Below, piece by piece: positions 1-63,211 of a stretch of 63,211 nucleotides of DNA; positions within the stretch are counted from its first letter, which is position 1, and each line of letters opens with the position of its first letter. A program made the translations under genes and the position numbers. The DNA lies in the IMG/VR virus record IMGVR_UViG_3300047554_000382, positions 1-63,211 of that record; one strand, written 5' to 3'. Below the pieces are notes generated by a model. That model was not told where the DNA came from. It did no database searches and worked only from the letters and a program-made list of their open reading frames with translations. The DNA comes from a virus.

Positions 1-1
1 T

Positions 2-919
2 AAGTCTAGCCAAGTTGAGCAACTGGGCCGTTTATTTTGTAACGGAGCCATTCATCCCGGCGATCACTTTATCTTTACTGATGCTTGGCACCCTGGTATC
101 ATAAACTTAAAGTACATGAGTGAACTGCTGGACATCCCGGTAGTCACGCATGGATTATGGCATGCCGGTAGTTATGATCCACAAGACTTTTTAGGACGTC
201 TAATCGGACCTGCTCGCTGGGTTCGTCATGCAGAGAAAAGTTTCTTTCATTGCTTCGATCATAACTACTTTGCTACAGAATTTCACGTTAAGTTATTCTT
301 CGATGAACTTCTACACGACAGTGTTCCGTTCGACAATCCTTGGTACGAAGAAGAATGGCGAGATCGTTACACAGACAACAATGGTAAAATTGTTCGAAGT
401 GGATGGCCCATGGAGTATATGGAAGATACTCTAACTCCTTACAAGGGAATGACAAAAAGAAATCTTATTTTGTTTCCTCACCGGATCGCTCCTGAAAAGC
501 AGGTGGAAATCTTTAGAGATTTAAAGCACCATCTTCCACAATATGAATTTGCAGTTTGTCAAGACCAACAACTGACAAAGAATGAATATCATAATATGTT
601 AGGTGAAGCTAAACTAGTGTTTAGTGCTAACCTACAAGAAACACTCGGTATTAGTTGGTATGAGGGTGCTATCGTAGATGCTATCCCTATGGTACCAGAT
701 CGTTTAAGTTATTCGGAGATGGCATTTGATACATTTAAGTATCCCAGTGCCTGGACTGAAAGCTACGAAGCATATATCGCACACAGACCAGAAATATGTC
801 ATAAGATTATCCAGTACATGGAAAACTACGAAAAGTTTTTACCTCAATTAAAAAAACAAAAGGAGGCATTAAGTGACGAATTCTTCTCAGCCAAAGAACT
901 TATCAGAAGAATTAGCTAG
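2..919 (+). CDS. Glycosyltransferase-like protein, 5'-truncated by window edge
   Basis: The frame is open from the first bases of the window, so the true start lies upstream and 305 codons plus stop are visible. The C-terminal half looks like the nucleotide-sugar-binding domain of a GT-B fold glycosyltransferase: a basic, hydrophobic segment with HRIAPEKQ at about position 485-510, then an E-rich loop NLQETLGISWYEGA (around 630-670), which resembles the E-x7-E type sugar-nucleotide site. It probably transfers a sugar to DNA, a virion protein or a surface glycan; the acceptor cannot be read from sequence. The end overlaps the next gene by 47 bases, so the two are likely co-transcribed. Family assignment is by motif and overall pattern only. 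Confidence 0.55.
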   Translation, partial: KSSQVEQLGRLFCNGAIHPGDHFIFTDAWHPGIINLKYMSELLDIPVVTHGLWHAGSYDPQDFLGRLIGPARWVRHAEKSFFHCFDHNYFATEFHVKLFFDELLHDSVPFDNPWYEEEWRDRYTDNNGKIVRSGWPMEYMEDTLTPYKGMTKRNLILFPHRIAPEKQVEIFRDLKHHLPQYEFAVCQDQQLTKNEYHNMLGEAKLVFSANLQETLGISWYEGAIVDAIPMVPDRLSYSEMAFDTFKYPSAWTESYEAYIAHRPEICHKIIQYMENYEKFLPQLKKQKEALSDEFFSAKELIRRIS

Positions 920-1265
920 TATAATCTCCGACGAGATTACGATTACTCTAGATAGTAATATGTCTTCTGGACAGTTTTCCTGTAGTGACACAATAACACT
1001 TGGGCCCTTTACGGCCGCTGGTGCTCAACCTACATACACATTTGCAAGTGGTGCATCATCTATGGTTGGGGTCAATTCAGTGTCTATAGATAATTCTTCG
1101 TTCATTTTTAACCTACCGGAAGAATGGGTTGATGCATTTCCTGATTGGGATCGAGTTCAAGATATGTGTAAACAGTATCCTGGGTTAGATGTTGCTCTTA
1201 GAAATTTTCAAACTGTTTATAACCTTGTGAAAGACGATTATGATAATCCAGTACCTAAAAGATAA
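873..1265 (+). CDS. Hypothetical phage protein (130 aa)
   Basis: Not recognised. The start is GTG at 873, chosen because a full AGGAGG ribosome-binding site lies at 861-866 with 6 bases of spacing. The first half is rich in Ser, Thr and Ala (for example SDTITLGPFTAAGAQP), like small virion-associated proteins. The second half contains a WVDAFPDWDRVQDMC segment and a charged C-terminus. It begins inside the preceding glycosyltransferase gene and its end overlaps the next start by 26 bases. No transmembrane segment or catalytic motif is visible. Confidence 0.6.
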   Translation: MTNSSQPKNLSEELASIISDEITITLDSNMSSGQFSCSDTITLGPFTAAGAQPTYTFASGASSMVGVNSVSIDNSSFIFNLPEEWVDAFPDWDRVQDMCKQYPGLDVALRNFQTVYNLVKDDYDNPVPKR

Positions 1266-1719
1266 ATTTTTCTCGTTTTTAGAACGCCATGACCGTAAAC
1301 GTGTTATTATGGATAGAGTAGACCATGAACCTTATTTGGAAAGGTATTATATTTTTCTTAAAGAGCGCAAGCACTTCCCCTTCAATGTATTCATACATAA
1401 ATTTCTTAAATCAGACCCCGATGATGTGCATGATCATCCATGGCCTTACGCTACCCTAATCCTTAAAGGCGGATACTATGAATGGATTCCTCAGTTTAAT
1501 GAACAAGGCCAAAAAATTGGTGAGATTGCAAAGTGGCGAGCTCCAGGTCATTTTCGTTTTTGTAGTGCTACTAGTTATCACCGGATTGAATTAGATCCCA
1601 GTGTTGAATGCTGGACATTGTTTATGCCAGGACCGCAACGTAGAGAATGGGGGTTTCTTGTAAAGAATAAATGGATTCACAATGAGCAATACCTTCACCA
1701 ACGCAAATCTAGTATCTAA
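1240..1719 (+). CDS. Cupin-like protein
   Basis: A 159-residue protein with a cupin-type metal-binding signature: DDVHDHPWPYATLILKGGY around residues 60-79, where H-x-H plus the following Gly-rich strand corresponds to cupin motif 1. Small single-domain cupins bind a metal and act as isomerases, epimerases or dioxygenases, often on sugar nucleotides; no specific substrate can be inferred. The ATG at 1240 lies inside the preceding gene and has no strong ribosome-binding site, so the in-frame ATG at 1309 is an alternative start. The 3' end overlaps the following gene by 38 bases. A glycosyltransferase just upstream makes a sugar-related role plausible, but that is inference. Confidence 0.55.
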   Translation: MIIQYLKDKFFSFLERHDRKRVIMDRVDHEPYLERYYIFLKERKHFPFNVFIHKFLKSDPDDVHDHPWPYATLILKGGYYEWIPQFNEQGQKIGEIAKWRAPGHFRFCSATSYHRIELDPSVECWTLFMPGPQRREWGFLVKNKWIHNEQYLHQRKSSI

Positions 1720-1996
1720 CGGAATCACTGCTAGTTGGGCTAACACTAGTATTACTGCTAACCCAGTATTAACTATACCTGCAGATGGGGCTTCTTTAGA
1801 AGTCAAAGGCAAAATGATATTGAACGGTGTAGATTTAGACGAAAGGTTAAAAAATATCGAGCAGGTCTTGATGATTCCTGAAAGAGATGTTATACTAGAA
1901 TCTAAGTATCCAAAACTTAAAAAAATGTATGACGAATACATCAAAGAATTATCCAAGGCAAGAATGTGGGAATCATTAAAAGGGGAAAATGCATGA
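1682..1996 (+). CDS. Conserved T4-like phage protein (104 aa)
   Basis: A small acidic protein with a Ser/Thr/Ala-rich N-terminal half (residues 1-35), then the segment KMILNGVDLDERLKNIEQVL and a helical, charged tail. The pattern (a membrane-free Thr-rich start, a strand around LNGVDLDERL, then a helix ending with YPKLKKMYDEYIKEL) resembles small proteins I associate with marine T4-like phages. Function unknown. It starts within the cupin-like gene and ends 3 bases past the start of the next gene, so translational coupling is likely. Confidence 0.6.
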   Translation: MSNTFTNANLVSNGITASWANTSITANPVLTIPADGASLEVKGKMILNGVDLDERLKNIEQVLMIPERDVILESKYPKLKKMYDEYIKELSKARMWESLKGENA

Positions 1997-2196
1997 AAGA
2001 ATTTATTATCAAAGACACACCTGGATTTCAACTGAAAATTAAAAAATGGGAATGTCTGGCTCCTCAAGGTCTTTATGCTGTGAACTTTATTCAAGCCACT
2101 AAAGACCAAGACGGAAATATAGACAACGAATCAACATATGAGTTTTTCTTAGACTATAAAGATCTAACTCAAATCGCTGGGGCTTTAATTGAATGA
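1993..2196 (+). CDS. Hypothetical protein (67 aa)
   Basis: Not recognised. The longest frame starts at 1966, but the ATG at 1993 is preferred: it overlaps the previous stop in the usual ATGA fashion for this operon and has an AGGGGA ribosome-binding site at 1981-1986. The product is a compact mixed-charge protein with alternating hydrophobic residues (FIIKDTPGFQLKIKKWECL) suggesting a beta-rich fold. Its stop overlaps the start of the phosphoribosyltransferase gene by 4 bases. Confidence 0.55.
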   Translation: MKEFIIKDTPGFQLKIKKWECLAPQGLYAVNFIQATKDQDGNIDNESTYEFFLDYKDLTQIAGALIE

Positions 2197-2741
2197 AGAA
2201 AGTTTATTACAGCTGGAGTCAAGTCGAAGGAGCATGTCTAGACATTGCTCGCCAAATGTCAGCACACGATTGGAAGCCTGACTATATTGTAGGTATTACC
2301 CGCGGTGGACTGATTCCAGCTAACTTGCTAAGTCAATTCACTGGTATTAAGATGCACACGCTTAATGTCAGTCTTCGTGATGGCGACGGTGGTGAAAGCA
2401 ACTTATGGATGGCTGAAGATGCAATCGGTGTAGTTCCCACAGAACATAGTGCAGAGTTCGGCGGTCAAAAGCATATTGAGAAACTTAAAAAGAAAATCCT
2501 TATTGTTGACGACATAAACGATACAGGTGCTACTATTAACTGGATTAAGAAAGACTGGCCGAGTGGTTGCTTTCCTAGTTCCGACGAATGGAATCAAGTA
2601 TGGGGAGATAATGTTCGCTTTGCTACATTAACCCATAATCTCGGAAGTGAATTTAAAGATCCTGACTATCATGTATGGACTGTGGATAAACGCGAAGATG
2701 ATTGCTGGCTAGTTTATCCCTGGGAGGATTTTTGGCTATGA
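2193..2741 (+). CDS. Phosphoribosyltransferase family protein
   Basis: A 182-residue type I phosphoribosyltransferase. The PRPP-binding signature ILIVDDINDTGATI lies at about residues 102-115, with the two adjacent acidic residues and the Thr-Gly-Ala-Thr loop of the family. An upstream loop, GITRGGLIPANLLS at about 34-47, matches the pyrophosphate-binding region. Such enzymes join a purine base (xanthine, hypoxanthine or guanine) to PRPP, or release a base. In a phage this fits purine salvage during replication or supply of a modified purine, since folE and queE lie downstream. Substrate is not determinable. Start and stop both overlap neighbours by 4 bases. Confidence 0.85.
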   Translation: MKKVYYSWSQVEGACLDIARQMSAHDWKPDYIVGITRGGLIPANLLSQFTGIKMHTLNVSLRDGDGGESNLWMAEDAIGVVPTEHSAEFGGQKHIEKLKKKILIVDDINDTGATINWIKKDWPSGCFPSSDEWNQVWGDNVRFATLTHNLGSEFKDPDYHVWTVDKREDDCWLVYPWEDFWL

Positions 2742-3139
2742 TTCCGTTACGTGACGATCTAATGGTTCAACAACAAATTAAAAATAGTTGGGAGCATATG
2801 GTCGGTGTAATCATGCTAAATCAAACTGGACGTAAGCCTGTAAAAACAGTTTTACCGAAGTTTCTTGAACGTTGGCCAACTCCAGAAGCTGTTCTAAGGA
2901 GTCGCCTAATTGACATAGAAGAAATCATCAAACCGTTGGGCATGTATAAAATCAGAGCAAGACGTTTATACAAGATGAGTCTAGACTATCTCAAATGGGA
3001 TGGGGTCGATGCCACAGACTTGTACGGTATTGGTAAGTACGGATCGGATAGTTATGAAATTTTCTTTAAGCAAAATTATTCTGTACAGCCTACAGATAAA
3101 GAATTAAAGAGATATTTGGAGGAAGAAATTGATTACTGA
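2738..3139 (+). CDS. MBD4/endonuclease III-like DNA glycosylase (HhH-GPD)
   Basis: A 133-residue protein resembling the glycosylase domain of MBD4, a base-excision enzyme removing thymine or uracil from G mismatches. Landmarks in order: IMLNQTGRKPV near the N-terminus; FLERWPTPEAV; IIKPLGMYKIRARRLYKMS; the helix-hairpin-helix LYGIGKYGSDSYEIF; then PTDKELKRYL, whose Asp aligns with the catalytic Asp of MBD4. No Lys in the endonuclease III hairpin position is seen, suggesting a monofunctional glycosylase. No 4Fe-4S cysteine cluster is present. The ATG at 2738 is chosen over an upstream start because it overlaps the previous stop (ATGA) and has GGGAGG at 2722-2727. Confidence 0.75.
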   Translation: MIPLRDDLMVQQQIKNSWEHMVGVIMLNQTGRKPVKTVLPKFLERWPTPEAVLRSRLIDIEEIIKPLGMYKIRARRLYKMSLDYLKWDGVDATDLYGIGKYGSDSYEIFFKQNYSVQPTDKELKRYLEEEIDY

Positions 3140-3509
3140 CTTAGAAAGGGCATTAGATGAAAAACGAGCACCATGGACAGAAATTGAATATCGAACCAAA
3201 GACTTCTGGGTCTTCAGAGACGCTTATCCAGTTTCGGAAGGACATTTGTTGTTTGTGCCAACCGAGGAACGCTTTGAAAACATCATGGAGTGCTACAAAT
3301 CTGCATACAAATTCGGATACGAAGGAGTCGTATCGGAAAAGTGGCATGCTTTTAACATCGGGCAAAACTGTGGCGAGGCTGCTGGCCAAACTATAATGTA
3401 TCCGCATATTCATATGATTCCTCGAAGAAGAGGAGATATGGATGATCCTAGAGGCGGTGTAAGGCACGTTATACCAGAAAAAGGCAATTACAGGAAAAAT
3501 AATGTATAA
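3129..3509 (+). CDS. HIT-family nucleotide hydrolase/transferase
   Basis: A 126-residue histidine-triad protein. The signature is YPHIHMIPRRRGD at residues 91-103: the usual H-x-H-x-H is here Y-P-H-I-H, so the nucleophile-equivalent His93 and His95 are kept while the first triad His is Tyr. The N-terminal half carries the typical FRDAYPVSEGHLLFVP strand of HIT proteins. Family members hydrolyse nucleoside phosphoramidates or dinucleoside polyphosphates. The start is TTG at 3129 with GGAGG at 3118-3122; it overlaps the preceding glycosylase gene by 11 bases, and its end overlaps the next gene by 8. Confidence 0.85.
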   Translation: MITDLERALDEKRAPWTEIEYRTKDFWVFRDAYPVSEGHLLFVPTEERFENIMECYKSAYKFGYEGVVSEKWHAFNIGQNCGEAAGQTIMYPHIHMIPRRRGDMDDPRGGVRHVIPEKGNYRKNNV

Positions 3510-3861
3510 TTTAATTTTTTTCTTACTGCTGTCATTGTTTATTAAACATTGGTATATCGACTTTGTTAATCAAAATGATGCTGAAGTACAATCAAAAGGC
3601 ATATATCTACACCCAACAGGATTAGGCCATAGTTTAAAGCACGGTGGTGCTACGTCTCTAATATTTTTTATATTTGGATTTAGTTTTATCTACAGCTTAG
3701 TTATAGGTATTTTAGATTTTTTAATTCATTATCATGTAGACTGGACGAAAATGAATTATGGCAACAGAGATATTAGAACTCCACAATTTTGGAATCACTT
3801 AGGTCTCGATCAGCTTGCTCACTATATAACATATTTGTGGATTGTTTGGATTTCTCTATGA
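3502..3861 (+). CDS. DUF3307-like membrane protein
   Basis: A 119-residue integral membrane protein. A hydrophobic helix spans about residues 3-17, two close helices lie at about 52-77 (a Phe/Ile-rich stretch), and a C-terminal helix follows at about 102-118. Histidines at segment borders (GLGHSLKHGG, LIHYHVDW, QLAHYITYLW) match the pattern of DUF3307 membrane proteins, whose function is unknown. It sits between a HIT protein and a nucleotide-sugar dehydrogenase, with ATGA coupling to the latter. Confidence 0.7.
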   Translation: MYNLIFFLLLSLFIKHWYIDFVNQNDAEVQSKGIYLHPTGLGHSLKHGGATSLIFFIFGFSFIYSLVIGILDFLIHYHVDWTKMNYGNRDIRTPQFWNHLGLDQLAHYITYLWIVWISL

Positions 3862-4658
3862 ATTTTTTTAGTCATGTTAGAATTGGCATTATTGGTTTAG
3901 GTTTTGTTGGTAATGCTATTCGAGACAATATCAGCTCATATGCAGACTTAGTCTGCATAGACACAGATTCAACTAAAGGGTATACTGGTACATACGATGA
4001 CCTAAAAGACTGTGATGGTGTTTTTATCTGCGTACCAAGTCCCTCAGACGATCAAGGCAACTGTGATACTTCAATATTAGAATCTGTTCTTAGGAAGCTA
4101 GAAGATTTTAAAGGTGTTATAATTTCAAAGGTAACTGCACCGCCCGATGCATATTCTAAATTATCTAAAGAATATGATAATCTAGTATATTCGCCAGAAT
4201 TCTTGACTGCTAGAAATGCGAGTCGAGACTATGCTCAACAAACATGGGTCATAATCGGTGGTGGAACTAAAGCATATCAACATGAAGCGGCTAGACTAAT
4301 TAAAGAAACTAAGAGCAACTTAGAAACAGTAACCTACTGTAGTATAGAAGAAGCCAGCCTTGTAAAATATCTAATAAATTCGTATTTGGCTACCAAAGTA
4401 GTCTTTATGAATGAACTAGCAGAACTAGCTCAACGAACGAACTGTGATTGGAAAATGATACAACAATGCATGTCATTGGATAATCGAATCGGACCTACGC
4501 ATACGGATGTTCCAGGACACGACGGTTTCAAAGGTTTTGGAGGGCATTGTTTTCCAAAGGATACATCTGCGTTGATACAGTTTGCAGAAAATAATGATGT
4601 TAGCTTAAACATCTTAAAAGAAGCTGTGAGAAAAAATCTACTGTTACGGTTGACCTAA
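3858..4658 (+). CDS. UDP-glucose/GDP-mannose dehydrogenase family protein (short form)
   Basis: A 266-residue NAD-dependent nucleotide-sugar dehydrogenase. The Rossmann signature VRIGIIGLGFVGNAI lies at the N-terminus, SPEFL in the middle, and the active-site motif GFGGHCFPKD near residues 228-237 with catalytic Cys231. These enzymes oxidise UDP-glucose, or a related sugar nucleotide, to the uronic acid in two steps. Usual family members are about 400 residues and end with a UDP-binding C-terminal domain; that domain is absent here, so substrate binding must differ or the enzyme acts on a different sugar. The ATG at 3858 is chosen for its ATGA overlap with the preceding stop. Confidence 0.85.
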   Translation: MNFFSHVRIGIIGLGFVGNAIRDNISSYADLVCIDTDSTKGYTGTYDDLKDCDGVFICVPSPSDDQGNCDTSILESVLRKLEDFKGVIISKVTAPPDAYSKLSKEYDNLVYSPEFLTARNASRDYAQQTWVIIGGGTKAYQHEAARLIKETKSNLETVTYCSIEEASLVKYLINSYLATKVVFMNELAELAQRTNCDWKMIQQCMSLDNRIGPTHTDVPGHDGFKGFGGHCFPKDTSALIQFAENNDVSLNILKEAVRKNLLLRLT

Positions 4659-4678
4659 CCTAAATAAACCTATATAAT
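4650..4678 (+). promoter_or_regulatory. Early promoter for folE with nested late-type element
   Basis: A -35 hexamer TTGACC at 4650-4655 and a perfect -10 TATAAT at 4673-4678 are separated by exactly 17 bases. The spacer contains CTAAATAAAC (4660-4669), the same ten bases found as a late-type element on the other strand at 53967-53958. The site lies at the stop codon of the dehydrogenase gene, 43 bases before the folE start. Confidence 0.75.
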
Positions 4679-4720
4679 AACTAATAGACATCCACGTCTA
4701 AAACTCGGAGAATGAAATAT

Positions 4721-5467
4721 ATGTCAAATAAAAAAGAAACAGGCCTGGACGCAATGGCAGGCGATGGCGGATATCAAGAAGCGTATCTAGCAGACGTAAT
4801 CCGTTTCAAAATGAAACGTGATAACAAGCGTTTCTGGGCTGGTGATAATATCAGTGATTATGTCACTGAAGAAATGAAACACAAACTAATCGACGAAGCA
4901 ACAGAAGCATTTGAACTAGTGCTTGATCGTTTGCTGATTGATCGCGAAAACGATCCCAACTCGCACGGTACAGCGAAGCGTCTTGCTAAAATGTACTTCA
5001 ATGAAATAATGGCAGGAAGATATGACCCAGCACCAGACGCAACCGCATTTCCAAACGATTCGGAGGACCGCTACGAAGGTATGTTGGTTGTTCGCAGTGA
5101 GCTTCGCAGTATGTGTAGCCATCATCACCAACCCGTTAGTGGCGTTGCTTATATTGGCATTATTGCGGCTGAGAAACTTATCGGTCTTTCAAAGTACACA
5201 AGAATCGCACAGTGGTGTGCAAGACGTGGTACTCTCCAGGAGGAGCTTGCTAATGATATCGCCCGCGAAATACAAAAAGCCACAGGAGCCAAAGATGTAG
5301 GTGTTTACATCCAAGCCGTTCACGGATGTTGCGAAAACCGTGGCATCATGGCACATAGTAGTCTAACACAAACTACAGTCTTAAAAGGATCTTTCAAAGA
5401 CGATCCTGGCACAAAGAAGGAATTCTTTGACAATATCAAACTGCAACAGGATTTTGCACCTCGATGA
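4721..5467 (+). CDS. folE: GTP cyclohydrolase I
   Basis: FolE converts GTP to 7,8-dihydroneopterin triphosphate, the first step of both folate and 7-deazaguanine (queuosine-type) synthesis. Visible features: the family start of the zinc site at MCSHHHQPVSG with Cys132 and His135, the third ligand in HGCCENRGI (Cys203), and LIGLSKYTRIAQWCARR in between, which is the classic FolE helix. Length (248 aa) is close to bacterial FolE. The start at ATG 4721 is preferred over ATG 4712, because GGAG at 4707-4710 is only 1 base from 4712 but 10 from 4721. With queE downstream in the same operon, it most likely feeds 7-deazaguanine synthesis. Confidence 0.95.
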   Translation: MSNKKETGLDAMAGDGGYQEAYLADVIRFKMKRDNKRFWAGDNISDYVTEEMKHKLIDEATEAFELVLDRLLIDRENDPNSHGTAKRLAKMYFNEIMAGRYDPAPDATAFPNDSEDRYEGMLVVRSELRSMCSHHHQPVSGVAYIGIIAAEKLIGLSKYTRIAQWCARRGTLQEELANDIAREIQKATGAKDVGVYIQAVHGCCENRGIMAHSSLTQTTVLKGSFKDDPGTKKEFFDNIKLQQDFAPR

Positions 5468-6135
5468 CACACTGTCTTAAACCTATGACTGTTGACGAAA
5501 TCAATACTTTGTTAGGCAAAGATTTCGTCAAGACTTTCCAAAAAGAAATGGATCTAATTATTAATCCTTTACGAAAGTATATTGCCAAAGGATATCCACT
5601 TGCTTTAGGTAAAGAACAATGGGAATACGTTGTTGCTGAAAGTATTCCCAAAGCAGTATGGTGCGGGGCTGGTAAAAGCATTATCGATGTCAAAGTAGGT
5701 AATAAAGGAATTGACGTCAAGGGTGTTAGCAAACAAGACAAATCAAAGTCAACGACTGAAGCTAGTATGTATCAAACGTTTCAAGAAGAGACCAAGGCCT
5801 ACTTCAATACTAAAGATACTAAAAAGATCTGGGGTTTGTTTGTGGACGGTTGGCTTGAAAAAGTCCGTAGCGTAAAAGAATACTATTTAATTGGTATTGT
5901 TCGAGAAAAGGAAACTTTAAACTGTTCTCTTTGTTGTTTCAAAGTTGATAATACTAATTTACTCTATGAAGACTCTGCTTGTAATTTTACCAACAAGTCT
6001 ATGAAAGTTTCGGGCATCGGTGATCCTGACTTCTTAGAAACAAGAGTGTATAGTAGCAAGACTCGACTCGAAATTAAATTTAAAGATGCTGTTTGGAAAA
6101 ATCCTAAATACTGTCTTCAAATTTACAAATATTAA
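5464..6135 (+). CDS. Putative PD-(D/E)XK-like nuclease
   Basis: Not firmly recognised. The 223-residue protein has WEYVVAESIPKAVWCGAG followed by a DVKVGNKGIDVKG segment at about residues 76-88. This is arranged like the E...D-x(n)-(D/E)-x-K active site of restriction-endonuclease folds, with the Asp of GIDVKG and its Lys as the candidate core. The rest is beta-rich with several cysteines (LNCSLCCFK). It overlaps folE by 4 bases (ATGA), so it is coupled to a base-modification gene; a modification-associated nuclease is possible but unproven. Another metal-dependent or structural role cannot be excluded. Confidence 0.4.
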   Translation: MTHCLKPMTVDEINTLLGKDFVKTFQKEMDLIINPLRKYIAKGYPLALGKEQWEYVVAESIPKAVWCGAGKSIIDVKVGNKGIDVKGVSKQDKSKSTTEASMYQTFQEETKAYFNTKDTKKIWGLFVDGWLEKVRSVKEYYLIGIVREKETLNCSLCCFKVDNTNLLYEDSACNFTNKSMKVSGIGDPDFLETRVYSSKTRLEIKFKDAVWKNPKYCLQIYKY

Positions 6136-6143
6136 GGAATTAT

Positions 6144-6473
6144 ATGAATTGGTTTGATCGGTGGTTTTATAAGCAGGCTAAAAAGGCTTGGGAAAATAAA
6201 GACAGTTACGAAGAAGAACGCTACGTTAACAAAGCGAAATTGCAAGGGGGATTACAATTGGGAACAGCAATGGCAATTGAAAAGGGCCGAGCAGAAGGTG
6301 AGAATCGTATTACTTTTGAATTATCATCGGCGGTTGGTGGTAAAATCTTAAATGTAAGACACTACGATGAACGCAAAGACAGACACGAAAGCCAAACATA
6401 CGTTATTCCCAGCGGGGAAGACATTGGCGAACGTGTAGCAAAAATTATCAACTTGGAAATGTTTAAGCAATGA
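6144..6473 (+). CDS. Conserved phage protein (109 aa)
   Basis: Function unknown. It begins with an aromatic amphipathic segment (MNWFDRWFYKQAKKAW), then a charged helix, and ends with a beta-rich part containing the segment SQTYVIPSGEDIGERVAKII. AAGGAAT at 6133-6139 provides the ribosome-binding site, and the stop overlaps the queE start (ATGA). The pattern resembles small proteins I associate with T4-like phages of aquatic bacteria. No catalytic motif is visible. Confidence 0.6.
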   Translation: MNWFDRWFYKQAKKAWENKDSYEEERYVNKAKLQGGLQLGTAMAIEKGRAEGENRITFELSSAVGGKILNVRHYDERKDRHESQTYVIPSGEDIGERVAKIINLEMFKQ

Positions 6474-7348
6474 GTAAAATTAAAATCGCAGAATTATTTT
6501 ATAGTATCCAAGGTGAAGGACGTTACATGGGTGTACCGTCTGTTTTCTTACGTACATTCGGCTGTAACTTCAAGTGTGCTGGCTTCGGTATGGAGAGAGG
6601 TATACTGAGTGCAGAAGCAGAACAGTTGGCGTTGGTACACGAAGTTACACCATTTAAACGTTACGAAGAACTTCCACTTGTTAGCACAGGCTGTGATAGT
6701 TATGCATCATGGCATCCTAGTTTTAAGGATCTAAGTCCAATGCTAACTACTGACGCTATTGTAGATCGCACTATGGAAATCCTTCCCTTTAACGAATGGC
6801 GTGACGAACACTTAGTTATCACAGGTGGTGAGCCGTTGTTAGGTTGGCAACGTGCTTATCCAGATCTACTGTCGCATGAGAAAATGAAAGGTCTTAAAGA
6901 AATTACCTTTGAAACTAACGGCACTCAAGAACTTTCAAAAGAATTTAGACATTACCTATTAGACTGGACACTCAATCCTAGAGGTACTCCTGGCGGCAAG
7001 AGAGGCTACGAGGCTCTAACATTTAGTGTTAGTGCTAAACTTCCTTGTAGCGGTGAAAAATGGGAAGATGCTATTAAACCAGAAGTAGTTTGTAGCTATG
7101 AGGAAATTGGTCATACATATCTTAAATTTGTTGTTGCTACAGAACAAGACTTTGCTGATGCAGAATGTGCTATCGGTGCATATCGTAAGGCCGGTTTCAG
7201 AGGCCATGTATACCTTATGCCAGTAGGCGGCGTTGAAAGCGTTTACGCTCTTAACAATCGTCGTGTAGCAGAACTAGCAATGAAGAACGGTCTTCGTTAT
7301 AGTGATAGACTGCAAGTGCCATTATTTAAAAATGAGTGGGGAACTTAA
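6470..7348 (+). CDS. queE: 7-carboxy-7-deazaguanine synthase (radical SAM)
   Basis: QueE rearranges 6-carboxy-tetrahydropterin to 7-carboxy-7-deazaguanine, the core step of 7-deazaguanine synthesis. The start FYSIQGEGRYMGVPSVFLR and the GGEPLL strand are strongly diagnostic. The cluster-binding cysteines are unusual: Cys32 and Cys36 (CNFKC) are followed not by C-x2-C spacing but by an insertion, with the next candidate Cys75 in STGCDSYASW. This corresponds to an extended QueE subclass rather than a frameshift, since the frame is continuous. Length is 292 residues against about 220 in E. coli, explained by this insertion and a longer C-terminus. QueD and QueC are not in this window. Confidence 0.92.
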   Translation: MSKIKIAELFYSIQGEGRYMGVPSVFLRTFGCNFKCAGFGMERGILSAEAEQLALVHEVTPFKRYEELPLVSTGCDSYASWHPSFKDLSPMLTTDAIVDRTMEILPFNEWRDEHLVITGGEPLLGWQRAYPDLLSHEKMKGLKEITFETNGTQELSKEFRHYLLDWTLNPRGTPGGKRGYEALTFSVSAKLPCSGEKWEDAIKPEVVCSYEEIGHTYLKFVVATEQDFADAECAIGAYRKAGFRGHVYLMPVGGVESVYALNNRRVAELAMKNGLRYSDRLQVPLFKNEWGT

Positions 7349-7776
7349 TGAAAAAATTTATAGAAAAACTGTTTGGCTTTGACAAGATCAAGGAAGCGAA
7401 AGCTCAAGCGGAAAAATTAAAACAAGAAGCAATAGAAGCTGCCGAGGAAGCTAAACGTATTGCCGAGGAAGCTAAACTTTCACCCAAAGAGTTAGCTACA
7501 AAAAGAGGTCAGCCGTGGGTGGCAGTATTAGACACAAAAGTTAATCCAGAAAATCCAAGAAACGGTTTTTTTGAGTTAGACTGGAATGAGTATTTTGTAG
7601 AACAATTAATTAAGGCAGGCTACGGATTAGAAAACGATCCCCAAGAAGAAATAGTTGATCGTTGGTTTAGAGATCTTGCGAGAAATATCCTTGCCGAAGA
7701 AGGACAAGATGTAACAAGAGGCGCAGGATTTATTAATGTCGTACCAATCGCCAAAGGCAAATCAGAGGTAAGCTAA
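7348..7776 (+). CDS. Conserved phage protein with N-terminal coiled coil
   Basis: Function unknown, 142 residues. Residues 10-50 form a strongly predicted charged coiled coil (AKAQAEKLKQEAIEAAEEAK). A folded part follows with LSPKELATKRGQPWVAVLDT and DWNEYFVEQLIKAGYG, then a conserved-looking IVDRWFRDLARNILAEEG. The ATG at 7348 overlaps the queE stop in a TAATG arrangement and is preferred over an upstream ATG at 7336 that lies inside queE. The C-terminal half looks like small conserved proteins of T4-like marine phages. Coupling to queE is likely operonic only. Confidence 0.6.
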   Translation: MKKFIEKLFGFDKIKEAKAQAEKLKQEAIEAAEEAKRIAEEAKLSPKELATKRGQPWVAVLDTKVNPENPRNGFFELDWNEYFVEQLIKAGYGLENDPQEEIVDRWFRDLARNILAEEGQDVTRGAGFINVVPIAKGKSEVS

Positions 7777-8465
7777 TGAGAATAGCAAGGATGAAGAGCA
7801 TGCATCCGTTGACAGAATATTCTCCTAGTTGGGATATTTCTTTCGGAGTAGGCCATTGGAAAGATGCTGAAAAAATTGACACTATAAGAGAATGGCTGAT
7901 CGAAAACGAAAGCCGAATCTTAGATACAGTTCCTTTACATCACGATGGTGGCACTGGTCTAGGAGAAAATAGTGTAACTAGCAGATTTGGCAGATATAAT
8001 CTTTTAAATTTTCAAGACGAGTTACCAGAATTAGCCGAACTACTAAAGTTTTTTAGGATTTCATATTTGGATTATGTTAGCCAAGATAACAGCGAAATTC
8101 GAGATGTGGATATCGTTTGTTGGTTTAATAAACTAAAAACGGGCGAACATATCAAAGAGCACTCCCATGGTGCAGGTAACGATGCGTATCTAAGTGGCAA
8201 CATCCATCTTGACAACTACGCTACAAACACGTATTATACTAATGTGTTTGATCGAAATGTCCAATTTGTGCCAGGCAACTATAAGGGCGGGCTGTCAATT
8301 TTTCCAAGTTGGGTTCCCCACCATACTGATGAACATAAAGAAGACAACTTTAGACTAAGCATAGCATTTGATCTAAGACTGAATGATAATGCAGAGAATA
8401 AGGAACTGCATGCCATTCCGTTTATGAATCATGAAATTTATGAAACCTTAATTAAAGGATTGTAA
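7776..8465 (+). CDS. Putative 2-oxoglutarate/Fe(II) oxygenase
   Basis: A 229-residue protein with the layout of phage 2OG-Fe(II) dioxygenases: a central HIKEHSHGAGNDAYLSG segment, a strand, then GGLSIFPSWVPHHTDEH and the closing NFRLSIAFDLRL. The first His cluster would supply metal ligands, the second His the distal ligand, and the Arg before the last strand would bind 2-oxoglutarate. Such enzymes hydroxylate proteins, nucleobases or small molecules. The substrate is unknown; the neighbours (queE upstream, RNase H downstream) do not decide it. Start and stop overlap neighbours as TAATG. Confidence 0.65.
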   Translation: MRIARMKSMHPLTEYSPSWDISFGVGHWKDAEKIDTIREWLIENESRILDTVPLHHDGGTGLGENSVTSRFGRYNLLNFQDELPELAELLKFFRISYLDYVSQDNSEIRDVDIVCWFNKLKTGEHIKEHSHGAGNDAYLSGNIHLDNYATNTYYTNVFDRNVQFVPGNYKGGLSIFPSWVPHHTDEHKEDNFRLSIAFDLRLNDNAENKELHAIPFMNHEIYETLIKGL

Positions 8466-9463
8466 TGTCGTTTATTTTAGTTGATACTGCTAATACATTT
8501 TTTAGGGCAAGACATGTTGTCAGAGGAGATGCTGACATTAAACTTGGCATGGCGTTGCATATTACTTTCAACAGTATCAAAAAAGCATGGCAAGACTTCG
8601 GAGGCACTCATGTAGTGTTCTGCTTAGAAGGTCGGTCGTGGCGTAAGGATGTTTATAAGCCTTATAAGGCAAATCGCGCAGAAACCCGTGCGGCTATGAC
8701 TGTAAAAGAACAAGAAGAAGATAAACTCTTTTGGGAGACTTTTGATGCTTTCAAAGAGTTTATTGAAACTAAGACAAATTGTACAGTTTTGCGTCATCCA
8801 AATCTTGAAGCAGATGATCTTATCGCCGGCTTCATTCAAAGTCATCCCAACGATGATCATGTGATCATTTCGACAGACAGCGACTTCCATCAGTTGATTG
8901 CTCCAAATGTCAAACAGTATAACGGTGTAGCAGATACGCTAACTACACACGAAGGAGTCTTTGACAAAAAAGGTAAAGCAGTAATAGATAAGAAAACTAA
9001 AGAGGCTATTCCTGCGCCTGATACACAATGGATTCTGTTTGAAAAGTGTATGCGTGGCGACTCTAGCGATAATGTTTTTTCAGCATATCCCGGTGTGCGT
9101 ACTAAAGGTACAAAAAATAAAGTAGGTCTTCAAGAAGCATTTCAAGATAGAAATTCTAAAGGTTGGGCATGGAACAATCTCATGCTTCAGCGTTGGGTCG
9201 ACCACGAAGGTCAAGAACATCGTGTCCTAGACGACTACAATCGAAATGTTCAGTTAATCGACTTAACTGCACAACCCAATGATGTTAAACAAATGATTAA
9301 CGAAACTATCGAATCACAAACTAAGGAACCTAAAAATATCAGCCAGGTTGGTATTAGGTTATTAAAGTTCTGCAATCTTTACGATATGAAAAAAATCTCA
9401 GACTCAATACAGCAATATGCAGAACCATTCCAAGCAAGATATCCCAGCGGAGGAACAAAATGA
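8465..9463 (+). CDS. rnh: RNase H / 5'-3' flap exonuclease (T4 Rnh-like)
   Basis: A 332-residue member of the FEN/5'-nuclease family, the T4 RNase H type that removes RNA primers from Okazaki fragments. Metal-binding acidic residues are in order: D7 in ILVDTANTFFRAR, the EADDLIAGF helix, STDSDFHQL, and GDSSDNVFSAYPGV, which is the helix-hairpin-helix region. A basic patch WRKDVYKPYKANR matches the helical arch. Length is close to T4 Rnh (305 aa). It starts in a TAATG overlap with the oxygenase gene and ends in an ATGA overlap with the next gene. Confidence 0.9.
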   Translation: MSFILVDTANTFFRARHVVRGDADIKLGMALHITFNSIKKAWQDFGGTHVVFCLEGRSWRKDVYKPYKANRAETRAAMTVKEQEEDKLFWETFDAFKEFIETKTNCTVLRHPNLEADDLIAGFIQSHPNDDHVIISTDSDFHQLIAPNVKQYNGVADTLTTHEGVFDKKGKAVIDKKTKEAIPAPDTQWILFEKCMRGDSSDNVFSAYPGVRTKGTKNKVGLQEAFQDRNSKGWAWNNLMLQRWVDHEGQEHRVLDDYNRNVQLIDLTAQPNDVKQMINETIESQTKEPKNISQVGIRLLKFCNLYDMKKISDSIQQYAEPFQARYPSGGTK

Positions 9464-9939
9464 ATTTTAAAGCTAAACCAGTAGTTGACGGTAAATTTTG
9501 GATCGTTGAAGAAGACGGCGAGAAAATCGGCATCCTACATAAAAAAGAAAATAACAAATTTATGCTAAGTGCCAAAGGTGGCGAAAAGTATTTCAACAAA
9601 AAAGATGAGCTAACAAAACTATTTGGTAAAGACTTCTTTCAATCTAGTGTTAAGACTACGATTAGTTCTCAAGAAGACAATCGAGATGTTTATGGTTATC
9701 CAACTAGTTGCTATCCATATAATCCGCTATTCAATGTACAGAAGAAATTGCCACTTTTTACCAAAAGCTCTGCTAGCAAGAGCTTATATTGTGCAGGATA
9801 TTACACAATTAAATTTGACAAAGGATGGGTTAAGAGCTTTTGTCCTAAACTTATTACCTTAGAAAGATATCCGTTTAAAGGTCCTTTTAAAACTGAAATG
9901 GAAATGAAACAGGTGCTATCAAATGCCAAATCCGATTAA
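9460..9939 (+). CDS. Conserved phage protein (159 aa)
   Basis: Function unknown. The N-terminal half is a small beta-rich domain (FWIVEEDGEKIGILHKKENN). The C-terminal half has an aromatic-rich segment, DVYGYPTSCYPYNPLFNVQKKL, continuing into FTKSSASKSLYCAGYYTIKF, a pattern I associate with T4-like phages of aquatic bacteria. Several cysteines are scattered and do not form an obvious zinc motif. It is coupled to the upstream rnh gene by an ATGA overlap and overlaps the next gene by 17 bases, so a role in replication is suggested only by position. Confidence 0.6.
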   Translation: MNFKAKPVVDGKFWIVEEDGEKIGILHKKENNKFMLSAKGGEKYFNKKDELTKLFGKDFFQSSVKTTISSQEDNRDVYGYPTSCYPYNPLFNVQKKLPLFTKSSASKSLYCAGYYTIKFDKGWVKSFCPKLITLERYPFKGPFKTEMEMKQVLSNAKSD

Positions 9940-10162
9940 TACCATACCTATCCAGCAATTTATACAGCAGGTTAAAGCCGCAGACCTAAGCCAGCAACGA
10001 GAAATTAAATTAGACATTAAAACTGCTAAAGCATTGGCTTTTTGTCTAGGGGAAGTATCTGCTAAACTTCTTGAAGATTACGATACAATTTTGCGTAAAC
10101 TAGAACAAAGTTCTGGCGGCTCAGTTACTATACAGATGGACGGTGGCGGTTTTTCATCATAA
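9923..10162 (+). CDS. Small hypothetical protein (79 aa)
   Basis: Not recognised. It is mostly helical with a Gln-rich start (NTIPIQQFIQQVKAADLSQQ), a long helix AKALAFCLGEVSAKLLEDYD, and a Gly-rich tail ending GGGFSS. It starts inside the preceding gene and is followed by a late-type promoter element at 10167-10175. Confidence 0.5.
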   Translation: MPNPINTIPIQQFIQQVKAADLSQQREIKLDIKTAKALAFCLGEVSAKLLEDYDTILRKLEQSSGGSVTIQMDGGGFSS

Positions 10163-10166
10163 AAAA

Positions 10167-10175
10167 GATAAATAT
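10167..10175 (+). promoter_or_regulatory. Late-type promoter element
   Basis: GATAAATAT on the plus strand, 27 bases before the next start. It matches the T4 late -10 consensus TATAAATA at 7 of 8 core positions. No -35 partner is expected for gp55-dependent late promoters. Confidence 0.5.
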
Positions 10176-10201
10176 ATGCGTACTTAATATAGGACGTATA
10201 T

Positions 10202-10486
10202 ATGTCAAGACCGAAGCCGAAAGTATTACTAGAGCACATAAACAAAAAGAATTACAAAAGCGAGCAAGTACTCGAGGCCGATGCCATCTGGGCAGTGTTC
10301 TATAAAGGACAGCCATTTAATCTAAAATCGGCTAATAGTCTTACTAGCTATCCAGGGCCTAAGTATAAAAAAGTTAGTTTCTCTAATCCTGGCCATGCAC
10401 ACAATCTTGCTAAAAAGTTAAATCGTCTTTTCAACTGCGAGGATTTTGCAGTGGTTAAATTAACTTCTGGCGAGATTATTAAATGA
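10202..10486 (+). CDS. Conserved phage protein (94 aa)
   Basis: Function unknown. A compact alpha/beta protein with a basic start (MSRPKPKVLLEHINKK), a central IWAVFYKGQPFNLKS strand pair, then NPGHAHNLAKKLNRLF and a C-terminal FAVVKLTSGEII strand. It resembles small conserved proteins of T4-like aquatic phages. A late-type element lies just upstream, so late expression is plausible. The stop overlaps the next start (ATGA). Confidence 0.6.
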   Translation: MSRPKPKVLLEHINKKNYKSEQVLEADAIWAVFYKGQPFNLKSANSLTSYPGPKYKKVSFSNPGHAHNLAKKLNRLFNCEDFAVVKLTSGEIIK

Positions 10487-10887
10487 TTTCAAAAGAAACA
10501 TTTACAAAAATTTTTTTAAAACAAAAAGACTACAGTATAGATCCGGCTAATGTCAAGCTACATCTATACAAGTGGTGGCAAAGCCATCGCAGTAAAGACA
10601 GTGGTGGCCTAAGGCTAAGTGATGATGGTCTTAAATTTCTAATAGAAGAATTGGAATTGAAATCTTATGAAATTCCGTTTACTGAGCCAATCGATCTAAG
10701 TCCCCAAACTATCATATTCTTTGATAGAAATATGGACTATCCATATCATTTAACCAATCATTCCATAACCGTTTTTTCGGAAAAAAAGTCGTTTGAGCTT
10801 TATATGTTTTCGGATGACATTCGAAAATATGGGCTCGTTAAAGCTATGAATCGCCAAAAGAAAGATAGCCAAACGGACGAAGAATAA
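10483..10887 (+). CDS. Conserved phage protein (134 aa)
   Basis: Function unknown. Features are an N-terminal helix (TKIFLKQKDYSIDP), a tryptophan-containing LHLYKWWQSHRSKDS, and a central GGLRLSDDGLKFLIEELEL. After an aromatic-rich beta section it ends in a highly charged tail (NRQKKDSQTDEE). It is the last gene of the first long plus-strand operon: an AT-rich gap with a strong early promoter follows. Confidence 0.55.
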   Translation: MISKETFTKIFLKQKDYSIDPANVKLHLYKWWQSHRSKDSGGLRLSDDGLKFLIEELELKSYEIPFTEPIDLSPQTIIFFDRNMDYPYHLTNHSITVFSEKKSFELYMFSDDIRKYGLVKAMNRQKKDSQTDEE

Positions 10888-10899
10888 TTAAAAAATCCG

Positions 10900-10928
10900 T
10901 TGACTTCCTAGTTTCTTTCCCGTATAAT
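10900..10928 (+). promoter_or_regulatory. Early sigma70-type promoter for the MoxR gene
   Basis: TTGACT at 10900-10905 and a perfect TATAAT at 10923-10928, spaced by 17 bases, 48 bases before the ATPase start. It lies in the largest gap of the left half of the window. Confidence 0.85.
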
Positions 10929-10976
10929 ACATACATAGACAGTTACTTCAACTTTTTCATCAACTAGGAGTTTTCA

Positions 10977-12068
10977 ATGAGCGAAGTCATTACCCGTCAA
11001 GTAGGCCCCAAATCTGCTAAGAAAAGCCTGCGCCGTGCTTTTAAAGCCCAACGTCCAGTATTCCTTTGGGGTCCTCCGGGCATTGGTAAATCCGATATCG
11101 TCAAGCAACTTGGCGAAGAGCTCGAAGCTCATGTTATTGATATCCGTTTGAGTCTTTGGGAACCAACTGACATTAAGGGTATCCCTTACTTTGATAGCAA
11201 TGCCAGCAAAATGGTTTGGGCACCCCCTGGTGAGTTGCCCGATGCCGAGTTGGCAGAGAAACATAGCAAAATCATTCTGTTCATGGATGAAATGAACTCT
11301 GCGGCTCCTGCCGTACAAGCGGCGGCTTATCAGTTAGTTCTTAACCGCAAGGTTGGTACTTATAAACTGCCAGACAACGTTCTGATTGTTGCGGCTGGTA
11401 ACCGTGAAAGCGACAAAGGCGTTACTTACCGTATGCCTGCTCCGTTGGCTAACCGCTTCGTTCACTTGGAAATGCGTGTAGACTGGGATGACTACTTTAG
11501 CTGGGCTACCGAAAATCGTATCCACAAAGACGTAGTTGGTTTCCTTACTTTCTCTAAGAAAGACTTATACGACTTTGATCCTAAATCCGCAAGTCGTGCC
11601 TTTGCAACTCCGCGTTCTTGGACCTTTGTGTCTGAGCTGTTGTTTGATGACGACGAAGACGAAGGCACTTTGACTGATTTGATTTCAGGTGCAGTTGGCG
11701 AAGGTCTTGCAGTTAAGTTCATGGCACACCGCAAGGTTGCAGGTCAGCTTCCTGATCCTCAAGATATCCTTAAGGGCAAAGTTAAAAAGATGGACACCAA
11801 AGAAATCTCTGCGATGTACTCATTGACTGTTAGTCTCTGCTATGAACTCAAAGATGCTTCAGATAAGAACGCTAAAGATTGGAACGACCAAGTAAACTGT
11901 TTCTTTGAGTTTATGATGAACAATTTTGAAACTGAATTGGTTGTTATGGGTACCAAACTTGCTCTTACTCAATATCAACTGCCGTTGGATCCAGACGAGA
12001 TCAAATGCTTTGATGACTTCCATGCCAAATATGGTAAGTATATTGCGGCCGCAACAGACCGCAATTAA
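10977..12068 (+). CDS. MoxR-type AAA+ ATPase (CobS-like)
   Basis: A 363-residue AAA+ ATPase of the MoxR/CobS group. Walker A is GPPGIGKS at residues 32-39, Walker B is IILFMDEMNSA with Asp104-Glu105, and sensor 1 is VAAGNRESD. After the ATPase core comes a helical lid region. MoxR-type ATPases work with a VWA-domain protein as a chaperone-like or metal-chelatase pair; the next gene encodes exactly such a partner. T4-like cyanophages carry related genes annotated cobS. It has its own early promoter, and an AGGAG ribosome-binding site at 10965-10969. The substrate is unknown. Confidence 0.85.
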   Translation: MSEVITRQVGPKSAKKSLRRAFKAQRPVFLWGPPGIGKSDIVKQLGEELEAHVIDIRLSLWEPTDIKGIPYFDSNASKMVWAPPGELPDAELAEKHSKIILFMDEMNSAAPAVQAAAYQLVLNRKVGTYKLPDNVLIVAAGNRESDKGVTYRMPAPLANRFVHLEMRVDWDDYFSWATENRIHKDVVGFLTFSKKDLYDFDPKSASRAFATPRSWTFVSELLFDDDEDEGTLTDLISGAVGEGLAVKFMAHRKVAGQLPDPQDILKGKVKKMDTKEISAMYSLTVSLCYELKDASDKNAKDWNDQVNCFFEFMMNNFETELVVMGTKLALTQYQLPLDPDEIKCFDDFHAKYGKYIAAATDRN

Positions 12069-12082
12069 GAGTCCAAAACAAA

Positions 12083-12111
12083 TTGACAGGACCTTCGGGT
12101 CCTGTTATAAT
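12083..12111 (+). promoter_or_regulatory. Consensus early promoter with hairpin in its spacer
   Basis: Perfect -35 TTGACA (12083-12088) and perfect -10 TATAAT (12106-12111) are 17 bases apart. The spacer and the last three bases of the -35 form a perfect inverted repeat ACAGGACC-TTCG-GGTCCTGT (12086-12105): an 8-bp stem with a UUCG tetraloop closed by C-G. It lies between the MoxR gene stop and the VWA gene start, so it serves as promoter for the latter. As RNA from upstream it could also be a hairpin that slows or ends transcription, although the tail is UUAUAAUAUAUA rather than a true U run. Confidence 0.85.
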
Positions 12112-12142
12112 ATATACATTAGTAAATACTTTGGAGCAGAAT

Positions 12143-13315
12143 ATGTCTAGTTACATGGACCCAATCGTAGATAAAATCGTAGTAGCCAGAGTTGGTCTAC
12201 TGCTTCGTCATCCATTCTTTGGTAACATGGCTACCCGTCTTAAAATTCAAGACGCTAGTGAGTGGTGCCAAACTGCCGCAACAGATGGGCGCCATCTTTA
12301 TTACAATCGAGACTTCTTTTCCGATCTAACTCCTAAACAAGTTGAGTTTGTTGTAGCACACGAAATTCTGCATAATGTTTTTGAACACATGCTACGCAAC
12401 GAAGGTCGAAATCGTAATATTTGGAACATCGCCGCAGACTATGCTGTTAACGGACAATTGGTTCGAGATCGTATTGGTGAAGTTCCCCCAAAGATTAAAA
12501 TTTTCCACGACGCTCAACACTACGGTAAAAGCACCGAGCAGATCTATGACGAGATCTACGAAGACATGGACGAACAAGAACTTGCCGCATTAGGTCAACT
12601 TCTTGACGATCACATTGACTGGGAGAAAGAAGGAAAAAATGGTCAGCCTTCTTATTCCAAAGAAGATCTTAAAAAGATTCGAGACGAGATTAAAGAAGCG
12701 ACTATGCAAGCGGCACAGGCCGCAGGTGCTGGTAATGTTCCTGCAAATATCGCTAGGATGATCAGAGAGCTCACTGAGCCTAAAATGAACTGGCGTGAAA
12801 TCCTGCGCCAGCAAATCCAAAGCACTATTAAGAACGACTATACATTTATTCGTCCTAACCGTAAGGCTTGGCATATGAATGCTATCTTGCCTGGTACTAA
12901 CTACGACGAAACAATTGATATCTGTGTTTCAATTGATATGTCGGGCTCCATTGGCGATGATCAGGCTAAAGATTTTATGAGCGAGATCAAAGGCATTATG
13001 GACGAGTACAAAGACTACAAAATTAAATTGTGGTGTTTTGACACGCGAGTCTATAACGAAGAAGACTTTGACGGCTATGGTAAAGATATCATGGAGTATG
13101 AAGTTGCCGGCGGCGGTGGAACCGATTTCATGTGTAACTGGGAATACATGAAAGAACACGACATCAATCCTAAGAAATTTATCATGTTCACAGATGGATA
13201 TCCTTGGGATTCTTGGGGTGATCCAGATTACTGCGATACGGTATTCATTATTCACGGTAATGATACTATTGTTCCACCGTTTGGTGCCCACGCATACTAC
13301 GAATTTAAAAAATAA
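12143..13315 (+). CDS. Metallopeptidase-like protein with VWA domain (DUF2201/CobT-like)
   Basis: A 390-residue protein with two parts. The N-terminal half has a zinc-metallopeptidase HExxH motif, HEILH at residues 73-77. The C-terminal half is a VWA-like domain with the metal-ion-dependent adhesion site DMSGS at 265-269, and TDG in FTDGYPWDS further on. This is the architecture of predicted metallopeptidases that pair with MoxR ATPases; the ATPase is the gene upstream. The true start is ATG 12143 with GGAG at 12133-12136. A longer frame from 12083 would run through the promoter and is rejected. A strong terminator follows the stop. Confidence 0.85.
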   Translation: MSSYMDPIVDKIVVARVGLLLRHPFFGNMATRLKIQDASEWCQTAATDGRHLYYNRDFFSDLTPKQVEFVVAHEILHNVFEHMLRNEGRNRNIWNIAADYAVNGQLVRDRIGEVPPKIKIFHDAQHYGKSTEQIYDEIYEDMDEQELAALGQLLDDHIDWEKEGKNGQPSYSKEDLKKIRDEIKEATMQAAQAAGAGNVPANIARMIRELTEPKMNWREILRQQIQSTIKNDYTFIRPNRKAWHMNAILPGTNYDETIDICVSIDMSGSIGDDQAKDFMSEIKGIMDEYKDYKIKLWCFDTRVYNEEDFDGYGKDIMEYEVAGGGGTDFMCNWEYMKEHDINPKKFIMFTDGYPWDSWGDPDYCDTVFIIHGNDTIVPPFGAHAYYEFKK

Positions 13316-13320
13316 GGTCT

Positions 13321-13342
13321 AGGGGGCTTAGTCCCCCTTTTT
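13321..13342 (+). terminator. Rho-independent terminator
   Basis: Inverted repeat AGGGGG (13321-13326) and CCCCCT (13333-13338) with a six-base loop, followed by a run of T to 13342. It ends the VWA gene transcript 6 bases after its stop codon. Confidence 0.9.
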
Positions 13343-13345
13343 ATT

Positions 13346-13624
13346 ATGGCTATTAAAAACGGTACAGTAAATCCTTTAAACGTATTAGAAATAAGAAAAT
13401 CTAAATTTCCTGCTAGGCATTTTCATTATACGAAAGTCTTTAGGTATTCCCCATCGCTAGTCCAACAAATAGATAATTGGATTTATAACAATCTAAACAG
13501 TAGATACTACGTCGGGCAAGGACTAGATCTGGTAGATAACACTATTATCTACGTTACTAAAATCGGCTTTGAAAGCGAAAAAGAACTCAGCTTCTTCAGA
13601 CTTGCCTGTCCACATTTAGCCTGA
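13346..13624 (+). CDS. Conserved phage protein (92 aa)
   Basis: Function unknown, 92 residues, basic. Features: VLEIRKSKFPARHFHYTKVF near the start, then LVQQIDNWIYNNLNSRYYVG, and a strand YVTKIGFESEKELSFF before the end. The ATG lies only 3 bases after the T-run of a strong terminator and has no visible ribosome-binding site. Expression would need read-through, a leaderless start or a different start codon. Gene density and codon pattern support a real gene, but its start is uncertain. Confidence 0.5.
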   Translation: MAIKNGTVNPLNVLEIRKSKFPARHFHYTKVFRYSPSLVQQIDNWIYNNLNSRYYVGQGLDLVDNTIIYVTKIGFESEKELSFFRLACPHLA

Positions 13625-13666
13625 CTGATAAATTATATGCATATATAACTCATATAAGGAGGCCTT

Positions 13667-13897
13667 ATGACCGAAGAAACTAAACAACCCGAAACAGCGG
13701 CACAAACCGCACCCGCACAAGAACCGCAATCTGAAGCGGATTTAACAATCAGCGATCTTAATGCTATGAAAATGATCATCGATGTTGCTAGCCAGCGCGG
13801 CGCATTTAAACCAAGTGAAATGGTAGTAGTTGGTCAAACATACAATAAACTATCTGCATTTTTAGCAGCCGCTGGTAAACCACAACAAGGAGCCTAA
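13667..13897 (+). CDS. Small conserved phage protein (76 aa)
   Basis: Function unknown. The first 25 residues are low complexity, rich in Glu, Gln, Pro, Thr and Ala. A compact helical part follows: DLNAMKMIIDVASQRGAFKP, then VVGQTYNKLSAFLAAA. A near-perfect AAGGAGG ribosome-binding site lies at 13656-13662, implying strong translation. Upstream bases 13627-13650 contain a GATAAATT element and an AT-rich stretch that may be a promoter, but no clear match to either promoter class is present. One base separates it from the next gene. Confidence 0.65.
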   Translation: MTEETKQPETAAQTAPAQEPQSEADLTISDLNAMKMIIDVASQRGAFKPSEMVVVGQTYNKLSAFLAAAGKPQQGA

Positions 13898-13898
13898 T

Positions 13899-14525
13899 AT
13901 GGCGAACGATCTAAAACACGTAGGTAGAGTAGTAAACACTGGAAGAAAATGTCTAGTAGCATTTAGAACACTACCGGGTGATGCTTTTAATTGTCTAGTA
14001 GTACAGACTGAATTATTAGATCCATCACAACATGATGCAATCATTAGCTTGGTTGAATCTAATGCTTCACAGACTGCGTTTGAGTTTGGCGAAGTTCTAG
14101 GAAGATCATATTTCCCAGACGGAAGTCCAATGCTAGCATCTTTACACGTTAAAGGTCTATTAGGAAAGTTTCCTACAGATCAAATCGAAATGATGCCAAA
14201 TATGCATGCTACAATTTTGTTGTCCGAACTTAATCAACTAATTGCAGAGCAACAAGGTGTAAGCGTTCAAGACCTCGCTATCAAAGCAACTGTTAAAGAA
14301 AATACAGAAGTACAAGAATTAGCACAGGTCAGAGACATTACTCCGCCGCAGGGAAACACAGATCCGATCGCAGATCAACCGGTAGTGAACAAAAATCTAA
14401 GTCCCGAAGATCAAGCTAAAGAATATAGATCAAAAGCTGATAAACTATCTAAAGAAGCCGCTCAGTTTAGAAGAATGGCTGAAGATCTTGCACCTACAAA
14501 GAAAAAGGTCGTTAAAGAAGCGTGA
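13899..14525 (+). CDS. Conserved T4-like phage protein (208 aa)
   Basis: Function unknown. It has an N-terminal beta-rich domain (HVGRVVNTGRKCLVAFRTLP), a conserved middle with PDGSPMLASLHVKG and FPTDQIEMMPN, a helix SELNQLIAEQQGVSVQDLA, and a charged C-terminal coiled coil (AKEYRSKADKLSKEAAQFR). An AAGGAG ribosome-binding site lies inside the end of the previous gene. The stop overlaps the next start (GTGA). The layout is a pattern I associate with aquatic T4-like phages. Confidence 0.65.
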   Translation: MANDLKHVGRVVNTGRKCLVAFRTLPGDAFNCLVVQTELLDPSQHDAIISLVESNASQTAFEFGEVLGRSYFPDGSPMLASLHVKGLLGKFPTDQIEMMPNMHATILLSELNQLIAEQQGVSVQDLAIKATVKENTEVQELAQVRDITPPQGNTDPIADQPVVNKNLSPEDQAKEYRSKADKLSKEAAQFRRMAEDLAPTKKKVVKEA

Positions 14526-14842
14526 CTACAGGGAAAACATTTCCCAAAGATATAATTGAAAGATGGCCTGAAGTTTTTGGAGAGATCACATTAAACGTGA
14601 TTCCGTTAAGGTATTTGGAATCCGTTACTGTGACCTTCAAAAACAAAAAGATTTGGGAAATTAACATGGCTAGTAGGCGTGTACGAGAAGACTGGGATTC
14701 TTTCGAATCTAGTCTTAAAGAAATGCTGGCCGCATACGAAAGCGAAATTGAAAATGTTGACTTTAAGCTCGACACTGAACGAGTAAAAAAAGACATGATA
14801 AAAAACACAAATAAGTTTTTAAAGAGAAAAAAATTAAGATGA
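14522..14842 (+). CDS. Conserved phage protein (106 aa)
   Basis: Function unknown. GTG start overlapping the previous stop (GTGA). The N-terminal half is folded (PKDIIERWPEVFGEITLNVI, then VTFKNKKIWEINM); the C-terminal half is a long, strongly charged helix ending in a Lys-rich tail, consistent with nucleic-acid or partner binding. The stop overlaps the thyX start by 4 bases. Confidence 0.6.
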   Translation: MTTGKTFPKDIIERWPEVFGEITLNVIPLRYLESVTVTFKNKKIWEINMASRRVREDWDSFESSLKEMLAAYESEIENVDFKLDTERVKKDMIKNTNKFLKRKKLR

Positions 14843-15498
14843 AAGTTAAATTAGTTTCTTATAGCCAACCCACAGAAGAATTTAAAAACGAAGGCATTGA
14901 CGATGTCCAAGAACTCATCGCGTATTGCGCCCGTGTGTCCAATCCAGCCAACCAATACAACACAGAAACATCCGAAAAACTCATCAGATACTTGGTCAGA
15001 CACCAACACTGGAGCCCACTCGAAATGGCCTCAGCCTGCATCGAAATCGAAACTACCCGAGACATCGCAAGACAAATCTTGCGACACAGAAGTTTTAGCT
15101 TCCAAGAGTTCAGTCAGCGATATGCTGACCCTACTCAAGACCTCGATTTCGTTCTTAGAGAAGCAAGGCTACAAGACAATAAAAACAGACAAAACTCAAT
15201 AGAAACTAGTGATGTAGAGTTAAAAGCATGGTGGGATGCTCAACAAAAATTTATCATCGAAAGTGTTCGAAGAATCTATTCTGAAGCGATCGGAAAAGGC
15301 ATTGCTAAAGAACAAGCCCGTGCTATTTTGCCTGAAGGTAATACTGTAAGTCGCTTGTATATGAACGGGACGCTACGTTCATGGATTCACTTTATTGAAC
15401 TTCGATCCGGTAACGGCACACAACTAGAACATCAAGAAATAGCCAAAGCATGTGCTAGTGTTATTTCTAAAATCTATCCTATGGCTGTGAGTCAATGA
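14839..15498 (+). CDS. thyX: Flavin-dependent thymidylate synthase
   Basis: ThyX makes dTMP from dUMP using FAD, methylene-tetrahydrofolate and NADPH, supplying thymidine for phage replication. The ThyX signature RHRSFSFQEFSQR is at residues 82-94 and fits R-H-R-x7-S-x-R. The conserved end region LRSWIHFIELRSGNGTQLEH supplies substrate-binding residues. Length of 219 residues is typical. The start is ATGA-coupled to the previous gene and the stop to the following gene. It uses the folate pool that folE could also supply, but the two are in different transcription units. Confidence 0.95.
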   Translation: MKVKLVSYSQPTEEFKNEGIDDVQELIAYCARVSNPANQYNTETSEKLIRYLVRHQHWSPLEMASACIEIETTRDIARQILRHRSFSFQEFSQRYADPTQDLDFVLREARLQDNKNRQNSIETSDVELKAWWDAQQKFIIESVRRIYSEAIGKGIAKEQARAILPEGNTVSRLYMNGTLRSWIHFIELRSGNGTQLEHQEIAKACASVISKIYPMAVSQ

Positions 15499-16364
15499 AA
15501 TTCTATGTTGAATTTAAGAATGATCAGCATGAGCTAACTCTTGAATTCGAAACTTACGAAACGCCCATTGCAAAAAAATGGGCGGCTGAACTAGAATCTC
15601 AACTGATTAGAAATTCCACGCTTAAAGAAAATAATAGGCTGTATCAATTTCCTAATCAAAATTCTCTAACTGATATTGTACAAGAATTAAAAAATAGAGC
15701 TGATAAGATCAATTCTTATCAGTTTTATATTCCCGACACAATCGACGATTCTATAAATCAAGACACGCTTAATCAATTACACAAATATTTTGAGGAGATG
15801 CGTGGTGGTATACTGAGCCCAGGTGAATACTATACGAGTGCGCCAGAAGATATTAAAACTGCCATCGAAGACTATAATGTCTTGATTCACAAAATTGAAG
15901 ACAAGCTAAACGCAGATCGTAGAGGAATCTCAAGACCTCGAATAGTAATGACCTTTAAAGATAGACAAAGACACGAACTGCAAGACGAAGACTATGATCA
16001 GTTTAGCTTAGATATAAAATTTGGAGAGGTATATGTTAATTACTGCGAAGTTGGAAAACCTCTTTGGGACGTATTTAAAGATCAAGATCAAGTAGTTGGA
16101 GATCAAAATATTCGTCCCTTAAAATGGTATTCTGCGGATATGATGATTTATTTTTTTAACGGCGGTTATCGAAATAGATTAAATGAATTTTGGTCGTGGT
16201 GGGATCGTAATAGCAATCATCTTTCAACTTTAGGTTTTGAAAAATATAATAAAAAATTATCAATTGGTCATATTCCTGTAGCAAAATTAAATACTACAAT
16301 GTCGCCTAGAGACGTAATCAACGAAATATCTAAATTTAATTCAATCAATAGAGTGTACATATGA
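15495..16364 (+). CDS. Unknown protein coupled to radical SAM gene (289 aa)
   Basis: Not recognised. It is acidic and soluble with no transmembrane segment. A beta-rich start (KFYVEFKNDQHELTLEFETY) is followed by a helical middle with LHKYFEEMRGGILSPGEYYT, and a Trp/Tyr-rich section (LKWYSADMMIYFFNGGYRNR and EFWSWWDRNSNHLS) that looks like a ligand- or peptide-binding surface. It starts in a 4-base overlap with thyX and its stop overlaps the radical SAM start as ATGA. The pairing suggests it is the substrate-recognition partner or substrate of that enzyme. Confidence 0.5.
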   Translation: MKFYVEFKNDQHELTLEFETYETPIAKKWAAELESQLIRNSTLKENNRLYQFPNQNSLTDIVQELKNRADKINSYQFYIPDTIDDSINQDTLNQLHKYFEEMRGGILSPGEYYTSAPEDIKTAIEDYNVLIHKIEDKLNADRRGISRPRIVMTFKDRQRHELQDEDYDQFSLDIKFGEVYVNYCEVGKPLWDVFKDQDQVVGDQNIRPLKWYSADMMIYFFNGGYRNRLNEFWSWWDRNSNHLSTLGFEKYNKKLSIGHIPVAKLNTTMSPRDVINEISKFNSINRVYI

Positions 16365-17338
16365 AATTTAAAGGTATTGATATTATTAATATTAAAAATA
16401 CAGGACACACTACTATTGACTGGATCTTAGGAAATTACTGTAATTTTAAATGTTCTTATTGTTTTGGTGATCTAAATACAGGCACGTTTAGAGTGCCAAA
16501 AATAAATTCTGTCATCGAGAATAATATTAAACACCTAGTATCTGAATTGCATTCTATAGGCAAGAAAAAAATATCGTTCACGCTCGCCGGCGGCGAACCG
16601 ACTATGTATCACGATTTTAATCAGCTAACTACATTATTACAATCGTTTGGACCTGTTGCAATAATTACTAACGGTGCTAGGACTTTAGATTGGTGGAAAA
16701 ATAATCACAAGACATTAGATAAAGTCAGTATATCATATCATGTAGAATTTGCTGATTTATCGCATACATTAGATCTAATAGAACTGCTCTTAAATAGCTC
16801 CGATCTTTTTGTGTCTGTACATGTCATGATGCACGATAAAATGTTTGAAAAATCTATCGAGGCTGCTGAAACTTTTTCTCAAAAATTTCAAAATAGAGAT
16901 AACGTAAAAATAGAATTAAAATTACTTAGAAAATCTGATGGTTCAGTTGTTGACTATACATCCGAACAATTAGAAAAAATTAATTCTTTTAAGTTTCTTT
17001 CTGGAATAAAAACAACTCCCCATCACGGACATATCTCAACTTATCTTTTAGAAGACAATACAACACATAGACTTTCTCCTAGAGATATTAAAGATCTTTC
17101 TGGCTCTTTTAAAGGCTATGATTGCTTTGCACCACAAGAGTTTTTACAGATAAATCAATATGGTAATATCGGCGAGATGTCCTGCGGTCAATCATATAAT
17201 ACAACATGCAATATATATTCTGAAGACTTTTTAGAAAAGTTTAAAATTCCTAAAAATTCAGTAGTTTGCGAAAAAGATATTTGTGGATGTTTAGGATTAC
17301 TGTATTCGTCAAAGAATAAAACTACCAATAAGGTTTAA
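16361..17338 (+). CDS. Radical SAM protein with C-terminal cysteine domain
   Basis: A 325-residue radical SAM enzyme. The cluster motif is CNFKCSYC in the N-terminal fifth, and the GGEP motif (LAGGEPTMYHDF) follows, as in this family. The C-terminal part carries further cysteines (YDCFAPQEFL, MSCGQSYNTTCNIY, VCEKDICGC) in a SPASM-like arrangement that would hold auxiliary Fe-S clusters. Such enzymes modify peptides, proteins or sugars; the substrate here is unknown. It is ATGA-coupled to the unknown gene upstream and its end overlaps, tail to tail, the minus-strand twitch radical SAM gene by 17 bases. Confidence 0.8.
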   Translation: MKFKGIDIINIKNTGHTTIDWILGNYCNFKCSYCFGDLNTGTFRVPKINSVIENNIKHLVSELHSIGKKKISFTLAGGEPTMYHDFNQLTTLLQSFGPVAIITNGARTLDWWKNNHKTLDKVSISYHVEFADLSHTLDLIELLLNSSDLFVSVHVMMHDKMFEKSIEAAETFSQKFQNRDNVKIELKLLRKSDGSVVDYTSEQLEKINSFKFLSGIKTTPHHGHISTYLLEDNTTHRLSPRDIKDLSGSFKGYDCFAPQEFLQINQYGNIGEMSCGQSYNTTCNIYSEDFLEKFKIPKNSVVCEKDICGCLGLLYSSKNKTTNKV

Positions 17339-18539
17339 ATTCTGGCAATATATCTAAAACGTTTGAATTAAAATGATTGTCCATTGACGTAATATAATTT
17401 TGAAATAGAACCCATTCTGTATCAAATAAATTTTTAGAATTCATAAAATTTATAATTTTCGATCCTTCGGTTATATCTGTAATATACGCAGGATCTGATC
17501 TATGTTTATTTTCAAAGGCATTCCATTTTTCTGTGATCTGTTCTTTAATAGCTTTAGGTAATAGCTGGCAATTCATTGGTCTAGGATATTGAACTATCGC
17601 CGGCTGAAATCTATTAAAATCAAATTGATGAAAATATTCTAATATTTCTGGTAGATAAAGAATATTTAAAATACTCACAGTTACATTAGAATTTAGCGTA
17701 ATGTTTGGATAACTTTTTAATCTTAGGATATTCTTTTCGACGTCTTTGAGATTTCCAGTTGTTCTTACATATTGATATAATTCAGGAGTGTGACCGTCAA
17801 TACTAGCACGTAACTCAATTCTTTTAAATTTCTTCCAGATGTCTAATAGATCATTGCCCTTATAATCTAACATGGTTAGGTTGGTAGCATAAAAAATAGT
17901 GATATGGTCTGCTTCCGGAAGTAATCGTGTTAAAAAATCATAGTGCTTAGGGCTGTACATCGGCTCTCCTCCGGAGATCCATAATCTTTTTATATTCGGA
18001 CTAAGCCTAACTATCTCGTCTAGCATTTTATCCGAAACTGATCCTCTGCCGGTAGTTAGATCAATTTTGTTGGCTGCACCATACAATTTCATTTCATTGT
18101 ACAGAGATTCGTCTTTCTTAACCGCATGTGCCCACTTATGACTAGAATGTGCTCCGCACATCTTGCAGGCTAGATTACAAATAGTATCGAACCTTATTTC
18201 AAGAAATTCTAAGTTTTCAATTGATAATTTTTTATGTTCTTTGTAAAAATTAACTATTTGATATAGTTCTTGTTTATCAGTGTTAGCAAGCTCTCGAATT
18301 CTAAGACTACTTGCACCACTAGATTCAAAATCCCAGCACTTCTTGCATCTAGGTGGTTGCTCACCGTTAATCAACGAATCTCTCAGTTTATTAACTTCCT
18401 CAGAATTCCAAATTTCTTCTAAACTCTTATTTCTATCGTTTGAATAAAAATCAACATCCATACAACATGCAGAAACTTTTCCTGCTGATTTTAAATTTAA
18501 GTGTTTAAAAGGTAGTGGACAAAAACTATTTGAGATCAT
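17322..18539 (-). CDS. Twitch-domain radical SAM protein
   Basis: A 405-residue radical SAM protein. An N-terminal cysteine domain comes first (FCPLPFKHLNL, SACCMDVDF, RCKKCWDFE), typical of the twitch/SPASM auxiliary-cluster fold. The catalytic cluster motif CNLACKMCGAHSS follows at about residues 121-133, then WISGGEPMYS. Auxiliary-cluster domain before the radical SAM core is the order seen in phage twitch radical SAM proteins. These act on peptides or carbohydrate-linked substrates, unproven here. Its start overlaps the methyltransferase gene by 4 bases. Confidence 0.85.
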   Translation of the reverse strand: MISNSFCPLPFKHLNLKSAGKVSACCMDVDFYSNDRNKSLEEIWNSEEVNKLRDSLINGEQPPRCKKCWDFESSGASSLRIRELANTDKQELYQIVNFYKEHKKLSIENLEFLEIRFDTICNLACKMCGAHSSHKWAHAVKKDESLYNEMKLYGAANKIDLTTGRGSVSDKMLDEIVRLSPNIKRLWISGGEPMYSPKHYDFLTRLLPEADHITIFYATNLTMLDYKGNDLLDIWKKFKRIELRASIDGHTPELYQYVRTTGNLKDVEKNILRLKSYPNITLNSNVTVSILNILYLPEILEYFHQFDFNRFQPAIVQYPRPMNCQLLPKAIKEQITEKWNAFENKHRSDPAYITDITEGSKIINFMNSKNLFDTEWVLFQNYITSMDNHFNSNVLDILPEFKPYW

Positions 18540-19219
18540 TTTATTCCAATTCGCATGAATCTCTTATACTTAACAAGGTCTAATTCTCCTTCGTATATAA
18601 TCCTCGACATAGGAGTTTGTTGAGCAAACTCGCTTAAAGAGTTAGAACAGTTGATATGTGTGTTATGTGAAAAATAATCATTTGTCTGTAGAACTATAGT
18701 TTTTCCCGATGGTAGTTGATCATACCATCTATTGAAGTCAATTATATGCTCACAGCTAGTGTTAATAATCGTGTCAGGTATCTCTTTAATTTCTTTAATA
18801 GTTCCGTCAGATTTAAAAGTTTTAAATTTTGTTGGGTACTGCATATTCAAGATATCCATTGTTGCGGCTTTAAATTTCCAATTGTCGATAACATAGGATC
18901 TGTTTAATTCGTCTGCAACAAATTCGCATAAGGGGTCTATATCAAAACTACGTATGTTTTTAAATTTTTCAGGACACTTTTCAAACATTAAATTTGCTAA
19001 TGTTCCGTACCAGCCAGCACAAATAAAAATTTTTCCCAGATTATTCGGTAGATGTTCAATTAACCATAGTTTACTCTTAACTTGACCGAGGCTATATGCA
19101 TCAAATAATTGCTCTTCGATCTCCGGAAATTTTTGTATTACTTTGGTAATATCTGAAGTCACTGGATTCTTAGGATATATTAAATCTAAACTAGAAAAAA
19201 CACTACGAAGTTTGCTCAT
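18536..19219 (-). CDS. Putative class I SAM-dependent methyltransferase
   Basis: A 227-residue protein with a Rossmann-like core. Motif I is KIFICAGWYGTLANLMF, and an acidic end of the second strand lies in RSFDIDPLCEFVA. The following strand is PDTIINTSCEHIIDFNRWYD, where substrate would sit. These correspond to the SAM-binding glycine loop and ribose-binding Asp of class I methyltransferases, although the glycine loop is weaker than usual. It lies between the twitch radical SAM gene and a glycosyltransferase gene, with 4-base overlaps on both sides, so it probably methylates the same product. Confidence 0.65.
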   Translation of the reverse strand: MSKLRSVFSSLDLIYPKNPVTSDITKVIQKFPEIEEQLFDAYSLGQVKSKLWLIEHLPNNLGKIFICAGWYGTLANLMFEKCPEKFKNIRSFDIDPLCEFVADELNRSYVIDNWKFKAATMDILNMQYPTKFKTFKSDGTIKEIKEIPDTIINTSCEHIIDFNRWYDQLPSGKTIVLQTNDYFSHNTHINCSNSLSEFAQQTPMSRIIYEGELDLVKYKRFMRIGIK

Positions 19220-20229
19220 TTAATTTTTCTCCTTCGTAGTAACCAATAGGCCTTGAGCCAATTAAAATTGTTTATTTTAGCTAGTTTGGATCTGTCACTA
19301 GCGTGTTTTATTCCATAGGCTTTGCCGGCCAGTGCTCCATCGAGAACAAACTTACCATAGGCAATATCGTTAGTAACTGTACACCAAGTGTTCAGCCTAT
19401 CTTCTGTTTCTTGAATATTTTGATTATTAATAATCTTACTCGATAACTTCACGCACTCTCTAAACGCCGAGCGCCATGCACTATACGGATCAGTGTTAAA
19501 TGCAGTGATGTTGCTCACTTGCTCCATCGCTTTAAACTTAGGACTTATGCTAGTGGTCATATCGGGGCTAGATTCATCTAAGTTCAAAGTTAATGTGGTT
19601 GGAAGTAATTTAACACCACCATAACCATATTCTAAATTGTTAATAGGATTACGACTACGCCATACATGAACTACATCTAGGTCCCACAAGTTCGTTTCAA
19701 AATCAAAATTAAAATCTTCTAATATTTCAGCATCAGCATCTACTACCCATAGCATGTCAGTGGTTGATTTAGAAGCCGCAGTTTTATGTGCTCGATGGAT
19801 TCCTTTGATATTTTTTACCCACTGTGCTCTAGGAAATCTACTTTTTAATTTATCGAAATTAGCTTCAGCACAGGGCTCATGATAGGATATAAAAAAGATA
19901 TCGTGAGTTAATTTTTCTCCAAACACAATATCAATATTTTTATAACCTTCATAGGTGCAGTCTTTTGTAATTTGATATATGTCATGTTCAAACTTGTGAA
20001 CATATTTAGAATCCCAAGATGGAATATCGTAGTCTAAATCTCTTACAAGATCAACCGGAGATTTAATGATCCAGAAACTTTTGGTTAAAGCCTTTGTTCT
20101 AGCAAATTTAAAAACAATTTCATTTTTTTTACTAGGAACAGATAACGCCCTTGCGTGAGGGTATCTTTCTTTTATCTTTTTAAAAGTTAAAGGAAACAGT
20201 TCCGGGTTTACTACAAAGATGTCTTTCAT
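19216..20229 (-). CDS. Glycosyltransferase-like protein (GT-A, DXD) paralogue A
   Basis: A 337-residue protein with a predicted GT-A catalytic region: IFFISYHEPCAEANF, then DMLWVVDADAEIL, where D-A-D is the DXD-type motif for metal and sugar nucleotide. It shares this central block, and conserved features such as YGYGGVKL and AWRSAFRECVKLS, with the next gene, so the two are tandem paralogues. About 100 extra N-terminal residues are not present in the paralogue. The acceptor is unknown: virion protein, DNA or surface glycan are all possible. Overlaps with neighbours are 4 bases. Confidence 0.65.
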   Translation of the reverse strand: MKDIFVVNPELFPLTFKKIKERYPHARALSVPSKKNEIVFKFARTKALTKSFWIIKSPVDLVRDLDYDIPSWDSKYVHKFEHDIYQITKDCTYEGYKNIDIVFGEKLTHDIFFISYHEPCAEANFDKLKSRFPRAQWVKNIKGIHRAHKTAASKSTTDMLWVVDADAEILEDFNFDFETNLWDLDVVHVWRSRNPINNLEYGYGGVKLLPTTLTLNLDESSPDMTTSISPKFKAMEQVSNITAFNTDPYSAWRSAFRECVKLSSKIINNQNIQETEDRLNTWCTVTNDIAYGKFVLDGALAGKAYGIKHASDRSKLAKINNFNWLKAYWLLRRRKIK

Positions 20230-21131
20230 TTTTTAATTGATCGATATGTTCTCGGAGTATTTTGATAGACTGATTTAAAAAATTTTGATCCGCTAGAATC
20301 TAATTCTGCTATGTCTAACTTTAACTCATGCCGTAAAGTTTCTCCTAGTCCCATGATTTCATATGGTAGCATATCATCAGAAATTTTACTGTAGTGGTTC
20401 TCCCATTCTGATGTTAACCAATCAAAATCCCTAACCTGACTATAGTCCCAATCTGTACAGTTAGTTCTATAACACCCCTCTCTGGCGCCGTAGATACTCC
20501 ATAGGCCATTTTTAACATCTGCACCCACTGAACACCATATTAAAAGCCTCTGATGATTTTGCCACCAGATTGATTTGATATCTGATGTTTTCGCTCCCTG
20601 ATTTAGGCTCATTTTTACACCTTCTCTAAAGCCAGCTCTCCAGGCTTGAAAGGGAGTTTCATTAGTGTAACTAACAGAAAAATTATCGTTTAATTGTACA
20701 TATTTGTCGTCAAAGCAAAACTCTACTTTACTGCGTTCATCGCTTCCGTCTGAGTTTTCGTGTGTTTTCATATTATGAACAAAATCTCTAGTCCATAACT
20801 TTAATCCGCCATTGCCGTACATCAATCCATTAACATGAACCTTTCCGCACCAACTAAAAACATAGCTATGATCTAAGCCCATCTCGTCAAGATTTAATTC
20901 AACTTCAAGAAATTTTGGATCAACGATATTATCAGCATCTACCGTTACAAAGTGTTCGGTGTCACTTAGATCTGCACAGGCCTTGTGTGCCGCATCACTA
21001 CCTTTAACTCCGTGTACTCGTTTAGCCCACGGAATGCTTTTACACAGGTCAGCATAATTTTTTTCAGCATTTGGTTCATCATAACTTAAAAAGATTATGT
21101 CTTGATCAACTATTTTTAATATATTACTCAT
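20226..21131 (-). CDS. Glycosyltransferase-like protein (GT-A, DXD) paralogue B
   Basis: A 301-residue paralogue of the preceding gene product. The shared block is IIFLSYDEPNAEKNY and the DXD region HFVTVDADNIVDP, then LMYGNGGLKLWT and AWRAGFREGVKMS. It lacks the N-terminal extension of paralogue A and instead has a longer C-terminal tail after residue 230 (EIMGLGETLRHEL). Duplication followed by divergence probably gave two enzymes with different donors or acceptors. It overlaps neighbours by 4 bases on each side. Confidence 0.65.
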   Translation of the reverse strand: MSNILKIVDQDIIFLSYDEPNAEKNYADLCKSIPWAKRVHGVKGSDAAHKACADLSDTEHFVTVDADNIVDPKFLEVELNLDEMGLDHSYVFSWCGKVHVNGLMYGNGGLKLWTRDFVHNMKTHENSDGSDERSKVEFCFDDKYVQLNDNFSVSYTNETPFQAWRAGFREGVKMSLNQGAKTSDIKSIWWQNHQRLLIWCSVGADVKNGLWSIYGAREGCYRTNCTDWDYSQVRDFDWLTSEWENHYSKISDDMLPYEIMGLGETLRHELKLDIAELDSSGSKFFKSVYQNTPRTYRSIKK

Positions 21132-21751
21132 AAAATGATTAATCCTGAAGATGTAAAAAATCGTTTCATATATACCTTTATTTTCTCAGGTGAAGATTCT
21201 ACTCGATGCTCATGCGGAACAATAAATTTTTCGTTGAGTGTTAAATTTTTCATCTTAATAGGAATTTGCCTAATAAGACTGTTGTCAGATTTTTTGTCAA
21301 CAATAAACATATTGATTGTGTAATCTAAATTAAATGGTTGCAAAATACTTTTGTAGTCAGGTTGAACTTGGAAGACCCACTGTTTATAATATAAATGATT
21401 CTCTACCATGAACACGCTTTTCCAATCTTTAACTAATGGTATCTCAACTAGTGCATTAGGAATTATCTTGTCGTCGGATAGTTTAGAAACAATAACAGGT
21501 TTATTTTGATTAGACAAACTAATCCTGTATCTATTGATATTTTTAAAACCGTTTAAAAAATCCGATACATCTGATAGGTCAAACTCAACTACATTCTTAC
21601 TGTTATTAACATACTCATTACTCACTGAGAGTATATTACCGGTTTCTTCCTCAAAATATACAAAATATTTTTGATTTAGATCGCTAAGAGCCAGGGCTTG
21701 CCTGATCAGTTCTTCAGGGACGATATCTTCTTGATCAACCGACATACTCAA
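21128..21751 (-). CDS. Unknown protein in glycosylation cassette (207 aa)
   Basis: Not recognised. It begins with an acidic helix (VDQEDIVPEELIRQALALSD), followed by beta-rich sequence with YFVYFEEETGNILSVSN and later FNLDYTINMFIVD, ending with a basic stretch and SSGLIIL. No catalytic motif, signal peptide or membrane segment is visible. It lies between two pairs of glycosyltransferase paralogues and overlaps both neighbours, so it belongs to the same operon; it may be an accessory or substrate protein. Confidence 0.5.
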   Translation of the reverse strand: MSMSVDQEDIVPEELIRQALALSDLNQKYFVYFEEETGNILSVSNEYVNNSKNVVEFDLSDVSDFLNGFKNINRYRISLSNQNKPVIVSKLSDDKIIPNALVEIPLVKDWKSVFMVENHLYYKQWVFQVQPDYKSILQPFNLDYTINMFIVDKKSDNSLIRQIPIKMKNLTLNEKFIVPHEHRVESSPEKIKVYMKRFFTSSGLIIL

Positions 21752-22559
21752 TTACCTTATCTGTTAGGAAAGCATCGTCAATGTAATGCAAAATTCCCGT
21801 TTGTTTAAAGTTATTCAACCATAGGCCCGACGAAGTAGATACCAATAAATTATCTAAACTCGTTTCTGGAATAGGTTCCCAATTTTGGATTCCAGGTTTA
21901 AGGTGAGTAAATGTAAATCTAGAATTTTTATTTACTACTTGATCTTCTATACCCATTAGCATAACTGCTATCGCCGCAGATACATCAACGCTATAAAATT
22001 TTTGCGAAGATTCTGGAGCTACCTCATAATAACATCGTTGCCAATTAAAAGTTATAAACTTTAGTACATTAAAAAATAACGAGGACATTTCAGATTTTTT
22101 AAAATAATAAAGCCCTGTGTAAATGTTAGGCAAATTATTTTCTACAAACATCTTTCTATAAAATGTATCCTTGAGCACACGCTCGCCTCTAAAATCTTTT
22201 ACGTGTGATGTAAAAAATAGATCTCTATCTTTAGCAAAGTCCCATAGATATTCGATATCGTCTAGGACCAACATATCGCTGTCTAATACTATTGTTTCAT
22301 GATAAGGACTAGCATGATAAACTTTCCAACGATTTTCAATCTTCCACTGACTTGATTCTGCATGATCTCGAAATGGAATCGGAATTATTTTGTCAAATGC
22401 TGAAATATATTCTTCCGGAATAACATCATTAGTTACGATGCTAAATTTGTTGTAAGTTGGTTGTGTTTTCTTAATCGACATCGCTAGAACATACGCTTGC
22501 CTAACGTAATCAATATTTTCACTATTCTGCGCTACTACAATAAATCCTCGATTATGCAT
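21735..22559 (-). CDS. GT8-like glycosyltransferase paralogue C
   Basis: A 274-residue protein with the pattern of glycosyltransferase family 8-like enzymes: start GFIVVAQNSENIDYVRQAY, a substrate-contact region FRDHAESSQWKIENRW, then the metal site TIVLDSDMLVLDD with the DSD form of DXD, and LPNIYTGLYYFKKSEMS. It is a clear paralogue of the next gene. No membrane segment is visible, so it should act in the cytoplasm. It overlaps the unknown gene downstream by 17 bases and the paralogue upstream by 8 bases. Confidence 0.7.
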   Translation of the reverse strand: MHNRGFIVVAQNSENIDYVRQAYVLAMSIKKTQPTYNKFSIVTNDVIPEEYISAFDKIIPIPFRDHAESSQWKIENRWKVYHASPYHETIVLDSDMLVLDDIEYLWDFAKDRDLFFTSHVKDFRGERVLKDTFYRKMFVENNLPNIYTGLYYFKKSEMSSLFFNVLKFITFNWQRCYYEVAPESSQKFYSVDVSAAIAVMLMGIEDQVVNKNSRFTFTHLKPGIQNWEPIPETSLDNLLVSTSSGLWLNNFKQTGILHYIDDAFLTDKVIEYVG

Positions 22560-23394
22560 TATCTAAACTTCCCTCGATGATTCTCATCAAACTATATTTG
22601 TTCATAACGTGTACATCAAGTCCTGAAGTTTTTATCAAAGTAAATTCGCCTGCGTAATTTTCTTTCTCAATAAGAAACTTCATAGACACATCGTTAGTTT
22701 CAAGTAACACATCTCTATCAAGAATATAATTTAACTTTCCGGGAAGAGTAGTAAAAAAATCCTCACCAAACGCATGTAAGGCTATGCTAAAAGCAAAATC
22801 ATTCCTGTATATCGACGAATCTATGCAATACAAATTTTTATAATACAACCAATTTTGTTTAATGTGTTCTACAAATCTAAAAAACGAATCTGTGGTCTGT
22901 GTCTTTTTAAAATAAAATGCCGTAGCCCAATAAAAGGGTATCGAAAACTGATTAATAAATTTAAAACTAGAATCGTCTCTCCAGCCTGCTAGATCATTAC
23001 CGATCTTATAAATTAAGAATTCTGTATCTGATCCCCATGCTGAACTAAGGATATCCGAATTGATAATATAGTCGCTGTCTATCACAATCGTCTCGTCATA
23101 TGGTGATAGTTCGTAACATTTGGATCTACTAAAATTTTTCCATTCTAGTTGCTTAGATGATAGTGTGCCGTCGTGAAACGTTTTATACTGATGCTCAGGT
23201 GTCCAAATGGAAATTATTTGATCAAAAACTTCCTTGGCATCGGGCTGACTGGTTAATAACCATTCTGTGCTATCAGTGATTAACGACACTGGAACATCTA
23301 AAAACTTTTTTGCACGTTTTGCGGCAAAGATACTCATCCTCGCATAGTCTATATCAGAATTGTTCTGTGCAAAAATTACTATACCTCGACTCAT
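22552..23394 (-). CDS. GT8-like glycosyltransferase paralogue D
   Basis: A 280-residue paralogue of the preceding gene product, with GIVIFAQNNSDIDYARMSI at the start, WKNFSRSKCYELSPYDETIVIDSDYI (DSD metal site), and SIPFYWATAFYFKKTQTTD. Two GT8-like and two DXD glycosyltransferases in one operon point to a multi-sugar structure being built. It overlaps its neighbours by 8 and 4 bases. Family membership rests on the DSD motif and overall pattern. Confidence 0.7.
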   Translation of the reverse strand: MSRGIVIFAQNNSDIDYARMSIFAAKRAKKFLDVPVSLITDSTEWLLTSQPDAKEVFDQIISIWTPEHQYKTFHDGTLSSKQLEWKNFSRSKCYELSPYDETIVIDSDYIINSDILSSAWGSDTEFLIYKIGNDLAGWRDDSSFKFINQFSIPFYWATAFYFKKTQTTDSFFRFVEHIKQNWLYYKNLYCIDSSIYRNDFAFSIALHAFGEDFFTTLPGKLNYILDRDVLLETNDVSMKFLIEKENYAGEFTLIKTSGLDVHVMNKYSLMRIIEGSLDNA

Positions 23395-23738
23395 AGATCA
23401 ACTAAATCCTGAATTTTTCTTTTCTTTTTAATTTCTGCAATCTTAGTCATATATGCATTTGAAGATTCAAAATAGATTGCTAGGATATCATCTAAAAATA
23501 ATTTTAAATCTTTAACTTCAAATGGTATTGAGTTATCATCTAACAATACGATAGTATCAACTTTGAGGTCGATAAGATTTTTAACGAATGATATTAATTC
23601 TCTATTAACTGAGAAAGAACATCCGTTAGTATAAAAAATACACGATTGTGTATATTCTTCTAGGGCTAATCGCTTCTGATTAGCCAATGTTGTCATTAAA
23701 TTAACTGTTTGAAACGCTTTTTCTAATCGTTCGTCCAT
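23391..23738 (-). CDS. Conserved small protein, first gene of the minus-strand cassette
   Basis: Function unknown, 115 residues. Features are a helical N-terminus (ERLEKAFQTVNLMTTLANQK), a middle with two cysteines (QSCIFYTNGCSFSV), a hydrophobic core VDTIVLLDDNSIPFEVK, and a Lys-rich C-terminal tail. It is the first gene after the promoter/operator at 23754-23784, with GGAGG at 23749-23745 as ribosome-binding site. A role as regulator or chaperone for the cassette is possible but unsupported beyond position. Confidence 0.6.
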   Translation of the reverse strand: MDERLEKAFQTVNLMTTLANQKRLALEEYTQSCIFYTNGCSFSVNRELISFVKNLIDLKVDTIVLLDDNSIPFEVKDLKLFLDDILAIYFESSNAYMTKIAEIKKKRKIQDLVDL

Positions 23739-23753
23739 AGAGGGCCTCCAGCA

Positions 23754-23784
23754 TTACTATACTGTATAGTAATTAGCTTGTCAA
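23754..23784 (-). promoter_or_regulatory. Early promoter with overlapping palindromic operator
   Basis: On the minus strand the -35 is TTGACA (23784-23779) and the -10 is TATAGT (23761-23756), separated by 17 bases. A perfect palindrome with a one-base centre, TTACTATAC-T-GTATAGTAA, covers 23754-23772 and includes the whole -10. A symmetric site over the -10 is the classic layout of a repressor operator. It controls the modification cassette. It has no T-run, so a terminator for the upstream fibre genes is less likely. Confidence 0.75.
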
Positions 23785-23796
23785 GAGGCTTTGGAG

Positions 23797-24711
23797 TTAT
23801 AGTCCTGACTGACCAGCAGTAGGAGTAGGAATTGATACGTTTGAGCCCGAAGGTCTATATTGACTAATTTGACTAGTCAATGTACCGTCAACGTTTTCGT
23901 CAACGTTTGGATCACCTGCATCATTGTCAACAAATTGAATAGTAAAGATCAACTGTGACGAGTCTGAAGATTTTCTAGCATAAATGTAATATCTATTTTC
24001 TGCATAAGAACCAGACGGTGAATTTTTCTGGAATATTAGTTGATCACTAGTAGTGATATCATACCAACCATAAGATGAACCAATACCTGAAGATCCAGTG
24101 TAAGTTGTTGAGTCGTAGTCAAACACGATTTCGCCCATTTGACTGAACATTAGATCCCATGTGGTGTTTTTAGAACTCGAAGATCCTCCAGCTCTACTAG
24201 CGGCAATCCTAAATTTTCCGCCCGAATTGAAGAAAAATCTCATGTTTTCTGCTGAACCTGCACCACTAGTTGCACCAGTAATGGTCACTATGTGTTGTAA
24301 TGTTCCATTCCAAGAAGTGGTTCTAGTACCTGTGATTAAAATTTCATTCGATAGTTGACTAGAAGCTACTAGATATTTGTCTGTAGTAATAGTATTTGCA
24401 AAAGTATTAAACTGATTTCTTAATTCCTCAGTGATCGAGCTACCGCTTGCTGGCACTAATAAATTTTGTCCATCTAGCGAGTTACTTGTACTCACCGAAA
24501 CACCAGTTTGGTGTTGACGAACTTTGACCATATCGCTTCTTAAACTTAGCCATTGAGCGGCTGTAATAGTAGATCCAGTAGCAACGGCAGGTGAAGTAAC
24601 TGTTTGGCCGTAGCCGTTACCTGCCGCGCCGGTGCCAAAAATTAAATCTACTTTTGCTTTAATGGTAGTGTAATCACTAGCCTCAATTGTTGACCCTACG
24701 CCAGCTGCCAT
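23797..24711 (-). CDS. Putative virion structural protein (304 aa)
   Basis: Not assigned to a named protein. It is rich in Ser, Thr, Gly and Ala with many short strands, typical of phage tail or fibre proteins (for example ASDYTTIKAKVDLIFGTG near the start, and VTITGATSGAGSAENMRFFF). No catalytic motif is visible. It is the last gene of the minus-strand structural run and is separated from the modification cassette by the promoter at 23754-23784. It may be a fibre tip or adhesin, but that is inference from position after the fibre genes. Confidence 0.55.
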   Translation of the reverse strand: MAAGVGSTIEASDYTTIKAKVDLIFGTGAAGNGYGQTVTSPAVATGSTITAAQWLSLRSDMVKVRQHQTGVSVSTSNSLDGQNLLVPASGSSITEELRNQFNTFANTITTDKYLVASSQLSNEILITGTRTTSWNGTLQHIVTITGATSGAGSAENMRFFFNSGGKFRIAASRAGGSSSSKNTTWDLMFSQMGEIVFDYDSTTYTGSSGIGSSYGWYDITTSDQLIFQKNSPSGSYAENRYYIYARKSSDSSQLIFTIQFVDNDAGDPNVDENVDGTLTSQISQYRPSGSNVSIPTPTAGQSGL

Positions 24712-24725
24712 TTGATTCCCTTACT

Positions 24726-26186
24726 TTATAGTATAACTGATTCAACTAATTTAACGCCAGTATCGGCGTTAGTTTCTAATGCGATAGCAAAAACATCTGG
24801 GTGCTGATGGAATGTTGCGGCTACCGCAGTTCCGTTTTGTGATGCAACCAAACGATCACCTTTCTTAACTGAACCAACTACCTTGACAGGAACTCGGCCC
24901 TTTAATGCTATATATGTTCCGCCATCTTGATCTTTGTTCATCATGAACGCAGGATTAGCTGAAACTGCGCCAAGTGCTCGATCTCCAAATTTACAAGCAG
25001 TAACTTCTCGATCGCCGCCAACTGAAACAACTGTTCCTACTTCGTATTCTGCATCTGTAAGATATTTTTCAGCTAAGTCAGCATATCTAGCACTAGTAGC
25101 AGTACCCTGGAATAGATTTGCATATAGGTCACCGCTGGAATCTCTAGCGGCTATAGTGTTTACACCAGCTGTTGCACTAGCTGATCGATAAGTTCCACCA
25201 ACGTTTAATGTGTCTGCTTGAGTAGCAGTACCATTAAATGAACCTGCATAAATTGTAGCATACTTATAAGTTGACGAACCAATGTTTGAAATACCATCAG
25301 TTCCTGGTAAAATATCGTCACCGACTAGTTTCATCGGTGTTTTAACTGTTGAAGAAACTGTTGTTTGGAAAGTAATAGTGTTGCTGATAGCGTTTCTGAT
25401 AACAGGATCTGTTCCACTGTTAATAAAAACCGCTAGATCATTATCATCGCCCACAGTATAGCCGTCATCGGCAAATCGTACCACACCAGTAAATGAAGGA
25501 GATGTGGATGAAATAAAATCTGATGCGCCAAGACCTTCTAACTTTAATGCGTTACTAGCTGTTCCCCAATATCTGTGAGAAGTTGACGTAACTCCTGTGT
25601 CCCCAGTATAAGTTAAAGTTAGCCCTTGCTTAATTTTACTAAATCCAGTAATAGCATTAACTGAATTATCTAGAGTAAATTCGTCTGGGGAAATAATGTA
25701 GATAGCTTCACCATCTACTAGGGCTTCAATAATAGCGTGTGATGATCCTGATGTATCTCTTACACTTCTCGATCTCATCTGTGTAGTACCAGATCCAGCA
25801 ACACCCTGTGGACCAACTAGTACATATTCTGTTCCAGTCCATGCATACAATTGATTGTTTGCATTATCAAACCAAAAATCACCAATAGTTAAACCTGTAG
25901 GAGCAGTAACAGAAACTTCGGCGCCGCCGGTTGTGCGCCACTTGCTGTTGTCATAAAATTTTAATTTTTTGCTAGAGCTATCGTACCAAACTTGACCGCT
26001 AATAGGTCTCGGTGGCGCAGAAGTTCCAGAGAAATTTTCTAGAAGATGTACGAAATTTTCGTTCTGAACCTCGCCATAACCAGCATAATTCTTACCAATT
26101 AGCTTGATATCGAGGGAGCTGTCGATCGTGCCGTCTTCGACTACTGTTATTGTTGTACCGTTATATCTGTCAATGCTGTATGGCAT
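24726..26186 (-). CDS. Tail fibre-like protein, paralogue 1, with autocleavage-like C-terminus
   Basis: A 486-residue fibre protein. The first 130 residues are a module shared with the next two genes (IGKNYAGYGEVQNENFVHLL and PISGQVWYD, then GDFWFDNANNQLYAW). The middle is strand-rich fibre sequence. The C-terminal part, from YADLAEKYLTDAEYEVGTVV onward, with GDRALGAVSANPAFMMN, resembles the Peptidase_G2-type chaperone domain of phage fibres and spikes that trims itself after trimerisation. A late-type element lies 23-31 bases upstream. The likely role is host recognition. Confidence 0.75.
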   Translation of the reverse strand: MPYSIDRYNGTTITVVEDGTIDSSLDIKLIGKNYAGYGEVQNENFVHLLENFSGTSAPPRPISGQVWYDSSSKKLKFYDNSKWRTTGGAEVSVTAPTGLTIGDFWFDNANNQLYAWTGTEYVLVGPQGVAGSGTTQMRSRSVRDTSGSSHAIIEALVDGEAIYIISPDEFTLDNSVNAITGFSKIKQGLTLTYTGDTGVTSTSHRYWGTASNALKLEGLGASDFISSTSPSFTGVVRFADDGYTVGDDNDLAVFINSGTDPVIRNAISNTITFQTTVSSTVKTPMKLVGDDILPGTDGISNIGSSTYKYATIYAGSFNGTATQADTLNVGGTYRSASATAGVNTIAARDSSGDLYANLFQGTATSARYADLAEKYLTDAEYEVGTVVSVGGDREVTACKFGDRALGAVSANPAFMMNKDQDGGTYIALKGRVPVKVVGSVKKGDRLVASQNGTAVAATFHQHPDVFAIALETNADTGVKLVESVIL

Positions 26187-26208
26187 TTAGTCTACCCCTT
26201 AACTCTAT

Positions 26209-26217
26209 GTATTTAGC
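26209..26217 (-). promoter_or_regulatory. Late-type promoter element
   Basis: GCTAAATAC on the minus strand (26217-26209), in the 32-base gap before the 486-residue fibre gene. It is identical to the element upstream of gene 6. Confidence 0.6.
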
Positions 26218-26218
26218 T

Positions 26219-28066
26219 TCAAACGCTACTTGTTAAATTCTCAACCCAGCCCCAAACACCACTAGTAATTCTAAAACGCTTTAGCGATCTCTGTACAGTT
26301 ACAGTTGCGTTTCCAAAATCTAATGTGTTAATGTCAAAATCTTCTAAAACGGGTTGATTTTCAGTGCCAGCGGCTTTGTTTACTGATACATAATGTTTGA
26401 CAAAATCGCCTGAAACATCTGGGCTTGTTGAATTAGTTAACGAAACACTAGGATATGTAATTACTTGTTCAGTACAATGTACAAGTGCTTCAGTTCCTTG
26501 ATCTGTAGAACTGTCATAATATTCAGCCGCAGGAGCAATATCTTCTAAAACTAACGCGATATCGGCATCGCTTAACCCTGTGATATCAAGGCTCAGCGGA
26601 ATAGTTCTACGTTTAACAAATGTTTCTGTGTAGAGTTTAGTTGACGCATCTTGGTCATCTGTTGGATCTGCTAGATTTGATATTCTAGCACTACTTAGGT
26701 CAACTGTACCTGTTCCGTCAGGATCTAAAACTATATTGCCGTTGGTGTCTGTACTGCTAATTGTGTTGCCGTCTAAGTATAGATTGTCAACAGTAATGTT
26801 ATTTTGAGGGCCAAAACTAGTTAAGCCTGGCGCACTGGTTACTGAGCTAGCTAATGTTGTTTCAGATAAAATCTGATTTCCGCCGATATAAAATGATTTT
26901 CCTGCGGCTAGATTAACATTTTCACTAACGTCAAAACTAGTATAAGTTGTATGGTCACTCCATACTATTGTTTTATCGGACCCGCCCTTAATTGTTATAC
27001 CTGCACCTTCTGCTGTGATGTCAGTCGGTGCTTCAACGTTTGCAAGGATAATATTTTTATCCTCAATGGTCATTTGCGTTGTAGAAATAGTAGTATGTGT
27101 ACCTTCTACAGTTAGATCACCAGTGATTCGAACATCTCCGCCAACGTCTAGAGTGTACTCAGGCGACACATTAAAGATACCAACACGCTGATTAATACTC
27201 TTGATTGTTAGGGCATCAACTAATCCCGAAGAATTCTTAACCTTAAACAGATAATCCTGTCCAGAAATATTGCTCACTACCTGCATCGATTCTGTGCTGA
27301 CACGAACTTCGTTATTTTGATTCGCGCCGAGGATAAGCGGAAGTTCATTCTGTATAGTAACCGTACCAACTGTGCTGGTATTTTCTTCCGAACTCATAAA
27401 ACTTTCAGTTGTTTTTGCAGTGCCTGTAGGATCGATTAAAGTGTCAGCCGCAGAAGCAGTTACATTAAATTTAATCCCACTAAGAGTTCCAGCATTGAAG
27501 CCAGGTTTAATTTCACCTGTATAGCCTGCAACTGCATCCCTAGGTGTAAAAGGCACAGATTCTTTGCTAAAAATTCCTAAAAGAGTTTGTGCTACCCATA
27601 GTTTTACTATAACCCTCGATACAGAATTAGTATCAAAAATATTTTCAACAGTAAAGCCAGATATACCTTGAGTATTTTTATAGATAGGTCCAGCTAGCTG
27701 TAAGTCTGTACCGTCATAAAAGTATAATTGATTTTCTGCAGAGTCAATCCATATATCACCTTGTACTAGATCTAAAGGTTGTGTTCCGCGAACAACTGGA
27801 CCTGAACCATTTTTAAATCCAGTGCCGTCATAGACTTTTAATCTATTCTCTGCGGTGTCAAACCAAACTTGTCCGATTATCGGGTTGTTAGGCTGACTAG
27901 TATTGGCAAAATTTTCAAGGATCTTAACGAAGTTTTCGTTAATATATTCACCGTAACCAGCAACGTTTTTACCAATTAAAGTAATATCAGTTGCTGTTTG
28001 ATCTATAGCACTGTCAATTACTTCTGCTAGTAGAGTACCGTCTGTTTTATTGATCTTATAAGTCAT
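26219..28066 (-). CDS. Tail fibre-like protein, paralogue 2
   Basis: A 615-residue protein with the shared N-terminal module (TLIGKNVAGYGEYINENFV, PIIGQVWFD, QGDIWIDSAENQLYFYDG). The remainder is a repetitive beta-rich shaft with VSPEYTLDVGGDVRITGDLT. That sequence is like the intramolecular-chaperone-linked fibre shafts, with GDLTVEG type repeats, of phage tail proteins. No collar or G2 domain is visible. Its first base overlaps the last base of the next gene's stop codon region (28066). It likely forms part of the fibre or fibre attachment. Confidence 0.75.
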   Translation of the reverse strand: MTYKINKTDGTLLAEVIDSAIDQTATDITLIGKNVAGYGEYINENFVKILENFANTSQPNNPIIGQVWFDTAENRLKVYDGTGFKNGSGPVVRGTQPLDLVQGDIWIDSAENQLYFYDGTDLQLAGPIYKNTQGISGFTVENIFDTNSVSRVIVKLWVAQTLLGIFSKESVPFTPRDAVAGYTGEIKPGFNAGTLSGIKFNVTASAADTLIDPTGTAKTTESFMSSEENTSTVGTVTIQNELPLILGANQNNEVRVSTESMQVVSNISGQDYLFKVKNSSGLVDALTIKSINQRVGIFNVSPEYTLDVGGDVRITGDLTVEGTHTTISTTQMTIEDKNIILANVEAPTDITAEGAGITIKGGSDKTIVWSDHTTYTSFDVSENVNLAAGKSFYIGGNQILSETTLASSVTSAPGLTSFGPQNNITVDNLYLDGNTISSTDTNGNIVLDPDGTGTVDLSSARISNLADPTDDQDASTKLYTETFVKRRTIPLSLDITGLSDADIALVLEDIAPAAEYYDSSTDQGTEALVHCTEQVITYPSVSLTNSTSPDVSGDFVKHYVSVNKAAGTENQPVLEDFDINTLDFGNATVTVQRSLKRFRITSGVWGWVENLTSSV

Positions 28067-30162
28067 TACACAATCCTACCAGTAAAAATAATATAATTAA
28101 TTGTTAAGTAAGGGTTCATAACATTAATCGGAAGTCCGAGACTACTTGTTGTGTCGATTCCACCTGAATTAGATAGATACTGCCCTGTGGCAGCTCCTGA
28201 AGGACCGTTTCCACCGATAGCATCTGTATCTGCTGGTTCTCCCGGAACGTTTCTAAATGCATAATATTGATTTCCGGCATTGCCCTTTAAATCATGTGTA
28301 TGGTCAGGTAAATTATTAACTGCCACATCAACTTCTTCTTGACCGTTACCCAATCCTACCGTATCGGCTGTAACGTCAGTGACTCTGTCAGCTGATGAAG
28401 AAATTGTTGTTATTAAAGAACCATCTGCTATACTTGTAACAAACGTTCCCATGTTCATTGAATCTCTGCCTAGAGGGAATCGTCCTCTAAGATCAGGTAA
28501 GGCAAAAGTTGAAACACCTTGTAAAAGTCCAAGTGCTTTGTACGTATATTGAATAACTGCAAATAATTCTGGATAGTTTGCAATTAATTGTTCGCTTCCG
28601 TCACATAACAAATATCCATTTGGCACAGTTGTTCCAGCAAACGGAAAAATTGCTCCTGCTGGCACAGTGGCAACGTTGGCTAATAAGTTAGTTTTGTTAA
28701 TTCTTCTAAGGCCAGAACCAATACGATTAATAATAAATTCGTCTGTAGGATATGAATCAGTTACATTTGACTTATTACTAATAAAATCTGTACTCAGGAT
28801 AGTAGTAAATGTAGCTAGTCCGTCTACTTGCTGACCATTAAAGTCAACAGCATTACTAGCAACGTCTCCAGTTAACTGAAATCTAGTAGGACTAGTTAAT
28901 CTGCTTGCAGAACCTGTTACTGAACCAACTAGTTGTCCAGAAAATGTTCCAAAAAATGTATCGGCTGTGACTTGGTTAGCATAAACGTTTCTCCAAGATA
29001 ATTCCGAAGAACCTAAATCGTTAGTGCTGTCAACTTTAGGAAGTATAGTTCCAACTTCTAAGGATCCGCCAACTACTAAATTTTCTCCTACTTGAAGATT
29101 TTTTGTAACACTTGCACCGCCAGCAGTTTTAAAACTACCAGTGTTTAAGTCTGTAGCATTTGCAGTTCCTGTGATTGTCAACGACGTATCAGTATAAATT
29201 TGACCAACTACATCTAATGCTTGTGTTGGATTTGTTTTATTAATACCGATATTGGTTCCGGATACTGTTAATACATCTTTCGCCGTGCCGCCTTGATTTA
29301 CTCTAACAAAAATACTCGAACCTTCGGTCTTATTATAAATTACTGCCTCGCCCGCTGAGGTATTTGTAATCGATGTAGCGAGATCGGTTCCTAGGGTAAT
29401 TCCAGAATTACTACGAACATTTAATCCATAGTTTGTTGTGCTGGCTTTATCGCCTCTTAAAAAGTTTGAGGCTGCAACTGTTTCGCTACCTACTATTAGA
29501 GCGTCTGCTTTTTCTGCGACTCCCCATATTTTGTTAAGCACAGTTCCGTCACCGTCAAAATCTTTAGTAGAAATATTAATGCCCTGACGAATAACTTCAA
29601 AGCCTTCAATTGCCAGCTTTGGTGTAAAAGTATCCTTGCTTATAATTGCAACAATTTGATCTTGAACCACTAGTTCAATAATCGAATGAGCCGCATTAAG
29701 TGTATCGTAGACTTGTTCAACTTTAGGGCCTGACTGAGAACCTTCGCTAAACTGCGGACCTACTAAGATCCAGTTTGAACCAGACCACAGATATAACTGC
29801 TGATTTGCTGTGTCAGTCCATAGATCGCCCGTGACTGCTCGGCTTGCATCCGGTCTGCTCGGAGCTTTATGTACATTACCAGACGGTACCCATGCGTTAC
29901 CGTCCCAAATTTTTAATTGTGGTTGTGCTGGATCGCTGGTAACATTAGTGTCGTACCATAGCTGTCCAATTACTGGAGAGCTAGGTGCAGTTGCTCTAGC
30001 AAAATTTTCCAGTAAGTGTAAAAAATTCTCAGCTAGTGTTTTAGCGTAACCTGTGTAGTTCTTTCCAACAAAACTTAAACTAGTTTCATTGTTAATAGTC
30101 TGATCTTCTACAGTAATACTACCGTAGTTTGCTCTGTCGGTATGATCAATTTGATATGACAT
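28066..30162 (-). CDS. Tail fibre-like protein, paralogue 3, with tail collar domain
   Basis: A 698-residue protein. It has the shared N-terminal module (FVGKNYTGYAKTLAENFLHL, PVIGQLWYD, GDLWTDTANQQLYLW). The shaft follows, then from about residue 495 a tail collar domain like T4 gp12: VPAGAIFPFAGTTVPNGYLL, CDGS, TFALPDLRGRFPLG, and VNNLPDHTHDLKG, where His-x-His is a candidate metal-binding site, then GNQYYAFRN. In T4 the collar domain belongs to short tail fibres bound to the baseplate. The start overlaps the preceding stop as TAATG. Confidence 0.8.
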   Translation of the reverse strand: MSYQIDHTDRANYGSITVEDQTINNETSLSFVGKNYTGYAKTLAENFLHLLENFARATAPSSPVIGQLWYDTNVTSDPAQPQLKIWDGNAWVPSGNVHKAPSRPDASRAVTGDLWTDTANQQLYLWSGSNWILVGPQFSEGSQSGPKVEQVYDTLNAAHSIIELVVQDQIVAIISKDTFTPKLAIEGFEVIRQGINISTKDFDGDGTVLNKIWGVAEKADALIVGSETVAASNFLRGDKASTTNYGLNVRSNSGITLGTDLATSITNTSAGEAVIYNKTEGSSIFVRVNQGGTAKDVLTVSGTNIGINKTNPTQALDVVGQIYTDTSLTITGTANATDLNTGSFKTAGGASVTKNLQVGENLVVGGSLEVGTILPKVDSTNDLGSSELSWRNVYANQVTADTFFGTFSGQLVGSVTGSASRLTSPTRFQLTGDVASNAVDFNGQQVDGLATFTTILSTDFISNKSNVTDSYPTDEFIINRIGSGLRRINKTNLLANVATVPAGAIFPFAGTTVPNGYLLCDGSEQLIANYPELFAVIQYTYKALGLLQGVSTFALPDLRGRFPLGRDSMNMGTFVTSIADGSLITTISSSADRVTDVTADTVGLGNGQEEVDVAVNNLPDHTHDLKGNAGNQYYAFRNVPGEPADTDAIGGNGPSGAATGQYLSNSGGIDTTSSLGLPINVMNPYLTINYIIFTGRIV

Positions 30163-30773
30163 TAGGCTACCTCGCTAAGACCAGTTAAACTTTGAATACG
30201 TACAGTATAGTCAATTTGAATCAAACGATTTAAACTTTTTTGTACAGGATGGAAAATTACGTGTGTTAATAACTTACCAGTACCATTAGGGCTATAAGAT
30301 CTTAATCCCAACTCATCAAACACATAGTCAGATTTATTATTAGAAGTATTATCAAACGCCAATTGATCACTTGGTTCACCGTAGTCTAATAAGCAGGTTA
30401 CAAATACATCAGTATAATTTGTTCCAGTTACGTGTCTAGTCTCAATCTTGTTTCTAGTAGGATCTAAGTTAGTCACTGAACGATCGTCAACTACTTTAGA
30501 ATAAGTTTCAGAATACAAGCTAGCATTTGTGCCAGTGCTGTTTGGGGTTAAGTAGGTGATAATCCCGGTAGGATCTATAGTAGTTCCGCCGTTGCCAAAC
30601 GCCATTTCGTAGATAAATCCCTGTCCGGAATTAGCGATACTCTCTGCTAGAGCAACGCTCATATTTTCGTAATGAATGGCATTACGTTTATTAATCGCAA
30701 TTTCACCTGTTTCTGGGTACCATATTTTAATATGTCCCTCAACATGAATTCCTGAAAAGTCTTTACCTTGCAT
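30162..30773 (-). CDS. Putative baseplate/tail structural protein (203 aa)
   Basis: Not assigned to a named T4 protein. The sequence starts with VEGHIKIWYPETGEIAINK and contains EMAFGNGGTTIDPTGIITYL, then VFVTCLLDYGEPSDQLAFDN and VFDELGLRSYSPNGTGKLL. The beta-rich pattern is a structural protein of T4-like phages, probably linking fibres to the baseplate. A good late-type element lies at 30802-30793, just upstream. It is followed on the same strand by the three fibre genes. Confidence 0.6.
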   Translation of the reverse strand: MQGKDFSGIHVEGHIKIWYPETGEIAINKRNAIHYENMSVALAESIANSGQGFIYEMAFGNGGTTIDPTGIITYLTPNSTGTNASLYSETYSKVVDDRSVTNLDPTRNKIETRHVTGTNYTDVFVTCLLDYGEPSDQLAFDNTSNNKSDYVFDELGLRSYSPNGTGKLLTHVIFHPVQKSLNRLIQIDYTVRIQSLTGLSEVA

Positions 30774-30792
30774 ATTGATCTCTCTTTGTTCA

Positions 30793-30802
30793 GTATTTAT
30801 CC
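30793..30802 (-). promoter_or_regulatory. Late-type promoter element
   Basis: GGATAAATAC on the minus strand (30802-30793), about 20 bases before the 203-residue gene. It contains the TAAATAC core shared by several elements here. Confidence 0.65.
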
Positions 30803-30833
30803 GTACTCATTAAGTGCTAGTTTAATCGTCCGC

Positions 30834-33800
30834 TCACGGTATGTAATCTTCAACTACAGGAGCTGATTTTAAGAAGTTAGCTATTTGGTTATCCGAATCT
30901 ATCAGTCTTTCCTCAAATGGACTCCAAAGTTTTCCTATCTTTTTAATCACAACAATTTTAACGTTTTCGGGAACTATGTCTCTTAGCGTTAAAGTAGTTG
31001 TTCCAGTATTTACTGTAAACTCAGCTTCAAAAGTTGAGTCACCTTCTGGACTATAAGGATAACCGTTAGACTCTAAGAATAAACTGTAATCAGCTTTCTT
31101 TAATCTATAGCCGCCAACAAATACATCGACCTCGTTCTGACTGCTGAGTGTATAGTTAAGTGAGATAGTCTTGGTGCTTCCGTCGCTGATGAATGTTTCA
31201 ACTACGTGTTGATCTTGATAAGGAATAGTTTCTGTTACTCCGATATCTTGAACTACTGTTCCCGATGAGTGAACCACAGGAATACCAGTTCCTAGCGTTC
31301 CTCTTCTTAGTTGGCCTAATCTATTTCCATTCTTAGTAAAGAACTCAATACGCTCACCGTTTATTTCGATAATGCCGGGTAAGTTCTTGCTACGATTCGG
31401 ATTAGTAATCGTGTTAGGATTTTCAACTACAATTTCTATATCTGATTGAGTTAGATCAGTTAATAGGATGGTAGATTTGTTAGTGTGAATTCTCTTATAA
31501 TGAACACGATTTAACATGTCTTTAAACTGCATGAATCCAATCTTATCTTTTACGGAAGGGCTGGTAAACGCTAAAACTTGTATTACATCAGAATCTACAA
31601 GACTGTCAGATAGTTTAACTGTTAGTTTGTCAGAGTCTAAGAAATAGTCAACGCTGTGTGTTAACAGCTGACCGTTCTTTAATATCCACACTCTGTCATC
31701 TGATTCTACTACCTTTCTTAAGGCAAATTTACTGCCTCGCTTGTTAGTAAACGCAAAATAATCAGAAGTATCTGCTGTTAGTGTCACCGCAGGAATCATC
31801 TTATCTGTTGTTCTATCCAATCCTAAAATCGAATGATTATAGAAAGTAATAACTTCTATTTCAGTACCTTCTGGATAACTAGTGTTCAATTCAATAGTAC
31901 CGCTGTCAGTTATAGTGTAGTCGTTTTCAACATCGGCTACGATAGCCAATACTGCGCCTTCTACATATTTTATTCTAGAAATTTCAACGGTCATTATTGC
32001 TAAATCAAGGACATATTCGCGTCCAGGTAGTAGCTGTTCGCCGTTGATAAACAATCTAATGTTATTAGAATCTATACCATATTCTGCAAATTTATGCAAC
32101 GGTATGCTATAACTTAGATTATCATTTTCTAATGTATAGTACATAACTGTTGGCGGTCTTAAGAATGTTTGATCTACACGAACTAAGACATTTGTTTCGT
32201 ATGGTTTTAAATTCACGCCCGGTAACATCGCTGATGTTAGGTTTTCTAATTGATGTGTTAGTGTTGAGCCGTCAGCAATGATAGTCTGTGATTGTACGAT
32301 ACTTGAAGTTTCATAGATCGACGAGTCACCGTATTGTAGATCAATAATATAATTAATCACTGATCCTTCAGCTATTGGTTCACCAAATCTTATGCCGACT
32401 TGATTTGCTGTACCATAGCTAGCATCTGTTCTAAATAATTCGTAATCTATAACTTCGCCATTAACTAGTACAGTTGATGATATCGCATCTTCGATCCAAG
32501 TAGCCTTAGTTAGATATTCAACTGTGCTACCATCAGATACAAAATAATCTAAATCAAGTATTGTTTCAGCGTTAAAGCTAAAACTAATAATACTCACTAT
32601 AGATTTCTCAGCTGGTGCAACTTCAAAAATTATTTGGTTATTTTGCCAATCAATAGTATATGCTGTCTGTTCGATAAACTGATCGTCAACCTTAACCATT
32701 ACAGATCTAGCTGTTGGAAAATTTTGACCTATTGTAAATGCAAGGTCGCTTCCTGATGCTACATAATTTTTAAATAAGATCTTAGGAGCACCACCAGTTG
32801 GACTGTGGAAGACTTTAATTGCCACTGTATCAACTACTTGACCAGGAACTACTTCTTCAGGGGCATGGCTAGTCATTGGAGTAACAAATCCATCACCGTC
32901 AATGTTGATATCATCTGGTGCTAGTCCTGTTGCAGAACTATAGGTTAAATCTCCGCCGCTAATTTGAGAATCATATTCATCAGCACGTGGTAAGAAACTA
33001 CCATCACTCGTACTCTTACGGAATATAACTTTGTCGCCTTCGTTGATGTCTAAAGGATATTCGCTAGTAAGATTTGGTAGAGTAACTGTGGCCAGCACAC
33101 CATCACCGATTATTGTATTCATTACAATACCGTCGGCAGGAATCGTTCGTCCGTTAGGTTGAACTGTTACTCCGTCGTATAAATCAAAGTATGGATCATC
33201 AATTCTTCGTCCGTTCACATAAACGTTAATCTCTTCACCAACTGCTGGCACGTATGGTAATTCAAATGTATAACTGCTGTCGCCAACAGTTACGATATAA
33301 TCATCGAATGCCGCATCGAATCCGTCCCATGCATCTGAGAACCAAGGCAAAGCGTCCCAACCGCCACTAACTCCAAATCCGAGTCCTGTGATATTGACAC
33401 CGCCGTAATCAACTCCGGTCATTAACTGAGATAAATCTTTACCTAATCTGCCTGTTCCTGAGTTATAGTAGAAATTGATTCTGTCAGTAGCAGACAGATG
33501 ATTGAAATCTTTTTCATATGTAATTTCTACAGTTGCGCCGGCTGCTGGAGCAGTTGCTAGTGTAAGAGTACCTGAATAGCTAACAAATCCTTTTGACGTA
33601 GATTTTTTAGTTGCTAATGTGTAATCGTCTCGTAAAACTTCAACACCGTCGACAGTTACCAATGATGATCCTGTTTTAATATTAGGACTCCATTTTAAAG
33701 GCCACTGAAGTCTAGAACCAGTTCCAGTAAATGTTTCTGTATCAGTTAATTCAGTAAGAATATAGTTTTTAGAAATTCTGTCAAATTTAACTGAAATTTT

Positions 33801-36800
33801 GTTTGATCTGATTAAAGATTCCTCAATAACCGCTATAGCAGTTGCAGGAGTTCCGCCATCAACAAGCCCACCTGATATAGTAACTATAGGCGCTTTAAGA
33901 TATCCAGATCCCTGGCTAACTAATTCAATTCTGTTAACCTTTCCGTTAGATATAAATGCCTTAGCCGATGCGCCAGAGCCAAATCCCCCGGTTATTGTAA
34001 CAACTGGGGTTCCAATGTAGCCGGCTCCGCCGTCGACTATGTCAATTAATGTAACCTTAAATCCAACATTGTCTTGCCAATGTTTCCATGGGTAATTATC
34101 AATACCGGCATAATCAGTTACGATAGAGCCATCTTCTGCTACTTCAGATGATATAGTCGAAACAACTCTATCTGACGAAACTATTGGCATTAGATCAAAA
34201 TCAGTTACTGAACTAGAAGCATTATCTAATTTAGAATAAGAGCTTACGTATTCTCTAACTTTTGTTCTATAAGGTTTGACTTCGTTTACATACGATTCAA
34301 AATCTTCTAAGTTGTCATTGTTATAAGTCACTTTCTGTGTTAAGTTTCCAGCATTATGAGTTGCTTTAACAAAACTAGTTTTAAAGATCCAATCAACAAA
34401 TGTTTGCTCGTGTAATGCGTATCTTGCACTAGCAAAGAATAATTTTAGATATTCTGTTCTTAAATTATCAACTAAGATATAGTCTCTTATTGTTTCTAAA
34501 ATAATTCTTAATTCCACTGATGCTGAGTTGTCATAAGTGTCAGCATCAAATAATGGGCCATCGAAACCTAAAACATTATTTTTAAAACTGTATAATTTAT
34601 TTGAAAATTGTATTGTTCCGTTTTGACGACCTACTACTTTAAAACTCTGTGTATAGTCGATAGAAGCAACATCGGCATATTTTTCTAATAACAGCCAACC
34701 GCCAGTACCAACGTTTTTAACCTGTACTATATTTCCAATTTGAGAATTTAAAACCACTAGCTGATATGTGTTATCAACCACATGATCAATTTTTGTAAAC
34801 TGATTATAGCCAGTTGCATACCAATCCTGATATTGCCAGAACTTGGTCACATCATACGCTTGGCTTCTTGTCCTTGACCAAGTTCTTGTAGGTTTATCCC
34901 AAGAATAGATGCTCCACTTGTCAAAAGTTGAAGAATCGCTTTTTACTAGGACTGCAAACGGCCTAATAGATATCGTAGTATCCTGATCTCGATAACCTGT
35001 GCCTGCTTCTAAAATATCAACTCCAACAATTTGTCCTTGATCATTAATTACTGATTTGATCACAGCACTGCTTCCGGCTCCTGCAATCTTTAGATAAGGA
35101 GCATTAACATAACCGTAACCAGAATCAACAATGTTAATATCAACGATCTGTCCTTCTTCGACTACTGCCGTTAATCGAGCCTGTCGTAACTGTGCAGTAC
35201 CAATGAAGCGTAATTCAGCTTCAGTATCAATTGATACGTCCCATATACCAGATACTAGTGTTGGTTCAGGATCGAATCTATCTAAACTACTTAGATTAAA
35301 ATCATCAACTATTAAGTTTTCAGCTAAGACACTGTTTGTTCTTTCAATAAATTGCTTCACTGCTTCAATACGATTAACAAACATGCTCTGTCTTGGTCTG
35401 AATTCGACTCCGTATCTAAGTTTAATTGGTAGATTTAAATCAGGAACAGTCCTGTCATTTATATCCTTTCCTACTAAACTATCAAACCATTTTTGTTCAA
35501 TTTTTGTAGGAATCACAGTGTTAGGATGTTCGCTGATAACCTTCCATTGACTATGAGCATTAATTTCTTGATCATCTATTAACCAATACTGTACATTTAG
35601 TTTTGTATTTTTACCAACAACGAGATTAGTTAAATTTACAAGGCTGAATGAATTAGATCCAGTTAATGCCAAGCACGGATATCCATAGGCGATTGGATCT
35701 GCTATTAATGAAGCAAGATTAGATGCAGAATTAATTCTACCCGGAACAGATGGAATAGTTGTTTTATCTTTTACCCAGTAGTAATATGTGTTAGTAAATG
35801 TTCTGCTGACAGAATCATACTTTTTCTTAACACTATATACAGCATCTCCGTATTTGCTCTTACCAGTTATACCCTGAGCGATACCCTTATCTGTAGTCGA
35901 TAGTTTATCCCATTCTGATGGAAGATACTTAGTTTCGACCCACTCGTATAAATCAATACTTGCAGACTCATATAATCTGTTCCAAGTTGTTGAACGATAA
36001 ACCACAGACCCAGCTTGGTTTTCTAAGAATTTAGCTCTTGTTAGATCCCACCATAAAGACCCAACTTGATTTTTGGTCCAGTTCATTCCCTCGTCAACTG
36101 TGACTGCGTCCGTTCCAACACTGTAGGTTGCGGGATCAAAGAATGTCTTATATTTGATTTCTTGATCTGCTGGTCCAGGAATTTTGCCTTGGACTGGATC
36201 AACTATATCTAAGTAACTGATTAGTTCGTTAGTTATAGAATCATATATAAAGGCTTTTTTAATTTTTTTCAAGTTAGGCTTTTCGGTCTTTTCGTACAGG
36301 ACTGTCCAAGATTTTTCACCGATAGGCTTAGAATAAGAATAAACTATTCCAACATCGATGTCTTCTGAAACAGTTGAATCATCTCGTCTTGGTGCTCCAA
36401 CTAGGATGGTTCTATTGCTGACTGCTATAGAATTTCCGTAGTTTTCGTAGATAGTTGCATCAGTGTCTAAACTTTCACCATATACAAATGTATTGCTGTA
36501 TCTATCAAAGATATCAATTCGACCAGCATCGATTGCTTTATCAATTACAGCCAATGTTTCATTATCAAAAGATGTTGTTAAATCATCAAATGTAGTTCTT
36601 CTAAAAATATCGCCGTTGGCTGAAAATACCGCTAGGCCCTCGTCGTTATCTAAGAAAAATACACTAGCACCAAAGTTTTCATTAATTTCATTCTTCGGAC
36701 TATAGATAGTCTGTAATGCTGAATAAGTACCCGAGTAAGATTCAAATATCGATACCTTGCCCTGGTCTACTTTCTTAGAATCACTTAAAATACTGCCGAT

Positions 36801-39800
36801 AGCAAGATAGGATCCGCTGTCTGAAAGATCCACGCTTTCACCAAAACGTTCTTGACTATCGATCAAGATATTTTGTGATCCTAGTGTATCCACTAAATCA
36901 TATCCTTCGCCATTAAAGCTGTAAACAAAAACTTTTCCGGTATTTGTAATTCTTGATTCAGACAATATTACCCAGTCACTATAATTAATTGGGCCTGGTG
37001 TAGTTTCTTCTACAGCACATTGACGATAAGCACCGTAGGCATAAACTACTTGTCCTCCTGAGTAAACAATATTCTCTCTGAAGCGACCTTTGTAATTGTT
37101 ATACGATGTTTGATCTGCGCCTGGCGCAGAAATAACTAGTGTAGATCCGTTCGATGTTAAGTCGAAGTCATATCCGAAATAATCTCCAGCAAACACAGAT
37201 TCAACAGACTGCGATGCTGTTGGAGAATAAGAAACATCTGCATCAACTTCGCTGGTCACAATGTCGTGTGGGAAGTAACCTAGAATATTCTGGTCATACA
37301 ATAATTCCCAACAACTAGTGTTTTCTTCAAACGTGCCTTGAACTTCCGATACGCATCTATGTAGATCTTGATTATAAAATACAATGTCTCCCGGGTAATA
37401 ATACGAGCCGGCATCGAACATTCCGAGATAATTTCTATTATAATCCATATGCCATGCGATGCCACTGTCGTCAACAGTTGCCCCATATCTAAACATATAA
37501 ACTCGACCTTGGTTTGAATCAAAACCTGCACTTGAAACTGCTAATACATATTCACTATCGTTCTTAGCAAATTTCATTTTAGATCCAAACTTCTCGTTAG
37601 AGGCTGGTAGAGGACTTACAAAAGATTCTACTAGTTCGTAGGCTCCGGTAATTTGTCTTTGATATATTTCTACAAGGCCTTGACTTTCGTACGTGCTAGC
37701 TACTGCGGTTTCATCTGTATTAATTAACGAAACACTTTCCCAATCTTGAGTAAATCTGTTTACTGTTGATCCGTCACCGAGGATATCTTTTGTTGGTTTC
37801 CAGTGGGTGGTTCCAACTTTAACTATCGAGCCCGAAGGGTATGTACTAGTAGGTTCGTAAATACCTTCCCAGCGAGTTTTAACATAGGACGCAGTAGGCG
37901 ATGCTATTGCTAGCCACACACCGTCTTCAGACACTGCTGTTGAAGTTCCGTACTCATCACTTTCGATCGTAGCAACATCTTGCTCTGAGAAAATTGTCTG
38001 GGTCTCAATCCATTCGTCCTTGTCGGCTCCTCTAGTATAAACTAAAACTGAACTATTAGTTGATACTAAGGCAGTCTTTCCGTCTTTACTAACAGATACT
38101 GCCTTTCCAAAATTTAAATTTTCTGTAATATTAGAAGATGCTAATTGATTTCTAGTATAAACTGGTAAGTTTTGATAAACAGACCATTTACCTTGACCGT
38201 TGTCATCAACCCATACTAGTTCGTTAGGCTTAATTTCTCTAGGAAGGATGCTGTTTAACGAATCAATATGAGAGACCCTAGCCTCGTTAAATTTGTAAGT
38301 TAATATCTCTGAGCTATCGCTAAATGGTTCCCAGTTAGTGATTTTCTTTTTAATATTGATTGTTCTTAGTGTAATAGAATCAATTACGTGGAACCCTTTG
38401 ATTAATTCTGAATTCTCAATACCAATGATATCCCCAGCACGAAGCTCCGGAAGAGCACTACAAGTTAATGATAGTGTACCATTAGAATATTCAACGTCTT
38501 CAATCTTAAAATCTGTTTTAGTAAATCTATAAACATTCCAATCTCTGCCCTCGAATGCACACCAAACATAGTCGCCTTCAACAAAAGTTGAGATGTCATA
38601 GTTTGCCGCATCAGCTAATACATCAACATTCAATTTAACATTTTCATATTTGACATAGCCGGGAGTTCTTAAGAATTCTGTTGTATCTGTTACAGACCAT
38701 GGATTATTATTATAACCCACTGGTTTAATATAGATATCCGACGGACGCTGTCTATAAACAAAGTCTACTACATTAGGATCGATAGTTGATGTTAGTTCTA
38801 CAGGCTGAGGATTAATCTTAAATTGTGACTCATCTAAACTAAATTCTATTTCATTAAATGCATCCACTGATCCGTACTGGCCAACACGTACTGCCCACTC
38901 TTCATTAAATGTCAAACTTTCTTGATTGTCGGCACTTAGTACATCAAATAACTTGTTAAAGACGTTTTGTGTACCTTTTTCAATAATCATACCTTGATAA
39001 AATTTGTATTGGCTTACATCGTCTTTAACGATATTCTCAAGGTACTGTCTCTTTTGATATCCGATTAAGTGTTGAGCTAATCTTTGCTGTTCAGCATCAA
39101 AATTATCTGTATCTAGATCGTAGAAGTCAGTAAATTGTTCTGCTCTATAATCCCAGTTTGAATATAATGTTGGCACTGGTTTATCAGTTTGGATGATCCA
39201 GTCGTCACTGTTAAATTCGGCCGCGCCTGGAAGGAACTTAGACGCTGTATAATAAAACTCTTTGTATTTTACAATATCGCCGAGATTATAATCAGTCCAT
39301 GATGTCCAGTCAACTATCCTAGCTTGGTCAAAGATAAATCCTGGAATGTTAAAACCGCCAGACCAATCTTTAGACATGTAACCTAATACTTTTACTCTAT
39401 CTTGTCTGTATCCTGGCTCAACATCATAGATTGTGTCATTAAACAATGTTGTGTTGTCAAGCAATAATACATGTTCTTTCTGAATTAGATATAAAGTAGC
39501 TCCGTATATACCGTGATTACTGTTAGTTACAGATAGAGAGAAGGACCCTTGATCTCTAAACAAGTTTGTAAAGTCGGGCTCTAATTTTTGTCCGTCTACT
39601 CTAAAAATTTTGTATCCGTAAAACGTATCCAATATATTATCCACAACTTCATTGTTGAGGTTTGCTACTAGGGTGCTTGCGGCTGGGCTCAATGATAGAA
39701 CGGATCCTTCGGCCCAGTTTTGAGTCGTCCAGAATAAAAATTCTTTAATTGAAGTTTCCCAGTTGTTGACAGTTTTAGTATTAGTATTAAACTCATCAAA

Positions 39801-42800
39801 AACAAATCCTTGCTTTTCTAAATAAGTCCCGTACCCTTGTAAGAAATCAACAACCTCTTGAATCTTTTCAAATTTAGTGCCGTACCCAATGGTGATTTCT
39901 GTGTTTAGGTCCCACTGCTTTCTTAATTCTGCTTCTCTTCCGCCGATAACCGGTAGTTCGGGTAATCTAGTAAAGAGATCAGAATCAAATGTTGCGCCGC
40001 TCTGATGGCTTACTTTGACTCTAAAATATTGATTGTTAACGCTGACTACTTTGCCAACAACATAATATCTATCAGGCGTCCATTCAACAAACGTTTCAGA
40101 GATTCCTCCAATACGAATCGTTCTGCCTGTTAGAACCCAGGGGTAGTAAGTAAAGAACGGCTCATCAAGATTGTAGCCTCTAACTTCAAAGCCGTCGGCA
40201 AACTTTGTAATCATAACACCACTGTAAACTAATTTTCTAGTTGGCGATGATGTGTTTAAGAAAATATTATAGTTTTCTTCAGGTACAAATACTCCTCCAG
40301 AGCTTGTCGGAGATTTACTGTCGAGTAAAATTTTAAATTTTGCCTTAGATGTAAACCCACCTAGTTTAGAACCGATACGATTTGTTAAAGTAGCTAGTTC
40401 TTCTTTGTACTGGTCTATTAAAGCAGTTGTATCTGATGTTAAGTATTCAACTACGTAGTTGATCAATCCAGCAGTCTGGACTCTAGTGTCACTAAGTGCA
40501 GTCGACGGTACTGCTAAATCTTTAAGTTTTAATCTTAACCCAGTGTCACTATAAACTAGCTGATTGGTTAGATTCTTTACGATTCTACTTCTGTCAAGAC
40601 ATGTACCTAAAACCATATTTGGTTTTAATAACAATGCAGTTTGAATTAATGCAAATGGGTAATAGCTAGAACGTCTCCAAGCTGTTTCGACAGGTGCTTG
40701 GTCCCCGAACACATAATAGCCGCCTTCGGTGGGTCTAATATAACCGTTGACTGCATTTGCATATACTGGATCTAATAAATTTCCATCTTCATCAACAGGA
40801 ATCGATTTTTCTAAGATCGGTCTTATAAATTGTTCTAGAGTCCTGGCTGGCTTTCCTGGTTCTTTTAACAGCCCTTTAGAAAGATCTTCCCATAAAATTT
40901 TATTATCACTAGTGTACGGAGCAGGTCCGTAGACATCTTGCCACCACGACGGTTCAATACTTAGACCCAGGCATTCCCAAGGTCTTAAATGAGGTTGGTC
41001 AGTATCGAATAGCCACTTGTAGATGCCCCTCCAGTATGCAGGAACTGCGCTGCCATCATCTGCATAATTTCCTCTATAGTTAAAGGTAAACGGATTTAAT
41101 CTGTCATATCCTGTTTGTTTTGTAAAATCTTGATTGATCGTTGCGGTCCACTGATAGAAGAACCTTCCTAAAATTTGATCTGTTTCTTCTTTTGAAAAAT
41201 CTGTAGATCTATTATATCCAGTAATAAAATTAAAAATATCAAAAATATCTTTATTGTATTCTACTTTAATGTTATTAAAAATACGCTTCTCTAGATCAAG
41301 AATAAGGTCGTCTCTAAAGTCTCCAAATGCCACAGTTATGCTACCGTCGTGCCCTAGTATAACATTGGTCGGTTCCTGGTAACTAGTGTCTAGATAAATC
41401 GCAGGTTCAAACTTAGGATATAGGCCCAACTTAGTCGGTGTTGGTGGACAGAAAGATCCATCAGTAGATTTATATTCATATACTTCAATTAAGTCATCTA
41501 CTGTTAGGTCTGTTAAAATTTCAAAGAAGATATCGTCACCGAACACATAATCTTTACCATGTACAAGTTGTGTACCATTTAGGTAGACATTTATTGCCTT
41601 GTTAGACAACGATGCTAAAGTAAAGGAGTCGGATAACGGATATGTTTTAATTCTAGAATCTAATACAGTATATTCTAATCTGTCGTATCCAGTATATCCA
41701 AACATGTCCGAAAGATAGTAGGGTGTTGTTTTAGGTTTGTCTTTAGACATTTCTTTTAAAACAAAATCTACGTGTTCTTTTGTGTCAGCATCAATACCTA
41801 ATGACGCGGCAGTTACTAAGAACGCTCTCTTAAATTTACCGTAATCTTCTCTAGCTTTATCAAGTGCTTTAAACACATTAGATGTTTTAGATCCAAGATG
41901 ATATAAACTTAGATTTAATGAGCCGCTGTGTTGAACAAACTTAACACCGTAAGGAGTTACATTACCTAAATCTCGAAGATTTCCAGTTCCTGGAAAAACT
42001 CCATTAAAATCATTTAAATTATCAATAATACTATCAACATGATCAATTACTTGACCTAGAGTAAATTCTGTTAGATTATCGTTCAACGGATTATTTTGGA
42101 AATTAATAGGTAGCTCATAATGTCCGTTGTTATTTTTTTCCTGAGCAGTGTATAATTTTAAAGTAACTACATCTGTTGTTGCGGCTGGTGTAGCTAGCAC
42201 TACTTTCATCTTAGATGATGTAGTCACTATAGAATATTTAGATTTGTCTACTCTTAGGCCATTGATATAAACTTTAACTACTAGGTCTGTTAGATCTGTT
42301 ATATTATCAAAACAATCAATTACAAAATTATTTGTTGTTTCTGTTCCGTTAAAGATCCTAATAACTGGTTGATAATTTTCAACCAGTGAAGTTTTCCACC
42401 CGTTCTCATAGCTGAATACATTTAAATCACTAATTTTTCTAACATACCCAACGTCTGTGGTTTCACTTTTCACTAGAGTGATTTCTTTGTATTCAAATGT
42501 GTCGTTTAATAAATTAAACTCAAAAGTGATATCACCTATGTTATTGATATTTTTATAGGTTAAAGGAAATTTTAATTCGGTGTCGGCTGTTCCAGTTCCC
42601 CTCTTATAAGAAAATATTTTATTTCCTTTAAAAGTTGAGCTATCGTATGCAGTACTATCAGAGAAACTTAATTCGTCTGAATTAAAAAGATCAAAAAGAG
42701 GCTCTTGATTAACTTCAGTCTTAGTCTGTCCTAGTATCCAATCTGATCCATTATACCAGTACATCAACCCCTGGTTAATTAATCCTTGATTAATTAATAC

Positions 42801-44636
42801 GGTTTCAAATTCTAAAGGAGTTGTGTCGGCTTCTTCTGTTAAATTTATTTGACGGCGAATTCCAGAAAATACTTCTAGCTTATGTACTCCCGAGCCTATT
42901 TCAAAAATTTCTGTTTCAACGTAGAAGTTTTTATCATTGAATAATTTAATTGTAACGTCATCAATTACAGAAACATAATATGCTTTACGATTTATTAGGC
43001 CGTTTACATTTAAGTTTCCGTTGTTAAGATATAAGACTTGGTTACCAGTTGTTAATCCGTGATTAGTTTCAAATCTAATAGTATTGTTTTCTACATCAAT
43101 ATTAGTTAGAGCTAAAAATTCTAACTGTCTACCTGGATTAATTACATCAATAAAATTAACTTTAAAAATTTTACCGTTCACTAATCTGTCTTTGTCTGCA
43201 ACAAACAACACTCTCATTCCGTTGGCTAGATCAATGCCGTCAACGTTATAGCCAAGGCTTCCTTCAATTGTCGAGAATACATCTGTAGTAAAGGTGTCAA
43301 TTAAATCAACATTAGCTTTAGCCTTGTGGCCAAAATTAAATAATTTTAAATTTGGTTTAAATTCGATGATCGGTCTAATTGCTCGCTGTGCTTGATCGAG
43401 TTCAAGAGATTGACCGCTTAACTCGGCTGAAGCCGTAATAACATCTTGATGGAACCAACGATTATATCGACTCCATTGGTTTCTATCAATACTTCCTCTG
43501 CTGATTAAAACATAATCTTTATCTCGAGGAAATGCTGTTGCTGTACTAAAAGGATTTTGATCAAACGGCTCATCGTCAAATAACAGATTTTGTTCTTGAC
43601 TGTATCCACTGATAATTTCAAGATCGCTTTCAGAAATTAGCTTGATCGAATCTCCTACTCCTTCGACATACCAATAGCCAGTACTATAAACTTCAGGAGT
43701 TATGTTTCCTGAAAAATATAGCTTCATGCCGTTTGAAAGAGCAACACCGTTGCTCATTGTGTAAGTTTTCTTACCTAAAATTTCAGTTTCTACATCTAGA
43801 TATGTGTTTTCATCTATGTCTAAAATGTGAAATACACCGCCGGTGTTTGCATCTGTTTCACTGACATAGAACAGCACATCGGGCGTATTAACACCGACTG
43901 TAAAGGTAATCGTTCCGGATTGTACTGACGATGCTGACACTCCGTCAGAGTACTTTTCTAAATCTCCTGCTACTCTAGAAGTTTTAATTGTAAATGGATT
44001 ATTCGGCGAGTTAATTTCAAACTCGTAGGTTTGTCCTCTGTACAATGTCAATGTTGGGTTTCTGGTCAATCCATCTGGACTGAATAAAAATGCATAGTTG
44101 TCTACTTCGTCAACTACAGAAACTGTGTATCTACTAACAACATCTTGCTGTTGCCCTAAGACTTCTATCGGTGCCGGGCCGTAGGGTAACCAATAGTAAT
44201 TTTGGTAGTTTACAAACTTATCCCATTCAATGTGTGGGTCCCAAGAATAAAATTCTTGCGAGTTTAATTTTTGATGATTTTTAGTCGTACCACCAAGGAC
44301 ACTAATTTGATTAATATGATCGATGTAATCTTTGTAAAAATTTACATTACCTAAGTAGTCAATTACTACTGCTGAAGGTTCTAGCTGATAATCTTGTCTG
44401 GTTTTGTCAGATGCTTGCAAGAAAATATCTGAAGACGTAACAGCCTTGGCATTCTTTCTACCAATGTATCCGTTTACTTTTTTAACAGTACCCGGCTGAG
44501 TAAGTTGATCTAATGTTGAACCTAAGAACTTTTTGTTACCATCTGTTCTATAAAATCTTGGTAATAGGTCGGATGTAGACCTTTTTTCATTTTTTGAGAT
44601 TGGTAGATTTGGCTCTGATTGATTTTTGTTTGCCAT
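30834..44636 (-). CDS. Giant virion structural protein (4,600 aa)
   Basis: A 4,600-residue protein following gp6 and preceding the fibre genes, where T4 has gp7-gp12. In order (approximate residues): an N-terminal region with LLPRFYRTDGNKKFLGSTLD and FVNYQNYYWLPYGPAPIEV; two INGxxL-type repeats at 790 and 1017; cellulose/chitin-binding-like modules at 1525 and 1790; a block at 2170-2770 with seven FG-GAP-like repeats (NFGKAVSVSKDGKTALVST and NENFGASVFFLDNDEGLAVF), probably a seven-bladed propeller, with three more binding-like modules at 2268, 2415 and 2528; two GxGY repeat blocks (3165-3215, 3525-3605); then seven INGxxL repeats from 3664 on. It ends with EINGERIEFFTKNGNRLGQL and LRRGTLGTG. 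It likely builds a baseplate or fibre arm with adhesive modules. The one-base overlap with gp6 (TAATG) implies coupled translation. Confidence 0.8.
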   Translation of the reverse strand: MANKNQSEPNLPISKNEKRSTSDLLPRFYRTDGNKKFLGSTLDQLTQPGTVKKVNGYIGRKNAKAVTSSDIFLQASDKTRQDYQLEPSAVVIDYLGNVNFYKDYIDHINQISVLGGTTKNHQKLNSQEFYSWDPHIEWDKFVNYQNYYWLPYGPAPIEVLGQQQDVVSRYTVSVVDEVDNYAFLFSPDGLTRNPTLTLYRGQTYEFEINSPNNPFTIKTSRVAGDLEKYSDGVSASSVQSGTITFTVGVNTPDVLFYVSETDANTGGVFHILDIDENTYLDVETEILGKKTYTMSNGVALSNGMKLYFSGNITPEVYSTGYWYVEGVGDSIKLISESDLEIISGYSQEQNLLFDDEPFDQNPFSTATAFPRDKDYVLISRGSIDRNQWSRYNRWFHQDVITASAELSGQSLELDQAQRAIRPIIEFKPNLKLFNFGHKAKANVDLIDTFTTDVFSTIEGSLGYNVDGIDLANGMRVLFVADKDRLVNGKIFKVNFIDVINPGRQLEFLALTNIDVENNTIRFETNHGLTTGNQVLYLNNGNLNVNGLINRKAYYVSVIDDVTIKLFNDKNFYVETEIFEIGSGVHKLEVFSGIRRQINLTEEADTTPLEFETVLINQGLINQGLMYWYNGSDWILGQTKTEVNQEPLFDLFNSDELSFSDSTAYDSSTFKGNKIFSYKRGTGTADTELKFPLTYKNINNIGDITFEFNLLNDTFEYKEITLVKSETTDVGYVRKISDLNVFSYENGWKTSLVENYQPVIRIFNGTETTNNFVIDCFDNITDLTDLVVKVYINGLRVDKSKYSIVTTSSKMKVVLATPAATTDVVTLKLYTAQEKNNNGHYELPINFQNNPLNDNLTEFTLGQVIDHVDSIIDNLNDFNGVFPGTGNLRDLGNVTPYGVKFVQHSGSLNLSLYHLGSKTSNVFKALDKAREDYGKFKRAFLVTAASLGIDADTKEHVDFVLKEMSKDKPKTTPYYLSDMFGYTGYDRLEYTVLDSRIKTYPLSDSFTLASLSNKAINVYLNGTQLVHGKDYVFGDDIFFEILTDLTVDDLIEVYEYKSTDGSFCPPTPTKLGLYPKFEPAIYLDTSYQEPTNVILGHDGSITVAFGDFRDDLILDLEKRIFNNIKVEYNKDIFDIFNFITGYNRSTDFSKEETDQILGRFFYQWTATINQDFTKQTGYDRLNPFTFNYRGNYADDGSAVPAYWRGIYKWLFDTDQPHLRPWECLGLSIEPSWWQDVYGPAPYTSDNKILWEDLSKGLLKEPGKPARTLEQFIRPILEKSIPVDEDGNLLDPVYANAVNGYIRPTEGGYYVFGDQAPVETAWRRSSYYPFALIQTALLLKPNMVLGTCLDRSRIVKNLTNQLVYSDTGLRLKLKDLAVPSTALSDTRVQTAGLINYVVEYLTSDTTALIDQYKEELATLTNRIGSKLGGFTSKAKFKILLDSKSPTSSGGVFVPEENYNIFLNTSSPTRKLVYSGVMITKFADGFEVRGYNLDEPFFTYYPWVLTGRTIRIGGISETFVEWTPDRYYVVGKVVSVNNQYFRVKVSHQSGATFDSDLFTRLPELPVIGGREAELRKQWDLNTEITIGYGTKFEKIQEVVDFLQGYGTYLEKQGFVFDEFNTNTKTVNNWETSIKEFLFWTTQNWAEGSVLSLSPAASTLVANLNNEVVDNILDTFYGYKIFRVDGQKLEPDFTNLFRDQGSFSLSVTNSNHGIYGATLYLIQKEHVLLLDNTTLFNDTIYDVEPGYRQDRVKVLGYMSKDWSGGFNIPGFIFDQARIVDWTSWTDYNLGDIVKYKEFYYTASKFLPGAAEFNSDDWIIQTDKPVPTLYSNWDYRAEQFTDFYDLDTDNFDAEQQRLAQHLIGYQKRQYLENIVKDDVSQYKFYQGMIIEKGTQNVFNKLFDVLSADNQESLTFNEEWAVRVGQYGSVDAFNEIEFSLDESQFKINPQPVELTSTIDPNVVDFVYRQRPSDIYIKPVGYNNNPWSVTDTTEFLRTPGYVKYENVKLNVDVLADAANYDISTFVEGDYVWCAFEGRDWNVYRFTKTDFKIEDVEYSNGTLSLTCSALPELRAGDIIGIENSELIKGFHVIDSITLRTINIKKKITNWEPFSDSSEILTYKFNEARVSHIDSLNSILPREIKPNELVWVDDNGQGKWSVYQNLPVYTRNQLASSNITENLNFGKAVSVSKDGKTALVSTNSSVLVYTRGADKDEWIETQTIFSEQDVATIESDEYGTSTAVSEDGVWLAIASPTASYVKTRWEGIYEPTSTYPSGSIVKVGTTHWKPTKDILGDGSTVNRFTQDWESVSLINTDETAVASTYESQGLVEIYQRQITGAYELVESFVSPLPASNEKFGSKMKFAKNDSEYVLAVSSAGFDSNQGRVYMFRYGATVDDSGIAWHMDYNRNYLGMFDAGSYYYPGDIVFYNQDLHRCVSEVQGTFEENTSCWELLYDQNILGYFPHDIVTSEVDADVSYSPTASQSVESVFAGDYFGYDFDLTSNGSTLVISAPGADQTSYNNYKGRFRENIVYSGGQVVYAYGAYRQCAVEETTPGPINYSDWVILSESRITNTGKVFVYSFNGEGYDLVDTLGSQNILIDSQERFGESVDLSDSGSYLAIGSILSDSKKVDQGKVSIFESYSGTYSALQTIYSPKNEINENFGASVFFLDNDEGLAVFSANGDIFRRTTFDDLTTSFDNETLAVIDKAIDAGRIDIFDRYSNTFVYGESLDTDATIYENYGNSIAVSNRTILVGAPRRDDSTVSEDIDVGIVYSYSKPIGEKSWTVLYEKTEKPNLKKIKKAFIYDSITNELISYLDIVDPVQGKIPGPADQEIKYKTFFDPATYSVGTDAVTVDEGMNWTKNQVGSLWWDLTRAKFLENQAGSVVYRSTTWNRLYESASIDLYEWVETKYLPSEWDKLSTTDKGIAQGITGKSKYGDAVYSVKKKYDSVSRTFTNTYYYWVKDKTTIPSVPGRINSASNLASLIADPIAYGYPCLALTGSNSFSLVNLTNLVVGKNTKLNVQYWLIDDQEINAHSQWKVISEHPNTVIPTKIEQKWFDSLVGKDINDRTVPDLNLPIKLRYGVEFRPRQSMFVNRIEAVKQFIERTNSVLAENLIVDDFNLSSLDRFDPEPTLVSGIWDVSIDTEAELRFIGTAQLRQARLTAVVEEGQIVDINIVDSGYGYVNAPYLKIAGAGSSAVIKSVINDQGQIVGVDILEAGTGYRDQDTTISIRPFAVLVKSDSSTFDKWSIYSWDKPTRTWSRTRSQAYDVTKFWQYQDWYATGYNQFTKIDHVVDNTYQLVVLNSQIGNIVQVKNVGTGGWLLLEKYADVASIDYTQSFKVVGRQNGTIQFSNKLYSFKNNVLGFDGPLFDADTYDNSASVELRIILETIRDYILVDNLRTEYLKLFFASARYALHEQTFVDWIFKTSFVKATHNAGNLTQKVTYNNDNLEDFESYVNEVKPYRTKVREYVSSYSKLDNASSSVTDFDLMPIVSSDRVVSTISSEVAEDGSIVTDYAGIDNYPWKHWQDNVGFKVTLIDIVDGGAGYIGTPVVTITGGFGSGASAKAFISNGKVNRIELVSQGSGYLKAPIVTISGGLVDGGTPATAIAVIEESLIRSNKISVKFDRISKNYILTELTDTETFTGTGSRLQWPLKWSPNIKTGSSLVTVDGVEVLRDDYTLATKKSTSKGFVSYSGTLTLATAPAAGATVEITYEKDFNHLSATDRINFYYNSGTGRLGKDLSQLMTGVDYGGVNITGLGFGVSGGWDALPWFSDAWDGFDAAFDDYIVTVGDSSYTFELPYVPAVGEEINVYVNGRRIDDPYFDLYDGVTVQPNGRTIPADGIVMNTIIGDGVLATVTLPNLTSEYPLDINEGDKVIFRKSTSDGSFLPRADEYDSQISGGDLTYSSATGLAPDDINIDGDGFVTPMTSHAPEEVVPGQVVDTVAIKVFHSPTGGAPKILFKNYVASGSDLAFTIGQNFPTARSVMVKVDDQFIEQTAYTIDWQNNQIIFEVAPAEKSIVSIISFSFNAETILDLDYFVSDGSTVEYLTKATWIEDAISSTVLVNGEVIDYELFRTDASYGTANQVGIRFGEPIAEGSVINYIIDLQYGDSSIYETSSIVQSQTIIADGSTLTHQLENLTSAMLPGVNLKPYETNVLVRVDQTFLRPPTVMYYTLENDNLSYSIPLHKFAEYGIDSNNIRLFINGEQLLPGREYVLDLAIMTVEISRIKYVEGAVLAIVADVENDYTITDSGTIELNTSYPEGTEIEVITFYNHSILGLDRTTDKMIPAVTLTADTSDYFAFTNKRGSKFALRKVVESDDRVWILKNGQLLTHSVDYFLDSDKLTVKLSDSLVDSDVIQVLAFTSPSVKDKIGFMQFKDMLNRVHYKRIHTNKSTILLTDLTQSDIEIVVENPNTITNPNRSKNLPGIIEINGERIEFFTKNGNRLGQLRRGTLGTGIPVVHSSGTVVQDIGVTETIPYQDQHVVETFISDGSTKTISLNYTLSSQNEVDVFVGGYRLKKADYSLFLESNGYPYSPEGDSTFEAEFTVNTGTTTLTLRDIVPENVKIVVIKKIGKLWSPFEERLIDSDNQIANFLKSAPVVEDYIP

Positions 44637-47600
44637 TAACTATTCCCCGAACTTGTTACATCTTGCTGGCTTATAACTGTGATTTCTGCTTCGATCGCAC
44701 CGGCACTTTTAATTTTGCTAGCAGTGATAGCAGAAATTATTTCAACGTCATCGATGCTTGCACCGTTGATAAAAATTTGATCTTTTTCAGCTCTAATTTC
44801 ATACAGACTACCGAATGTTAAATTATTTTGTTTAGGAACTATGATAAAGTTAACGATGTTCGGTGCTAGTCTATTCATAACATACGTAGATAGCTCACTA
44901 AAATAAAAGCTATCACCAAAGTCCCAATTTTCTAAACTAAAAAATTCATTGATTGCTGAAAGAACTCTAGACTTTACATCGTTATCACTGATTACAACTT
45001 CATCATTTTTAATAACTTTAAACGTGGCCTGTACATCTGAACTTGCTTTTTCTCCGAACAGCACTTTATATTTTACTGGATGATATATGATCTCATCGCT
45101 GATAGATTTAATCTTATTAAGCTGACCCGACATAAGATTATACAAATAATCAGTGCTTGGAGGCAGTGGCTCAGTCGCTAACGATCCTTTGATCCATTGT
45201 CTAAAAGTTCTATCGTATTGCTTAGTCAATAAAAATACATCGATTAAATTTGTAAGACCTGGGTCAATTCTTGATTCGTAATCAGCGTTATGTATGTACT
45301 GAAATTTTAAATTTTGTCTACCAACATATACTTTATAATCTAACGAAACAGTTAGTTCAGCAGTAGTTGTGTTCAACTGTTTAACAGTATCTGTATCGAC
45401 AAAATAAAAATATTGTCCGTTAGTATATAAAGATAGTGCCGATAAATCGCTTTCAGAATTTAATATTAAAACAGTTTGTGCTGAGTTACTAACCCATCGA
45501 TAATCTTCTTGTCCTGTCTGTACTTCATATCTTTCAAGTATCACATACTTGTTAAGTGGATCAGTAATAGGGTCAACAATGTCTTCAAATAAATTTGGAT
45601 CATCGACTATGCTGTCGTCATCTGTGTCGCTAAATGTAATTTGAATTTTCTTAGTATCTACATAGCCGTCAAGGCCTTTAAATTCTTCAGTAATTTCCCA
45701 ATCACGATCAAAGGTAAAGGGGCTTGTAGAATCAGGCTGTGTATTAATATTTAAAATTTTAATTTTGTCTTTTACCACAGTGTTAGTTCTTGTATCATAG
45801 ATTTTATCACTAGCATCATAGAAGAATCTAATCTGTGCATCACTTTCAAAAATATATCTTAATCGTCTTGATTTAACAGTATAAAACTCAGTATCAGTTG
45901 TAAACAAAACTAACCAGCTTGAATCAAGCTGTTGATTAGAGTTGTCGCCCTGTTTACCTAAACTAAAATTATTTGAAGTGTTTAGATTCACTTCAAATAT
46001 AATTTTCCATGTTTTAGTTTCAATGTCGTAGCGTAGACCAAATGGCTTATTTGCAAAAATTAAATCAACCATTGTTGCTATGGTATTTGATTCAATAGTT
46101 GTTCTCCAGACCGGGATAATTTGAGACAGTAGTGCAGAACTAGGAATAATATCATTAAGTACAACCGGTCCTGATCCGTCACTTAGAATACCTGTACCGC
46201 TGTTTGTTCCGTCGCCGGCTACTGACACAACCTTACACCATAGTGTTTTTGTAGAATGCTTTTCAGTTGGTGTTCCTGTGACTAACTGATTATTGTTTCT
46301 CTTATCAAAATATTTTCCTTCTGGTGCAACAAATTTTAATAAGGCACCGGCGGTAATAAATCGAAGATTTGTTCCAGTGTTAGACCCAGTTTTATAAGGC
46401 GTGGCATCTAAAGTATCACCAATATATCCAGTCGACATATTTGTCTCGGATGTCCTTGCATACCAACTTACATTTAAAGAATCTGTTGCAATTTTAAAGA
46501 ATTTTGAATAATAAAAATCTCTAAGACTATTTGATTCTAACACCTCTGATAACTGATTATAGATCACTGCTTCAATATCAGATCTAGATAGGTACTGAAA
46601 TCTAAAACTGTCAAAAAATTCTTCTCTGTAAAGGGCACCGTCATCACCAAATAAGTTTGTCTTTGAATATTTGCCTGTTGGATCGACTAGATCGAAATAT
46701 CTACTAATTCCACTTGAAGATCTATTAATCGCTTTTACCTTAACTATTTCTTGATTTACTGCTAGCGGACTAATATTATAATCCTCTCCAGTAATCATTC
46801 TATTTTGTGTGTAATAGGTTGCAGGAGCATTTGCCTTAATGCTAGTATTACTTTCTGTTTCGCTGGCATTTGCTACAGAACTCTGCAGAGCTAGAGAAAC
46901 AGTAAGTGTTTGTGCTTGACCTGTATTAGAAACATACGGTATCTCTAACGAAACGTTTCTAATATCTCTAGGATTAATCACATAAGAGATACCATTACTG
47001 GTTCTATAATAAACTCTAAACGAACCTTTTGGTAAATTTCCAAATGTGCCGTCACTGAAGATAAGGCTTATTCTATCACCGGCTCTGGTAATCACTCCGT
47101 AGATATTTCTAATGGTTTTCTTAAGGCTGTTATAGATAACATTGTTACCTTCCAATGCAGGCACTTTATCCCAATATTCAGTTTCTAATCCGTTTTGATC
47201 TAAACGATACAACCATACGTCGTCGTTGTTAATATTAATTGCATCAATGTCTATTGATTCATTAGTAGCTGGTTGGTCAATAGTGAACACGCCTTGGTTT
47301 AAAAGGCCTTGTCTAAAGTGAAGGAAGAATCCTGTATTGCTAGAACCGTTGCCTTTACCGTCGTTTCTATATAAGAATGCCAAACGGTTACCGACCAATG
47401 GAGGTTCTTCTACTATTGTTCCATCGCTCAATCCAGTCGAAACAACCTCAAAGGTCATATTTCGTCCGTCAACTGTCTTGCTAAATCCATATACTGGAAC
47501 GTCAGTGTTGTTTGACTGAAAACGATATTGTTCGGTAGGAATTCCATAGACGGTATCTTTGTCGTCTGGATTTCCAAATTGTCTGCTTGACGGTAGGGCC

Positions 47601-48085
47601 GCATTGACAACTTTAATAAATTGATCGTACCAGTTTGAATTAGCAGGATCGTTCCACCCTACTACTTGCCCTGATAGATTTCTGCCGTTAGAGTCATAGA
47701 CATTTTCTGTAGTGGATACTGTGGTAAATTTTAAAAGTCCCGATCCTGCTATGTTTCGTTTAGCGTTGTAACTTAGAAGTCTTGCAAGACGAAGAATGCT
47801 TTCTCGTCTTTCTGATAATTCTAAAAAGTTATCTCTAGCATTTAGGTCAGTTCTAAAAGCTAGACTCTGTCCAAGGAAGGCAATTAAATCAATTAAGGCT
47901 AGATATTCAGAGCTCTCAATGTAATCATTAAAGTCTTCTGGGTAATTTTCTCTAATATATTGGATCATTACCCTACGTAAATTTTCAAAGTCGTAGCTTT
48001 GGAAATCCGCATTTCTGAAACTTTGATATATGCGTTTCCAATCTTCTGCTACGAGTAATCTATTTTGTCTATCAGTTGCTGACAT
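44636..48085 (-). CDS. 6: Baseplate wedge subunit gp6-like
   Basis: A 1,149-residue protein. The N-terminal region, VMIQYIRENYPEDFNDYIES, followed by YLALIDLIAFLGQSLAFRTD and ILRLARLLSY, is the diagnostic start of T4-like gp6, the wedge protein that forms the inner ring around the hub. A gp6/J-type central domain follows with VIRNVSLEIPYVSNTG-like strands. Length is longer than T4 gp6 (660 aa), as in cyanophage gp6. A late-type GCTAAATACC element lies at 48114-48105, and GGGAAGAG provides a ribosome-binding site. Confidence 0.85.
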   Translation of the reverse strand: MSATDRQNRLLVAEDWKRIYQSFRNADFQSYDFENLRRVMIQYIRENYPEDFNDYIESSEYLALIDLIAFLGQSLAFRTDLNARDNFLELSERRESILRLARLLSYNAKRNIAGSGLLKFTTVSTTENVYDSNGRNLSGQVVGWNDPANSNWYDQFIKVVNAALPSSRQFGNPDDKDTVYGIPTEQYRFQSNNTDVPVYGFSKTVDGRNMTFEVVSTGLSDGTIVEEPPLVGNRLAFLYRNDGKGNGSSNTGFFLHFRQGLLNQGVFTIDQPATNESIDIDAININNDDVWLYRLDQNGLETEYWDKVPALEGNNVIYNSLKKTIRNIYGVITRAGDRISLIFSDGTFGNLPKGSFRVYYRTSNGISYVINPRDIRNVSLEIPYVSNTGQAQTLTVSLALQSSVANASETESNTSIKANAPATYYTQNRMITGEDYNISPLAVNQEIVKVKAINRSSSGISRYFDLVDPTGKYSKTNLFGDDGALYREEFFDSFRFQYLSRSDIEAVIYNQLSEVLESNSLRDFYYSKFFKIATDSLNVSWYARTSETNMSTGYIGDTLDATPYKTGSNTGTNLRFITAGALLKFVAPEGKYFDKRNNNQLVTGTPTEKHSTKTLWCKVVSVAGDGTNSGTGILSDGSGPVVLNDIIPSSALLSQIIPVWRTTIESNTIATMVDLIFANKPFGLRYDIETKTWKIIFEVNLNTSNNFSLGKQGDNSNQQLDSSWLVLFTTDTEFYTVKSRRLRYIFESDAQIRFFYDASDKIYDTRTNTVVKDKIKILNINTQPDSTSPFTFDRDWEITEEFKGLDGYVDTKKIQITFSDTDDDSIVDDPNLFEDIVDPITDPLNKYVILERYEVQTGQEDYRWVSNSAQTVLILNSESDLSALSLYTNGQYFYFVDTDTVKQLNTTTAELTVSLDYKVYVGRQNLKFQYIHNADYESRIDPGLTNLIDVFLLTKQYDRTFRQWIKGSLATEPLPPSTDYLYNLMSGQLNKIKSISDEIIYHPVKYKVLFGEKASSDVQATFKVIKNDEVVISDNDVKSRVLSAINEFFSLENWDFGDSFYFSELSTYVMNRLAPNIVNFIIVPKQNNLTFGSLYEIRAEKDQIFINGASIDDVEIISAITASKIKSAGAIEAEITVISQQDVTSSGNS

Positions 48086-48104
48086 ACGCTCTTCCCGTTT
48101 ATAT

Positions 48105-48114
48105 GGTATTTAGC
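48105..48114 (-). promoter_or_regulatory. Late-type promoter element before gene 6
   Basis: GCTAAATACC on the minus strand (48114-48105), 20 bases before the gene 6 start, in the gap between genes 25 and 6. Confidence 0.65.
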
Positions 48115-48134
48115 GTAATTTATTATGTGCGTAC

Positions 48135-48578
48135 TTAATTTAATAAGCCGTTAGCTTGATCGAATTTAAATTGCAGTGCTTCTTGTATGTTGTAGGGCAA
48201 GTAAGTTAACACACATTCTACTTGGATTCCGCTTTCGTAGGTTGTTATAATAATCTGATCAACTTTAACCCTAGGGTCGTAATTGATGATCGTTTCTACG
48301 TTCTGTTTAACAAGATTTTTAAGTTCTTCGGTTAGTGGTTCAAACAAAATATCCCAGATTATTGTACCAAATGTGGGATTTTCTAGTCGCTCGCCTTGTC
48401 TAATGTGAAAGTGATTAATAATGTCCTGCTTAATTAATGCAAGATCATACAAAGAAAAACTTTCCGAATCAGCAGAAACTGTGCTAAAACCTTTATATGT
48501 TTTAGTCCCGGGCATAGTTTGAGCCTGAGAAGGACCCTTCACAGTAATTTTATCGTATAGTTTTGAATTAGCTGACAT
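48135..48578 (-). CDS. 25: Baseplate wedge protein gp25-like
   Basis: A 147-residue member of the GPW/gp25 family, which nucleates sheath assembly on the baseplate wedge. The diagnostic region is ALIKQDIINHFHIRQGERLE followed by NPTFGTIIWDILFEPLTEE, then IINYDPRVKVDQI. Length and gene neighbourhood (gp5 upstream, gp6 downstream) agree. A weak AGTAAATAC element (48593-48585) sits only about 7 bases from the start codon, so its role as a promoter for this gene is doubtful. Confidence 0.88.
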   Translation of the reverse strand: MSANSKLYDKITVKGPSQAQTMPGTKTYKGFSTVSADSESFSLYDLALIKQDIINHFHIRQGERLENPTFGTIIWDILFEPLTEELKNLVKQNVETIINYDPRVKVDQIIITTYESGIQVECVLTYLPYNIQEALQFKFDQANGLLN

Positions 48579-48588
48579 AGTATAGTAT

Positions 48589-50208
48589 TTACTCTTGCTG
48601 TTCTTCCTCTTCTGGGCCCTTTAATTTTTCGAAGGTATCAGTGTTAGTAGTATAGAACGCCCAGTAATCAGGTACTGCTATTGCTTCCGACGTTTCTCTA
48701 TCTGTTTTTTCTGGTTTTACTGCCAACGGATCTAGGTTTTCATGGTGTGGCCAAGGTTCGTGAGTTGGCATGCGTTTTACTATTGTTTTAATAGGTTCTT
48801 CTGCAATTATATAAGAAAGTGTTTCTGATTCTGCATCTTCTACAATATCTTCAAGATCGTGTGTGGATAAGAAAACAGCAGGCGTTGCAGTGGCTGCGGC
48901 AGGCCCATTCATGTCAATCCTAGAAGCTGTTTCAACATGATTACCACCACTCTTAATGTTAGTGTCGCCGCCGGCAGTTAGGTTATTATCACCTCCAGTT
49001 GCAACATCAAGGTCTCCGACTGTGGTTATTTTTCCGTCGCCTTTAACTACTAGATTATAATCTGCGCCAACGTCAGTTTGAAATCTTTCTGCTGATTTTA
49101 AGTTGATATTTCTGCCGGCTTCAAAATTAATATCTCTATCAGCATAAAAATTAAAATCTTGTTTAGTTCTTATGCTTATACTATCTTCGGCATAGATATC
49201 AATTTTTCCATCGCTGGATAATTCAATCCAAGACGTTCCTCGGCTGTTTCCAATATAGATCAAATCTTCGCTGTTATGTAACAGTATTTGATGGCCAGTC
49301 CTTGTTCTTAAACGAATCAATTCGTTATGTGGAATAGTAACATCGCCGTCATCTTGATCTTGCTCAACTGCCGCATAATCTGGCGGGCCTTCAGTAGCGG
49401 GTGTTTTTCTTAAGAATTTGTCATCACCGTCATCCATGACGAAACTAGATCCACCTAGTCTACTTACAAAAGCATTAGCAATTTTATGTTCTGATTTACC
49501 GATCTTACCTTTTTTAGATTCAGGTTGTTTATCTACCGGTCCGGGAGTACTAATTCCAAATACTGCACTAGGAACTTCTCGCCTTGCGCTTGAGCTAGTA
49601 ATCCCTCTAATATCATCTTCTAATAATCCTTGCTGATCTAGGACTTTAGTGAACGGATGTTCTGGCTTAGGCAGCTTGGTAGGATCAAGAGCAACGTCTT
49701 GTATAACTTTATTATATTCCCCTACAGGAATACGTTCTTTTAAAGATTCTTTTGTATCTTCAACTACAAATTTTGTTGCCGCATACCCGGGCATCATAAA
49801 ATTCATATTTGTGTCAGGAACGCAGCCTATCCAGTATCCTTTCTTAGGATCACCGTCGACAAATAAACAAAGAACAATAGTTCCTACATCAGGTGGTACC
49901 ATCCACATGCCGTATGATTTTTGTGTATTATTATAATCGTCAGTTTCTGAGCCGACATAGTCAACACTGGTTACACCGTAGAATGGACTAAGGTATTTTA
50001 CAACACGTAACTGCCCTTCTTTGTCTTCGTCATTACCTACTTCACGTAGTAGTTGAACTTCTAAAGAACCCATGTATGTAGGGTCGAGGTGGCTTACTAC
50101 TTTTGCTAGGAATGGACCAGGGCGGCTATCGCCCGCGGCATCTGCTGATAATCTTTGTTCTACTGGCATATTATATGTCCGACCAATATGTATCGCCGGT
50201 TTCGTCAT
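48589..50208 (-). CDS. 5: Baseplate hub/spike protein gp5-like, without lysozyme domain
   Basis: A 539-residue central spike protein. The N-terminal part has an OB-fold (GPFLAKVVSHLDPTYMGSLE, YGMWMVPPDVGTIVLCLFVD, YWIGCVP) like T4 gp5. The C-terminal part is a beta-helix with short repeats (SIRTKQDFNFYADRDINFEA, GGDNNLTAGGDTNIKSGG) that builds the needle. T4 gp5 has a lysozyme domain between these parts (about residues 174-342); here that stretch is a Pro/Lys-rich linker with no visible lysozyme motif, so the hub has no built-in cell-wall hydrolase. The tail ends with an acidic, Glu-rich stretch. It overlaps the upstream gene by 38 bases. Confidence 0.82.
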   Translation of the reverse strand: MTKPAIHIGRTYNMPVEQRLSADAAGDSRPGPFLAKVVSHLDPTYMGSLEVQLLREVGNDEDKEGQLRVVKYLSPFYGVTSVDYVGSETDDYNNTQKSYGMWMVPPDVGTIVLCLFVDGDPKKGYWIGCVPDTNMNFMMPGYAATKFVVEDTKESLKERIPVGEYNKVIQDVALDPTKLPKPEHPFTKVLDQQGLLEDDIRGITSSSARREVPSAVFGISTPGPVDKQPESKKGKIGKSEHKIANAFVSRLGGSSFVMDDGDDKFLRKTPATEGPPDYAAVEQDQDDGDVTIPHNELIRLRTRTGHQILLHNSEDLIYIGNSRGTSWIELSSDGKIDIYAEDSISIRTKQDFNFYADRDINFEAGRNINLKSAERFQTDVGADYNLVVKGDGKITTVGDLDVATGGDNNLTAGGDTNIKSGGNHVETASRIDMNGPAAATATPAVFLSTHDLEDIVEDAESETLSYIIAEEPIKTIVKRMPTHEPWPHHENLDPLAVKPEKTDRETSEAIAVPDYWAFYTTNTDTFEKLKGPEEEEQQE

Positions 50209-52576
50209 TGATCTTCCAACCTGGCATTAGATTACCTTCATCGTCGTAGGCTACACCGAATCCTGCTGGTGCTTCAACCGGCGCGGCAAATGTTGGCTGT
50301 GCTTCGGCGTCTGGATTATCCTGTCCCGGTATTCTAACTAGACTTAGCGTCTGTTTGAATGTTCCCTTATTGAAAATGCTTTCGATTTGAAGGACTCTAA
50401 ATAGACCGCTGAATTGCTGTACAGGTCGTGTGTCTCCAAAATTATAAAATCCAGTTTGTTGATTAATATCTATTGGTGTTCTAAAATTAACCGTGATATA
50501 AACTTCCCCGCTTTGATAATCAACTTCTCCGTCTGAAGTCATATTTTGAAAGTTAGTTGCAGTTGCAGAATAATTGCCCATACCGCTTGTAGCAATATAA
50601 TACGGGTCGCCAAGGATCGTTAAATTTAAATTAATCATGTCAACGCCGTTGGTTGCAAGATCGTGGAACTGTCTGGCTGCAATAGAGGCTGCATCGTCAT
50701 AGCCGCCGCCACCAAGACTATAGTTGCTAGATTCTATTTTATCTTTTCTAACCACTGACGGTGTTTGTTGAGTGTCTGGAGATTGTCCTTCAGGAGGTTC
50801 TTGATTAGCAGTTTCTCCTGAGGTTGCGGCAGCGCCAGTTTTTTTCTCAAGCTCTTTACCTTCGTTATTATCTCCGCTGTCAGCATGTAACGCTCTATAG
50901 AAACCCGCTTTAAATTCAATAGAAAAGTCAAGAATGTCTAAATTTTTTCCTGTATAGATATAATTGTATTCTTTTAAACTTTGTTTTTTAGCATTTTCTA
51001 AACCGGGTTTTGGTGCGTTAGGAGGTAAAAATATTGATGCATCAACTAGATAAGGTACTACCCTATACACAACAATTTTAGGTTTAAGACCGGTCTTTTT
51101 AAGATTTTCTTCAGTTGGAGTGTTGAACACCTGTGTTTCTACTCTCCACCAAACTACTTGTCCTTCTGGCGTTAACTGTGCTTCTTTAAGTGCATTTCTT
51201 CCATAGTCACTCATTAGAATGACCTGATTAATAACGTTAACTACGCTGACGCCTTGGTTAAATTTAAAATCGCTCTTGCTAGGATCGATAGTGATATTTC
51301 CACGTTTGTATGTTCCAGTTTTTTCATCGTAAGAAACATTATCCTTAGCGAACGGAGTGTCGCCTTTCCTGTACAAGTTGAAGCCCATGCTAGCAAGACC
51401 AATCGGGTTAACCTGAGATGCATCTGTTCCTTGTACTAATGTCGAATTTTTTCCGCGGCCTACTCCTAATTTTTGGTATACAGATGATGATTCTGCATCC
51501 CCTGGATTTACCGTAGCAGATTTGTCGTCTGATTCGCTTTCTGTATTTGTAGCAGGAGATGCACTGGACGCTAGATCAGTTGGAAATAGGATAATAATTT
51601 GATCAGCTACGTTAACATCTTTGCGTTTTACTTCTTGTTGTAATTTGTCGTTTAAAACTTTCTGAAGGCTCTTTTCTCCAGTTTGTAGCATATCTTGTAC
51701 ACTTGAGCCTGAAATGTTTACATCTGTTTTAAGCTGGGAGTATGATGTTGAAAATCCTTGCTCATTCCATGGATATGCTTCAACATCGTATTCACATCCT
51801 TTGCCAGTAACACGCATTCCGATCTCTCTTAATTTCAAAGGAATGTGCTTTGTAGTTTTATCTATCTGTACATTTTGCAATGCGGCGTCAACATGACCTT
51901 TAAATTCTATGGTTAGTAAAAGTGGTATGTCTAGATAATTTTGATGTCCTGCTACCAAGGCAGCGGTCTGCACTGATTGGAAGAACAATCCCATACTATA
52001 AGGTTCGGTTATTTTAAAAGATACACCTGTTGCGTTAGTGTTACCTGTAGATTTTTCTAATCCAACGCTTGAACTAATCTTAACGTTATCTAAGAAAAAG
52101 TCATACTTGCCATAGGCAGTAGGAACAAGGTCGCTAGTTGGTGCGCCGCCGGCCGATCTTAAAATTAACGGACCGTATTGACCTTGTTTATATGTTTCAT
52201 CTGGAAAATTTAAACTAACATCATCTAATACACTCAGGGTAAAGACATAGTTGTATGTAGAATAATTGTGTAAAATATTTGGAAATGGAGGTTCACCAGG
52301 AACGCTTACCTTGTTTTTAAAAGCATCTAAGGCTTTTAATAAATCTAAATCTTTTAATGCACTCAGAGCTTGTTGTGCCCCTGACAACACACCGGCTGGT
52401 GCGCCGGGAACTAGAGATCCAACGTTAGTCAATCCGCTGGCCGCGCTTTTTAAAACCGAATCTGCGCTACTGGCTAATGAGCTGATTCCTGACGCCGCTC
52501 CGATATCGGAAACAACTTTCCTAACCTGCGTAGTGGCGGTTGTGGCAGCAGAACTTATCTCGTCAAAAAACCCCAT
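50171..52576 (-). CDS. Baseplate hub-like structural protein (801 aa)
   Basis: Not firmly identified. The first 75 residues are Ala/Ser-rich (for example ASSADSVLKSAASGLTNVG). A central region has LLLTIEFKGHVDAALQNVQI, and an extended low-complexity loop comes at about 335-380. The C-terminal third has DMINLNLTILGDPYYIATSG and FSGLFRVLQIESIFNKGTFK, a fold pattern seen in tail hub proteins. Located between gp53 and gp5, it is the best candidate for the gp27-type hub partner of gp5, but that is inferred from position. Confidence 0.5.
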   Translation of the reverse strand: MGFFDEISSAATTATTQVRKVVSDIGAASGISSLASSADSVLKSAASGLTNVGSLVPGAPAGVLSGAQQALSALKDLDLLKALDAFKNKVSVPGEPPFPNILHNYSTYNYVFTLSVLDDVSLNFPDETYKQGQYGPLILRSAGGAPTSDLVPTAYGKYDFFLDNVKISSSVGLEKSTGNTNATGVSFKITEPYSMGLFFQSVQTAALVAGHQNYLDIPLLLTIEFKGHVDAALQNVQIDKTTKHIPLKLREIGMRVTGKGCEYDVEAYPWNEQGFSTSYSQLKTDVNISGSSVQDMLQTGEKSLQKVLNDKLQQEVKRKDVNVADQIIILFPTDLASSASPATNTESESDDKSATVNPGDAESSSVYQKLGVGRGKNSTLVQGTDASQVNPIGLASMGFNLYRKGDTPFAKDNVSYDEKTGTYKRGNITIDPSKSDFKFNQGVSVVNVINQVILMSDYGRNALKEAQLTPEGQVVWWRVETQVFNTPTEENLKKTGLKPKIVVYRVVPYLVDASIFLPPNAPKPGLENAKKQSLKEYNYIYTGKNLDILDFSIEFKAGFYRALHADSGDNNEGKELEKKTGAAATSGETANQEPPEGQSPDTQQTPSVVRKDKIESSNYSLGGGGYDDAASIAARQFHDLATNGVDMINLNLTILGDPYYIATSGMGNYSATATNFQNMTSDGEVDYQSGEVYITVNFRTPIDINQQTGFYNFGDTRPVQQFSGLFRVLQIESIFNKGTFKQTLSLVRIPGQDNPDAEAQPTFAAPVEAPAGFGVAYDDEGNLMPGWKINDETGDTYWSDI

Positions 52577-52577
52577 T

Positions 52578-52877
52578 TTACAATCCTAACACTTTTTTAA
52601 GGCTATCGCCTTTAGGTATGTATATTTGCACACCTGGAACAAAATCATAAATTGGATCTTGTATAACATCTAGATTTCGCTGAGTGAATACCCACCAAAG
52701 TTTTGAATCTCCGTAAAGGTCAAATGCTAGCAGATCTGGTCTATAGGTATACTGCGATTCGATTGTATAAAGATAATCATCAGATTCGGCGCTGACAGGA
52801 CGGATCTTTAAAAACGATAGATAATCTTTTACTGTTTGTGTATTGGCCCAAGGACTAGAATTTTTATAGACTGCCAT
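52578..52877 (-). CDS. 53: Baseplate wedge protein gp53-like
   Basis: A 99-residue protein with the gp53 signature: TYRPDLLAFDLYGDSKLWWV followed by FTQRNLDVIQDPIYDFVPG and QIYIPKGDSL. In T4, gp53 joins neighbouring wedges around the hub. It is shorter than T4 gp53 (196 aa) and consists essentially of the core. One base of overlap with the upstream gene and one base separating it from the next support operon co-transcription. Confidence 0.85.
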   Translation of the reverse strand: MAVYKNSSPWANTQTVKDYLSFLKIRPVSAESDDYLYTIESQYTYRPDLLAFDLYGDSKLWWVFTQRNLDVIQDPIYDFVPGVQIYIPKGDSLKKVLGL

Positions 52878-53941
52878 TATAGATATCCTACATTGTTGTT
52901 AAGATAACCGCCTTGAACGAATGTCTGTAGATTAAAATTACGCACACTTTCTCTACTGTAGACAGGCTGTACTGTTACTGATATCGTGCTCTTAGTTGGT
53001 ACATGGCTTGGTCCAGAAGTTACTGAACCAAAAATTCCTGATGTTCCTCCACCTAATAATGATGACACACCATTAATAACGCCCGATGCCGCAGAGATAG
53101 CCCCAAGTGTTTGTGCGGCTTTAGCTGATCCGATCGCTCCAGCGATTCCGGCCAATTGTCCAGCAGTAGAAGAAATCCCCGCCAGTGATATGCCGCCGCC
53201 AGTTCCGCCACCATATCCAGATAATGCTCCAGAACCTGCTGTGGTTGAAATATAATTTGCATCCTGGGGTAATTCAAGATCAAAGCTCTTTACTACTACA
53301 GGAATATTTTTAAACACATAATCACCGTAACCGTTCAATAAAACAATAGGAGGCGGGTTACCAGAAACTGCGTCGTCGCCAGTAAACATTTTAGTTATAG
53401 ATCTAAGATAATGAACTACACCTAACCAGTATTGTGCTTGAACTGCATCCTCTACGTGAAACGGACCGCTAATGGTTATCGAATCTACACGACTGTTCTG
53501 ATAGGCTAAAAATTGATAGTTTTGATGTGTAATTGGAATATCTTCATAACTAGCAGTACTGGCAATTCTCATCGAAGGAGTATAAGGGAAAACTAGTCCG
53601 CCAGCTTGTACCAATGGCTGAAGTACCGGGCTTGCTGAAAACGAAGAAATAGTAGGAATACTTAATCTAACTCTCCAATCATTGTTAGCATCAGCACCAA
53701 CAAACTGTGCTCCTGCACTGGCTATCTGGCTGGCTATGTTTCCGCCAGTGGGAAGGCTTGCGCTTCGTAATGCACTGATCAGTGCTCCAGGATTGGATAA
53801 ATTATTAAGTGCTCCAGCAACCCTACTTACTGTGCCGGCAACAGATCCAAAGGCACCTAAGGCCTGCCCGGCTGCAGAACCAACAGTTTTTGCGGCTGAA
53901 GCGATTGAACTTAATCCTGTACCAGCGTCAAATAATGCCAT
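52877..53941 (-). CDS. Baseplate tail-tube-associated protein (gp48/gp54-like)
   Basis: A 354-residue protein. The first 80 residues are Ala/Gly/Ser-rich (AAKTVGSAAGQALGAFGSVA). A folded domain follows: VFPYTPSMRIASTASYEDIP, FLAYQNSRVDSITISGPFHV, YWLGVVHYLRSITKMFTGDD, GDYVFKNIPVVVKSFDLELP. This is the layout of T4-like gp48/gp54 tube-initiating proteins, which sit on the hub and start tube polymerisation. A second Gly/Ala-rich stretch lies at about 235-310. It is the first gene of the long minus-strand structural operon and is preceded by late element CTAAATAAAC. Confidence 0.6.
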   Translation of the reverse strand: MALFDAGTGLSSIASAAKTVGSAAGQALGAFGSVAGTVSRVAGALNNLSNPGALISALRSASLPTGGNIASQIASAGAQFVGADANNDWRVRLSIPTISSFSASPVLQPLVQAGGLVFPYTPSMRIASTASYEDIPITHQNYQFLAYQNSRVDSITISGPFHVEDAVQAQYWLGVVHYLRSITKMFTGDDAVSGNPPPIVLLNGYGDYVFKNIPVVVKSFDLELPQDANYISTTAGSGALSGYGGGTGGGISLAGISSTAGQLAGIAGAIGSAKAAQTLGAISAASGVINGVSSLLGGGTSGIFGSVTSGPSHVPTKSTISVTVQPVYSRESVRNFNLQTFVQGGYLNNNVGYL

Positions 53942-53957
53942 ATGGACTCCTTAATAT

Positions 53958-53967
53958 GTTTATTTAG
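53958..53967 (-). promoter_or_regulatory. Late-type promoter element for the baseplate operon
   Basis: CTAAATAAAC on the minus strand (53967-53958), 17 bases before the first baseplate gene. The same ten bases occur at 4660-4669. It abuts, base to base, the -35 of the oppositely directed gene 55 promoter. Confidence 0.6.
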
Positions 53968-53996
53968 TTGACAAAATTAAGTGCATAGTTTATAAT
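53968..53996 (+). promoter_or_regulatory. Consensus early promoter for gene 55
   Basis: Perfect TTGACA (53968-53973) and perfect TATAAT (53991-53996) with a 17-base spacer, 21 bases before the gene 55 start. It gives early expression of the late sigma factor, as expected for the switch to late transcription. Confidence 0.9.
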
Positions 53997-54016
53997 TCTG
54001 AAAAGAGGTTTGACTA

Positions 54017-54841
54017 ATGACAAAAACAAATTACCTAAACAACAAAGACTTACTAGACGAAATACACAAATCAAAGAACACTTACTGTTCATTTACTAAG
54101 CCCGAATATCATCAATACGATATTATCCTGCCAAACGTAGATAAAATCAATATTCGAACTATTGCAGAAGCCAAGAGAAATCAAGCAAAACGGCTTAGCC
54201 AAGCGGCCTACGAAGCAAGAAAAGCCGCAGGCGAAAAGGTAAAACAAGCCGATTGTGAAATCGATTACAAAAAAATTAATAAACAGGATCTAGTTTTTAG
54301 AATTATGACCTTTGATCATATTCCTCTAAATTCAACTAGAAAGAAAAATCCAAAGACCATAGCAGATGGTAGGGATAAAGTAAATTTCCCTCCTTTCCAA
54401 CATTGGAAATTTAACGACAACGACATCCTAGAGTGTGTAGGCAAGAGTCATTGGAAGGGTTCTATAGAAAAGGGAAAATTTTCCAAAGATCACGGGCAAA
54501 TTACAAATACCCTAGCTCGCATGTATATCAAATTATGTGAACGCTATGCTACCCGTGGTAACGTTCGTGGGTACACTTATAATGACGAAATGCGTGGACA
54601 AGCAATCTTACAGTTAACGCAGATTGGTCTTCAGTTCGACGAATCGAAATCTAATAATCCGTTTGCGTATTTTACTGCGGCCGTGACTAACAGCTTTGTT
54701 CGAATCATCAATCTAGAAAAGCGCAATCAGATCATTAGAGACGATCTACTAGAAATGAACGGAATGAATCCAAGTTACACTAGAACCAGCCAAGGCGAAT
54801 ACGAAGCGGCAGTCAAGAGATTTGAAAGCCAAGATGATTGA
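54017..54841 (+). CDS. 55: Late-transcription sigma factor gp55-like
   Basis: A 274-residue late sigma factor. The core TLARMYIKLCERYATRGNVR, then YNDEMRGQAILQLTQIGLQF, DESKSNNPFAYFTAAVTNSF and RIINLEKRNQIIRDDLLEMN matches T4-like gp55, which directs host RNA polymerase to TATAAATA late promoters. An N-terminal extension of about 130 residues (basic, with EAKRNQAKRLSQAAYEAR) precedes the sigma core. T4 gp55 is 185 residues. An early promoter immediately upstream and late-type elements across the window agree with this role. Expression from an early promoter fits its position as regulator. Confidence 0.9.
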   Translation: MTKTNYLNNKDLLDEIHKSKNTYCSFTKPEYHQYDIILPNVDKINIRTIAEAKRNQAKRLSQAAYEARKAAGEKVKQADCEIDYKKINKQDLVFRIMTFDHIPLNSTRKKNPKTIADGRDKVNFPPFQHWKFNDNDILECVGKSHWKGSIEKGKFSKDHGQITNTLARMYIKLCERYATRGNVRGYTYNDEMRGQAILQLTQIGLQFDESKSNNPFAYFTAAVTNSFVRIINLEKRNQIIRDDLLEMNGMNPSYTRTSQGEYEAAVKRFESQDD

Positions 54842-54866
54842 CCATTTTTGGTTTAATATCTATACT
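54838..54866 (+). promoter_or_regulatory. Early promoter for gene 47
   Basis: TTGACC (54838-54843) and TATACT (54861-54866) with a 17-base spacer. It overlaps the stop codon of gene 55 and lies 21 bases before the gene 47 start. Confidence 0.65.
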
Positions 54867-54886
54867 GTAGAGATGGAGATTTATCA

Positions 54887-55900
54887 GTGAGTAATCTATT
54901 TAAAAAAGCCGCATGCTTCACGGACATACACTTTGGATTAAAATCCAACAGTTCTGTACACAACCAAGACTGCGAAGACTTTGTAGATTGGTATATTGCA
55001 AAAGCTAAGGAGGAAGGTTGTGACACAGGAATTTTTCTTGGGGATTGGCACCACAATCGTAATAGTCTTAACATCACTACTATGGACTATAGCCTTAGGG
55101 CCTTGGAAAAGCTCGGTAAGGCGTTTGATCAATTTTTCTTTTTCCCTGGCAATCATGATTTATATTACAAAGACAAACGAGACATTCACAGTGTTGAGTT
55201 TGGGAAGTATATTCCTGGTATTACTGTTGTACATCATCCGATTACAGAAGGAGATGTTACACTTTGCCCGTGGCTTGTCGGAGATGAATGGAAGCAAATA
55301 GGTAAGAAAAAGGCCAGATATATATTTGGCCACTTTGAACTTCCGCACTTCTATATGAACGCTATGGTACAAATGCCAGACCACGGCGAAATACAATTAG
55401 ATACATTCGATGGGTACGAGCTAGGATTTAGTGGGCATTTCCATAAACGCCAGCAAAAGAAAAACATGGTGTATATCGGCAATGCCTTTCCGCATAATTA
55501 CGCTGATGCATGGGACGACGACCGTGGCATGATGATTTTAGATTGGGGAGGAACTCCTCAATATCATGCATGGCCAAGTCAACCTACTTTTAGAACTGTT
55601 AAGCTGAGTCAACTAATTGATGAAGCTGACAAAATTATCAAACCTAAACAACATCTAAGAGTTACCTTAGATATCGATATTAGTTTTGAAGAAGCTAGTT
55701 TTATCAAAGAAAAATTTGTAGAAGACTACGACATTAGAGAACTAACTCTAATACCGCAACAAAAAGAAATAGAAATTAACACTGACATTGATGTCAAAGC
55801 ATTTGAGAGTGTTGATCAAATTGTATCTAATCAAATTGTCAACATACAAAGTGATACATTTGATCCAAAGGTGCTACTTTCAATTTATAATAACCTATGA
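54887..55900 (+). CDS. 47: Recombination endonuclease subunit gp47-like (Mre11 type)
   Basis: A 337-residue metallophosphoesterase, the nuclease half of the gp46-gp47 complex. Metal-binding motifs are in order: FTDIHFGLKS (D-x-H), FLGDWHHNRN (G-D), FPGNHD, IFGHFELPHF and FSGHFHKRQQ. This set is the signature of Mre11/SbcD nucleases. In T4 the complex resects ends for recombination-dependent replication and degrades host DNA. The start is GTG at 54887, chosen from GGAG at 54875-54878. It is ATGA-coupled to gene 46. Confidence 0.92.
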   Translation: MSNLFKKAACFTDIHFGLKSNSSVHNQDCEDFVDWYIAKAKEEGCDTGIFLGDWHHNRNSLNITTMDYSLRALEKLGKAFDQFFFFPGNHDLYYKDKRDIHSVEFGKYIPGITVVHHPITEGDVTLCPWLVGDEWKQIGKKKARYIFGHFELPHFYMNAMVQMPDHGEIQLDTFDGYELGFSGHFHKRQQKKNMVYIGNAFPHNYADAWDDDRGMMILDWGGTPQYHAWPSQPTFRTVKLSQLIDEADKIIKPKQHLRVTLDIDISFEEASFIKEKFVEDYDIRELTLIPQQKEIEINTDIDVKAFESVDQIVSNQIVNIQSDTFDPKVLLSIYNNL

Positions 55901-57675
55901 TAAAAATTAAGGATTTAACTGTAAAAAACTTTATGAGCGTGGGAAACCAAACTCAAGCTGTTGATTTTGAAAAAGAACAACTTACCCTTGTCTTAGGTGA
56001 AAACTTAGATCAAGGAGGTGATGATTCTGGTTCTCGCAACGGTACAGGTAAAACAACCATAGTAAATGCTCTTAGCTATGCCTTATACGGACAGGCATTA
56101 ACTAATATTAAGAAAGACAATCTTATCAACAAAATTAATGGTAAGAATATGTTAGTGACTCTTAGTTTTGAAAAAGACGGACAAGAGTATCGCATTGAGC
56201 GAGGCAGAAAACCCACTGTGATGAAGTTCTATATCAATGATGAAGAACAAGCATCGGGAGAATCTGATGATAGTCAAGGCGACATGCGTGAGACGCAGAA
56301 GGATCTAGACGACTTGCTGGGCATGAGTCATGAAATGTTTAAAAACATTGTAGCATTGAATACCTACACTGAACCGTTTCTAAGCATGAGGTCAAACGAA
56401 CAGAGAGAAATTATTGAGCAGTTGCTGGGTATTACTCTGTTAAGCGAAAAAGCAGAACTGCTTAAAGAACAGATCAGAGTTACTAAAGAACAAATTCAGC
56501 AGGAAAACGCTGATATTGAAGCGGCTAAAAAATCTAATGACAAAATTCAACAGAGTATCAACGGCTTGATTACAAGGCAAAAGGCATGGTCTAAGCAACA
56601 AGAAGAAGACTGTGAAAAACTTGCAAAAAGCATTATTGAACTCCAGGCTGTTGATATTGAAAAAGAACTAGAACAACACGCTAGGTTAAAAACTTATAAC
56701 GAGTTGTCTGCAAAGATTAAAAGCCTAAACAAAGAAAAGGCTACTTTAGAAACTGCTGTAACACAAGCCGACAAACAGGTTGCAAAATATACTAAAGAAG
56801 TTGAAGAACTTAAAAACAATACGTGTCCATCGTGTAAACAAGGATTACACACCCATACTCACGAAGAAATGACTACGATTGCAGAAAAGAATCTAGCTGA
56901 TGCTAACACATATCTTCAAAGCATCAGTGACAGTTATATCACAGTTATTACTGAATTAGAGTCAATCGGTGACATTAATGGCAGACCTAACACGTATTAC
57001 GAAACACTAGAAGAAGCTCTTAAACATCAAAACAATCTTACAGGCTTAGAGAATGCTCTAGCAGTTCGACAACAAGAAGTTGATCCGTATCAAGAGCAAA
57101 TTGATGAGCTACAACACACTGCTATTCAAGAAATATCCTGGGATAACGTTAACACACTTACCAGTCTAAAAGATCATCAAGAATTCTTACTCAAGTTGTT
57201 GACTAACAAAGATAGCTTTATTCGTAAAAAGATTATTGATCAGAATCTCGCATATCTCAATAACAGACTAACCTATTATTTAGATAAGATGGGCTTACCT
57301 CATCAGGTTGTATTCCAAAACGATCTAACTGTTGAAATTACACAGCTAGGTCAAGATCTCGATTTTGATAACTTATCTCGAGGAGAACGTAACAGATTGA
57401 TCCTAGGATTAAGTTGGGCATTCCGTGATGTGTGGGAAAGCCTATATCAGAACATTAATCTGTTGTTTATCGATGAGTTGATTGATAACGGTTTAGATTC
57501 TAACGGTGTCGAGAACGCACTGAGCGTTCTTAAAAAGATGAGCAGAGAAAGAAACAAAAATGTTTATCTGATCAGCCACAAAGACGAATTGATCGGTAGA
57601 GTTAATAACGTCCTTAAAGTTATTAAAGAAAACGGATTTACCAGTTACTCGACAGATTTAGAATTTATAGAATAA
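55897..57675 (+). CDS. 46: Recombination endonuclease subunit gp46-like (Rad50 type)
   Basis: A 592-residue SMC-like ATPase. Walker A is in the segment SRNGTGKTTIVNALSYAL (about 46-63). Two coiled-coil arms flank a zinc hook, CPSC at 310-313. The ABC signature is LSRGERNRL at 493-501, and Walker B is LLFIDELIDNGLD. It partners with gp47 to open and process DNA ends. The arm length is shorter than cellular Rad50, as is usual for T4 gp46. Start and stop overlap neighbouring genes by 4 and 1 bases. Confidence 0.92.
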   Translation: MIKIKDLTVKNFMSVGNQTQAVDFEKEQLTLVLGENLDQGGDDSGSRNGTGKTTIVNALSYALYGQALTNIKKDNLINKINGKNMLVTLSFEKDGQEYRIERGRKPTVMKFYINDEEQASGESDDSQGDMRETQKDLDDLLGMSHEMFKNIVALNTYTEPFLSMRSNEQREIIEQLLGITLLSEKAELLKEQIRVTKEQIQQENADIEAAKKSNDKIQQSINGLITRQKAWSKQQEEDCEKLAKSIIELQAVDIEKELEQHARLKTYNELSAKIKSLNKEKATLETAVTQADKQVAKYTKEVEELKNNTCPSCKQGLHTHTHEEMTTIAEKNLADANTYLQSISDSYITVITELESIGDINGRPNTYYETLEEALKHQNNLTGLENALAVRQQEVDPYQEQIDELQHTAIQEISWDNVNTLTSLKDHQEFLLKLLTNKDSFIRKKIIDQNLAYLNNRLTYYLDKMGLPHQVVFQNDLTVEITQLGQDLDFDNLSRGERNRLILGLSWAFRDVWESLYQNINLLFIDELIDNGLDSNGVENALSVLKKMSRERNKNVYLISHKDELIGRVNNVLKVIKENGFTSYSTDLEFIE

Positions 57676-57941
57676 TGAGCGACATACATGAACAGCTGAT
57701 GACATTGTTTCGAAAATACTTCGAAGCTAATCAAGATTGGGAAATGCACAGGACCCATGCGGCTGGAAAAAGATGTCGTTCATATCTATTAGAAATTAGA
57801 AAAATAGCACATGATAGGCGAATTGAAATACAGGCAATTAGAGAAGAAAAACCAAAATTAAAATCACCAGCTTATAAACAGAAAAAATTACAAGAACTAG
57901 CTCAAAAGAAGAAGGCACAAGACGACCCCGACACTAATTAA
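57675..57941 (+). CDS. Small conserved basic protein (88 aa)
   Basis: Function unknown. A helical protein, basic in its second half, with HRTHAAGKRCRSYLLEIRKI in the middle and a Lys/Gln-rich tail (KQKKLQELAQKKKAQDD), which suggests nucleic-acid binding. It overlaps the gene 46 stop by one base, so it is in the same operon. It resembles small proteins found after gene 46 in T4-like phages of aquatic bacteria. Confidence 0.6.
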   Translation: MSDIHEQLMTLFRKYFEANQDWEMHRTHAAGKRCRSYLLEIRKIAHDRRIEIQAIREEKPKLKSPAYKQKKLQELAQKKKAQDDPDTN

Positions 57942-57945
57942 ATGC

Positions 57946-58380
57946 ATGTCGTGGACGTATCAAAATAAAATTGTAGAAGAAATACCCGAAGGCTATATCG
58001 GCTTTGTGTATCTCATTACTAATCTACAAACCGGGCAAAAATACATAGGCAAAAAACTAGCACAGTTTAAGAAAACTAAACCACCACTTAAAGGCAAAAA
58101 ACTTAAAAGAAGATCAGTAGTAGAAAGCGATTGGCGCGATTATTACGGTTCATCTGATAGGTTAAACGCAGACGTCCAGACACTAGGCCCGGAAAACTTC
58201 ACAAGAGAAATACTTTATCTTTGCAAATCCAAGGCAGAAATGTCTTACTTAGAGGCAAGAGAACAGTTTGAACGCAGAGTTTTAGAAACTGACGACTATT
58301 ATAATGGTATTATAAACGTCAGAGTAGGCGGATCAAACATACTAAGGCAACGTCTTTTAGAACAAAATCAGGCAAAATAA
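57946..58380 (+). CDS. GIY-YIG-like endonuclease
   Basis: A 144-residue protein with a GIY-YIG-type start: FVYLITN at residues 20-26 and YIGKK at 33-37. The spacing between VYL and YIG fits the family, although the first motif is VYL rather than GIY. A conserved ESDWRDYYGSSD follows, then a glutamate in YLEAREQFERR that could be the catalytic Glu. No DNA-binding C-terminal domain is visible. It may be a free-standing homing-type nuclease (Seg-like) or a DNA-repair nuclease. It is directly followed by a GC-rich, hairpin-rich non-coding stretch. Confidence 0.7.
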   Translation: MSWTYQNKIVEEIPEGYIGFVYLITNLQTGQKYIGKKLAQFKKTKPPLKGKKLKRRSVVESDWRDYYGSSDRLNADVQTLGPENFTREILYLCKSKAEMSYLEAREQFERRVLETDDYYNGIINVRVGGSNILRQRLLEQNQAK

Positions 58381-58803
58381 TGCGGTTTATGGCTAGCGCA
58401 GGCCTAAGTTCGTGCGCTCTATACCTGGTCAAACATGGTCACAGGGACGAAATTCCACGCCGCAGTGGTACTCAGCAACTACCCATTTGGATGATGATCG
58501 CTATCTAAGCCCTGCGATTTTGCTGTTTGAAAAGGATTTTAAAGGCGAAATGAGCAGAGAAAATCTGCACGTTAGTATGTGTGATAGCGTACATTTACTA
58601 ACCGCCGTCGTAATAAGACGTGGCTCGAGGTACCGGACGACCGCCTCTGTAATGCCATAACGCTGTGTGACTTGCCGTACTCGGATAATGCCATCTTTGC
58701 CCGGAAACGGGCTTAGTGTGACCATTAGTATCTGGATAATCTTAAAACTGCTTCGCAGTAATAAATTAAAAAAAGAAAATAAGTTTGAGCGATAGCGAAA
58801 AAC

Positions 58804-58825
58804 TTAGTGAGCGCAAGCTCACTAA
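58804..58825 (+). promoter_or_regulatory. Perfect hairpin with GCAA tetraloop
   Basis: A 9-bp stem TTAGTGAGC / GCTCACTAA closes a GNRA loop GCAA. An overlapping alternative stem pairs 58780-58786 with 58800-58806, so the two cannot form fully at once. It lies 33 bases before the next start and has no T-run; it may be an RNA-stabilising or translation-controlling leader element. Confidence 0.6.
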
Positions 58826-58829
58826 CTGA

Positions 58830-58836
58830 ATAAATA
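58830..58836 (+). promoter_or_regulatory. Late-type promoter element
   Basis: ATAAATA on the plus strand, 22 bases before the 346-residue gene, preceded by GA. It is a 7/7 match to the last seven bases of the T4 late consensus. Confidence 0.5.
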
Positions 58837-58857
58837 AAATATCGAGAGCAAATACAA

Positions 58858-59898
58858 ATGAAAATCTACGAAATTATTTCCGAAGCACCATCATTGCCTC
58901 CTGGTTATACAACTACTCCCGGAGGTATTGCAGTTCCACAATCAGCTACTACACCTACTACAGCTAGTGCTAGTACACCGCCTTATACACCTTCTAACAG
59001 TATACCAAGTAAGAAAGTAGGCATATTCGGAAGAACCGCTCCTTCTAAACCATCAAAAACAACACCTACTAGTACTGGCTCATCTCCCGGTCAGGATATC
59101 GGAAAGTGGGTTAATGAGCGTCAGAAAAAATGGAGAGCTAATAAAACTAGAGCCCAGCGAGTTGAACGAGTCTGGATGGGCAAATACGGATTTTTCTTAA
59201 CATCATTAATGAAGGTTCTAGGAGTTGGTATAGCATTAACTGAGTTATATGTTGACCTCGAAGGACTTGATGAAGATTTTCAAAACAACCAGTTAAACAA
59301 GAAACAAGTAGAATCTGCAAGAGAATTTTTATTTGGTGTGTTCTCGGCACAAATTCTCGTACCTGCGGTTGCTAGACGTATAGCAGGTGCTAAAACAATT
59401 TTATTAATCGTTCGAATCATTAAAAATCTTGCTGGAGCAGCCGCTGGCGGGATTTCAGCAGGCGCTACTATAGCTGCCGCAGTTGCTTCTGAAGCATTCT
59501 TTATTTGGCTTCAAGCATGGTTAGGTAGTGATGCTGGTAAAGATTGGATAGCTAATACTTTCTTAATGGGTATTGTAAAAACAATGGGCAAGATTCCAGA
59601 AGGTGCATGGAGCTCTTTAACAAGCTATTACGAAAACTCCGAAGAAGCTAAAAAAACTAAAAAAGCTGAATTAGCTAAAAAAGACCCCGCCAAAGCCGCA
59701 CAGCGAGATGCAGAAGATCAAGCGGCCGCAGACAGAGAAAAACAAATTGCCGCAAACGAAAAATATATTGGCGGAGTTCGTGTTACCGATATTGAGGGAA
59801 ACTTAATACCCGGTATTGAAAACAATATTAGAGTTAAAGCCGCGATTGAAAGAGATCTAGCCGCAGGTAAGCCAAATCCGTTAGATGCTTTAAAGTAA
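58858..59898 (+). CDS. Membrane-associated phage protein with MKIYEIISEA start
   Basis: Function unknown, 346 residues. After MKIYEIISEA comes a Pro/Thr/Ser-rich linker of about 70 residues. Two or three hydrophobic helices follow: FFLTSLMKVLGVGIALTELY near 118-138, the AGAAAGGISAGATIAAAVAS region near 195-220, and its neighbour FFIWLQAWLG. The last 80 residues are charged and Ala/Lys-rich (AKKDPAKAAQRDAEDQAAAD). The layout is like a virion protein ejected with the DNA or inserted into a membrane. It has a late-type element upstream, and its end overlaps a minus-strand gene by 9 bases. Confidence 0.55.
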   Translation: MKIYEIISEAPSLPPGYTTTPGGIAVPQSATTPTTASASTPPYTPSNSIPSKKVGIFGRTAPSKPSKTTPTSTGSSPGQDIGKWVNERQKKWRANKTRAQRVERVWMGKYGFFLTSLMKVLGVGIALTELYVDLEGLDEDFQNNQLNKKQVESAREFLFGVFSAQILVPAVARRIAGAKTILLIVRIIKNLAGAAAGGISAGATIAAAVASEAFFIWLQAWLGSDAGKDWIANTFLMGIVKTMGKIPEGAWSSLTSYYENSEEAKKTKKAELAKKDPAKAAQRDAEDQAAADREKQIAANEKYIGGVRVTDIEGNLIPGIENNIRVKAAIERDLAAGKPNPLDALK

Positions 59899-60105
59899 AG
59901 ACAATCCGCTTTTCTTTGTAAGCTCTATATTATCTTTGATAATTTCGTTTAGGATAACTCTATCTTCATGAGAGTATCTGTGGAATAAATCTTCGCTAGA
60001 TACTCCGCCTCGCATATACCAAGACAATCTAAAAATTTCGTCTTTGATACCTTTAATCTCTTGCTCTAAAAAGTTAAGATAGGATTCGATGTCAGAGTTC
60101 GACAT
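59890..60105 (-). CDS. Small conserved protein (71 aa), tail-assembly-chaperone-like
   Basis: An acidic 71-residue helical protein with IKGIKDEIFRLSWYMRGGVS and DRVILNEIIKDNIELTKKSG. The WYMRGG element followed by a helix with NIE-TKK is a pattern I associate with small proteins beside hub genes in T4-like phages, where the product may be a tail-assembly chaperone. It is 11 bases downstream of the gp26-type gene on the same strand, so co-transcribed. Its 3' end overlaps the convergent membrane protein gene by 9 bases. Confidence 0.55.
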   Translation of the reverse strand: MSNSDIESYLNFLEQEIKGIKDEIFRLSWYMRGGVSSEDLFHRYSHEDRVILNEIIKDNIELTKKSGLSLL

Positions 60106-60116
60106 CCTTAAGAGTC

Positions 60117-60938
60117 TTATACGAAAAAATTTGATTGATCCATGGTTATTTGGATATCATCAGCTGTGCCACAGCTAGCACAATTTACATGCTGTTTTGG
60201 AATACTCCAAACTTCCTTGTTAGATTCTAGCTTGTCTTTGATCTGTTGATACACTTCACGATCAGCATTCTGTAACCATTCTCTTATCATATTCTTATCA
60301 GTGACTTGCTCACCGGGGATTTGAACAGCTTCAATGGTCATTAGATATAGTTCTAATTGTAGTTCAGCTAACTGAGCGTAGATTTGATCCATCTGCGTTT
60401 GCTTCTGATCGTCAGGCAACTCAATAGTCTGATACAACATCTTTTGTAGTTTAAAATTTTCTGTGGCTACTGCTGTCATTTCTTCGTAGCTTAGAGGACG
60501 GATTTTTAAAGATAACTCACTGTTAACCTGTACCTGTGTGCTAAAGGTTAGATCTTTAAAATAGTCTAATAAATTTGAAAGATTGATTTCATATTGATTT
60601 TCTTCGCCGCAGTTTTTACAGGCCTGCTCAATGGTCATTTTAGGACCAAATGTAGCGATCCTGATAGCTATCATTAGTGTGTCGATGTCTAAACTAGGGA
60701 CTTTTTTAGCATCAGAAATATACGGACAACAGCTTTCAACAACTTTAGTTACAGCTTCACCGTTGAATAAAGCGTCGGGTGTTTTAAAAATAATCTCATC
60801 CATGCCGGTCATTGCGAAAATGGGCACGTTGTTATAGTCACCTGCGAGCACACCGCGCTCGTAGAATAGACCCTTACTAGGTAAGCTAACAGAAATTTTT
60901 GGCTGTCTAAAATACTTCTGTAATGGATTATTTGCCAT
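60117..60938 (-). CDS. 26: Baseplate hub protein, T4 gp26-type
   Basis: A 273-residue protein with the T4 baseplate protein signature. The start YFRQPKISVSLPSKGLFYE is followed by VPIFAMTGMDEIIFKTPDAL and SLDIDTLMIAIRIATFGPKM. Two CxxC pairs, CKNCG near residue 114 and CASCG near 258, suggest a zinc site bringing the middle and the C-terminus together. The family is needed for hub assembly. A perfect T4 late element TATAAATAC lies at 60976-60968. Confidence 0.75.
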   Translation of the reverse strand: MANNPLQKYFRQPKISVSLPSKGLFYERGVLAGDYNNVPIFAMTGMDEIIFKTPDALFNGEAVTKVVESCCPYISDAKKVPSLDIDTLMIAIRIATFGPKMTIEQACKNCGEENQYEINLSNLLDYFKDLTFSTQVQVNSELSLKIRPLSYEEMTAVATENFKLQKMLYQTIELPDDQKQTQMDQIYAQLAELQLELYLMTIEAVQIPGEQVTDKNMIREWLQNADREVYQQIKDKLESNKEVWSIPKQHVNCASCGTADDIQITMDQSNFFV

Positions 60939-60948
60939 AGTTTTATCC

Positions 60949-60976
60949 CGATAAATATATTGTATTGGTATTTATA
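60949..60976. promoter_or_regulatory. Divergent, overlapping late promoter pair
   Basis: The minus strand carries TATAAATAC at 60976-60968, a perfect 8-base T4 late consensus plus C, for the gp26-type gene. The plus strand carries CGATAAATAT at 60949-60958 for the gene starting at 61002. Each element lies downstream of the other's expected start region, so the two promoters face each other and their initial transcripts should overlap. Confidence 0.65.
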
Positions 60977-61001
60977 TACGCAGATTTCTGGGAAAATAAT
61001 A

Positions 61002-63211
61002 ATGGCAGATCCAAACGTTGCAATGTCACCCGAGCAGTTTAAACAACTGCTAAAAAGCCTTAACAATCAATCTGCACCGTCAGTGGCCGGTGCACCTAGC
61101 TCAATGGCATCATTTAATACTGCTCTAGGAGATGCGGCCAAGAGTGTTGATCCTTTAAAAATGGCCATGGGCGGTGCTGGAGAAGCATCTAAAAAAGCTC
61201 AAGAAGGATTTGACAAACTACAAAAAGGTGTAGAAGAAAATCTTGGCGTATTTAGAGATCTCAGCAAATCCGGTGCTAGCTTTTCAAATGACGTAGTTGG
61301 TATGAGTGTTGCGGCAGCAAACACTCGAATGAATCTTGGCGAGTTTGCTGATGTTATTAAAAACAATGCGGCAGACATGGCAGGCCTCGGTGGAAACGTT
61401 ACTCGAGGTGCAGAAGCTTTTGCTAAGTTCAGCAAAGAGATGTTTGATAGTCGAGCTACAGATTCTCTTAAACAAATAGGATACACTAACAAAGAATTAA
61501 ACGAAGTACTAGCTCTACAAATTGGATTCGGTCGTGCTAGTATCAGAGATGACGAAGCTAGTCGAGCAAGGACAATTCGATCTGCTACTGAATTAGCCAC
61601 TGAGATGGATATGATGGCCAAGCTCACTGGCAAGAGTCGAGAAGAGCAGATGGAAGCTTCAAAGAAAGCGCAAGCCGATATGGCTGTTGAAGCCAAGATG
61701 CGCTTAATAGGAATCAAAGAAGGACCTGAAGCTGAAGCTAGAGCTAGAGAAAATTTTGCTAAACAGTACAACGAAGCACAGCTACGTGGTCAAGGGCAGA
61801 TGTTTAAAGAAGTATTTGCTACTGGTAACATAATGAGTAAAGAAGCTGGTATGCAGGTTGCTCTACAAGGTAAAGCCGCATTGGCAACTATCGAACAAGG
61901 TAGAGCATTAGCTGCCGGAAATATAGAAAAGGCTAATCAAGCTAGCGTAAGAGCTCAAGAAGAAACGCTAAAAAATCAACGTAACGTAGCTCTTTTAAAT
62001 CTATCAACAGTTGCGGCAGCAGGTAGTGATGCATCTAAGGTAGTGCAAGAAAACATGACAGCTAACCGTACACTGTACGATGGTGTACAGAAACAACTGC
62101 AAGGCGGCGCCAAAGATACTAGTGAAGCATTAAAAAATATGAAGGCTGATGCTACACAAGCACAAGCAGGCCAACGTAAAGATGATAAAGGGCAATATCA
62201 AGAAGTAGATGGTGCTACTAAAGCAGTTATACAATTAGGTAATAGAGCAGGAGATGTAACATCTGCACTGGCTACACAATTAATAGATCCATTAAACAAA
62301 ACTATCGGTCCCAGTCTAGGAGAGTTCGCTAACAAATATCTTAGCGGAGTTATTACTACAAGAGACAAAGAAGGTAGAGTTTCTGGACAAGAAAATTTTG
62401 CCACTGCTCTAGAAAAAGAGTTGAAAAAAGGATATGAAAAAGGATCATCAGATGCTCCTGCCTCATCAGGAAAACCCTCAAGTTGGAAAGGCAAGGTCAC
62501 AGAAAACGAATCATTTAGCGGAGCACAAGCATTACAGTCTATAGGTGAAATAGCAGGTAACATTGGCAAGATTACAGCAACAACTATTGATTCTATCACA
62601 ATTGGTGGAACTCCAATTCCAGGAAGATCATCAGGATCCCTAGGTGAAACAGGAAGCCTATTAGAAAACTTTGGATCAGGAACACTAGCTATGTTACACG
62701 GTAAAGAAGCTGTGCTAACAGAAGATCAATTAAACAATCTAGCTCTAGGATCAAAAGCCAGCGGAGTTGAAAGTGCAGTTAATAATTTAAAATCATCAAT
62801 TGATCTATCCAAAGTTTCTAAAGATATTACAACCACAGTTAGTTCTGTGTCAGGCGGTGGCGAAACTGTTTCAAGAAGAACACAATCTAATGCTTCTAAA
62901 GAAGCTGAAGCAGAATTGGCAAAATTAAAAGAAAAATATCAACAAGATAGAAATGAAATTCGCGATAAGATTAAAGCAGAATTAGGACCAGATGCTAAGT
63001 TTGCCGACGTTATGAAAAAAATGCGCGAATCAGTTGACGCTCAAAATTTATCAGAAACTTACCATAAAAAACAAGAAGAACTACAGAAAGCAATCGACGA
63101 TGGTATTAACTACGAAATAGAATCAAAGAAATCCGTCGTAGAAGAAACAAAACAAATAGCACAAGAAGTAGCAGAAACATCTAAAGATATCATTGGCAAG
63201 TCTGTTATAGG
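61002..63211 (+). CDS. Probable tail tape-measure protein, runs off the window
   Basis: The frame from ATG 61002 stays open to the last base: at least 736 residues with no stop. It starts MADPNVAMSPEQFKQLLKSL, and is mostly helical with Ala-rich repeats (AANTRMNLGEFADVIKNNAA). Around residue 560 is FGSGTLAMLHGKEAVLTEDQ, a close match to the Gly-rich HGxEAVL element typical of tape-measure proteins. The rest is charged coiled coil. Tape-measure proteins set tail length and leave with the DNA. The neighbouring gp26-type gene agrees, since T4 encodes its own tape measure (gp29) beside hub genes. A late element and a weak GGGA site precede it. Confidence 0.7.
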   Translation, partial: MADPNVAMSPEQFKQLLKSLNNQSAPSVAGAPSSMASFNTALGDAAKSVDPLKMAMGGAGEASKKAQEGFDKLQKGVEENLGVFRDLSKSGASFSNDVVGMSVAAANTRMNLGEFADVIKNNAADMAGLGGNVTRGAEAFAKFSKEMFDSRATDSLKQIGYTNKELNEVLALQIGFGRASIRDDEASRARTIRSATELATEMDMMAKLTGKSREEQMEASKKAQADMAVEAKMRLIGIKEGPEAEARARENFAKQYNEAQLRGQGQMFKEVFATGNIMSKEAGMQVALQGKAALATIEQGRALAAGNIEKANQASVRAQEETLKNQRNVALLNLSTVAAAGSDASKVVQENMTANRTLYDGVQKQLQGGAKDTSEALKNMKADATQAQAGQRKDDKGQYQEVDGATKAVIQLGNRAGDVTSALATQLIDPLNKTIGPSLGEFANKYLSGVITTRDKEGRVSGQENFATALEKELKKGYEKGSSDAPASSGKPSSWKGKVTENESFSGAQALQSIGEIAGNIGKITATTIDSITIGGTPIPGRSSGSLGETGSLLENFGSGTLAMLHGKEAVLTEDQLNNLALGSKASGVESAVNNLKSSIDLSKVSKDITTTVSSVSGGGETVSRRTQSNASKEAEAELAKLKEKYQQDRNEIRDKIKAELGPDAKFADVMKKMRESVDAQNLSETYHKKQEELQKAIDDGINYEIESKKSVVEETKQIAQEVAETSKDIIGKSVI

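Follow-up and report, generated by a model that had tools for sequence, protein, structure and literature searches.

The 4600-aa protein encoded at positions 30834..44636 (minus strand) of the window (a complete IMG/VR virus record, though itself a fragment, of 63,211 bases) is read here as part of the baseplate wedge, with a propeller from which exchangeable modules are displayed, most likely contacting host-surface polysaccharide (probability about 0.6). According to this reading, it would be a baseplate-wedge-associated structural protein in the place after gp6, which in T4 is held by gp7, and its conserved body (residues 1-2100 and 2790-3500) would be built into the baseplate. At one site the body would have taken in a closed seven-bladed propeller of the FG-GAP/integrin-alpha type, serving as a display platform from whose blades 2-4 exchangeable modules of small size would be shown; in this protein they are three CBM5/12-like modules, and they would most likely touch host-surface polysaccharide during adsorption. 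Direct support comes from the predicted fold, the inserted state of the propeller, its modular ports and faster evolution, the gene position, and the presence of homologues in virions; we infer in addition that the propeller is exposed, that it binds glycans, and which of its faces meets the host. Giant proteins beside the baseplate wedge occur in many jumbo myophages and are found in virions. In a more doubtful extension of the reading, host recognition would be built into the core wedge protein itself in a large uncultured phage group.

Genomic position and protein family

As an earlier note on this DNA had claimed, the giant gene is a single ORF of 4600 codons for a structural protein: the profile of PHROG 10938 (phrog_10938, 'virion structural protein') matches it with E=0 and 1064 bits over the conserved body, and residues 1-1950 and 2785-3484 align in tblastn comparisons with homologues from jumbo myophages. 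All genes of the neighborhood described here are on the minus strand. The gene order begins with a gp5-like hub / tail lysozyme (48589..50208; phrog_13211) and a gp25-like baseplate wedge protein (48135..48578; phrog_261/phrog_43), followed by a gp6-like baseplate wedge protein (44636..48085; phrog_10646 + phrog_219), and the ATG of the giant gene shares one base with the last base of the gp6-like stop codon (TAATG). Directly downstream are a conserved 203-aa protein (30162..30773; phrog_11259) and then a Collar-type short tail fibre protein (28066..30162; Pfam Collar, E=5e-18); according to their gene tables, several related phages have a gene of similar size to the 203-aa protein after the giant gene.

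PHROG 10938 homologues of 3323-4555 aa immediately follow the gp6-like gene in PA5oct, RaK2, 121Q, and GAP32, and the same position is occupied in Atu_ph07, Phosso, XaC1, and a Vibrio jumbo phage; the SCTP-2 homologue is preceded by a long unannotated gene. Members such as PA5oct EST35_0128, RaK2 ORF070, 121Q 582, GAP32_230, and the Atu_ph07 structural protein resemble the giant protein in their conserved body and post-gp6-like position, and the family, with the giant protein included, ranges from 3300 to 4600 aa. Mass-spectrometric detection of EST35_0128 in virions is stated in the PA5oct record. In phAPEC6, the 382-kDa gp245 lies beside the wedge protein gp244 and was represented by 17 unique peptides in the virion proteome (PMC7247149); judged by position and mass, it is very probably a homologue of the giant protein. 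The baseplate setting proposed by the earlier note agrees with this gene order and with the homologues in PA5oct and phAPEC6 virions, which together point to a baseplate-associated protein. Relatives of its N-terminus are encoded in about 120 IMG/VR stretches; the two largest records with such a relative measure 364 and 383 kb and have open frames of 4976 and 4652 codons, respectively. The source is taken to be a freshwater myophage of the jumbo type. PHROG 10938 is thus a known, though unnamed, jumbo-phage family, and the propeller insert is its new part.

In a few records (L003, L072, and L045) the giant gene is divided into two or more ORFs (1351, 1678, and 1542 codons in L003), through either assembly errors or real splitting. 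The window also contains three radical-SAM genes at 17322-18539 (minus strand), 16361-17338 (plus strand), and 6470-7348 (plus strand), of which one has a SPASM domain and one is QueE-like; the first lies in a same-strand run of unannotated genes reaching 23738.

The conserved N-terminal core (residues 1-2100; 38337..44636, minus strand, as are all further features of the protein) includes two CBM-like modules, can be aligned with 9/9 isolate homologues, and has an identity of 44-86% per 50-residue block up to residue 2050 among 29 lake relatives. A domain at residues 170-290 (43767..44129) is shared with cyanophage baseplate/tail fibre proteins at 29-41% identity, among them gp9-like connectors, a tail spike, and a 'baseplate wedge initiator', and looks like a mobile structural domain. 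The tblastn matches of the N-terminal half to cyanophages were confined to these residues, and a homologous giant protein in cyanophages was rejected. A small barrel is predicted directly before the propeller (residues about 2037-2118; 38283-38528) and resembles a phage endosialidase domain; it matches the phi92 and K1F endosialidases with Z 7-8.5 over about 75 residues, and unrelated E1 enzymes match equally.

Two GxGY blocks were found, as had been claimed, at residues 3165-3230 (34947..35144; motif copies at 3169 and 3208) and 3524-3595 (33852..34067; motif copies at 3533 and 3572, with a phrog_460 match at 3524-3590). The C-terminal part (residues 3640-4600; 30834..33719) is a chain of INGxxL-type beta modules with a DUF2460 match below the Pfam cut-off at residues 3972-4032. 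The strict INGxxL motif is present in 7 copies, with 0.3 expected by shuffling (maximum 2), and a looser motif in 12. The earlier count of nine therefore depends on the definition used.

The inserted propeller and its modules

A blade profile was built from other phages only, with the window left out, and applied to the whole giant protein at a threshold of 5 bits. Exactly seven matches were obtained within residues 2173-2749, at 7.4-25.9 bits, and the best of 200 protein shuffles scored 1.9 bits. Blades 1 to 5 gave 18.3 bits (residues 2173-2195; 38052..38120), 19.9 bits (2226-2250; 37887..37961), 20.1 bits (2346-2373; 37518..37601), 25.9 bits (2484-2508; 37113..37187), and 20.8 bits (2595-2619; 36780..36854), respectively; blade 6 was the weakest at 7.4 bits (2651-2677; 36606..36686), and blade 7 scored 12.3 bits (2731-2749; 36390..36446) and coincides with the best stretch of Pfam FG-GAP_2 (2725-2758). 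FG-GAP_2 matches the giant protein with E=6e-10 and is found in 27/30 family members, and a PDB search with the alignment profile alone retrieved integrin alpha-4 (E 5e-8). The seven FG-GAP-like repeats that the earlier note had placed at about residues 2170-2770, and the resemblance to FG-GAP/integrin propellers that it had suggested checking, were thereby recovered.

An AlphaFold2 model of residues 2105-2810, generated from an alignment with 29 relatives, reached a pLDDT of 82.6 and a pTM of 0.82 and places a seven-bladed beta-propeller with inserts at residues 2158-2779 (36300..38165), with an integrin alpha / G-beta fold. The top Foldseek match of the model was integrin alpha-v (E 9e-12), and in VIA-align comparisons integrin alpha-M scored Z 26.5 (351 residues, rmsd 3.4) and G-beta Z 26.6. 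These structural alignments cover the ring completely, which makes a closed propeller of seven blades a well-supported prediction, in line with the complete propeller that had been proposed. A wider scan returned 229 IMG/VR stretches that encode a relative; among the best 80 of these, all seven blades were detectable in 19 and three to six in the others, and none had more than seven.

None of the nine isolate homologues examined carries a detectable propeller at the corresponding site: the blade profile found no FG-GAP blades in them, scanning six equivalent segments with Pfam gave no propeller either, and two queries of isolated phages retrieved no propeller at this site. The conserved blocks that border it are about 85-175 aa apart in RaK2, 121Q, GAP32, XaC1, the Vibrio phage, and PA5oct, about 380 aa in SCTP-2, and about 1550 aa in Atu_ph07 and Phosso. 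The SCTP-2 segment (residues about 2012-2390) has no Pfam match and could be an unrecognised domain, and the Atu_ph07 and Phosso segments (residues about 1660-3200) hold six or more GxGY-type repeats; the site seems to be especially prone to receiving domain arrays of different kinds. Judged from the sequences, the propeller is a lineage-specific insert into a conserved protein family, and its gain by the lake lineage, rather than its loss by the others, is the simpler reading. The decorated propeller of the earlier note was thus retained, but not as the design of the whole beaded chain, since it is an insert in a conserved family.

CBM5/12-like modules were located with a second window-free profile, for which the shuffle maximum was 6.9 bits. 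Exactly five were found at 8.5-64.9 bits, two in the core and three in the propeller, in agreement with the five W/Y-G-D-x-V-x-Y modules that had been claimed. The core modules lie at residues 1516-1560 (39957..40091; 49.0 bits) and 1774-1814 (39195..39317; 64.9 bits). Two of the propeller modules are inserted between strands 2 and 3, in blade 2 (residues 2260-2300; 37737..37859; 14.5 bits; port at residue 2253) and in blade 4 (residues 2519-2560; 36957..37082; 8.5 bits; port at residue 2509), as placed from the strand order of the AlphaFold2 model. The remaining one connects strand 3 of blade 3 to blade 4 (residues 2407-2446; 37299..37418; 22.1 bits; port at residue 2385); this insert is poorly modelled (pLDDT below 50), and its loop is either 3-4 or 4-1. 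Only this module lies between blades, as the earlier note had stated for all three, and the others are within blades 2 and 4. The blade 4 module is marginal alone, and stronger modules occupy the same port in relatives.

The comparison with CBM5/12 proposed in the earlier note gave a divided result. Pfam CBM_5_12 recognised the two core modules together with 30.8 bits against a cut-off of 26.2, whereas a Pfam scan of the three propeller modules of the window gave no match, and these are matched by the family-specific profile only. The likeness to CBM5/12 (chitin-binding type 3) extends to short structural matches to chitinase/deacetylase modules at 26-31% identity. In the conserved core, CBM5/12-like modules were present in 27/27 relatives.

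Among relatives, the island comprising the propeller and its inserts is 449-960 aa long, and the same loops hold CBM-like modules (single or tandem), GxGY-type, collagen-like, or other inserts. In about ten of 29 relatives the propeller is bare (no insert of at least 15 aa), so the modules are not essential. In the 19 seven-blade islands of the wider scan, CBM matches occur only after blades 2, 3, or 4, long spacers are mostly found after the same blades, and the spacing of blades 5-6 is at most 61 residues. In the propeller of one relative (L077:17027-17686), a CBM-like module is flanked by a collagen-like GxQ repeat, which is missing from a close relative with 78% identical flanks (L074).

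Sequence change and alternative readings

The propeller is the fastest-evolving stretch of the otherwise conserved giant protein. Mean identity per 50 residues among the 29 lake relatives drops to 26-46% within the propeller and is again 69% at residue 2801, and pairs of relatives with 80-90% identical flanks average 68% identity in the island. In close pairs, pairwise dN/dS was 0.09-0.27 for the island and 0.03-0.12 for the flanks at similar dS; the island therefore shows faster protein change under purifying selection. Positive selection is unsupported because dN/dS stays below 1, and relaxed constraint could give an equal pattern. Wholesale swapping of propellers between lineages was rejected, as island divergence tracks that of the flanks and no similar islands were found within distant flanks.

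That the propeller is the fastest-changing part suggests that it is the site where the phage touches its host, and its rapid change, the exchange of modules at fixed ports, and the resemblance to carbohydrate modules together argue for contact with variable host-surface glycans. The main alternative, though an unlikely one, is that the propeller is an adaptor docking fibre or spike proteins, such as the downstream collar fibres, onto the baseplate; the modules would then be spacers or protein-protein contacts, and the propeller would change fast because its docking partners do. Protein docking is a common role of propellers, the genes just downstream include Collar-type and other tail-fibre-like ones, and the constant presence of core modules fits this explanation as well; those modules may be purely structural, which counts against the glycan-contact reading, as do the low score of the blade 4 module and the bare propellers of about ten relatives. 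Less expected of a fixed docking surface are modules that come and go without propeller loss and belong to unrelated types at one port.

We give less weight again to the view that propeller and inserts alike are surface bulk without specificity, that is, a tolerant loop region accumulating domains under relaxed constraint with no specific ligand. It would accommodate a dN/dS that is raised but below 1, the lack of wholesale island swapping between lineages, and the presence of no more than a short linker in other homologues, by which the propeller is dispensable to the family. Random decay would, however, break the ring, and the best 80 of 229 relatives never exceed seven blades; inserts, moreover, are concentrated behind blades 2-4, and the stretch from blade 5 to blade 6 has none. 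That the propeller is an enzyme degrading glycans, a depolymerase comparable to the K1F and phi92 endosialidase propellers, appears very improbable. The barrel preceding the propeller and the proposal that phiKZ gp131 binds or degrades a receptor (PMC4901313) speak for it, but the barrel matches unrelated E1 enzymes just as well, Pfam matched no enzyme family, no Asp-box motif was found, and the blades are of the FG-GAP type.

The reading of the propeller as a display platform for glycan-contacting modules is preferred. Its extension, that uncultured freshwater jumbo phages tune their host range by glycan modules plugged into wedge-protein propeller ports and not by tail fibres alone, is tentative, and we would sooner doubt it than rely on it. 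The lake lineage offers a handle on such questions, since the insertion site and the fold are each single, the loop ports are defined, and naturally occurring propellers range from bare to heavily decorated; recombinant fragments of about 450-950 aa would allow a direct test of what a giant baseplate protein touches.

Comparison with known systems

The giant protein resembles T4 gp7 in its position directly after gp6 and differs in being over four times longer. Homology to gp7 was not detected by hhalign of nine giant-protein slices (best probability 0.4%). A model of core residues 1055-2130, made in search of a wedge-core fold, was of low confidence (pTM 0.35), and gp7 was absent from the matches listed; the best of these were small beta domains, including E1-enzyme and endosialidase barrels, which are too common to carry meaning. 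The protein is hence better called 'gp7-position' than gp7. A literature search for an FG-GAP/jumbo/baseplate protein found none.

The earlier note had regarded the arrangement as unknown from T4, which stands insofar as no relation to gp7 was found; among myophage baseplates, however, there is a precedent for a propeller with seven blades. The C-terminal propeller of phiKZ gp131 (PDB 4GBF) has seven blades, is located at the baseplate periphery of a jumbo myophage, and is a suspected receptor binder, as described in PMC4901313. It belongs to a different protein, and inserted sugar-binding-like modules are not described in that source. phiKZ gp131 was absent among the PDB sequence matches to the propeller profile. 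The receptor-binding protein Gp45 of S. aureus phage phi11 is likewise a propeller presented at the baseplate and is proposed to hold GlcNAc (PMC4901313); unlike the giant protein, it has five blades and is a separate small protein forming a homotrimer with stem and tower.

With the integrin alpha / FG-GAP propeller, the predicted structure shares seven blades, the FG-GAP profile, a fold match of Z about 26, and an inserted domain. The integrin alpha-I domain lies between propeller blades 2 and 3. The inserts differ, being an I domain there and CBM-like here, and identity is 15-18%. As calcium-binding DxDxDG loops were found neither in the giant protein nor in its 29 aligned relatives, the propeller is assigned to the same fold and FG-GAP_2 repeat family only and not to integrin alpha itself. 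Phages thus look to have come convergently to a propeller like that of integrins, with recognition modules inserted into it.
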